Virus record (IMG/VR): IMGVR_UViG_3300032046_000121
Span: 1-33,657 of that record
DNA: 33,657 nt
Reading direction: 5' to 3' (one strand)
Origin: a virus
The position numbers and the translations under genes were made by a program. This document shows, in pieces, positions 1 through 33,657 of the stretch; the stretch's first letter is position 1, and every line of letters begins with the position of its first letter. The notes below the pieces were generated by a model, which ran no database searches, was not told the DNA's origin, and worked only from the letters and a program-made list of their open reading frames with translations.

Positions 1-184
1 CCCCAACCGTCGGGTTGCCGCCTACCTCGACGAATGCTGGAGGATATTTCGCGTTGTCGCCCGTCTTCGCCCACACCTTCCACTCGCTATAGATCTCCTG
101 CCAGGTGAGCGAGTTGTCCCCGCCTGCGCTGATCTCCACGATGCGCAGTGGTCCAGACGGGTCGAATGTGACGATGTCAGGCAT
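1..184 (-). CDS. Phage structural protein, N-terminal fragment
   Basis: The gene runs off the low-coordinate edge; only 61 codons are visible. It begins MPDIVTFDPSGPLRIVEIS and contains YSEWKVWAKTGDNAKYPPAF, followed by a VGGNP turn. From memory this resembles the start of a conserved class of phage virion proteins found near tail fibre genes, but I cannot assign a function. The ATG at 184-182 lies inside the 3' end of the upstream zinc-ribbon gene (8-nt overlap), with GGTGAG just before it, so translation is probably coupled. The reading frame is open to the edge of the window. Confidence 0.75.
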   Translation of the reverse strand, partial: MPDIVTFDPSGPLRIVEISAGGDNSLTWQEIYSEWKVWAKTGDNAKYPPAFVEVGGNPTVG

Positions 185-554
185 TGCTCACCGGCAGCGC
201 CCGCTTGCAGGGGCCGCATACCGTCCACTCCGTTGTCCCGTCGAACGACACGGGCGCCTGCTCGCCGCAGTGCGGGCAGGGCGCCTTCTTGCCGGTTGCG
301 TCCATTCCTATCGCGCTCTCCGTGCTCTCGCCCTTCTCTTCAGTAGCGATGACGGTGGCGGTCTGCACGGTCTCCACCTCGATGAGCCGCACCGCGCGCA
401 CGGCAGGCAGGAGCAGCGCCGCTCGCGACGCCTCGGTCGCCTCGAGCTCCGTGGCGTGCCCGGCGTCGCGCCTCACCCACGTCTTGCCGACGAGGATCTC
501 GACGGCGAAGACCGCGTTCTCTCGGCGCCAGAGCTGTTCGTGTACCTTGATCAT
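177..554 (-). CDS. Small protein with C-terminal zinc ribbon
   Basis: A 125-aa protein. An earlier in-frame start exists 30 nt upstream, but the ATG at 554 is preceded by GGAGG seven bases away, which decides the start. Residues 1-70 look like a mixed alpha/beta domain (IKVHEQLWRRENAVFAVEIL) and the middle is acidic and linker-like. The C-terminal 35 residues carry CPHCG and, further on, CGPCK, a four-cysteine zinc-ribbon arrangement. It lies between two structural genes. Its function is unknown; a virion accessory or assembly factor is possible, and a role in nucleic-acid binding cannot be excluded because zinc ribbons serve both purposes. Confidence 0.75.
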   Translation of the reverse strand: MIKVHEQLWRRENAVFAVEILVGKTWVRRDAGHATELEATEASRAALLLPAVRAVRLIEVETVQTATVIATEEKGESTESAIGMDATGKKAPCPHCGEQAPVSFDGTTEWTVCGPCKRALPVSNA

Positions 555-587
555 GGGGAGCCCTCCACGGCTGCACAACGCCAAAAC

Positions 588-2177
588 CTAGCCGTACGTG
601 AAATTCCTGTCGACCTGCTGGTTGAGGCTCACGGTCTGACTGCCCGTCCAGCTTTTTCCCTCGAGCCTGATGGGCAGCTTGCCTTCCTTGATGGCCACGA
701 CGGTGTATGCGGTGCTCGCCTGCAAGGATGCCGCCCAGGTCACGGCGGGGGCCGACTCGACGCCCTGCGCCTCTGAGCCATCGGAATCCTTGTAGACGCG
801 GATCTCAGTGCCAGCCTCGAACTCGTCGAACGTGACTGTGATGCTGCTATTCACAATGACAGTGTTGCTACCTGCCTTCTTGTAGCTGAAGTTCCCGCTG
901 CAGCTGGTGAGGTTGATCGTGATTGTGGCATCCGTGCGAGCAACGTAGATCGTAGAGTCATTCTGGCCGTTGTCGGCATGAAACCCCGACGTCGTGATAT
1001 TGCTGAGACCGATGGTTGTTGGCGCACTGGCGCCAAAGGTGATCGCGTGGTGGGCATTAGCTCCCTTGGTGAATGTAGAGTAGTCGAGGTAGCCGTTAGG
1101 ATCTGTTGCCACGTTCCAAACAACTGCAGACGCGTCAGCTGCTACGCTTGGGACGAGGAAGCTGCAGTAGGTCATGTGACAGCCGGCCGCTGTGATCACT
1201 CCGCAGCCGACGAATGTCGTGGAGGTCAGCACTGCCGTTGACAGGAAGCTGAAGGCGCCCATGCCGCCAAACTTGCACGTGTTGAGCTGCACGTCGGCGG
1301 CGTCCACCATCGTGAGCGTGCCTGGGGACACTGTCCCGAGCGCCTGGAAGTTCACGCGGGTCCAGTATACCTTGGTGCCCGCGACGCGGATCTCGATCGC
1401 GTTGAACCCGGCCGTGACGTTGACCGTGTTGTCGACGGAGACGTTGACGTCGCTGTCGCGGAAGTCGGCGGCCGTGCTGTTGTAGCCAATGGTCATTAGC
1501 CCCTTCCAGAGGTAGCCGCCTCTGATGGGGTAGATCAGCCCCCAGCGCGTCGCCTGCGCGTTGTCTGTGGCGGCATAGCCAGCGAAGGTGCAGTAGCCAT
1601 CGGCCAGGCTGCCCGCGGAGAACCTGGCCTCACATCGACCGTACCGCACGGCATCGACGGCGTGCGGGTCACCTTTTCCAATGGCGACGAGCAGCCTGAC
1701 TGCCGACCCGAAGTACTGCCAGGCGCCCGAGGGTGAGCCGACTGTCGTTCGGCCTGCGGTCACTGACGGGTTCAGCGCCGCGTTCTGCCAGAGCCCCATG
1801 GGATATGGAGATGCATTGTAGCCACCGCTTGCCCACCAGTAGAAATTTGCCAGGCTGCTGCCTGCCATCACGCGCATGCCACCGTTGGCCAGGGAGTCCA
1901 TCGCCATAGGCGAGGCCATCGCCTGCCAGATCAACACCGCGCCGTCCGTGGGGATAGTAAGCGGTGCACCGGCATTGACCATCAGGCTCGCAATGGTCGC
2001 CTTGGTACAGGTTTGGCTGATCGCCATCCCCGTCGCGCCTTGGATCCACGGGTAGTCGGCGTCTGCCACCGGGCTGCCGCAGTCATCCCAGGCAGCGTCC
2101 GTGGACTCGGCCCACGCAGTGGTGGCAGCCGCGAGGTCGATGTCGACGAGGTCTGTGCCGTAGGCTGGAACGGCCAC
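588..2177 (-). CDS. Beta-helix-like tail/fibre protein
   Basis: A 529-aa protein with a GTG start at 2177, preceded by GAGAGG six bases away. The N-terminal ~190 residues are rich in Trp, Gly and Ser and look like a beta-sandwich. Residues ~195-445 contain short repeated strands of the type LNTCKFGGMG, TSTTFVGCGV and HMTYCSFLVP, typical of right-handed parallel beta-helices in phage fibres and in pectin-lyase-like folds. The last ~85 residues form a separate module with GTEIRVYKDSDGSE and end in VDRNFTYG. The 829-aa protein upstream ends similarly (IERNFSNP). Probably a virion surface protein of the distal tail. No catalytic residues are recognised. Confidence 0.7.
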   Translation of the reverse strand: MAVPAYGTDLVDIDLAAATTAWAESTDAAWDDCGSPVADADYPWIQGATGMAISQTCTKATIASLMVNAGAPLTIPTDGAVLIWQAMASPMAMDSLANGGMRVMAGSSLANFYWWASGGYNASPYPMGLWQNAALNPSVTAGRTTVGSPSGAWQYFGSAVRLLVAIGKGDPHAVDAVRYGRCEARFSAGSLADGYCTFAGYAATDNAQATRWGLIYPIRGGYLWKGLMTIGYNSTAADFRDSDVNVSVDNTVNVTAGFNAIEIRVAGTKVYWTRVNFQALGTVSPGTLTMVDAADVQLNTCKFGGMGAFSFLSTAVLTSTTFVGCGVITAAGCHMTYCSFLVPSVAADASAVVWNVATDPNGYLDYSTFTKGANAHHAITFGASAPTTIGLSNITTSGFHADNGQNDSTIYVARTDATITINLTSCSGNFSYKKAGSNTVIVNSSITVTFDEFEAGTEIRVYKDSDGSEAQGVESAPAVTWAASLQASTAYTVVAIKEGKLPIRLEGKSWTGSQTVSLNQQVDRNFTYG

Positions 2178-2180
2178 GGG

Positions 2181-2639
2181 CTACCTCTCCCCCGCGGCTC
2201 GAGCCGCCTCGAGCAGGTCACGCCAGATCGGCGTGAAGGCGGTGTCGGGCGGCAGCGCGTAGTGGTTGGCCGCGCCGACCACGGCAGCAACAGCTGTGCC
2301 CTGCGCGACGTAGCGGTCGACCAGCGACCTCCCGACGCCCGTCTTCCATGCGTCGGGCCGCAGCGGGTCGACGTTGAACAGCACGACCGACGACTTGCCC
2401 CTGAGCGGCTCGACGTAGAACCCGCACAGGTCTGGGCGCAGCGACTCTGGGAGCACCGAGCTCGCCGCCCAGAGGCAGATGTACCTCCTGCAGGCCAGCG
2501 GGCGGCCCGCGTAGCACATGCAGCTTGCGCCCTGCGGCCCCGTCCCGTGCGGGCATGCCGCCCCTGCCAGCTTCCCAATCTCTGGGATAGCCGGCAGGGT
2601 GCAGCACATCGTGCAGGGACCGCAGGAACGCATGCTCAT
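2181..2639 (-). CDS. Cysteine-rich CxxCxxCC (YkgJ/UPF0153-like) protein
   Basis: A 152-aa protein. The N-terminus carries C6-x2-C9-x2-C12-C13, then Cys29-Pro-His, Cys40, Cys42, and RPLACRRYICLW at residues 46-57. This order (CxxCxxCC, CPH, a gC.cYa segment, RP..CR.y.C.W) matches the putative zinc- or iron-chelating family that includes E. coli YkgJ, whose biochemical role is unknown. Ten cysteines lie in the first 72 residues; the C-terminal half is an unassigned alpha/beta region. The ATG at 2639 overlaps the TGA of the upstream gene (TGATG); a GTG one codon earlier is an alternative start. No good ribosome binding site is visible, so coupled translation is likely. It is odd for such a protein to lie between two virion genes. 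Confidence 0.75.
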   Translation of the reverse strand: MSMRSCGPCTMCCTLPAIPEIGKLAGAACPHGTGPQGASCMCYAGRPLACRRYICLWAASSVLPESLRPDLCGFYVEPLRGKSSVVLFNVDPLRPDAWKTGVGRSLVDRYVAQGTAVAAVVGAANHYALPPDTAFTPIWRDLLEAARAAGER

Positions 2640-5128
2640 CACGGGTTGCTGAAGTTACGCTCGATGTTCGACGCGAGCGGGATCGTCACGGCGCTCGTCG
2701 AGATCGTCTGCACCGTGCTCTGGGTGTACTGGGCATCCTCCTGCCCGATAGCGCGGGCCACGACGTAGGCATCGGTGCCGCCCGTGTGGCCGCCCTGCAC
2801 GTTGCCCGAGTAGTCGTAGGAGAAGGCGTAGTCGGCGCTCGCGGCTCCGGTGACGGGTGCGGCCACGTCGTCCTGCACGATGATCGCATCCGGCGTGTCG
2901 ACGCAGTTCTGATCGAGCGTGCAGGAGGTGGAGCTGGCGGTCACGATGGTCTCGCCGTCGTAGCGGGTCACGTCCCACTGCGACGTGGAGGTCAGGGTCG
3001 TGACCTGGTAGACCCCGTTCATCGGCTCGTCGACGCCGGTCAGCCCGGCGATCCTGACGTAGGCGCCCGCGCCCTTGTTGAGCGTCGCCGGCAGGTTGCC
3101 CCCGGTGGAGTCGAACGTCCCCGAGGGCCCCGTGCCGGCGGTGACGACGAGATCGCTGACGGTGCTGCGGATGGTGCGGTCGAAGAAGAGCCAGTACTCG
3201 GCCGCCGTGTCGTCGATCAGCGTCTGGTTGAAGTCCAGGGTGACGCTGACCGAGAGCGGATGCGAGCGGACGGTCCCGGTGTTGTCGTAGTACACCGTGT
3301 CGTTCTTCGAGGCCGCGTTCAGGTCGGTGATGAAGACGCCCGAGCCGCCGCCGACGGGGTTGACCGGGAAGGTCAGGCCGCCGTCGACGGAGCCCACCTG
3401 CAGGGTCGGCCCCAGGAACCGCATGAGACCGTCGAGCGTGAGGCCGATGCCCGTGTCGCCGCCCGCGTCGATGTCCGTGTTCTTGCGGAGCTGGCGCTGC
3501 GTCCACTCGTAGACCTGGGTGTTCGTCCCGCCGTTGCCGTCGATGACGATCCCGAAGTTGTAGGGACCGCCGACGAGGAGCCCGCTCCCGCCGAGCGACT
3601 GCGGCGTGGCGTAGTAGGTGAGGGTCATCCCGGTGTACGGGAGCGTGGTGTCGATCGTGTTGTCCGTCGCGCTGATGTCGAGGTCCTGCGCGTTGCTCAG
3701 GCCGAAGGTGAAGAGTCGGTTCGAGAGCACCGTCTCGCCCGCCGCGGCCAGGTTCGACTGCGCGAACGTGCGGGCGTTGCTGTTCCCCGCCGTGGTCCGC
3801 ATGCGCAGGCGCAGCGTGAGGGCGTTGCGGTTGTCGACGCAGCACTTCATCACCGTGTCAGCAGCGTTGTTCGTCAGCACCCCGTCGACCACGACGGCTC
3901 CGTTGACCCCGTCTGCTACCGTCACCAGCGTGAATGTGCCGACGTTGCCGGCATCCTCAGCGTCGGTGATCGTGATCTGCCCGCCGACTTTGTACCCGTC
4001 GTCGTACCAGTTGCCACCGTCGGCGCGAGTGATCGTGTTGGTGAGCGTGATGACGAACCCGACAGCGGCGTCGATCGGCGTCACGAGTCCGTCGTAGCAG
4101 CAGATGGCCTCGGCGACCGGGCCGCAGAACGTGAAGGAGACTGTGTCGTCGACGGTCGTGTCCGCGCCGAACTGGTAGTATGCCTTGTCGCCCGTGGTCG
4201 GTGTCTGGTCGAGGAAGGCCCCGAGGGTCCGGATCCCAGCGTAGACGTAGCTCGTCGAGGCATCGTCGGCGATCTCTGCCCAGCCCATGTTGCGCAGGAG
4301 CTTGCGCGTGCGGATGGCCGGGCTGGCAACGTCCTTGAACGCCCATCCGTTGTTGTTGCCGCTCGGGTCCTGGCCGATGAAGTACTTGCCGGCGTCGGAG
4401 TCGATGCAGAGCATGGGGAACGGCGCGGCGGCGATTAGGTAGTCGTCTGTCTTCCAGCTGATCATGGTGAACGAGTAGAACGCCTGGCCCAGCGCGCCGT
4501 CGAGGTCGAGCCCGCCCTTCTCGAGCAGGTAGATCTCACGAGCGGCCGTGTCATACATGACGCTCTTGTGATCGCTGGTCGTGACCGCAGCCTCGGACGC
4601 GCCGTTGTTGGGCTCTGCAGTGCTCGTGTCCAGCTTCGTGCAGATGTACTCCTCGGTCGACGTGACGACGGAGGTCACCTCATAGGTGCCGTTGTTGTCG
4701 GCGTCCGAGTGGGCCGAGATCACGAAGCGCGAGCCGGCGACGAGCACGGGGAGCTCGCCGCCCGCCGACGCGACGTGGACCGAGCGGCCGGACTGGCCCG
4801 AGAGCACCATGTCGGTAACCGCGCTGGTGAGCGAGGCCAGCACCGCGATCGCCTCGGTCGTGGCGTTGATCGGCTGCGACCCGCTGACCTTCGTGCAGGC
4901 CAGCAGGCTGGCTGTCGGCGTCCCGGTCGCGATGTAGAGCCCGTTGTTCACGGTCTCGCTGTGGTCGCGCACCTCGAAGAACTCCCCGGCCGCCAGCACG
5001 GGCAGGTCTGCTCCCGACGAAGCGATCTCGATGTTCGCGCCGCTCTTGTTCTGAAACACCCCGTCGGCAACCGCCGTGGAGTACCCCTGCGATAGGGAGT
5101 TCGGGTCTTGGATGATTCCGAGTGCCAT
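2639..5128 (-). CDS. Large multi-domain beta-rich virion protein
   Basis: An 829-aa protein. The ATG at 5128 has GGAGG seven bases upstream. It contains a tandem duplication: residues ~31-84 (IEIASSGADLPVLAAGEFF, then NNGLYIATG) and ~113-166 (VHVASAGGELPVLVAGSRF, then NNGTYEVTS). Related segments occur at ~380-405 (GGQITITDAEDAGNVGTFTL) and ~686-715 (GAYVRIAGL ... MNGVYQVTTL). A central domain (~185-600) is beta-rich with no recognised fold. The C-terminus (ADYAFSYDYSGNVQGG ... IERNFSNP) looks like a conserved end-domain of phage structural proteins. Likely a tail-surface or fibre protein; an attachment role is inferred from position only. No enzymatic motif is seen. Confidence 0.7.
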   Translation of the reverse strand: MALGIIQDPNSLSQGYSTAVADGVFQNKSGANIEIASSGADLPVLAAGEFFEVRDHSETVNNGLYIATGTPTASLLACTKVSGSQPINATTEAIAVLASLTSAVTDMVLSGQSGRSVHVASAGGELPVLVAGSRFVISAHSDADNNGTYEVTSVVTSTEEYICTKLDTSTAEPNNGASEAAVTTSDHKSVMYDTAAREIYLLEKGGLDLDGALGQAFYSFTMISWKTDDYLIAAAPFPMLCIDSDAGKYFIGQDPSGNNNGWAFKDVASPAIRTRKLLRNMGWAEIADDASTSYVYAGIRTLGAFLDQTPTTGDKAYYQFGADTTVDDTVSFTFCGPVAEAICCYDGLVTPIDAAVGFVITLTNTITRADGGNWYDDGYKVGGQITITDAEDAGNVGTFTLVTVADGVNGAVVVDGVLTNNAADTVMKCCVDNRNALTLRLRMRTTAGNSNARTFAQSNLAAAGETVLSNRLFTFGLSNAQDLDISATDNTIDTTLPYTGMTLTYYATPQSLGGSGLLVGGPYNFGIVIDGNGGTNTQVYEWTQRQLRKNTDIDAGGDTGIGLTLDGLMRFLGPTLQVGSVDGGLTFPVNPVGGGSGVFITDLNAASKNDTVYYDNTGTVRSHPLSVSVTLDFNQTLIDDTAAEYWLFFDRTIRSTVSDLVVTAGTGPSGTFDSTGGNLPATLNKGAGAYVRIAGLTGVDEPMNGVYQVTTLTSTSQWDVTRYDGETIVTASSTSCTLDQNCVDTPDAIIVQDDVAAPVTGAASADYAFSYDYSGNVQGGHTGGTDAYVVARAIGQEDAQYTQSTVQTISTSAVTIPLASNIERNFSNP

Positions 5129-5176
5129 TATCTTTCCTCCGTCAGGAGTTTACTTGCGAGTTGCAGGCTATTTCTA

Positions 5177-6847
5177 CTACGTCAGGGTTCCAACAACTCT
5201 GTCTACGGTGCCAGAGACGCCGACCCAGTCTATGGATAGTGAAGTTTGTGTACCGCCCCCGGCAACCTTGGAGCCAGCATATGCGTAGAACGCATGCCCA
5301 ATGTTGGAGAGGGCGCCTACTGTAAGCTCGACAGCCTCGGTGTTCTCGCCAATGATGATCTGGGCATTGTTGGCATCAATGATGCCAACAGTCGCTTCAT
5401 ACCACACGTTCGTTGTCATACCGCCAAGAGAGGCACTGAGTACAGTTTGCGACCCGGCGCTGTTTACCATCTCCAGCTTCACTGCAGCCGTGCTATCGAT
5501 GAGGATGTTGACAGCGGAAGAGCTTTCTCTCGTCCTGAAGCCAATACGATGCACAACGTCGGTGAACGAGGGCACGCTGAATCGTACACGTAGGATGGTC
5601 TTGTCCTCAACCAGCAGGTATGGATCGTTCTCTGTACTGGAATCCAAGTATCCTTGCTGAATTCCATACCAGGTATTCGCAAGGTCTTTGCTCCTGATTT
5701 GCAGTATGCCATGCGCCGCTGGATAGCCTTCGCTGGAATTGATAAGGTGCAAGTCTCCTTCGTGCCCTCCAGTGTCGACTATCGACCTCCACATCGGGTT
5801 TGGAGCCTCTGCAAGATCTGGATCCCATAGGCCCGCAGCTCCGGTCATCGAGTACAGGAAGTCGTCAAAGAACGGCCGTGGGAAGTCTGGGCCGCGGACT
5901 ACGCGCCTGTTGAGCTCCTGAAGGATGACCAGAAGCTGAGCATCTATCGTATCGGCGCTCAAAGACAAAACGACTGGGAGGCCCTGCCGAAGCTCTGTTT
6001 CTGGCCAAGCCCGAGCGCCGATGAGCTCTGACCCGGTTGGAGTCGTGGTAGCACCGAGGGCTTGAATTGCTGAGAGGAGGGCCTCACGCCCTGTTCTTCC
6101 TCGAATGGAGGTCCCGGCTGCAGCGACTAGCGGAGCCGCAGCTGTGGAGTCTATAGCTAGCTGGTCGCTGCGTCGGCCGGCAAGGTTCGCGTAGTAGCCT
6201 GTTAGGGCGTCCCACTCTGCGGACGTATTGCAGACAGCCACGCACTGCATGGCACCCGCGGAATTGGTCAGTAGCAGGTCCGTGAGAAGGACCATGTTGT
6301 CGACGAGCGCGGCTCGACCAGGAGTGGACCCGGGAGCATGAGTGAAGGCCACGCCCTCGGTGAGGTAGAAGTGGAAGCTCTCTTCCTCCTCGAAGTAGTA
6401 GGGGTCTTCGGCCTCATCGTAGCGCATGTCGGACTGGTGCTCGTCGTAGACGAGGAACAGGCTGACGATGATGCGCTGCCCGATGGGGCAAGAGTCGGCG
6501 ATAGCCGAGCCCGAGCCGACGGCATCTACCGTTGCACCCTCGGCCGTCGCGCCCAGGTTGGTAATCTTGACCGTGGCATCCGTTGGGATATGGCAGCGTC
6601 GATTCGACGTGTCTCGAGCCGAGCCCGCAGTGACATCGACGAAGTCGTCTACCCCGCTCTTGGCGACGACCAGGCCCTCGTTGATGCCGCCGTAGATGTC
6701 CGGCCCGGGGGAGCTGCCAACCGCGACCTGGCACATGCCGGCGTCAAGGGCTAGCCCGCGCTCGGCGTTCTCGAGATCGGCAAAGGAGGAGTCCAGCTCG
6801 CCTTCTGTGACAACCTGGCCGTCTCCATAATTTTTTCTGTCTGACAT
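5177..6847 (-). CDS. Tail fibre-like protein with C-terminal lectin-like domain
   Basis: A 556-aa protein that starts MSDRKNYGDGQVVTEGELD, a common type of N-terminus in phage tail fibres. Residues ~20-290 are a compact, partly acidic region with FEEEESFHFYL; a helix near 300-320 (DAQLLVILQELNRRVVRG) is followed by a C-terminal domain of ~230 residues. That domain reads like a concanavalin/LamG-type jelly roll: FRTRESSSAVNILID, TNVWYEATVGIIDANNAQI, SLSIDWVGVSG. The likely role is receptor binding at the tail tip, inferred from fold type and position just after the gpI-like gene. It follows that gene by 33 nt. AAGGA lies 12 bases before the ATG, which is rather far. Confidence 0.65.
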   Translation of the reverse strand: MSDRKNYGDGQVVTEGELDSSFADLENAERGLALDAGMCQVAVGSSPGPDIYGGINEGLVVAKSGVDDFVDVTAGSARDTSNRRCHIPTDATVKITNLGATAEGATVDAVGSGSAIADSCPIGQRIIVSLFLVYDEHQSDMRYDEAEDPYYFEEEESFHFYLTEGVAFTHAPGSTPGRAALVDNMVLLTDLLLTNSAGAMQCVAVCNTSAEWDALTGYYANLAGRRSDQLAIDSTAAAPLVAAAGTSIRGRTGREALLSAIQALGATTTPTGSELIGARAWPETELRQGLPVVLSLSADTIDAQLLVILQELNRRVVRGPDFPRPFFDDFLYSMTGAAGLWDPDLAEAPNPMWRSIVDTGGHEGDLHLINSSEGYPAAHGILQIRSKDLANTWYGIQQGYLDSSTENDPYLLVEDKTILRVRFSVPSFTDVVHRIGFRTRESSSAVNILIDSTAAVKLEMVNSAGSQTVLSASLGGMTTNVWYEATVGIIDANNAQIIIGENTEAVELTVGALSNIGHAFYAYAGSKVAGGGTQTSLSIDWVGVSGTVDRVVGTLT

Positions 6848-6880
6848 TCGAGCACTTGTCCTTTGTCTTCGAGGAGCTGT

Positions 6881-8671
6881 CTACAGAGTCGTGTTCGTTC
6901 CCAGCACTGAAACCCCGAGAATCCAGCCGGTCAGTCCGGGCAGTACATGCCCCGGCTCGACGATTCGCACGAGGTGCAGGTCAATCGGGTCTGCCCACGT
7001 GGCAACGTCCCAGACGATCCGTCTCTCCTCGTTGGTCAGGATAACCGGGGAGATGATGTTGTAGCTATTCTTCATGCGTGCCGTCGACGGTGCCAGCGTC
7101 GTGGTGTACCCTAGCCTGCCCTTGACTGGATCGCCGAGGACCCAGGCCGTGCGGGTGTTGTAGGGCACAACCTCGAAGTGAATATCGAGGAGAGTGAAGA
7201 GCATGTCCTCGATATTCTTATCACTTCCCAGGTTCCGGTAGAACCCGCGCAAGGCAGCAAGAAGCTTGCGCTTTTGATTGTTCGTCTCGAGCGGGAACGT
7301 GAAGGGGTTTCCCTCGTGGATGAGGAGCCAGTCCAGCCAGTGGTCCGGGCAGCTGTAGGGGTCGTAGGCCTGCTGGATCTGGTCTGCAGCGTACCAGAGC
7401 TGATCCTGCGCGTCCTGCAGCACCACGGCCATCTTGCGCAGCTGGCAGCTGGCCTCGAGGTCTTCCTTCATGTCCGTGCCGGGGATGATCTGCGTGCTCC
7501 ACATCCTGAAGCGCTTAGCCGGGCGCCCGAACGTCGGGGAGGTGAAGTCCAGCTCGGAGTCGGCGGCGTTCTCCCAGACGTCCTGCGGGCCCACGGCGTG
7601 CAGCGTGTAGAGCCGGCCGAAGGAGATGCCGTCGTGCCAGGTCAGGTAGACGTACTCGTCGGGGTTCTCACCGTCCAGGAGCTCGCTGGCTGGCACGGAT
7701 GCAGCCGCGGTCGGCATCGGGCAGAATGCGACCTGCGTGCGCTCCGCGTCCAGCGGATAGGTGCCTGCGCCTTCTTCAGCAAGGCGCGCAGCGAGCTTGT
7801 AGGAGGAGATCGTGGCAGAGATCGTTCGGCGCTGAACGATCGTGCCGGCGGAATCCGTGTCGTCCCCGCTGTCCATGGCAAGTGCGCCGGGCGTCACGGT
7901 GAGGACTCCCGCGGTGATGTCCACCCCGGAGATCTCCCGTGTGCCATTGTTCGTCGGGATGATGGACCCGTAGAGCGCAACGAACTGGCCAACCCAGTCC
8001 TCACTGAGTCGAGCTCCGGCGATCTTCACGTGCGTTGCATCAAGAATCTCAGCTCCGCCTGGCCAGTACTTCACGAACTGAGCGCCACCCACATCGTCCG
8101 TCTGCAGCACGGGCTCGTTGAACTTCACTCGGCAGCGGAACGGTGTGAACCAGAGGATCTCGGCGAGCTCAGGTTTTGTTAGGTCCTCGACGACGAAGCT
8201 GTAGCTGAAGGGATAGACCGTGCCGGACCCGACAAGCTGGGCAGTGATCTCGACCGTGATCGTGTCGAGCGACGTGAATGCCTCGGGCGCAATGATGGAG
8301 AAGACCAGCTCGTCGTTGACTGCAGAGCCTGCAGATTGCCGAGGGGTCGCCGAGCCTGAGAATCCATTCTTGAATCCGCCATCGGCCTGGTCGTAGGCTA
8401 GAACCCGGGTGGAGTTGATAGCAGACGAGATGTAGATCTGGGTGACTGCGTCTATGGCCGCAGCCCCGAGCGAGGCTAGCTGGAAGTCCACTGTCCTGGT
8501 GCAGAGGACATCGTCCTCCTGGTCTGCGGGAACGCAGTTGATGAGGACCAAGTCCTCAGCAGGCGTCTCGTACTCCAGCTGGTCGATATAGGCTGCCGCG
8601 AGTTTGGTATCAACAGGGCCCAAGGCTACCCCCGTGGTTGTGAAGCTGAATGACGTGCTGGCAGTTGGCAT
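6881..8671 (-). CDS. P2 gpI-like baseplate/tail protein, long N-terminal extension
   Basis: A 596-aa protein. Residues ~400-590 match the pattern of phage tail protein I (P2 gpI), a baseplate component that joins the wedge to the fibres: AYDPYSCPDHWLDWLL, then a basic helix NNQKRKLLAALRGFYRN, then LGSDKNIEDMLFTLLDI. P2 gpI is under 200 residues, so about 400 residues here are extra. They are beta-rich, with Ig-like stretches at ~120-185 (ELVFSIIAPEAFTSLDTITV, FNEPVLQTDD) and a module at ~208-262 (HVKIAGARLSEDWVGQFVAL, then NNGTREISGV) that resembles ones in two other tail genes here. The ATG overlaps the stop of the upstream gene (TGATG). The family call rests on pattern recognition, not on a search. 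Confidence 0.7.
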   Translation of the reverse strand: MPTASTSFSFTTTGVALGPVDTKLAAAYIDQLEYETPAEDLVLINCVPADQEDDVLCTRTVDFQLASLGAAAIDAVTQIYISSAINSTRVLAYDQADGGFKNGFSGSATPRQSAGSAVNDELVFSIIAPEAFTSLDTITVEITAQLVGSGTVYPFSYSFVVEDLTKPELAEILWFTPFRCRVKFNEPVLQTDDVGGAQFVKYWPGGAEILDATHVKIAGARLSEDWVGQFVALYGSIIPTNNGTREISGVDITAGVLTVTPGALAMDSGDDTDSAGTIVQRRTISATISSYKLAARLAEEGAGTYPLDAERTQVAFCPMPTAAASVPASELLDGENPDEYVYLTWHDGISFGRLYTLHAVGPQDVWENAADSELDFTSPTFGRPAKRFRMWSTQIIPGTDMKEDLEASCQLRKMAVVLQDAQDQLWYAADQIQQAYDPYSCPDHWLDWLLIHEGNPFTFPLETNNQKRKLLAALRGFYRNLGSDKNIEDMLFTLLDIHFEVVPYNTRTAWVLGDPVKGRLGYTTTLAPSTARMKNSYNIISPVILTNEERRIVWDVATWADPIDLHLVRIVEPGHVLPGLTGWILGVSVLGTNTTL

Positions 8672-11600
8672 CAGTTAGCCTCGGCTTGCACGTCTACAAC
8701 GTACTCGGTGCTGGGGCTAAACGGAGTGGGGCCAACAACGTCGAAATGGTAGCCTCCGCTGATCGCCGATATCGCTACAGTGTGCCCGTTCTGCTCTGGA
8801 GATTCCTGTGTTCCGTCGTATGCTACAATGCCGCTGATCGAGACTATCGCTGTGCTTAGGTCAACCGTGTAGGACCCGCCATGCACGTCGAACGACACAT
8901 GCGAGGTCAAGGGGACGTTGGTAGACTCGTCTGGGGGAGAGATGTTGTCAATGTGGGGCGCTACCGTAGGGGCCATTGCGTACGTGGCAACTGCATCTAT
9001 CAGATTACTATCTGGCCAAATAGCAGATGCCCAACTACTGCCATCTTCAGACTCGTGAAAGTCTATAGCCTCTGAATTGAATGCCAAGCATGTATATCCG
9101 CTAGGCAGGCCCCCAAGATTCTTGCACACCTGATTGTGCGGGGCCCCCTCTGATGAATCGCAAGTTAGACGTTCTTCCCAAGCGATACTGTCCCAGTGAT
9201 ACAGCACAGCGGAGTCGTCTGGATAGGAGTACATCCAGATGTCATTGTCTGAATTTCCGAAGATTCCACCCCAGCTGGCTCCCCAGTTGAGTATCGGGTC
9301 CCCGACTATTTCCCAGCTGGAGCCATTCCACCGAGTAACGATCGTTATCCATTCATCCGTGTAGGTCTCACACACGACGTAGACGGAGTCTACGCTCGCT
9401 CCCCAGACATCGGAAAAGTAGCAGGTGTCCGTTGCACCTGTAGCTACGATGATTGCTGTTGAGTGGTCGAACCAGCTTTCACCATTCCAGTGTAGAACTC
9501 TGTCCCGTCCTGTAACCCAGATATCGGCACTACTACTAGCCCACACACCCCAGATCTGAGCTTGGTTGACCGGAAACTGTGAGGTGAGATCAGCGAACAC
9601 TGACCAAGACGCACCATCGTAGTGTAGAAGCTCGGCCTCTGTCTTTCCCGGCTTGTATTCAGCAGCAAATACATCGTTGGCAGCAATAGCGTGGCCTCGA
9701 TAGACTGTGCTACCGTCTGCCACCAAGCAGTAGTCCGTGAACTCTTTGAGGCTCCACGTTTCAGTACCCGGAGCATAGTGCCAGAAGCCTGCATTGGAGA
9801 ACGCTAGGTCGAACGCGTAAATATGAGGTGCACGATAACCGTCAAAACGCCAATTGTAACCAGAAGTATAACCAGAACCATACCAGAGAAAATCGTCATG
9901 TACACCAAGGCACATAGTATGGTTGGTGAAAGCCATGCTTGTCCAGGTCGTGCCTCCCTCCCATCGATAAACACCTTTGGCACCATCATAACCAGAAGCG
10001 TATAGCTGACCATTCCACGCAATAAGATCACTAACAATCGTATGGTACCCTACCAACCCACAGTCATTCCATGTGGTCCCGCCAGCATATACGTAGACAT
10101 GGCCGTCCATGCCGCCAGCATATAGATTACCATTAAACTCATATAGACAGTATATCCAGGGAAATTCAGCCGTGCCAGGCACAGGCTGGCCACAGTCCGT
10201 CCAACTGGTGCCACCATCGTACCGGCAAACCTTATTGTAGCCAGGGGTGTCATTGAAGGCCCCATACAGAAACCCTCCACAGACACATAAGTCAGCTATC
10301 TCATCGCCAAACGGATGTCCACAGTTTGTCCAACTGGTGCCGCCATCGTACCGGCAAACCTCAGCATCCACCACATGGGTGTAATGCTGCGTCCCCGCAT
10401 ACAAGTCACCGTCCCACGGACACAGGCATGTAATGTGGTCTAGAGATGCAGGATGGCCACAGTGCGTCCAGCTGGTGCCTCCAGCCCATAGGTAGACATG
10501 ACCCTCATACACACCACCACTACCGTTGAGGGCACCTACATAAAGGCCCCCCTCAAACTCACACACAGCGTATACACCAGAGGAGTCTACCTCGGGCTTA
10601 CCCAAATCTGTCCAGATAGGATTGTCTGGGCCACCGCCAGCGTATCGTCGAACAAGACCGCCTGACGCAGAATTACTAGCACAAAAGAACAAATCACCAT
10701 CAAACGAGATCTGCTCGGTTACCCAGTTAACAGAGTAATCTCCTCTGCCATAGTTAGGCCAACCGTTAGAGCTGTGGTCGACCAACATGCAGGCCATACG
10801 CTCGCCTGAAAGAGCGACGTACTGCTCAGCACGATGGACAGTTTCTCCAGTGTAGTTGATGACCACAGGACCTGCAGACCATGAACCATCCTTCCTAAAT
10901 GTCTGAATGCGAAGCCCATGGTACGAGCCCTCGTACCCCGTGTAGGACTTCGATGCAACAGTGATTAGACCCGTTGAGATCTTAATGTCAGCGGTATCGA
11001 ATTGGTAGCTGCCTGTAATGTCCAGTGTGGCTACTTCGCTCCAAGACCCGGAATACTCAAAGATGCGAAGCTTGCGTGCGGTGTGTACTGATGCTTGTCC
11101 TTCAAGCACGGCCAGTACCGTGTCCAGAATGGCTGCTCCGTAGTTCACGTAGCCTGGAAGTGGAGTGACTGTGTACTCCAAGGACCAGTCGCTCTGCGGG
11201 CGCACCTCAACACTGGAGTCAGCAAGAACTGTGATGATCCTTGTGCCGTCATAACCTTTGGTATATGGATACCAGCTATCCGTCTTTGTTGTGGTAAGGG
11301 AGAATGCACCTCCACCTACTCTGTCATATACCCGTAACCCAGGGTTGACAGATCCCGCAGTGGTTGTTACTAGTAATCGATCACCTACCAAAAACAACCG
11401 TCCACGAGAGCAGATTGTATCTTCAATCTCTTGAGGTGGTAGCGTCGCTCCATAGTCAGTGTAGACATAGACCTTTCCAGTATCCCCAGGAAAACCTGCA
11501 TCCGTCACCAAAGAAACCGCAATGGTCCCATTGTCATGGGCCATCGAGTCGCCAAAATGCTGGTGCGGAGAGGTGCCGCGTGTCCGGTATACCTCACCAC

Positions 11601-12825
11601 TGGACCAACACACCGCATACAGATAGATGCCATCTGTACCCATGCCATCTATCCAGCTACTAGCCAATTGACCAAGGCTCGTCCAAGTGGCGTCACCGTC
11701 GTACAAACCTACATACCCTTGGTCTCCGGTGCCAACGGCGATCTTTCCCTGATACGGCAGCATCCAGCCTATATACGTCTGACCAGTATCGAAACTTGAC
11801 CACGTAGTGGCTGGCCACCCTGCATACTTCCATACGCTCCCATCTCCGCCTGCATAGAGAGATCCATTGAAGGAAAGCAGCGGGAAGACATTATCTGTAA
11901 TCGGTACGCTTAGTGCTCCAGCCTTCGACCAGCTTGTTCCTCCGTTCCAATGCCGCACATTGCCAACACCCGTGTCCGTCTGCGTGCCGCTGGCGTATAG
12001 GGCTCCATCATGGGACGCGAGACTGATTAGCTCGGTCAGCCCAGTAGACCCAATCGAGGTCCACGCGGTGCCTCCATCCCAGCGATACACAGTGCCTGTG
12101 TAGCAGCCTATATATAGGTTCCCGTCGTGTACTGCCATACCATAGGGGAATGATCCGGCGTCAGGGACACCGCAGTCAACAGTCGACACACCATCATAAT
12201 AGTAGACGTGGCAGCCGTCCTTCCAGCCTGTAGCGATGAAGAGTTTGCTATCAAACTGGATCAGACCGCAGACAACTGAGCTACTGCCGAGTGCTCCGGC
12301 GGACACATCGGCCCAGACAATTCCTCCGTCCCAGCGATATAGACGTGGATGCCCACCAGCTTCATTTGCGTCGCAAGATCCGACGTATATATGCCCATTG
12401 TAGTATTCAACACCGTATCCATCATCGCTTCCTGCAACAGTGCGGCCCAGATTGGTCCACGCACTTGCACTGCTGGGAGGAACAACTGTCCTGATCAAGG
12501 ACCAAGTGTTCTCCCCGGATAGACCGTACACTTGAAATCTACCGGATAGCAGGCTGTAGCAAGGATCAGCGACGACTATGTGCGTAGCATCCATCGCAAT
12601 GGATGCAATCGGGCTTGACCCAGTGAGTACAGGAGCAAATAGCCCAAGTTCCGTGGTGGTTTCAGCATACAAAGCACCGCCGCCATCGTAGATGATGATA
12701 TCGCCCTGCGTTGTTGTCAGTAGCAGGCCACCGCTGCCCACAAGTTCCGGCTGGGGTGAAAACTCTTGCCAGGCCCCCGCGTCTCGCAAGTAAAGCTTCT
12801 TTCCATCGGTGGATAGCGCAAGCAT
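8671..12825 (-). CDS. Giant beta-propeller-like tail adhesin (1384 aa)
   Basis: The largest protein here. The short motif [YH]-[RWH]-[WY]-[DNAE]-G-G-T-x-W recurs about 15 times, for example at residues 163-171, 247-255, 291-299, 778-786, 824-832, 867-875, 911-919, 953-961, 1067-1074, 1111-1118, 1164-1171 and 1208-1216. It usually follows a strand such as GNLYAGGMDGHVY. This spacing (40-60 residues) fits propeller blades: one set at ~140-415, a second at ~705-1000, and a third at ~1010-1220 whose units read IWGVWASSSADIWVTG before LHWNGESW. Residues ~1288-1384 look like a bacterial Ig-like domain (SPPDESTNVPLTSHVSFDV). Probable role: sugar or surface binding by the tail. GC is clearly lower than in flanking genes. 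It starts directly after the upstream stop with one base between. Confidence 0.75.
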   Translation of the reverse strand: MLALSTDGKKLYLRDAGAWQEFSPQPELVGSGGLLLTTTQGDIIIYDGGGALYAETTTELGLFAPVLTGSSPIASIAMDATHIVVADPCYSLLSGRFQVYGLSGENTWSLIRTVVPPSSASAWTNLGRTVAGSDDGYGVEYYNGHIYVGSCDANEAGGHPRLYRWDGGIVWADVSAGALGSSSVVCGLIQFDSKLFIATGWKDGCHVYYYDGVSTVDCGVPDAGSFPYGMAVHDGNLYIGCYTGTVYRWDGGTAWTSIGSTGLTELISLASHDGALYASGTQTDTGVGNVRHWNGGTSWSKAGALSVPITDNVFPLLSFNGSLYAGGDGSVWKYAGWPATTWSSFDTGQTYIGWMLPYQGKIAVGTGDQGYVGLYDGDATWTSLGQLASSWIDGMGTDGIYLYAVCWSSGEVYRTRGTSPHQHFGDSMAHDNGTIAVSLVTDAGFPGDTGKVYVYTDYGATLPPQEIEDTICSRGRLFLVGDRLLVTTTAGSVNPGLRVYDRVGGGAFSLTTTKTDSWYPYTKGYDGTRIITVLADSSVEVRPQSDWSLEYTVTPLPGYVNYGAAILDTVLAVLEGQASVHTARKLRIFEYSGSWSEVATLDITGSYQFDTADIKISTGLITVASKSYTGYEGSYHGLRIQTFRKDGSWSAGPVVINYTGETVHRAEQYVALSGERMACMLVDHSSNGWPNYGRGDYSVNWVTEQISFDGDLFFCASNSASGGLVRRYAGGGPDNPIWTDLGKPEVDSSGVYAVCEFEGGLYVGALNGSGGVYEGHVYLWAGGTSWTHCGHPASLDHITCLCPWDGDLYAGTQHYTHVVDAEVCRYDGGTSWTNCGHPFGDEIADLCVCGGFLYGAFNDTPGYNKVCRYDGGTSWTDCGQPVPGTAEFPWIYCLYEFNGNLYAGGMDGHVYVYAGGTTWNDCGLVGYHTIVSDLIAWNGQLYASGYDGAKGVYRWEGGTTWTSMAFTNHTMCLGVHDDFLWYGSGYTSGYNWRFDGYRAPHIYAFDLAFSNAGFWHYAPGTETWSLKEFTDYCLVADGSTVYRGHAIAANDVFAAEYKPGKTEAELLHYDGASWSVFADLTSQFPVNQAQIWGVWASSSADIWVTGRDRVLHWNGESWFDHSTAIIVATGATDTCYFSDVWGASVDSVYVVCETYTDEWITIVTRWNGSSWEIVGDPILNWGASWGGIFGNSDNDIWMYSYPDDSAVLYHWDSIAWEERLTCDSSEGAPHNQVCKNLGGLPSGYTCLAFNSEAIDFHESEDGSSWASAIWPDSNLIDAVATYAMAPTVAPHIDNISPPDESTNVPLTSHVSFDVHGGSYTVDLSTAIVSISGIVAYDGTQESPEQNGHTVAISAISGGYHFDVVGPTPFSPSTEYVVDVQAEAN

Positions 12826-12826
12826 T

Positions 12827-13405
12827 CTATGCCTGCTGGACGGTAATAACCACCGTCAGGTCAGTAAGGACGCCATCTATATCATCTACGTCCATAGTAA
12901 CTAGGTCGCCTGTAGAGAATGACCCGGCTTCTATAGTTGTAGATACGGCCTTGCCATCAGCATCGTCGTATGGAATGTATGGCCTGTTAGACTGCGTCGT
13001 GAAGATGGTCGTGCCCCTCACATTGACATCGATGTGCGTACCTCCGCCAACGCCCGTGGTAGATTTGCGATGGGCCATGACACGAGTGACTGCACCATCG
13101 AACGGCGCCTCCCAGACGCCTCCGAGCTCGACACCAGCGCCGAACTCCACGTTGCTGACGCTCTCGATGAAGAAGTGGCAAGTCTGCGGCTTGCCGTCGA
13201 TCGCTGCAGCTACAGCCTGGAGCTCCACCTGGAGGGGCTTCTCATCCCCCCAGGACTTGCCCGAGTCCCACTGCGTGCCGTCCTGGTCAGGGAACGGAGG
13301 GTACTGAACGATGCTACCAGGCGTACCGAGGCAGATCTGCAAGATGCCGCCTGCGGAGTCGGCTACGGCCCTGATGGCATCTCGGATGGTCTCGTAGGTA
13401 GACAT
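12827..13405 (-). CDS. Distal tail protein, unknown
   Basis: A 192-aa protein. A longer in-frame reading exists upstream, but that extension is arginine-rich antisense-like sequence lying inside the preceding gene. The ATG at 13405, overlapping the previous TGA by one base (TGATG), gives a sensible start MSTYETIRDAIRAVADSAGG. It has an N-terminal amphipathic helix, then beta strands (QTCHFFIESVSNVEFG, GAVTRVMAHR, THIDVNVRGTTIFTT, ending in DVDDIDGVLTDLTVVITV). The C-terminal ~100 residues resemble a small beta-sandwich. Position among tail-tip genes suggests a baseplate or fibre accessory protein. No named family is recognised. Confidence 0.7.
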   Translation of the reverse strand: MSTYETIRDAIRAVADSAGGILQICLGTPGSIVQYPPFPDQDGTQWDSGKSWGDEKPLQVELQAVAAAIDGKPQTCHFFIESVSNVEFGAGVELGGVWEAPFDGAVTRVMAHRKSTTGVGGGTHIDVNVRGTTIFTTQSNRPYIPYDDADGKAVSTTIEAGSFSTGDLVTMDVDDIDGVLTDLTVVITVQQA

Positions 13406-14214
13406 CAGGCTGCTGCCTCCAGCTTGAGCTCGAACTTCACCTTGACCAGGGCGCCTGGCGTGACCTTGGAGATGTTGAGCGCGAGGAACCCGCGATACCA
13501 GGTGTGCTTCGGCTGCTCGACGATCTTCAGCTGCTCGACGTAGCCAGAGCCGGAATCGAGGAAGGCCCGCGTCGTCCACTGCAGCCCGAGGATCTTGACA
13601 GTGACCGCGGCAGGGTCGGGCACAGTAGTCTGTGCCATGTTCACGTTGTAGTAGAGCGCTCGATCTCCCACGAGGACGCTGCCCTGATTGGACGGTATGC
13701 CATCGAGAGGGAATGCTCCATCATTGTTCGGGTCAGTGGAGCCAGAGATGCTGAGCAAGGCGCCCTTGTCGCTGGCGCTGAATGGGCTAGCTGGCGTCGA
13801 GATGACTAGCCCCTGGCAGCCATCTGGGCTGGGCGTCGTGACGACAAGACCTGAAGTCCTGACGAACCTGACCTGGCCGGCGCTGGAGACGATGGTCCTG
13901 GCCTGCGGGAGGTCTCCAGGGATCCTGATGTGCCAGTTGAACCTGACCAGCTTGTAGTCAGCAGTGTTGAACTCCTGCTCCACGGTCACAGCATCGTCTA
14001 CATTGAACCGATGCGGCTGGAACGGGTCTTCGTCGGCGCCCAGGCAGAAGACGTGCCCGAAGGCAGGAGTTTCACCATAGGCCTGATAGGCATCGTAGAC
14101 GTACCGATGGCTATAGTAGTAATACCCTTCCTGGTAAGTGCCTGCAGGGGTAGAGTATTGAGGGAGGATTCTCCCAGCTACAGTGCCTGGAAACTTCCAG
14201 AGCGGACTGCCCAC
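13405..14214 (-). CDS. Beta-rich distal tail protein, unknown
   Basis: A 269-aa protein with a GTG start at 14214, supported by GGAGG five bases upstream. The N-terminal 60 residues are tyrosine-rich (EGYYYYSHRYVYDAYQAYG). Residues ~134-186 hold a beta module with the line GALLSISGSTDPNNDGAFPL, similar to modules in the gpI-like and 829-aa proteins. The C-terminal end (LALNISKVTPGALVKVKFEL) is a pair of beta strands. It lies between two other beta-rich proteins with one-base or very short spacing, so they are probably made together. Function is not recognised; a tail-tip structural role is inferred. Confidence 0.7.
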   Translation of the reverse strand: MGSPLWKFPGTVAGRILPQYSTPAGTYQEGYYYYSHRYVYDAYQAYGETPAFGHVFCLGADEDPFQPHRFNVDDAVTVEQEFNTADYKLVRFNWHIRIPGDLPQARTIVSSAGQVRFVRTSGLVVTTPSPDGCQGLVISTPASPFSASDKGALLSISGSTDPNNDGAFPLDGIPSNQGSVLVGDRALYYNVNMAQTTVPDPAAVTVKILGLQWTTRAFLDSGSGYVEQLKIVEQPKHTWYRGFLALNISKVTPGALVKVKFELKLEAAA

Positions 14215-14232
14215 AGAATCCTCCGATGCTGC

Positions 14233-14970
14233 CTATGGCGTCAGCTGGCGGTATGCGGAGATGTAATCGAAGAAGCAAGCACGGCCTGCTTGCTGCTCCG
14301 TGTACATCCCGAAGAACGGATAGAACCCCTCGAGGATCGGCGCAGACTCGGAGAGGATACCGAGGCTGTCGTCAATGTAGTCGTCCATGCCGGGGATGGC
14401 CTTCCACACGGGGTCGTTGCAGGGCCCGCCGTTGGCATCCTTGATTGTCTGGAGCAGGTTCCTCTTGATGGAGATGATGACCTCGCCGTGTGGGTTGACA
14501 AGGATGTCCATCTTGATATGGAACCAGACGTCCTCGGCATCGCCAACGTCGGTGAAGGTCTCCGTCGAGGACCTGAGGATCGTCGCATCGTCTGAGTCTA
14601 CTCCGTTGGCGGGAGAGCCCTTCTTGAAGGCGATCTTGTAGGTCGTCGCGTCGGTCAGCCCGATGAGATACCCGCTGTCTGCCGGGCTGTTGCCGGAGAG
14701 AAGGCCGAACATCGGGGCGTACCCGACGCCCGCGGAGTATCGCTTGAAGCAAGCGATCATCACCCCGCCCTTCTTCGTTCCAGCAATGGGATTGAAGTTG
14801 GTCTTGTCGCAGACCTTGCCGCCCACGCCGGTAATGGCCGTTGCTGCACGGAACCCGTAGACGTACGACGCGCCACCGGGCGGAGGGGTGAACGCCGCCG
14901 ACACGCCACGGTTGACATCGCCGCTGCCAAGCCCAGGCGATGCGAGGTCTGCCCAATCTGCTTGCGACAT
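14233..14970 (-). CDS. Jelly-roll-like distal tail protein, unknown
   Basis: A 245-aa protein. The ATG at 14970 follows AGGAG with a seven-base gap. The sequence alternates short strands and turns: GGVMIACFKRYSAG, APMFGLLSGNSPADSGYLIG, DVWFHIKMDILVNPHGEVII, then GFYPFFGMYTEQQAGRACFF and DYISAYRQL at the end. This strand order, with a late aromatic FFGMYTE segment and a C-terminal FFDYISAYR strand, is like concanavalin A-type lectin domains in other phage tail proteins, where the last strand ends in an acidic-aromatic motif. Carbohydrate binding is possible but not shown. It sits 18 nt before the next gene. Confidence 0.65.
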   Translation of the reverse strand: MSQADWADLASPGLGSGDVNRGVSAAFTPPPGGASYVYGFRAATAITGVGGKVCDKTNFNPIAGTKKGGVMIACFKRYSAGVGYAPMFGLLSGNSPADSGYLIGLTDATTYKIAFKKGSPANGVDSDDATILRSSTETFTDVGDAEDVWFHIKMDILVNPHGEVIISIKRNLLQTIKDANGGPCNDPVWKAIPGMDDYIDDSLGILSESAPILEGFYPFFGMYTEQQAGRACFFDYISAYRQLTP

Positions 14971-14985
14971 CTTCTATCTCCTAGC

Positions 14986-15567
14986 TCAGGCCGGAAAGGT
15001 CTCAGTCCAGCCGTTACTGAAGTTCTCTTGGTCTGCCCCACCGAATACTGCGAACTCTAGCTGGGCTGGGTCAGCCGGCCAAGTAAAGGCGTCAATCGCG
15101 CCGACGGCGCCCCAGGCGGTCTCGAAGCTGTCGATCTCGTCCATCATCTCGAGGTCCGCGTCCGCAAGGCCCTCTTGCGCCCCCTCGTTGCTCCAGCTGT
15201 CCTCGAAGGTATCGAATGGGCCCAGTTCGATGCTCTCGTCGTCGAATCTTGATCTGGAGTCGTGGTTCCACGGCGCACCGTAGTAGTTCGGGGCTTGAGG
15301 CTCCATCCAGCCGAACTCGAACGTCTCCCGCGGCATGAAGCCGCCCTGGTACTCAGCGTGCGTCGCGAACAGGCACATGATCAAGTTGCTCAGCTCGAGC
15401 TCCGACTGAGACCCGTCATTGTCAAACCCAACCTCGAAGCTCTCGTAGGGCGCACCGCTGAACTCGGCAATGTCCTGAGCGCCCGAGGGCAAGGAGACGC
15501 CCCAGCTTGCAGCTTCGCCTGGAGCAGCTCCCTCGTCCTCGAACGATGTGTTGTTGATACTGGCCAC
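14986..15567 (-). CDS. Acidic protein with SFExGW-type repeats
   Basis: A 193-aa, strongly acidic protein. GTG start at 15567, with AGGAG six bases upstream. A short motif [DE]-[STN]-F-x-x-[GSA]-[WF] recurs: ESFEVGF (42-48), ETFEFGW (81-87), DTFEDSW (119-125), DSFETAW (146-152) and ENFSNGW (181-187); the N-terminus also has NTSFEDEGAAPGEAASW. Copies are 27-39 residues apart, and the sequence between copies is not conserved. Such a pattern suggests repeated short binding elements or repeated interface strands in a trimer or a long structure. It lies between baseplate J and the lectin-like gene, so a tail accessory role is inferred. No database family is recognised. Confidence 0.7.
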   Translation of the reverse strand: MASINNTSFEDEGAAPGEAASWGVSLPSGAQDIAEFSGAPYESFEVGFDNDGSQSELELSNLIMCLFATHAEYQGGFMPRETFEFGWMEPQAPNYYGAPWNHDSRSRFDDESIELGPFDTFEDSWSNEGAQEGLADADLEMMDEIDSFETAWGAVGAIDAFTWPADPAQLEFAVFGGADQENFSNGWTETFPA

Positions 15568-15594
15568 GAGTGGCTCCTGAATCTCCTGAATTGC

Positions 15595-17169
15595 CTAAAT
15601 CTCTACTCCGCTCTCGTCCATGTCGTAGATGGTGATAGCGCCCAGCATGGGGAACTCGTGCTTCAGCAGGTACGCTGAGGACCTGTACCCGTCGATCTTC
15701 AAGTCAGACGGGCCAGGCGGGATCTGCCGAACCCCAACAGAGTCACGGATCGCATCGAACACGTCGCTCCATGCGACCTGGTAGTCTGGGAGCCCGTTGG
15801 ACCCAAGCATCTTGTACCCGAAGTCTACCTTGGTGTTTCTCGCCTTCTTGTCCGTCGCCACGGCGAAGAACTTCTGAAGGCTGTCCTCGATGGCAGCGCG
15901 CACAGAGTCCTCGGTAGCATTGGTTCCCTTGTGGATCCGCACTGCTATGTTCAACGTCCGCAGGACACCGTGTAGCACCGTGACGACTACGCCCATGAGC
16001 CTTGGATGCTGCCCGAGCTTGTCGATGAGCGCCTCCACCGCGTCAATCTGTGTGGCGGTGGGCGAAGCGGGCGGATAGTACTTGTTCGAGTACTGCCCGC
16101 CATAGGCCACGAGGTACAGCCTTGCCTGGTCCTCGGGAATCTCAGGGTCTTGATTGGACGTCATCAGCGCGGCGCGGGCCACGCCGGAGACGCGGCAGGA
16201 CACGGTCTCAAACTGCGGCTCGTTCACGCAAGGCCCAATGGCTAGCATGGAGAGGGGCCCCAGGACGCGAGCTTCCTCCACGGTCATCTCGTCGTCGCCC
16301 CCGCTAGAGGCCGCCGTGTTGTTGAAGAGCATGGTTGCAGGAGACCCAAGGTCGTCGGAGAGACTATCCAGCACGGTCCACTTTGCTCCTGCTCCAACGC
16401 GCCCGTCGACTCCTCCGCCTACGAGGTAGGTCACGTTGATCGTGCCCGTCGGGATGGCGCCGTAGACTCCATTGCCGAAGTAGACGAAGACCTTTCCGTT
16501 GTTGTCCTTGTAGGCGACGTACCCGAGGATGTCTGGGCCCATCTCCATGAAGGAGCTGAAGGGCAGTCCAGCCTCGTTGAGGCTCGTGTAGGTGCCGTTG
16601 CCGGCAGTGATGACAAACGCGTCGGGTTCACCATCGGCGATAGGTATCTGCTCGAGCTGGAGGACCTGGTCTGCTGTGCCATCCGACGAGAAAGCCGAGG
16701 TGACCTGCACGACGTTCCTCAGGCTTGCTGCAAGCGAAGTTGCTCCTTGAAGGAACGTCAGTGCAGCTGATGTCGTGTAGATCGCATTCCCCGTGGAGAT
16801 CTTTGTGCCAACGGGGAGGGAAATCGGCCTCGAGGCTGCAACTCCGTTCGGCAGGGAGAACGTGCCATCCACACTCGCTGCCGTCCTGCCGTTCATCGAG
16901 AAGCCCATCGGGCGGCCCATGCGCTGCGCAGACAGCCGGTCGGTCACGAGGGGCCAGTAGAGCTGCCGCATGCGCTCGTCCGCGGCACCGGCCACGAGGG
17001 AGTTGATGAATGCCTGGCCGGACAGGATGAGGTTCTCTGGGTAGTTCGGGGTGAAGTCTACCCAGTCAGGATTGGCCTGGTTGTAGAGCGTGCGGAGGCG
17101 ATCCTCCATCCCGAGTCGGGTGAGGTTCAGGTAGTCAGTGATCTGTGTTGGCAGCAGCGGTGCGGACAT
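15595..17169 (-). CDS. Baseplate J-like protein (wedge)
   Basis: A 524-aa protein. ATG at 17169, AGGAG eight bases upstream. In the P2/Mu/T4-gp6 family baseplate J forms the wedge ring around the hub. The signature is at residues ~230-258: YFGNGVYGAIPTGTINVTYL followed by VGGGVDGRV, which matches the FGdG..G..P..G..i.v.Y..GGG..GnV motif of the family. The N-terminus (residues 10-90) has the expected helices with PDWVDFTPNYPENLI. The C-terminal part (VVVTVLHGVLRTLNIAVRIH ... AIEDSLQKFF) fits the J C-terminal domain. It directly follows the gp25-like gene, the usual order of W then J in P2-like baseplates. Confidence 0.9.
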   Translation of the reverse strand: MSAPLLPTQITDYLNLTRLGMEDRLRTLYNQANPDWVDFTPNYPENLILSGQAFINSLVAGAADERMRQLYWPLVTDRLSAQRMGRPMGFSMNGRTAASVDGTFSLPNGVAASRPISLPVGTKISTGNAIYTTSAALTFLQGATSLAASLRNVVQVTSAFSSDGTADQVLQLEQIPIADGEPDAFVITAGNGTYTSLNEAGLPFSSFMEMGPDILGYVAYKDNNGKVFVYFGNGVYGAIPTGTINVTYLVGGGVDGRVGAGAKWTVLDSLSDDLGSPATMLFNNTAASSGGDDEMTVEEARVLGPLSMLAIGPCVNEPQFETVSCRVSGVARAALMTSNQDPEIPEDQARLYLVAYGGQYSNKYYPPASPTATQIDAVEALIDKLGQHPRLMGVVVTVLHGVLRTLNIAVRIHKGTNATEDSVRAAIEDSLQKFFAVATDKKARNTKVDFGYKMLGSNGLPDYQVAWSDVFDAIRDSVGVRQIPPGPSDLKIDGYRSSAYLLKHEFPMLGAITIYDMDESGVEI

Positions 17170-17186
17170 GACTCAGGCTCCTGAAC

Positions 17187-17603
17187 CTAGACGATGGGCA
17201 CCGACGTCTTCTTGACGCCTGCCAGCTCTCCATGTCGACCTTCCTCGGCCCCGACAATCCCCCAGGCGATGATCACGTTCTTGGTCTCTTCATCACTGCC
17301 CTCTGGCTCCATCGTGACATCGAACAGCTGGAGCTCAGGAATGTACACGGCAAAGCCCTCGCCCAGCTGCGACTGGTAGGCCCGCAGCAGCGCATCCGAG
17401 GCCTCCGACTGGGTCCGCAGCAGGTACAGGTCCGAGCCGTAGTTTGGGTCGCAGACCAGGGTGCGCCTCGGTGTCATCGCAAGGTGCCGCACGGCAGCCT
17501 CGAACCGCTCGAGCAGCTGTCCACGCTCCCAGCCGGAGCCGCTGTTGCCCACGGGCCACAGGCAGTTCCGCTTGCTGTACGCGCTGGAGAGGCTGCGATG
17601 CAT
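17187..17603 (-). CDS. Baseplate wedge protein, gp25/gpW-like
   Basis: A 138-aa protein, the usual size for the T4 gp25/P2 gpW lysozyme-like wedge family, which nucleates sheath assembly at the baseplate. The key segment is residues 35-65: EAAVRHLAMTPRRTLVCDPN followed by YGSDLYLL, equivalent to the ..aI..iL.t.pGeR...P.fG..l..l motif. The C-terminal portion (YIPELQLFDVTMEP ... KNVIIAWGIV) supplies the final strands. The last ~20 residues (GRHGELAGVKKTSVPIV) are an extra tail. Its neighbour is baseplate J, the expected partner. TAGGAT lies eight bases before the ATG. Confidence 0.8.
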   Translation of the reverse strand: MHRSLSSAYSKRNCLWPVGNSGSGWERGQLLERFEAAVRHLAMTPRRTLVCDPNYGSDLYLLRTQSEASDALLRAYQSQLGEGFAVYIPELQLFDVTMEPEGSDEETKNVIIAWGIVGAEEGRHGELAGVKKTSVPIV

Positions 17604-17636
17604 GCTGTCGATCCTACCCTCGGCCGTCGGCCGTAG

Positions 17637-18611
17637 CTAGAAGTTCACGAACACTGGGTCAGCTCGCGTCTGCTTGGTCGGCTCCATCCCGACGAGCGGC
17701 GCCAGAATGTTGTAGATGGAAACGCAGGCGTTCCTGCAAATGTTCATGGCGATAGCTGCCTCGCCCATCCCTGGCGGCTTCACGATGGGCCCGAACGGGT
17801 CGTCGGGCAGCGAGATGAGCGGCGCTGCCCTCGAGCTGCTGGATAGGCTAAGGATGGTATCCGCGGCTCCACCGTACTGGCGCATGGCCTTGCGAAGCAT
17901 CTTGACCTGCTCACCCCCTGGCAAGGTCCTGAGGAACATGTCCATGAGAACATCGTTGACCGGCTTGATGAACACGAGCAGGTCCAGCGCGATGGGTAGC
18001 CTCGAGGTCACCCCGCTCATGGCGCAGCGAACAATGTTCTCGAGCTCGGTGTCTCCAGTCAGCCTGGCGTTCTGCAGCGTCTGGATGTATCCGGTGATGA
18101 TGCCATCGATCGTGGAGAAGAACCGGATGATCTCGTCAATCAAGTCGATGCAGTAGCTTGCTATCTCGCAGCCCGTCCGCACGTAGCACATGGGTGGCAT
18201 CCAGGACAGGATGCGCGGAATGACCTTGAGTAGCAGCTTGACGCAGTCGAAGATGGGGTCCGGGTTCATCTGCGAGACGGCGTCGATGATAGCCGACATG
18301 CAGTTCTTGAATGCAGCCAAGGTCTCGACGATCTCGATGTACCTCTTGACTGGCGCCATGGCCGTGGCCAGCTGGTCCTGCATCCCGGCAAGCATCTCCA
18401 TGGCATTGGGAATGCGGTCCAGCGTCGTCCAGGCCTTCGACATGACCCCGTAGTTCGGGATGGAGACAGACGGAGGCGGGTCAGGCACGGAGATGCCATT
18501 GCAAGTCACGAGGATTGGAACCGCGATACTCGCGGTCCCTGCCTCGTGTGGTAGCTCCGCCTCGTGCCGAGGGTTCTCGAAGCTTGGAATCGTGATGTTG
18601 ATCTGCGTCAC
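17637..18611 (-). CDS. Helical baseplate-region protein, unknown
   Basis: A 324-aa protein with a GTG start at 18611; GGGAGG lies 12 bases upstream, so the start is less certain. It opens with beta-like sequence (NITIPSFENPRHEAE, PSVSIPNYGVMSKAW) and then becomes almost entirely helical from ~60 onward, with amphipathic and rather hydrophobic helices such as CEIASYCIDLIDEIIRFF and IALDLLVFIKPVNDVLMDMF. It contains about seven cysteines. Lying between the spike and gp25-like genes, it may be a baseplate hub or wedge accessory, or a protein held inside the tail tube. No family is recognised and none of the helices is long and hydrophobic enough to call a clear membrane segment. Confidence 0.65.
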   Translation of the reverse strand: MTQINITIPSFENPRHEAELPHEAGTASIAVPILVTCNGISVPDPPPSVSIPNYGVMSKAWTTLDRIPNAMEMLAGMQDQLATAMAPVKRYIEIVETLAAFKNCMSAIIDAVSQMNPDPIFDCVKLLLKVIPRILSWMPPMCYVRTGCEIASYCIDLIDEIIRFFSTIDGIITGYIQTLQNARLTGDTELENIVRCAMSGVTSRLPIALDLLVFIKPVNDVLMDMFLRTLPGGEQVKMLRKAMRQYGGAADTILSLSSSSRAAPLISLPDDPFGPIVKPPGMGEAAIAMNICRNACVSIYNILAPLVGMEPTKQTRADPVFVNF

Positions 18612-18613
18612 GG

Positions 18614-19243
18614 CTAGATTGGGCCTCCCCCCTTCAGCACGGTGCGCCCGTTGAGCTGGAGGACGCCGGCCTCGATGTCGATGAGCCCTTCACAGTACAG
18701 CGTCAGGACGGTGCCGGCCTCGAGGCGAACCTGCTGAGCCTTGCGGCTCTCTCCAGCATTGGCCCCGATCTCCAGGCGGCTACGCGAGATCTGCTGGCCG
18801 TCGGTACGTGTCTCCTTCGTCTCGATGACGACCCGCTGCTCATCAGCATCATCGATGACGTAGAAAGCCATCCAGGCGTTCTCCCAGAGGCAGCAGCGCT
18901 TGCGAGCTCGCTCCACGTCGGCGGCTTGCCTGATGGACACTGGACCTAGAGAGACCTCATTCTCGTCTACACCATAGAAGCCAGTGAGGTAGATAGCCGA
19001 GGACTCTGGGCTGTCCCAGATTCCATCCTTGAACATGACGTAGACTTGCGTCTCGAGCTCGATGGGGTACTGCGACCCCTTGTTCTTTCCACCCGCCCCC
19101 GGCCAGCAGGCTGGCTTGATCCAGTAGGACGTGTAGGGCTCGATCAGCCCAGGGATGAGCACCTTCACTCGACCCAGGCCCTCAGGGTCCTCGTTCACCT
19201 TGACGATGCCCTCGATGAACCCGATGATGAGGTCCTCATCCAT
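18614..19243 (-). CDS. Baseplate spike protein, OB-fold (gp5/gpV-like)
   Basis: A 209-aa protein. Residues 8-95 fit the OB-fold of tail spike proteins (T4 gp5 N-terminus, P2 gpV): GIVKVNEDPEGLGRVKVLIP, then WIKPACWPGAGGKNKGSQYP, then QVYVMFKDGIWDSPESSAIY and LTGFYG. The following part (VIETKETRTDGQQISRSRLE) and the end (AGTVLTLYCEGLIDIEAGVL QLNGRTVL, read as one run of short strands) resemble the start of a beta-helical spike. The protein is short for a spike and no separate lysozyme domain is visible. It follows the hub gene by three bases, the usual hub-then-spike order, so it likely forms the membrane-piercing tip. Confidence 0.8.
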   Translation of the reverse strand: MDEDLIIGFIEGIVKVNEDPEGLGRVKVLIPGLIEPYTSYWIKPACWPGAGGKNKGSQYPIELETQVYVMFKDGIWDSPESSAIYLTGFYGVDENEVSLGPVSIRQAADVERARKRCCLWENAWMAFYVIDDADEQRVVIETKETRTDGQQISRSRLEIGANAGESRKAQQVRLEAGTVLTLYCEGLIDIEAGVLQLNGRTVLKGGGPI

Positions 19244-19246
19244 TGG

Positions 19247-20755
19247 CTACTTGGCTCCTCTAGCCACTGTGTTGTCCACGAGCGGGGTAGTTGGGTTTGT
19301 GGCCATTGGGCGCCACGGTACTGCCGTGCTGGTTCCAGCTCGCGTCTCCATTGGGCGCTGCGCGGGTCGATACTTGCTTGCGGGCTTTCCGCTTCCACCG
19401 CCTACATTGCCTGTGGAAGCGGTGCAGACTTCCTCGTAGAAGATCGCTTTCTTGCCGAGATCGTCGCCTACAGTGATGGCTCGCCGACGGCAGGACTTGG
19501 TCTTGTTCTTGGGGTGCTTCAGGTGCATCTCCACCGTGTAGTCAGACCGCGGAATGGTATGTCTCGCCTCGGTGATGAGCCATTCCCCGTCGACTAGAGG
19601 AGAGCCTGTACCGAGGATACCAACGGCCCGGCCTGCAAGGAGCCTCGGGTCCCCCACGACCTTGAGGTTGATCTGAAACGCGTTGTAGTTCCGCTTCTGG
19701 AATCGACTCAGGATCTTTTGGTTGATGAAGCCTTTGGAGCCTGAAGCTTGAAGCGTTTCTTCCCAGCTGAGCTGGCTACGTGAATCCTTTGCCATCTCGT
19801 ATAGGAACGCTGACATCGGAGAGGCAGTCTTGACTGCATCAGCCAGGCTTACTCCCTGAACTACTATATGCCGCAGCCTGTCATTGTAGCTCTTGGCCGT
19901 GATATTACCTGGAATGGGAAGGCGCCAGTCACAGTCTATGGTCAGGTCCAGTGTGTCCTTATCCGCTCCAAAGTTGAACGTCGAGACGAGATCGAACACA
20001 TTGCCTGACCATTGAGAAGAGCACCACCACAGCTTGCCAGCAGAGATCCTGAAGATGAACCCGAACGTCCGAGCAAGAGACTGAAGAACTTGCCTGTCCT
20101 TCATCCCCGCCGGCATCGTGTAGCCTTCGATGTTGTCCTCAGTCGGCTGAATGATGGCAGTAGGCCCCTTGAAGCCAAGGCGCTCGGCTATGATGCGAAT
20201 GATGTCGCTGGTGCGCTTGCCAGGAATGTACCTGTCGCGAATCTGATTCAATGCCGCTTCAATCTGCAAAGCATCCTTGGATGCACCATACTCGCGATGA
20301 GCATTCTTCCTTGGCTTCCCACTCTTGGTCGGCTTCGGCGCTTTGCGCTCCGGCTTGGCCGTACGGCCCCAGCGAGCCTTTCCTGTTGGCCCGCCTGGCG
20401 CATTCCGGTTCCTTCCGATGTAGGTCACCTTGCCTTGTGATTCCCGCATCGGTCTGTCTTTGAATGTAGAACCAACTCCTCCTTGAATTCGATTGAGGAT
20501 GAACACTTTCCACTCCGTAACCTCGTCGATGTACCCAAGCTTGATGCCCAGAACGAGGCCGGAAGCGATGTTCTCTGCAGACGTCATCTGCCCATCATGG
20601 TTGTCGAGCTCGAGCTCCAGCGTGTCAAACTGGTTCAGCCTGTCCGTGTAGACTACATTGAGTAGCCTGTCACGGAGCATGTCCGCGGTGACCTTGCCGT
20701 ATATCACAATGAAGTGCACGGAGCGGTTCCACGTGAAGAAGTCCGAGCTTGACAC
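19247..20755 (-). CDS. Baseplate hub protein, late control gpD/gp27-like
   Basis: A 502-aa protein with a GTG start overlapping the previous TAG (TAGTG) and GAGG five bases upstream. The N-terminal region DRLLNVVYTDRLNQFDTLEL, then ELDNHDG at ~47-54, is the first barrel of gpD-type hubs; ..KRTSDIIRIIAERLG (residues 180-194) and GMKDRQVLQSLARTFGFIF (217-235) are the typical helix and strand pairs. This family forms the trimeric ring joining tube to spike. Residues ~113-154 are an unusual Lys/Arg/Pro-rich insertion (KPERKAPKPTKSGKPRK) that may be a disordered loop. The C-terminal ~65 residues are Gly/Ser/Pro-rich. Confidence 0.85.
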   Translation of the reverse strand: MSSSDFFTWNRSVHFIVIYGKVTADMLRDRLLNVVYTDRLNQFDTLELELDNHDGQMTSAENIASGLVLGIKLGYIDEVTEWKVFILNRIQGGVGSTFKDRPMRESQGKVTYIGRNRNAPGGPTGKARWGRTAKPERKAPKPTKSGKPRKNAHREYGASKDALQIEAALNQIRDRYIPGKRTSDIIRIIAERLGFKGPTAIIQPTEDNIEGYTMPAGMKDRQVLQSLARTFGFIFRISAGKLWWCSSQWSGNVFDLVSTFNFGADKDTLDLTIDCDWRLPIPGNITAKSYNDRLRHIVVQGVSLADAVKTASPMSAFLYEMAKDSRSQLSWEETLQASGSKGFINQKILSRFQKRNYNAFQINLKVVGDPRLLAGRAVGILGTGSPLVDGEWLITEARHTIPRSDYTVEMHLKHPKNKTKSCRRRAITVGDDLGKKAIFYEEVCTASTGNVGGGSGKPASKYRPAQRPMETRAGTSTAVPWRPMATNPTTPLVDNTVARGAK

Positions 20756-21117
20756 TACAGCCTCGGGTACTCAGTAAGCGGAGTTCCAAACGCCGTCATC
20801 TCGATGTAGCTGATCGACGGGATCATGATGACCTCGCCCACAGCTAGCGGGATGGACGGGTCTATGATCGGGTCCTCCTGCGCCTGGGCGATGATAGGCC
20901 AAAGGTCTACAGCGTTCCTGTACATGCCTCCGTAGTAGATAATCGCAAGGTCGAAAAGTCGCTCCTCGCCCTTGCAGACGTGCATGATGGACTCGTCGAG
21001 CTCCTCGAATGGCAGCCTCTCTGGCAGCGAAACGAACACCCGCCCCAGCTCATCAGAGTATGGTACTCCATGCCGCTCCAGTCCTGAGAGATAGATGCTG
21101 CTAGTGTCCGTGGTCAT
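20755..21117 (-). CDS. LysM-like baseplate protein (P2 gpX / T4 gp53 type)
   Basis: A 120-aa protein. A TTG start 12 nt upstream is possible, but ATG at 21117 has GGGAG five bases before it and is preferred. Residues ~44-101 form a LysM-like unit: ERLFDLAIIYYGGMYRNAVD, then LWPIIAQAQ, then PLAVGEVIMIPS. The pattern D.ia...Yg......W..Ia.aN...dP..l..G..l.iP is usual for small LysM tail proteins that hold hub and tube together. The expected Asn after IA is replaced by QAQ. It lies between the tube-initiator-like gene and the hub, its normal place in contractile tails. Confidence 0.8.
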   Translation of the reverse strand: MTTDTSSIYLSGLERHGVPYSDELGRVFVSLPERLPFEELDESIMHVCKGEERLFDLAIIYYGGMYRNAVDLWPIIAQAQEDPIIDPSIPLAVGEVIMIPSISYIEMTAFGTPLTEYPRL

Positions 21118-21118
21118 T

Positions 21119-21802
21119 CTATCTCCCAAACCTCAGCGTGGTTCCGGGGACCATGGCGTCAACTACTCCGCGGTCTTCTGGGAATCGGCTATCACTCATC
21201 AGCGGATTTGCGCCGGGCGGGTCCCAATTGCCTCCACGCATCCCCATTACCTCATGGGCGTATTGCGTCTTGAACTGCACTCGACGCTCGATGAGATCGA
21301 GGTGGACAGTAGCCTCTCGTGGCTGCATGTCTGCGTCCCACCTTGTGTACCGAATCTTCCAGTGCTTGATGACGGCTTGGCAACGCAACGTGTTCGGCCA
21401 GTCGATGATGAGGATAGCAGCCGCGTGGCCTTTTGCTGTGGGGAACGCAAACGACGTGAGCCATTCAGCGGCCCAGCGCACGGTCATCTTGTCCTTCAGG
21501 ACATTGCCGTACCTGAAGATCGTGAACCCGAACTGGGATAGATAGAGCTCTATGGGAAACGTAGGAGCGCTCGTGCCCCCAAACATCAGGACAGACCCAC
21601 TCCCGCCAATGGGCTTGAGCTCCCCGATGTCCACGTCCCCAGAGATCTCCAGCTCCGGTGGGTTGTAGAGCACTTCCATGAAGTTCTTCATTGGATCGTT
21701 GATGTCGTGGATCGTCACGTGGGCATTGGCCCTGACCAGCCCGCGGAAGTCGCCCTCCTTGCCCATCGTGGTCTGTCTTCCGCCGAACGCTGACTTTGAC
21801 AT
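21119..21802 (-). CDS. Tail tube initiator / CIS tube-like protein
   Basis: A 227-aa protein. ATG at 21802 overlaps the tape measure stop (TGATG); AGGA is seven bases upstream. The line FMEVLYNPPELEISGDVDIG at residues ~40-62 fits the f.v.yNP.e..... pattern of contractile injection system tube-type proteins, and FPIELYLSQFG (residues ~81-92) is the following strand. The second half has KHWKIRYTRWDADMQPREAT, matching strand pairs that build a tube-like barrel. Its position between tape measure and LysM protein supports a role as the first tube layer at the hub. The C-terminal ~35 residues (GGNWDPPGANPLMSDSRFPE) are probably flexible. Confidence 0.7.
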   Translation of the reverse strand: MSKSAFGGRQTTMGKEGDFRGLVRANAHVTIHDINDPMKNFMEVLYNPPELEISGDVDIGELKPIGGSGSVLMFGGTSAPTFPIELYLSQFGFTIFRYGNVLKDKMTVRWAAEWLTSFAFPTAKGHAAAILIIDWPNTLRCQAVIKHWKIRYTRWDADMQPREATVHLDLIERRVQFKTQYAHEVMGMRGGNWDPPGANPLMSDSRFPEDRGVVDAMVPGTTLRFGR

Positions 21803-24426
21803 CAACGCATCCTATGGCTGCCATGCACCCCTGTAGACCTGTCTAGCGGGTGCGGCACGCTGTCGTCTCCCACAATGACTACTTTGATCTTCCCCTCTTT
21901 GAATTGCTTGAGCAGCGCGGCATTCGTTGCCGCCAGGTCCTTGAAGGCAGTCTCGGTCATTATGCGATAGTCAACAGCTGCGCCGATTGCGCCTTCTGCC
22001 CTACGCGCAGGGCCACCTTTCGCTTCAGACCTAGCTCCAAGACCAAAGGCTCCAGGCTTCGACTCTAGAGCTCCAGGCTCGAACAGCAGGCCCGCGCCGG
22101 GCAAGCCACGAACATCCTCAGGGGGAAGATATCCCTTCTCTCCAAGCATCGTCATTGCCTTGACTGCTGTGGAGTAGGGCACGCCTTTGGTCATGGACTC
22201 GGAGAGGATCTTGTGCATCCCGCGGAAGCGAGCCACGAGGTTCCCGCCAAATGCTCCTGGCTGAGTCATCTCGATATGCTGCGCTACGGCTCCGGCGGCA
22301 GTGAGATAGCCAAGAAGCTCTTGCCCTTCGCTCGTTGACAGCTCCTTGCCAGATTGCCCCTTCGACCAGATCTTCTGGGCCTCGTTGAGCCCTAGCATGC
22401 TTCCTCGCACCGCCATCGTTTCCTGCGGGCCTAGGCCTTTCAGTCCAGTGAACTTCGATGCCAGCTCACTAGCAATGTTCCACTGCACACGCTGCGGCTT
22501 GTAGTTCATGATGGCATCTAGCTTCCTGATGACATTCTCGAATGCTTGCGTGCCGAACTGGAGGGCCTCAAGCTTCTTTTTGTTCTCCTCGTCGGTCATG
22601 GCCTTCCTGATCTTCGATTCTGCTGAGAGTGCCTCCTCCATCTTTTTCTTCTTGTAGGCCTCTACGGCATCTATGTAGAGCAGGCTGCGCATCAGCGAAT
22701 TGAACGTGCCAGTGCGCGTGTTCTTCTCCAGCGTGGTATACCAGGACTGGAGTGCCTCATTTGTCTGCAGGAAGTTTGCTAGCTCGTACAGCCCGTATAG
22801 ACCTGCGGCAATTAGCGCTGGTATGCCACCGATTGCCGAAGCCGCGCTGGCCGCTGCAGCTTTGACAGTCGTCCACGCTGCGGCCGTCTTGGTTACTGCA
22901 GTAATGTTGGTCAGACCAGCACCATAGCTAGCGTAGGATCCATAGCCCCCAATCGCACCGCCTGGTCCAACCATTCTGGGAAACGCGCTAAACAGTACGC
23001 TACTGGGCATGCCAGGCTGGCCAAGTCCCATTTTTTGCAGCCCAGACGTAACTGCCAATCCAGCAAATGCTCCGCGGAGCCGCGTGATTGCCCCGCCGAA
23101 TGCAGAGGCTTGGATTGATCCCTGCATCAGGTTGTGATTCACGACGGACATGATGCGGGATGCGCCCTGTAGCGCAGCACTGAAGGCCCAGATGCCGCCT
23201 TTGACCATGAGAACAATAGCGCCGATTTGCGCCAGGAAGGATACGCCGGGCAGACTGATGAAAGCCGTGAAGACGTTGAGGAGCTTCTCGGCGAGGCCGA
23301 CGATCAAGCTGAATGCTGGACCTAGCTTGCTGCCAATCTCCAGGGCAAGGACTTGCCCAGCCTCGGTCATGCGCTGGAACCCGGCGCCTATGGTCTTCTG
23401 CCAGGCTTCTGCCAGACGCTGGAGGAAGCCAGTATCCCCCATGGCTGCATTGAGCTCCTTGAAGACGTCTCTATTCTGCCTCCAGGCGTCGGTGACGACC
23501 ATCATGATGGATTCGAAGGTCTGCTTGGCTCGTCCCGTGAAGGCTTTGCCCCCGCCTTTGACCATCGTCTTCGTGAGGAAGTCGCTGAACGTGCCGCCCA
23601 TCTTGTCCCAGGCGGGTGCTGCCTCCATGAATATCTGCGGTAGGCTCTTGCCGACGATGTCGATGTTCATCGCCCTGAATGCTTCTTCCGCCGCGGGGCG
23701 AGTGAGGTCCGAGACCATACGGGCATAGAGCGTAGAAGCCCGCTGCGCCGACGGCATGACGCGCTTGAGGATAGCAAAGGTGCCAAACGCCTCTTCCGGG
23801 CTATAGCCAGCTGTGCGAGTGGCAACACCGACCTTGCCCATCACTCCCGGCTTGAATTCCTCGATGCCGAACCCGGCCCAGTTGGCAGCTGCAGCGATCT
23901 TGTTCAAGGAGGCTGGGATCCTATCTGCAGCGAGGTTGAATGCCCTCGAGAGCTCGCCCGCGAAGGCAGCAGCCTGCTTGATGTCCATCTTGCCGAAGGA
24001 GGCCATCGCGAACTGAGCAGTGGCACCAAGAGACTTCACGGCGCCCTCGGCGCTGCCCGTCTTGCGACGGAGCTCGAGCATGGCCTCGGCGACCTCGAGG
24101 GGGCCAAACGAGGTCTCCTTGGCGACCTTCAGAACCTCATTCCGGTAGTTGGTCATCTCGCTGGCAGACGCGTTGGTCAAGGCCTTCAGGCCAGCGAAGG
24201 CCTCCTCGAGCTTCATCGTGGGCGTCATGATGGACATGAAGACGTCCTTGATGCGCGACGCCGCCATGATGCCCGTGAAGGCCCCAGCGAGGTTGGCGAA
24301 GTTCCCCCGCATCTTGCCAGCAGCCTTGCTGACAGAGTTCAGCCCGCCCGTGACTCGATTCGTGTCCCGCTCGAACTGCGGGATCCCGAGGTAGCCCGTG
24401 AGGAATCTACAGTCGAAGATCGCCAT
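21802..24426 (-). CDS. Tail tape measure protein (TP901 type)
   Basis: An 874-aa protein that sets tail length and is ejected with the DNA. Residues ~60-300 are the TP901-type core: MKLEEAFAGLKALTNASASE, then LKVAKETSFGPLEVAEAMLE and KVGVATRTAGYSPEEAFGTF. Two hydrophobic regions lie at ~370-425 (LIVGLAEKLLNVFTAFI, IGAIVLMVKGGIWAF) and ~517-552 (AAAASAASAIGGIPALIAAG), as expected of a protein that crosses the host membrane. The C-terminal region is Gly/Pro-rich with no visible lytic domain. At roughly 0.15 nm per residue the tail would be near 130 nm, a rule-of-thumb estimate. TGAGG is four bases before the ATG. It follows the chaperone pair, as usual. Confidence 0.9.
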   Translation of the reverse strand: MAIFDCRFLTGYLGIPQFERDTNRVTGGLNSVSKAAGKMRGNFANLAGAFTGIMAASRIKDVFMSIMTPTMKLEEAFAGLKALTNASASEMTNYRNEVLKVAKETSFGPLEVAEAMLELRRKTGSAEGAVKSLGATAQFAMASFGKMDIKQAAAFAGELSRAFNLAADRIPASLNKIAAAANWAGFGIEEFKPGVMGKVGVATRTAGYSPEEAFGTFAILKRVMPSAQRASTLYARMVSDLTRPAAEEAFRAMNIDIVGKSLPQIFMEAAPAWDKMGGTFSDFLTKTMVKGGGKAFTGRAKQTFESIMMVVTDAWRQNRDVFKELNAAMGDTGFLQRLAEAWQKTIGAGFQRMTEAGQVLALEIGSKLGPAFSLIVGLAEKLLNVFTAFISLPGVSFLAQIGAIVLMVKGGIWAFSAALQGASRIMSVVNHNLMQGSIQASAFGGAITRLRGAFAGLAVTSGLQKMGLGQPGMPSSVLFSAFPRMVGPGGAIGGYGSYASYGAGLTNITAVTKTAAAWTTVKAAAASAASAIGGIPALIAAGLYGLYELANFLQTNEALQSWYTTLEKNTRTGTFNSLMRSLLYIDAVEAYKKKKMEEALSAESKIRKAMTDEENKKKLEALQFGTQAFENVIRKLDAIMNYKPQRVQWNIASELASKFTGLKGLGPQETMAVRGSMLGLNEAQKIWSKGQSGKELSTSEGQELLGYLTAAGAVAQHIEMTQPGAFGGNLVARFRGMHKILSESMTKGVPYSTAVKAMTMLGEKGYLPPEDVRGLPGAGLLFEPGALESKPGAFGLGARSEAKGGPARRAEGAIGAAVDYRIMTETAFKDLAATNAALLKQFKEGKIKVVIVGDDSVPHPLDRSTGVHGSHRMR

Positions 24427-24445
24427 GCGGCCTCAGATACCTCAA

Positions 24446-25494
24446 CTAGGTGTCTCTGGAGAGGAGCTCGTCCTCCGCCATCTCCAGATGTAGGCCTTGC
24501 TGTGCTCCAGGAAGTGGCTTGGACGCAGCTTCCATTATCTCCTCCCGCTCGGCGTCCAGCAACAGCTGCAGGCCTTCCAGCTGCCACCTGGGCAGGCGCT
24601 TGATCTCATCCAGCGTCAGCCCCAGGTTGCAGAGCTTGGGGTAGCCAATGGTCGCCTTGTAGAGGGCGATCACGCAGGAGCTGCGGGTGAGTCTGCCCCC
24701 GAAGATGGCTTCGACCGCCTGGAGCTGCTCAGCAGCATCTCCAGCCCATAGAAGCGGTGATCCAAAGGGAGTAGAGTCTGCTGATCCCTCCCCGAGCAGA
24801 ACACGTTGTCGCACGTCCAGTCCGCGTAGAGGTCCGGCCCGCCGCCTGCCTGCTCGAGCGTCTCCTTGACCGTTCGGCCCAGGGCCCAAGGCTGCCCGGG
24901 CAGGCCCCAGAACTCCAGGATTTCCCTGAGGCTCGTCATGGGCTTGCTGCTGTCGAGGAACCGGATCGACTGGATGGACAGGCAGTGCTGGATGCGCAGG
25001 AGCAGCTTCTGGTCCTTGCGACCGCGCTTGGCGATCTCCGGCAGGTGCTGGCCCCTCAGGATGCGCAAGTCGACCTCCGCGGGCCCCTTCGCGGTCATGA
25101 CGGGGCGCACGATGGGCTGCTTGCTGGCCAGGTGCTGCTTGCCCTCCTCGGTCGCCGAGATGATCTCCACGTCCTTCATGGCGATCTCCAGCTTCTTCTT
25201 GCGCCCGCAGGAGTCGCAGGAGCGATCGAAGCGGAAGATGCCATCGTCGGTGATGGCGCGGATGAGCACGTTGGCCGCCTGGATGTCGTCGATCGACACC
25301 TCGCTCCAGCTCGGCTTGGCGTTCGCCCCGAAGCCGTAGGGTCCAGGCTCGAGGCAACGAATGGTCCCGAGCTCGGCCATGCGCAGCGTCAAGGCCTGCG
25401 CGTCGTCCTTCTGGTCGAGTAGGGCTTCCTGGTCAGCGAGGCACCAGCCTCGGATGTCGAGGACCATCCCCGATGGGAGCAGCGCTTCAGACAT
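24446..25494 (-). CDS. Tail assembly chaperone, frameshifted long form (349 aa)
   Basis: Predicted product of a -1 ribosomal frameshift. Translation begins at 25494, reads 244 codons through CCT TTG at 24768-24763, slips back one base and continues GGA TCA CCG for 105 more residues to a stop at 24446. The added part (LLWAGDAAEQLQAVEAIFGG ... LTLDEIKRLPRWQLEGLQLL, ending LEMAEDELLSRDT) has normal protein character and ends 20 nt before the tape measure gene. Long and short forms from one start are typical of tail assembly chaperones placed between tube and tape measure genes (lambda G/GT, Mu gp41/42), which guide tape measure folding and tube polymerisation. Frameshift efficiency cannot be read from sequence. 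Confidence 0.75.
24670..25494 (-). CDS. Tail assembly chaperone, short form (274 aa)
   Basis: The zero-frame product. ATG at 25494, with AAGGAG seven bases upstream (counted from its last G). Residues 70-150 carry a beta domain with a cysteine pair, C93DSC96 (RFDRSCDSCGRKKKLEIAM); another pair occurs at C228DNVFC233 shortly before the slippery codons, so a metal site is possible. The helical part RGRKDQKLLLRIQHCLSIQS and SLREILEFWG precedes the chaperone end. After the slip site the zero frame adds 30 residues of serine/proline-rich sequence (SSSRRSKPSSGADSPAAPA). Position between tube and tape measure genes sets the assignment; the N-terminal domain by itself is not a family I can name with certainty. 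Confidence 0.75.
   Translation of the reverse strand: MSEALLPSGMVLDIRGWCLADQEALLDQKDDAQALTLRMAELGTIRCLEPGPYGFGANAKPSWSEVSIDDIQAANVLIRAITDDGIFRFDRSCDSCGRKKKLEIAMKDVEIISATEEGKQHLASKQPIVRPVMTAKGPAEVDLRILRGQHLPEIAKRGRKDQKLLLRIQHCLSIQSIRFLDSSKPMTSLREILEFWGLPGQPWALGRTVKETLEQAGGGPDLYADWTCDNVFCSGRDQQTLLPLDHRFYGLEMLLSSSRRSKPSSGADSPAAPA
24763..24769 (-). other. -1 frameshift slippery heptamer CCCTTTG
   Basis: On the minus strand the zero-frame codons read CTC CCT TTG GAT; the heptamer C CCT TTG fits X XXY YYZ exactly, allowing CCT/TTG tRNAs to re-pair as CCC/TTT. The alternative frame is the -1 frame and stays open for 105 codons. About 30 nt downstream, GGAG..GCTGC TGA GCAGC..TCC could form a hairpin that slows the ribosome (around 24724-24745). 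The position inside a tail chaperone gene is the classic one. Confidence 0.75.
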
Positions 25495-25525
25495 GGGAAC
25501 TCTCCTTTGACTTTGACTTGGGATT

Positions 25526-25538
25526 GAGCTTGAAGCTC
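25526..25538 (-). repeat. Short inverted repeat between tube and chaperone genes
   Basis: GAGCTTCAAGCTC on the minus strand, a perfect short palindrome, lies in the 73-nt gap between the tube stop and the chaperone start. No U-run follows, so it is not a convincing intrinsic terminator. It may be an mRNA processing or stability hairpin that allows high tube expression. A direct repeat AAGTCAAAGTCAAAG follows just before the chaperone ribosome binding site. Confidence 0.35.
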
Positions 25539-25567
25539 TGGAAACGGCGCAGTAGCACCGTCAGGGG

Positions 25568-26053
25568 CTACTGCGTCTCGCGGTCGAAGAACCAGAGAGC
25601 CATCTCGAGGCTCTCGATCTGAATGTCGTCGGACATGTTGTCCCAGTCCGAGGGAGACCACTTCGCCGGCCCGCAGGAGTACATCGGCCACTTGATGCGT
25701 GCCTTCTGCGTGCGGTCGTTCTGCCAGACAACCAGGTCCCGCAGCAGGTCCAGCGTCAGGCGGCCCTTGCCCTCCGGCATGTGAGCCAGCATGTCGATGC
25801 ACTCCTTGCACCAGTCGTAGAAGTGCTCGTCCTCGGACACGCCACGAGCCAGAGTGACGTTCCCGAAGGTGACCCGGCCAGGCTCCTTGATCGGCGCGAT
25901 GGCCCCACCCTCGGCGTACTCCGTCCACGCGATCGTGCACTCCAGGCCAGATGCCTTCTGGAACTTGGAGAGGTTCCCGAACCCGCCCGACATGTCGTTG
26001 ACGGTGAAGAGGAACTTGGAGAGCAGCTCTCGGCTTCTTGCCTTCGTCGGCAT
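25568..26053 (-). CDS. Tail tube protein (T4 gp19-like)
   Basis: A 161-aa protein, the usual length for contractile-tail tube subunits. Family marks are FTVNDMSGGFGNLSKFQKAS with GLECTIAWTEYAEGG (residues 16-50) and NVTLARGVSEDEHFYDWCKE (65-84), matching the v.l.RGv..d.dfy.W pattern, then a final strand pair around IQIESLEMALWFF (145-156). The tube lies inside the sheath and conducts DNA. AGGAG is nine bases before the ATG. It follows the sheath gene by 12 nt, which is the standard order. Two cysteines near 82-86 are not typical but do not disturb the pattern. Confidence 0.93.
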   Translation of the reverse strand: MPTKARSRELLSKFLFTVNDMSGGFGNLSKFQKASGLECTIAWTEYAEGGAIAPIKEPGRVTFGNVTLARGVSEDEHFYDWCKECIDMLAHMPEGKGRLTLDLLRDLVVWQNDRTQKARIKWPMYSCGPAKWSPSDWDNMSDDIQIESLEMALWFFDRETQ

Positions 26054-26065
26054 GGGATTTCTCTC

Positions 26066-28387
26066 CTACTGGCCCGAGGTGGCCGCCAGGTCCTTCTGGA
26101 TGCGGCTCCTGGTCCCCTGGCTGTCTCGGGTGAAGAGGATCTTCACGAACCGCGAGGCGCGTGCGGTCATGATGCCCTCGAGCACGTTGAACTCCTCGTT
26201 GTCGCGTGCCACGGCGTTGTTGATGCCCTCGCCAGGGACATCCGCGTTGACGTAGAAGGCGTCGTTGGTGTCCTTGGTCTCGAAGACCTCGTTGGCCGTC
26301 CACATCGAGAGGTCCTTGGCCAGCGTGCGCTGGACGCGTTCTCGCGCGACCTCGGTGTTGCCCTGCGTCCGCTGCTCCTCGATGTAGGACTCGTGCGTCC
26401 GGCGCAGGTGGGCCACTCCACGGATCTCACCGACGGAGATGAAGTTGCCCGAGCGATCGCCTGCCATGACGTCGTTGATCCAGACGCCGTAGCGCCCATC
26501 GACGTTGCGCAGGCCAGCGACGATCGGGTTGATCCCATTGTCCGTCACGTAGTCCTGCACGTTCTCGTCGAGGACCGTCTCGGTCTCGAGCCCGGTGGCC
26601 TCGTTCAGGTAGCCATAGGTCTGGTTGCCCGGCTGGCGCCACATCTGCTGCTTGACGTCCTCCACCGTGTTGCGCGCCATGCGGCCGGCGATGAGCCCCG
26701 AGGGCGGAACCACGATGTTGTCCTCGAGCCCGTAGAGCGTCTTGTCCGGGTTGGCGATCTTGACCCGCGGCCAATACATGGCCGTGCGCGCCTCCGATAC
26801 ATCCAAGCTCTGCACGTGGGTCACGATGGCGTCGTCATCGCTGCCAGCTGGGGGGTCCGGAACGAAGACGATCTTGCCCATCTTCGTCTCGCCGCAATAC
26901 GTGGTGGCAGCGTTCTGCACCGCCGTTGCCGTCGAGTCCGGGATGATCAGCAGATCACCCTCGTTGGTCAGGTTGAAGCCGTAGAGTCCCGTCCGGAGCG
27001 CAGGCGACCCGATGTAGTCGGTGGTGGTCAGGCCGGTCAACCCGTTGTCCCCACCCGTGAGGTAGGTCGTGGAGACGTTCACCGGCCGGCGCTGCAGCGT
27101 GCTTCCCGCGGCCAGCTTGTCCTCGAGTCGAATGCACTTCGACCGGCTGGAGAGCGTGTTGACCACGGCGATGGCGTAGTTGGTGTCGTCGGCTGCGTCC
27201 ATGTTGAGGTTGCGATGTCGCTCCACAGGGCGAGTGTAGCCCGTCCGGTAGACCACGAGGTCAAACGACGAGGTCTCCCCGTTGGTCGCAGCCGTCACGC
27301 TGACGGAGTACTCGTTGCCGACCGTGCCGTAGTAGAGCGCGTCCACGTCGAGCGTCGCGACGACGCCGCCGTCTGTCCCAGTATGCGCCGCGGTGTCGAG
27401 GCCCATCTTGGTCTCGGCTGTCGACGTCGCATCGGCATGGATGCTGCCGGTGGACCCGGACGTGTTCGTCCGGATGGTGAGGTACCCGCTATCCGAGCTC
27501 ACGGTGATGAGCCCAGTCAGCTCGGCCTCGCCCTCGAGCCACGCCTTGACCTCGGCCAGGCTCACGGAGCTAGCGTCCGCGGCGTCTCCCGACCCAGTGA
27601 CCGTGGCCACGTTGAACTGAATGATCGAGTTGGCGTCAGTGCCGTAGGGCCCACCGCCGCTCTCGACGAGGTTGATGCTTGCGCCTGAGCCCTTCTGGTC
27701 CGTCGTCAGGGTAACTCGCTTGCCAGCGCCGGTCACTGTGGCCTGCACACCGAGGAGCTGCGCGTTCAGAATCGCGGCAACTTCCTCGGCAGTCGCCGCG
27801 GTGATGTCGTCGAAGTCCGCGCTGCGGAACGTGACCTGCTGCGTGTCGCCAGCGTTGATGGAGAAGTCCATCGTTGAATCGGGCACGATGTTGAAAGGCT
27901 CATCGAGCTGGTTCTGCTCCGTCGCTGCCACCGCAGTGAACGTCGCCGTGCCCTTATTCGCCGGGTCCTCACCATCGATATAGAGGATCAGCGTGTCGTT
28001 GTTCTCGAGGGCGAACGGTGCCAGGACAGTCCCAGTGATCATCGCGTACGACGGAGACACGTCGGACGTGCTCAACACGGCTGCGGCTTTGGCCCCCGTG
28101 GCCGGATCGCCGTTTCCATCCCAGTGGAAGATGCGGTTGAAGATGACCTTCCCGCCACGCCGCCCGCGGCCACGGAAGTACTGGTCGATCGCGATGCCAG
28201 CGTAGTAGCTGGCCATCATCCCGCCGAACTTGGTCTTGAAGTCATCCCACGTCGTACAGACCGTTGGGCCCAGCGGACCCCACGGCGCAACGCCGGGAAC
28301 CAGCAGAGTGTCAGACTCCAGGCTGGGAACGCCTCGCGCCGACGGCGGGACGTTCTCGAACTCGATCCTCGATCTCCCGCGACCCAT
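26066..28387 (-). CDS. Contractile tail sheath protein, with insertion domains
   Basis: A 773-aa protein, larger than common sheaths. The N-terminus has LVPGVAPWGPLGPTVCTTWD followed by DFKTKFGG (residues 29-56), the family motif with a G-x-x-x-x-G-P turn then a loop ending in FGG. The C-terminal half has LEDNIVVPPSGLIAGRMARN (554-573) and GINPIVAGLRNVDGRYGVWI (618-637), typical of P..g.vAG..aR and gIN.i motifs, and a terminal arm. Residues ~115-340 are an insertion containing two related modules, one with FRSADFDDITAATAEEVAAI (187-206), the other with ASSVSLAEVKAWLEGE. Strong AGGAGG eight bases before the ATG fits high expression. Confidence 0.93.
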   Translation of the reverse strand: MGRGRSRIEFENVPPSARGVPSLESDTLLVPGVAPWGPLGPTVCTTWDDFKTKFGGMMASYYAGIAIDQYFRGRGRRGGKVIFNRIFHWDGNGDPATGAKAAAVLSTSDVSPSYAMITGTVLAPFALENNDTLILYIDGEDPANKGTATFTAVAATEQNQLDEPFNIVPDSTMDFSINAGDTQQVTFRSADFDDITAATAEEVAAILNAQLLGVQATVTGAGKRVTLTTDQKGSGASINLVESGGGPYGTDANSIIQFNVATVTGSGDAADASSVSLAEVKAWLEGEAELTGLITVSSDSGYLTIRTNTSGSTGSIHADATSTAETKMGLDTAAHTGTDGGVVATLDVDALYYGTVGNEYSVSVTAATNGETSSFDLVVYRTGYTRPVERHRNLNMDAADDTNYAIAVVNTLSSRSKCIRLEDKLAAGSTLQRRPVNVSTTYLTGGDNGLTGLTTTDYIGSPALRTGLYGFNLTNEGDLLIIPDSTATAVQNAATTYCGETKMGKIVFVPDPPAGSDDDAIVTHVQSLDVSEARTAMYWPRVKIANPDKTLYGLEDNIVVPPSGLIAGRMARNTVEDVKQQMWRQPGNQTYGYLNEATGLETETVLDENVQDYVTDNGINPIVAGLRNVDGRYGVWINDVMAGDRSGNFISVGEIRGVAHLRRTHESYIEEQRTQGNTEVARERVQRTLAKDLSMWTANEVFETKDTNDAFYVNADVPGEGINNAVARDNEEFNVLEGIMTARASRFVKILFTRDSQGTRSRIQKDLAATSGQ

Positions 28388-28390
28388 GGG

Positions 28391-28672
28391 CTAGACCTCC
28401 TCGACAGCCGTGAGAACTTCCTCGACGGCGATCGTCTTGCCGACGGCGGCGCGGATCTGAGGGATGCGCTGCACCACGGCGGGCAATGGCTGGCTCTTCT
28501 CGCCAGGCTGTAGGATGATAGAGGCCTCCCGACGCTTCGGCGCTCCTTTGCTCATCGATGGCAGCGGGGCGCACAGGCAGCGCTGCAGCTTCGTGCAGAC
28601 GATGCTGTGGTACAGCGTCTGCTCGAAGACCATCTTGCCGATGTTCTTCAGAACGACTTGCTTTTCGGCCAT
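28391..28672 (-). CDS. Small protein upstream of sheath, unknown
   Basis: A 93-aa protein. GGAG lies eight bases before the ATG and the stop is three bases before the sheath start, so it is translationally close to the sheath. The sequence is short strands with three cysteines (SIVCTKLQRCLCAPLPS), a basic turn (KGAPKRREASIILQPGEKS) and an acidic C-terminus (VEEVLTAVEEV). The ILQPGEKSQPLP line suggests a small beta-sandwich. A gene of this size between terminator and sheath occurs in other myoviruses, but I cannot name a function. It could be a tail-neck or assembly factor. Confidence 0.65.
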   Translation of the reverse strand: MAEKQVVLKNIGKMVFEQTLYHSIVCTKLQRCLCAPLPSMSKGAPKRREASIILQPGEKSQPLPAVVQRIPQIRAAVGKTIAVEEVLTAVEEV

Positions 28673-28740
28673 CAGCGTTTCTCCAGCAGCTTTCCGTTCA
28701 TCCTAGGGGGAGCAGCGCTCCTCGGCAATTTCTGTGGAGG

Positions 28741-28763
28741 CCTAGAGACCTTCGGCCTCTAGG
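28741..28763 (-). terminator. Hairpin after tail terminator gene
   Basis: CCTAGAG-A-CC-TTC-GG-C-CTCTAGG: a seven-base-pair outer stem with one internal mismatch and two further pairs, immediately after the stop of the upstream gene. A second smaller hairpin (GGAGCGCTGCTCC) follows at about 28719-28732. There is no U-run after either, so this may be an mRNA processing or 3'-protection structure and only possibly a terminator. It fills most of the 94-nt gap 28673-28766, the longest gene-free gap on the minus strand within the tail operon. Confidence 0.4.
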
Positions 28764-28766
28764 CCC

Positions 28767-29723
28767 TCACAGGGTTGGAGGAACACGGCCTACGTAGAGC
28801 TGCGCGTGCTCGATGAGCTTGACCTTCTCGACCGGGTAGTTACCGACCGTGCGGATGCCGCGGACCCGTAGGGCCATCTGACAGAGGGAAATGCCCATGC
28901 TGCTCTCTCGCCCAGCCTGCGTAGGGTCCTGCGTGATCTCGATGGGGTAGCTATTCGCGTCCGTGCTGCCCGGGTAGAGGTCCTGGTCCACAGTGGAAGT
29001 CAAGTAGGGGTCAGCATTGACTGCCTCCTGCACTGCCTGGCACAGAGCTAGCGGCTCAATCATGCCTCGCCCGCCCGCGGTGAGGGTGCAAGTCATCATG
29101 TAGGTCCTTTGCCCACGGTAGTAGTCGTACCCCCCTGTGGCATTGGGCACCTCCTCGAGACCATTGTCCTCCTCGGAGTACTCCTTGTCGTGCGCCCACG
29201 ACAGGTCCACACCCAGGTACGGCACCTGCTCAACCTTCGTTACGGTTTCTCCCTCGTCGTTGAACTCGATGCTGAGAGCCACGTTGGTCTCGAGCAGCAC
29301 CTCGCGCTGCAAGCGCTCCAGGAAGGCCTCCAGCACCTGCTCCAGCGGGTCTGCCTTGCCCGGGGCATACCTTGGGTGCCTGGCGTAGGTGTAGACGGCT
29401 GTAGCCGTGGCAGTCTCACCAGGAATGACTACGCCAGTAGAGCTGAGGTTGGATACAACCACGTCTACGGCCGTGTGGGACTCAGCCTGGGAGTCTCCCA
29501 TATACCTCGGGGCTTGCACACGAATGTGCATCGAGGAGCACACGTCGATGTGCTCGGCGGGGCGGCCTCCGATAGTCACGGAGACCGTTGCGGGGATCAC
29601 AGGGACGGGAATCTCGTAAGTGGCCACGGGTATTTTGAAATTCGTCCCGTAGATCTCGATCAGGTTGAACCCAGAGGCTGGTCCGGATGCTGGAGAGATA
29701 GAGGAGATCGTCGGTACGGTCAT
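28767..29723 (-). CDS. Probable tail terminator with IPT/TIG domain
   Basis: A 318-aa protein. Residues 1-110 fit an IPT/TIG (Ig-like) domain: PTISSISPASGPASGFNLIE, then IYGTNFKIP and VSVTIGGRPAEHIDVCSS. The rest starts with the helix ADPLEQVLEAFLERLQREVL and proceeds through strands VPYLGVDLSWAH and YMMTCTLTAGG to a helix ALCQAVQEAVNADPYL, an arrangement like tail terminators or neck proteins that cap the tube and sheath. Assignment is by order (before sheath and tube) and this pattern, not by search. ATG at 29723 is chosen; an earlier TTG start would add 21 residues. AGGAGG lies 25 nt upstream, too far to serve this ATG directly. Confidence 0.6.
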   Translation of the reverse strand: MTVPTISSISPASGPASGFNLIEIYGTNFKIPVATYEIPVPVIPATVSVTIGGRPAEHIDVCSSMHIRVQAPRYMGDSQAESHTAVDVVVSNLSSTGVVIPGETATATAVYTYARHPRYAPGKADPLEQVLEAFLERLQREVLLETNVALSIEFNDEGETVTKVEQVPYLGVDLSWAHDKEYSEEDNGLEEVPNATGGYDYYRGQRTYMMTCTLTAGGRGMIEPLALCQAVQEAVNADPYLTSTVDQDLYPGSTDANSYPIEITQDPTQAGRESSMGISLCQMALRVRGIRTVGNYPVEKVKLIEHAQLYVGRVPPTL

Positions 29724-29885
29724 GCTGAGATCATCGGGCTTTGACCGAACCTCCTGCAATAATTCTTGTTGACAGCCAAATGCCAACAGGCAGAGGATGA
29801 GTCTAGATCCGGGGGGAACCTACCGCTGGTGGGGAGGGGGAAGGAATGTTCTCTACTCCCCCTAGCCATGACAAGGAGAATGTCC
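29724..29885. other. Divergent intergenic region, 162 nt
   Basis: The longest stretch without a gene and the only divergent gap. It holds the candidate minus-strand promoter, an unused AGGAGG on the minus strand, a plus-strand TTGACA at 29769-29774 and, near the plus gene, GGGGAGGGGG ... CTCCCCC (29831-29863), which could fold into a leader hairpin. No RNA gene is recognised. Confidence 0.5.
29759..29786 (-). promoter_or_regulatory. Possible sigma70-like promoter, minus strand
   Basis: TTGGCA (29786-29781) and AATTAT (29764-29759) with a 16-bp spacer, in the gap between the divergent genes. It would drive the tail terminator-sheath-tube operon. Five of six and four of six consensus bases match, so the call is weak. 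A TTGACA on the plus strand at 29769-29774 lacks a good -10 box. Confidence 0.3.
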
Positions 29886-30566
29886 ATGCCGCATTGGGTT
29901 TCATGGGTCCTGAACCAGATGATCTGGTTCATCCCGGCGCTCTTGCTCCTCGGGACCGTGCTCAACCGCGTCTCCCTGCATTTCAGCGTCGGCTCCAAGG
30001 CTCGCTGGTTCCTTGGTGTCGTCACGGAGGCCTTCAGCGTCCTCACCTCCGTCGGCTGCCAGTGGAGCCCAGAGTGGTACGGCAAGCTGAAGTTCCCGTT
30101 CCAGAGCGTCCCGCCCGACACTGAGAAGCCCAAGGACGGAGGCTTCGTGAGCCTCGGTCTGATGCTGTTCCTCGCTGCGGCTCTGGTCCTGCTGCTCTCG
30201 GGGTGTGCTACGGCTGAGAAGGCCTTCAAGGGAACATCAGCCTCGACGACGTCGTTGCGGCAGGCGGCCACGGCCTGGTTCGACGCTGACTGCATGAAGA
30301 CTGCCAAGGCCTGTCCCAAGGGCAAGCCCGAGGACTGTGCGCCATGGGTGAAGTGCAGCAAGACCCGAGAGGCCGTCTACACGTCGACGAACTCGATCCA
30401 GCTGGGCTGCGCATCCGGGCTGCAGCTACTCACTGCCGGATTCGACGTGAAGGCCAAGCTGCTCCTCGTCGAAGTTGGTCTGGCCGTCGAGGAGCTCTAC
30501 CAGAAGCTGAAGGACCTGGGCGTCTTCTCCGCTGGCACCAAGGGCCTGCTGGAGGTGACGCCATGA
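29886..30566 (+). CDS. Membrane/lipoprotein of opposite-strand island
   Basis: A 226-aa protein on the plus strand. ATG at 29886 has AAGGAG seven bases upstream, better than earlier ATGs at 29868 and 29880. Residues 7-32 are hydrophobic (WVLNQMIWFIPALLLLGTVL), and 88-107 form a second hydrophobic segment ending in LLSGC, a lipobox with Cys107. After it comes a mostly hydrophilic domain with five more cysteines (136, 143, 151, 157, 175). An in-frame GTG at 30147 has GGAGG four bases before it; starting there would give a 139-aa lipoprotein with a normal signal peptide. One gene could thus give two proteins. A lysis or envelope role (holin or spanin type) is a guess from topology. Confidence 0.7.
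   Translation: MPHWVSWVLNQMIWFIPALLLLGTVLNRVSLHFSVGSKARWFLGVVTEAFSVLTSVGCQWSPEWYGKLKFPFQSVPPDTEKPKDGGFVSLGLMLFLAAALVLLLSGCATAEKAFKGTSASTTSLRQAATAWFDADCMKTAKACPKGKPEDCAPWVKCSKTREAVYTSTNSIQLGCASGLQLLTAGFDVKAKLLLVEVGLAVEELYQKLKDLGVFSAGTKGLLEVTP
30138..30149 (+). promoter_or_regulatory. Possible internal ribosome binding site and GTG start
   Basis: GGAGG (30138-30142), four bases, then GTG (30147-30149), in frame with the surrounding gene. Downstream translation VSLGLMLFLAAALVLLLSGC is a textbook lipoprotein signal. The chance of such a site arising in GC-rich DNA is not negligible. Confidence 0.4.
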
Positions 30567-30778
30567 CGTTCCAGCAAGTTCTCGATGCCATCAAGGGCGG
30601 CGCCGACATCGGCACCATTCTGCTCAAGCTCGCCGTCGGCATTGTCGAGGCCATCATGCACTCCAGCGGCAAGAGTACCGACGAGGTCCTCTCCGACATC
30701 CGCGTTGAGATCGCCGCGACCAACAAGGCTCGCGAGGACGCCGAGGCCGCGGAGCGGAAGGTCATCTCCGGAGGCTAG
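30563..30778 (+). CDS. Small helical protein of opposite-strand island
   Basis: A 71-aa protein. The ATG overlaps the preceding TGA (ATGA) and has GGAGG seven bases upstream, so it is coupled to the lipoprotein gene. Residues 15-33 (ADIGTILLKLAVGIVEAIMH) are moderately hydrophobic and could be an amphipathic or weak membrane helix. The rest is charged and likely coiled (DEVLSDIRVEIAATNKARED, AEAAERKVI). The stop overlaps by four bases the 3' end of the convergent tail-completion gene. Function unknown; a lysis accessory is one option. Confidence 0.65.
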   Translation: MTFQQVLDAIKGGADIGTILLKLAVGIVEAIMHSSGKSTDEVLSDIRVEIAATNKAREDAEAAERKVISGG

Positions 30779-31452
30779 GCAGCTCCGTAGGCCTGCGCCA
30801 TCCTCTCCAGTCGTTTCTTGACCTGCTCGTCGGCAACCTTGGGCAGGATTCGCCGGACGATGTCCTTGGCGACTGCAGACCAGACGGGCCGCTTTGGGGG
30901 CGTGTAGTAGTAGAACCCGCGGTCCTTGTCCTCCTCGGGGAGGTAGTTCCTGGCTGACTTCCGCGTTCCATACCCGCCACGTCCCTCGCGGATCATGATC
31001 TGGTAGACGATGGACCGTAGGGTGATCTTGACCATGGCCTCGCCCGGGGGGTTCTCGATGCCATGGGCGATCTGAGCGAGGTTCTTCCCCGTCGAGATGT
31101 GCACGGCGAGCGGGTCGATCTGCACCACGTAGCCCTTGCCCGGCTGTGGAGTCACGACGACGAACCTCGCGAAGCCCTGCAGGCCGACGTGGCTCTCTGG
31201 CATCGGCAGACGGTAGGGCCGGTTGCCTCGGCCCTTCTCCTTGCCTGCTCGAGCAGCCTTGTACCCGAAGCCGCTGCTCCGGCCGTAGCTGCGGTACTTG
31301 GCCTTGACGAGCGCCTGAATCTGACCCGTGGCAGACTCGGCTGCCTTGGACATGACACGCGCGAGGGCCCCGGCCTTCAGGTCGTTGAAGAAGGCGATGG
31401 CATTCCGGATGCCTTGAGCATACTCAGCTTTGCCTTGCTTCTGAGAGGCCAC
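30775..31452 (-). CDS. Probable tail completion / neck protein
   Basis: A 225-aa basic protein. GTG start at 31452 five bases after the previous stop; the upstream ribosome binding site is weak. The N-terminus is helical (AYAQGIRNAIAFFNDLKAG is approximate; helix at residues 10-55, ending in IQALVKAKYRSYGRS) and the middle has strands (ARFVVVTPQPGKGYVVQIDP, LAVHISTGKN). The C-terminus is a basic helix (WSAVAKDIVRRILPKVADEQ). Helix-then-strand layout and gene order (after connector and head closure, before terminator) suggest an HK97 gp10-like neck or tail completion protein. The family match is uncertain. Confidence 0.5.
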   Translation of the reverse strand: MASQKQGKAEYAQGIRNAIAFFNDLKAGALARVMSKAAESATGQIQALVKAKYRSYGRSSGFGYKAARAGKEKGRGNRPYRLPMPESHVGLQGFARFVVVTPQPGKGYVVQIDPLAVHISTGKNLAQIAHGIENPPGEAMVKITLRSIVYQIMIREGRGGYGTRKSARNYLPEEDKDRGFYYYTPPKRPVWSAVAKDIVRRILPKVADEQVKKRLERMAQAYGAA

Positions 31453-31456
31453 GGCG

Positions 31457-31975
31457 CTACCGCTGCTTGGCCGGATTCGAGGCCTGGTGCGTCGTGTAGA
31501 GGATCTCGAGGTCGTGCCCCGATGGTCCGAACCCGTTGCTCCCCGGGCGGCACTCGAGGACGTAGAGCGGGCTGTCCCACGACATCACGACCTGCGTGGT
31601 CAGCTTCTTCTCGACGCGCACAATGCGATCCATCTTCTTGAGGATGCACTTGCCGCTGGAATCGAGGAGACCGAGCCGTGTGAGGTCTCTGTGATGGAGC
31701 ACGAAGACCACGTTCGAGTCGGGGGTCTCACCGCCGAAGTTCGTGCGCAGGCGCTCGAAGCTCTGCACCTCGACCTGGCAAGGGACCTTGATCTCCAGCA
31801 TCTCCTCTCGAGCTGAAGTGGGCTTTCCCGTCGTCGGGCTGGTGTAGACCACGGGCTCTCGCAAGACCCTGTTGTAGCCCTGCGTTGGAGCTCCGGGCGG
31901 GTCTACAGCTCGCGTGGCCTCGAAATCGAGGCGGGCGATGACCACACCGACGGGCTTGATGAGAGGGACGCGCAT
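31457..31975 (-). CDS. Probable head closure / neck protein
   Basis: A 172-aa beta-rich protein. ATG at 31975 overlaps the TGA of the connector gene (TGATG); no clear ribosome binding site, so coupled. Strand segments include VGVVIARLDFEATRAVD, EMLEIKVPCQVEVQSFERL, SNVVFVLHHRDLTRLGLLD and DRIVRVEKKLTTQVV, typical in length and order of small beta-barrel head closure proteins of the neck. The assignment rests mainly on its position straight after the connector. No motif excludes another neck role. Confidence 0.5.
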   Translation of the reverse strand: MRVPLIKPVGVVIARLDFEATRAVDPPGAPTQGYNRVLREPVVYTSPTTGKPTSAREEMLEIKVPCQVEVQSFERLRTNFGGETPDSNVVFVLHHRDLTRLGLLDSSGKCILKKMDRIVRVEKKLTTQVVMSWDSPLYVLECRPGSNGFGPSGHDLEILYTTHQASNPAKQR

Positions 31976-33114
31976 CAGCTGTTGAAGTCCTCGCTGGTCG
32001 AGTCGTCAACCCACTCGAGCTGGGTCTGGCGCCGGCCGGCTGGGCGCATCATCAAGGGGGAGGCGAATCGGATGAGCTTCTGGTCCAGGATAGGGTCCCC
32101 CGTGGGCTCGGAGTAGCTCCCGCTGCCCCCTCCGCCCTTCCCGTAGCCCCCGAACGTGATGGATTGGTCCCGGGTCCGCATGGACAGAACGCTGCCCGGC
32201 CGCTGGACCTCGGGATCACTCAGCGAAGGGTCTTCCAAATGCCTGGTGATAAGTGCACCCAGCACCTGGGCTATCTCAGTTGGGGTTTCACCGATACCTA
32301 CCCGATCTGACATTTCCGCGGGGGCCGGGTCGGTGTAGCCGAAGACCCCGGTGAGCCTCAGGCCCTGCCAGGAGCCTGCCCAGCTACCCCCGGTGAGCAG
32401 GACGAGCTTCGGGTCCTGCCGGTCGTCCGGGGAGAGCAGGCCGTCCATGTGCCGGTTGTAGACGCGGTAGGCGTCCTGGTCGTAGTCGTAGGCCACGTCG
32501 TCCGTGGGGACGCCTGAGTTGAGGGTCTTGTCGGTCGACTGGACCTTCTCGATGGCGATGACGGCTTCCTGCAAGCTGAGGATCGGGCCGTCGGACAGGG
32601 GCTCGGTGCGGAGCTCGCCGTACCGCGGCTCGAAGAAGCGGCCGGTCCAGCTCTCGATCCTCCTCGAGTACTGCTCGACGAGACGCTGCAGGGTGCGAAT
32701 CGGAGTGGTGCTGGCGACGTAGCCGTCCTCGATGAGCCGGCGCGTGCTGGCATAGGCGCAGAAGCTTCTCCCCGTGGGGTAGTCGATGGCGCTAAGCACC
32801 TCGAACGGGATGACCTGAACGTAGGTGGGCCCCGTGGAGGACAAGCGGTAGCTCACGATGACCCGGTGCGACCCGACGGATCGGCTGGTCGTGTCGAACG
32901 GGATGACGTAGCGCCCGGTGCCGAGCTTGTGGCTACCCTCTGTCAGGAGCACAGTTGTACCGATCACCACTGGGGTGCCCACGGACGGGTTGGTGATGTC
33001 CTGAACGATGAACGACCCGTCGTAGATGTCGAGGAGGACCTCGCCCTGCCGGCAGAAGAACAGCAAGCGCGGGACGGTCTTGCTACTTACCTCTCCCTGA
33101 GTCAGGCCGCGCAT
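31975..33114 (-). CDS. Head-tail connector-like protein with N-terminal beta domain
   Basis: A 379-aa protein. ATG at 33114 with AGGAG nine bases upstream. Residues ~118-300 follow the gp6-like connector pattern: CAYASTRRLIED, LQRLVEQYSRRIESWTGRFF (142-161), and a helix TEIAQVLGALITRHLEDPSL near 279-298. This family forms the ring below the portal. Residues ~20-107 are an added beta domain (EVLLDIYDGSFIVQDITNPS ... HRVIVSYRLSSTGPTYVQ), Ig- or C2-like. The C-terminus holds a glycine-rich stretch GGYGKGGGGSGSYS. Connector proteins are usually under 200 residues, so this one is enlarged. It overlaps the upstream gene by 32 nt. Confidence 0.6.
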   Translation of the reverse strand: MRGLTQGEVSSKTVPRLLFFCRQGEVLLDIYDGSFIVQDITNPSVGTPVVIGTTVLLTEGSHKLGTGRYVIPFDTTSRSVGSHRVIVSYRLSSTGPTYVQVIPFEVLSAIDYPTGRSFCAYASTRRLIEDGYVASTTPIRTLQRLVEQYSRRIESWTGRFFEPRYGELRTEPLSDGPILSLQEAVIAIEKVQSTDKTLNSGVPTDDVAYDYDQDAYRVYNRHMDGLLSPDDRQDPKLVLLTGGSWAGSWQGLRLTGVFGYTDPAPAEMSDRVGIGETPTEIAQVLGALITRHLEDPSLSDPEVQRPGSVLSMRTRDQSITFGGYGKGGGGSGSYSEPTGDPILDQKLIRFASPLMMRPAGRRQTQLEWVDDSTSEDFNS

Positions 33115-33436
33115 GGCTGTCGTCTCCTCGTTTCCTGCGGATGATCTTCTTCAAATCCCGCTGTGCACTCGCAAATTGTATCTGAGGAGAGTTGGCGAAC
33201 TCAACTTCGAGGCTGCGCGCGTGGCTGTCCGGGTCGTAGAACCACACCTCGTGCCGTGCTGGCCCAAGGAAGAATCCGTCTCTCACTTCGATCTTGAGAC
33301 CGGAAGACTGCCTCGACCGCATGTAGATGTAGATGGCAAGGTCGAGCTCGGTGACCTTCACTCGATCGCCGAACCGCTCCATGGACGGCGATGCGTAGTC
33401 GTTCAGCTCCTTGCCAGCAGGCACGTGCGCTCTCAA
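33083..33436 (-). CDS. Small protein before connector, unknown
   Basis: A 117-aa protein. The TTG at 33436 overlaps the previous TGA (TTGA), but GAGG is only one base before it. The in-frame GTG at 33424 is a good alternative start. The protein has YASPSMERFGDRVKVTELDL and AIYIYMRSRQSSGLKIEV, then FFLGPARHEVWFYDPDSHAR and a basic C-terminus KKIIRRKRGDD. The central part looks like an alpha/beta or beta-sheet domain. No family recognised; a neck or capsid-associated role is inferred from position. Confidence 0.6.
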   Translation of the reverse strand: MRAHVPAGKELNDYASPSMERFGDRVKVTELDLAIYIYMRSRQSSGLKIEVRDGFFLGPARHEVWFYDPDSHARSLEVEFANSPQIQFASAQRDLKKIIRRKRGDDSHARPDSGRGK

Positions 33437-33657
33437 TCCTCGCCGGACGGGCCAGCCGGGCGCATCTCGCCAGTCTCGACGGCTTCATCGAGGTCCATGA
33501 CGCGCGTCTTGATGACGGCCTTCTCCAGGTGCGTGGCCTGCGCGGCGATCTCGTTGATCTCCGGGTCGCTGGACGACACCGTGGCGTTACCCTCAGCGTC
33601 GGAGACGTTGATGGAGAATCCGGAAGAGAGATCGATCGGCTGGTTCGCCTGCTTCTC
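33433..33657 (-). CDS. C-terminal fragment of gene entering from the right edge
   Basis: The last 74 residues of a protein whose start lies beyond the window. It reads IDLSSGFSINVSDAEGNATV, then SSSDPEINEIAAQATHLEKA and ends RMDLDEAVETG-type acidic sequence with a PAGPSGED tail. Acidic and probably partly unstructured at the end. Too little is visible for a function; by gene order it would lie on the capsid side of the connector. Confidence 0.7.
   Translation of the reverse strand, partial: EKQANQPIDLSSGFSINVSDAEGNATVSSSDPEINEIAAQATHLEKAVIKTRVMDLDEAVETGEMRPAGPSGED

Follow-up and report, generated by a model that had tools for sequence, protein, structure and literature searches.

Do the two long reading frames that overlap in the tail module of an uncultured virus encode two separate proteins, or do they form one gene that yields two products from a single start? 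The window that we analyzed is the whole stretch of 33,657 bases (61% G+C) in the record IMGVR_UViG_3300032046_000121. Its minus strand carries a module of sheath, tube, frameshift-candidate, tape measure and baseplate genes. In tblastn searches, the sheath gene (26066–28387, minus strand) matches plasmid-borne proteins annotated as sheath, and it also has a match to phrog_15814; its presence implies a contractile tail, so the virus is probably an uncultured contractile-tailed phage. The frames lie between a T4 gp19-like tail tube gene (25568–26053, minus strand; PF06841, E = 6.2e-20; phrog_4542) and the tail tape measure gene (21802–24426, minus strand; phrog_28, E = 5.2e-22; PF10145, E = 9.7e-16), as the initial annotation of this DNA had proposed.

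That annotation described two long minus-strand frames in -1 relation, and both the coordinates and the frame relation proved exact. The zero frame (24670–25494, minus strand), which runs from ATG to TGA, encodes a 274-residue protein that is a probable short tail assembly chaperone; its codon usage is that of the zero frame as far as the slip region, and it contains two cysteine pairs, CxxC (CDSC) and C-x4-C (CDNVFC). Past the TTG at the candidate slip site, the zero frame continues for 30 more residues (DHRFYGLEMLLSSSRRSKPSSGADSPAAPA), and the -1 frame (24446–24763, minus strand; stop codon at 24448–24446) continues for 105 residues (GSPLLWAG...SRDT), lengths that match those first given. 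Its codon-usage score over these 105 codons is +27.9. Joining the two parts would produce a fusion of 349 residues, with LLPL-GSPLLWAG as the predicted junction (LLPLGSPLLWAG).

The site at which such a switch could occur is the heptamer C CCT TTG (24763–24769, minus strand), which has the canonical X XXY YYZ form and sits at offset 2 in the zero frame, exactly in the register claimed for it. No other X XXY YYZ heptamer stands in register anywhere in the 274 codons of the gene. In the remaining window genes that were checked, which comprise 9,419 codons, there are nine in-register X XXY YYZ heptamers with A or T as Y, and CCCTTTG is not found in register either in these or in the other genes checked of the relative described below. 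It is a seldom reported heptamer: the initial annotation had placed it outside the most used types, and the open-access papers searched gave no example of CCCTTTG or CCCUUUG as a phage slip site. One property counts against it, namely that UUG re-pairing on UUU would leave a third-position mismatch.

Whether the heptamer is kept in relatives was the comparison that had been suggested, and relatives were hard to find. No usable relative came from querying viral contigs, genome contigs and phages directly with the first frame, or viral contigs and phages with the sheath and tube. We therefore reached them by way of a hand-made motif for the sheath N terminus, which led to L003 and L005, and then of an alignment of the two sheaths, which led to L007–L009; wider motif scans returned merely more contigs of the same virus or unrelated contigs. 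The L003/L005 sheath is 49% identical to that of the window. L003 and L006 are smaller copies of L005, and all three break off within the sheath gene, which makes them unusable for the slip site. The only relative found that spans the gene is IMGVR_UViG_3300024259_000016 (L009). The contigs L007–L009 represent one virus and are identical in this region despite coming from three samples, which means that the layout they share does not stem from an assembly indel.

In this distant relative, the order is again sheath, tube, zero frame (12369–13448), -1 frame (to 13753) and tape measure. Its sheath is 41% identical to that of the window and its zero frame 23% identical (E = 1e-9), and the cysteine pairs of the two first frames align (CDSCGR with CQHCGR; WTC...C). 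The -1 parts show marginal similarity only (shuffle p 0.02–0.1; BLASTP E = 0.19). CCCTTTG occurs at 13343–13349, in register and at the same aligned Pro-Leu as in the window. Both CCT and TTG are minority codons in L009, and the chance of CCCTTTG given Pro-Leu is about 0.014 by L009 codon usage and 0.005 by that of the window. Three further in-register triplet pairs (TTTGGGC, GGGCCCG and CCCGGGG) follow directly after CCCTTTG in L009, so slippage there could be spread, with CCCTTTG as the shared heptamer.

In both viruses, then, the gene lies between tube and tape measure, the position expected of a tail assembly chaperone, and combines an overlapping downstream frame in -1 register with an in-phase slippery site. 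With the conserved heptamer and layout in L009 and this gene order, the frameshift originally proposed is supported, and we regard a -1 programmed frameshift in the tail assembly chaperone gene of a contractile-tailed phage, giving two products from one start, as the best explanation and a highly probable one.

Signals in the RNA around the heptamer are consistent with this reading to differing degrees. A stimulatory hairpin had been suggested about 30 nt downstream; a hairpin is indeed predicted (24708–24755, minus strand; -27.8 kcal/mol), and it starts 7 nt after the heptamer rather than 30, inside the 5–9 nt range of spacings usually studied (PMC5009743). It consists of an outer stem (GCUUC/GAAGC) at 7 nt and a strong inner stem (CUGGAG/CUCCAG) about 18 nt past the heptamer. 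The fold of the 63 nt after the heptamer has a z-score of -2.5 against shuffles and ranks in the lowest 1.4% of equal-length windows in the virus's own genes. In L009, the downstream fold falls in the lowest 1.4% of its own genes at 80 nt and only in the lowest 16% at 63 nt. Hairpin shapes differ between the two viruses, and fold z-scores for longer segments around the slip site are not unusual. Upstream, a GGAGG (24787–24791, minus strand) lies 17 nt before the window heptamer and an AGGAG lies 14 nt before that of L009; judging by sequence, these could be internal Shine-Dalgarno-like stimulators, putative and weak in the case of the window.

Codon usage across the overlap bears most directly on the main competing explanation, in which the second frame would be a gene in its own right with an independent start codon, translated by coupling or by reinitiation at the first stop, and the fusion would not arise. 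The window has a -1-frame GTG (24671–24673, minus strand) that overlaps the zero-frame TGA as GTGA (24673–24670), an arrangement that would suit such coupling. However, this GTG is the first -1 start after the slip, with no ATG, GTG or TTG in the -1 frame between the heptamer and it, and codon usage already follows the -1 frame 56 nt or more ahead of it. The zero frame is favored up to the slip region and the -1 frame from about 24729, the codon-usage change point. Over the 19 codons 24729–24673, the -1 frame is ahead by 11.9 log units, which none of 8,935 stretches inside genuine genes matches, a somewhat flattering comparison because the stretch was picked after the change point was known. 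The GTG also has no Shine-Dalgarno sequence at the usual distance, and we judge it an unlikely start; an upstream GTG at 24814 would require 15 codons that read as zero frame. L009 is more accommodating to a separate start: its overlap past the heptamer remains zero-frame-like throughout (10.4 versus -1.6), with the change point near the stop, and 20 nt past the TAG lies an ATG (13469–13471) that is preceded at 6 nt by GGAG. One of the findings named at the outset as speaking against frameshifting was a start and ribosome binding site belonging to the second frame; the window offers only the late GTG without a Shine-Dalgarno, and L009 offers a possible case. In the window, too, the first 11 codons past the heptamer are still zero-frame-like. 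Such codons are expected in both viruses if the short product is the main one, and they mean that codon usage alone does not fix the exact slip point. T4-like phages reportedly make their chaperones without frameshifting, as stated in the title of a paper by Vladimirov et al. 2022 (cited as reference 76 in PMC12846349), and this shows that a separate route is possible in principle. Yet it would leave the conserved heptamer unexplained, and we consider two independent genes unlikely. A compatible addition to the frameshift, equally unlikely in our estimation, is that the fusion is accompanied by a free second-domain protein from an internal start; the ATG with GGAG beside the conserved heptamer in L009 would fit this, whereas the window has no good start signal.

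Two further explanations would remove the need for a ribosomal slip altogether. The overlap could reflect chance, or an assembly or mutational indel that broke one gene into two frames or created a spurious -1 frame, and indeed the probability that the -1 frame stays open after the slip is about 0.08 in the window, where the open frame is by itself weak evidence, and 0.02 in L009. Against this stand the strongly coding-like score of the -1 frame and a distant relative, assembled from three samples, with the same layout and heptamer, so that we think this reading very improbable. Slippage by the polymerase during transcription would result in the same fusion, but the window site has no single-base run longer than 3 and the described sites are long A or T runs (PMC3711429), leaving this the most remote of the possibilities that we weighed.

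How the -1 frameshift would operate can be outlined by analogy with better-studied phages. Most ribosomes would read through 25494–24670 and release the 274-residue short protein. In a minority, the Pro and Leu tRNAs on C CCT TTG would shift by -1 onto CCC TTT, aided by the hairpin that begins 7 nt further on, and the ribosome would then read the -1 frame to 24446 and complete the 349-residue fusion. If the protein works as lambda gpG/gpGT does, the part shared by both products may attach to the tape measure protein, and the residues encoded in the -1 frame may recruit tube subunits. The reading frames, the heptamer, the gene order, their conservation in one relative, the codon-usage switch and the predicted hairpin are results of the analysis; that slippage takes place, its level and the chaperone function are inferred.

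The protein itself is an orphan. Searches of Pfam and PHROGs returned no family at E < 0.02 for either part in either virus, and PDB sequences gave no match to the protein parts. A search with PF12322 gave no match, and the controls in the same search were also without a match. AlphaFold models of both parts are of low confidence (pLDDT 31 and 50), and the low-confidence model of the -1 part has helical character. We also considered the first frame as a relative of T4 gp26/gp51, which profile comparison with gp26 or gp51 (PF12322, phrog_150) did not support (hhalign probability at most 1.5%). Low similarity is normal for this function (PMC5009743), which means that no named family can be assigned and that the functional reading is not thereby barred. 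The chaperone role is thus probable on the basis of gene order and the -1 layout, not of homology. More tentatively, and with considerable doubt, these proteins might form a new chaperone family for tail assembly whose large first domain has paired cysteines and possibly binds zinc. It would belong to an uncultured contractile lineage that retains CCCUUUG as its slip site, and in L009 the second domain might also be made on its own from an internal start.

Comparison with known systems places the mechanism as ordinary and the heptamer as seldom reported. Long-tailed phages widely share -1 frameshifts even where their sequences have little in common (PMC5009743); for lambda gpG/gpGT and this conservation, PMC5009743 and PMC2628397 refer to Xu, Hendrix and Duda 2004. 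The window gene resembles lambda gpG/gpGT in having one start and two predicted products, a -1 slip at an X XXY YYZ site near the end of the frame, and a place between the major tail protein and the tape measure; by the same analogy, the short product would be expected to be the main one. Unlike the lambda type, in which the heptamers end in AAG, the site here is CCCTTTG, and unlike lambda gpG, the first frame has cysteine pairs and no detectable sequence homology. The first frame is about twice the length of lambda gpG. With the T4-like chaperone pair gp26 and gp51 (family phrog_150), it shares a zinc-like CxxC motif (CPECGK in gp26, CPKCKK in gp51), although there is no significant profile match. 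Among contractile-tailed phages, a -1 frameshift has been proposed at the 3' end of the short chaperone gene in myoviruses of the Vandenendeviridae and Andersonviridae, conserved across genera (PMC12846349). The window gene is like theirs in tail type and in the proposed frameshift, and unlike theirs in its motif, which is CCCTTTG here and a conserved GTTTTT there.

With these results, the phages that seem to control the proportions of their tail assembly proteins through frameshifting would come to include a divergent, uncultured lineage, with a CCCTTTG site at which Pro CCU is followed by Leu UUG in the A site. They also offer a positional function for two protein parts that match no family, and such genes should consequently be annotated as one gene with two products.

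Several other features of these genomes were seen along the way. A far more distant contractile phage (IMGVR_UViG_3300034134_000014) also has overlapping frames between tube and tape measure (3500–4367); they stand in +1 (or -2) relation, the Mu-like direction, not -1. Compared with the L009 sheath, the window sheath (26066–28387) has an insertion some 225 residues long (roughly positions 100–340 of the protein), which L005 has as well. Near the baseplate genes, the minus strand at 8671–12825 encodes a 1384-residue protein with repeated YxGGTSWTxCG-like blades, suggestive of a beta-propeller; a PHROG search gave no match, and the protein is possibly a tail fibre or receptor-binding protein. 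Finally, a plus-strand coding signal at 29766–30821 interrupts a tail module that is otherwise on the minus strand, comprising a lipoprotein-like frame (29930–30560, with LLLSGCA) followed by a small overlapping frame (30530–30800, starting MTFQQVLDAIKGG). A Pfam search of this insert gave no convincing match; its arrangement could be that of a spanin-like or lysis insert.
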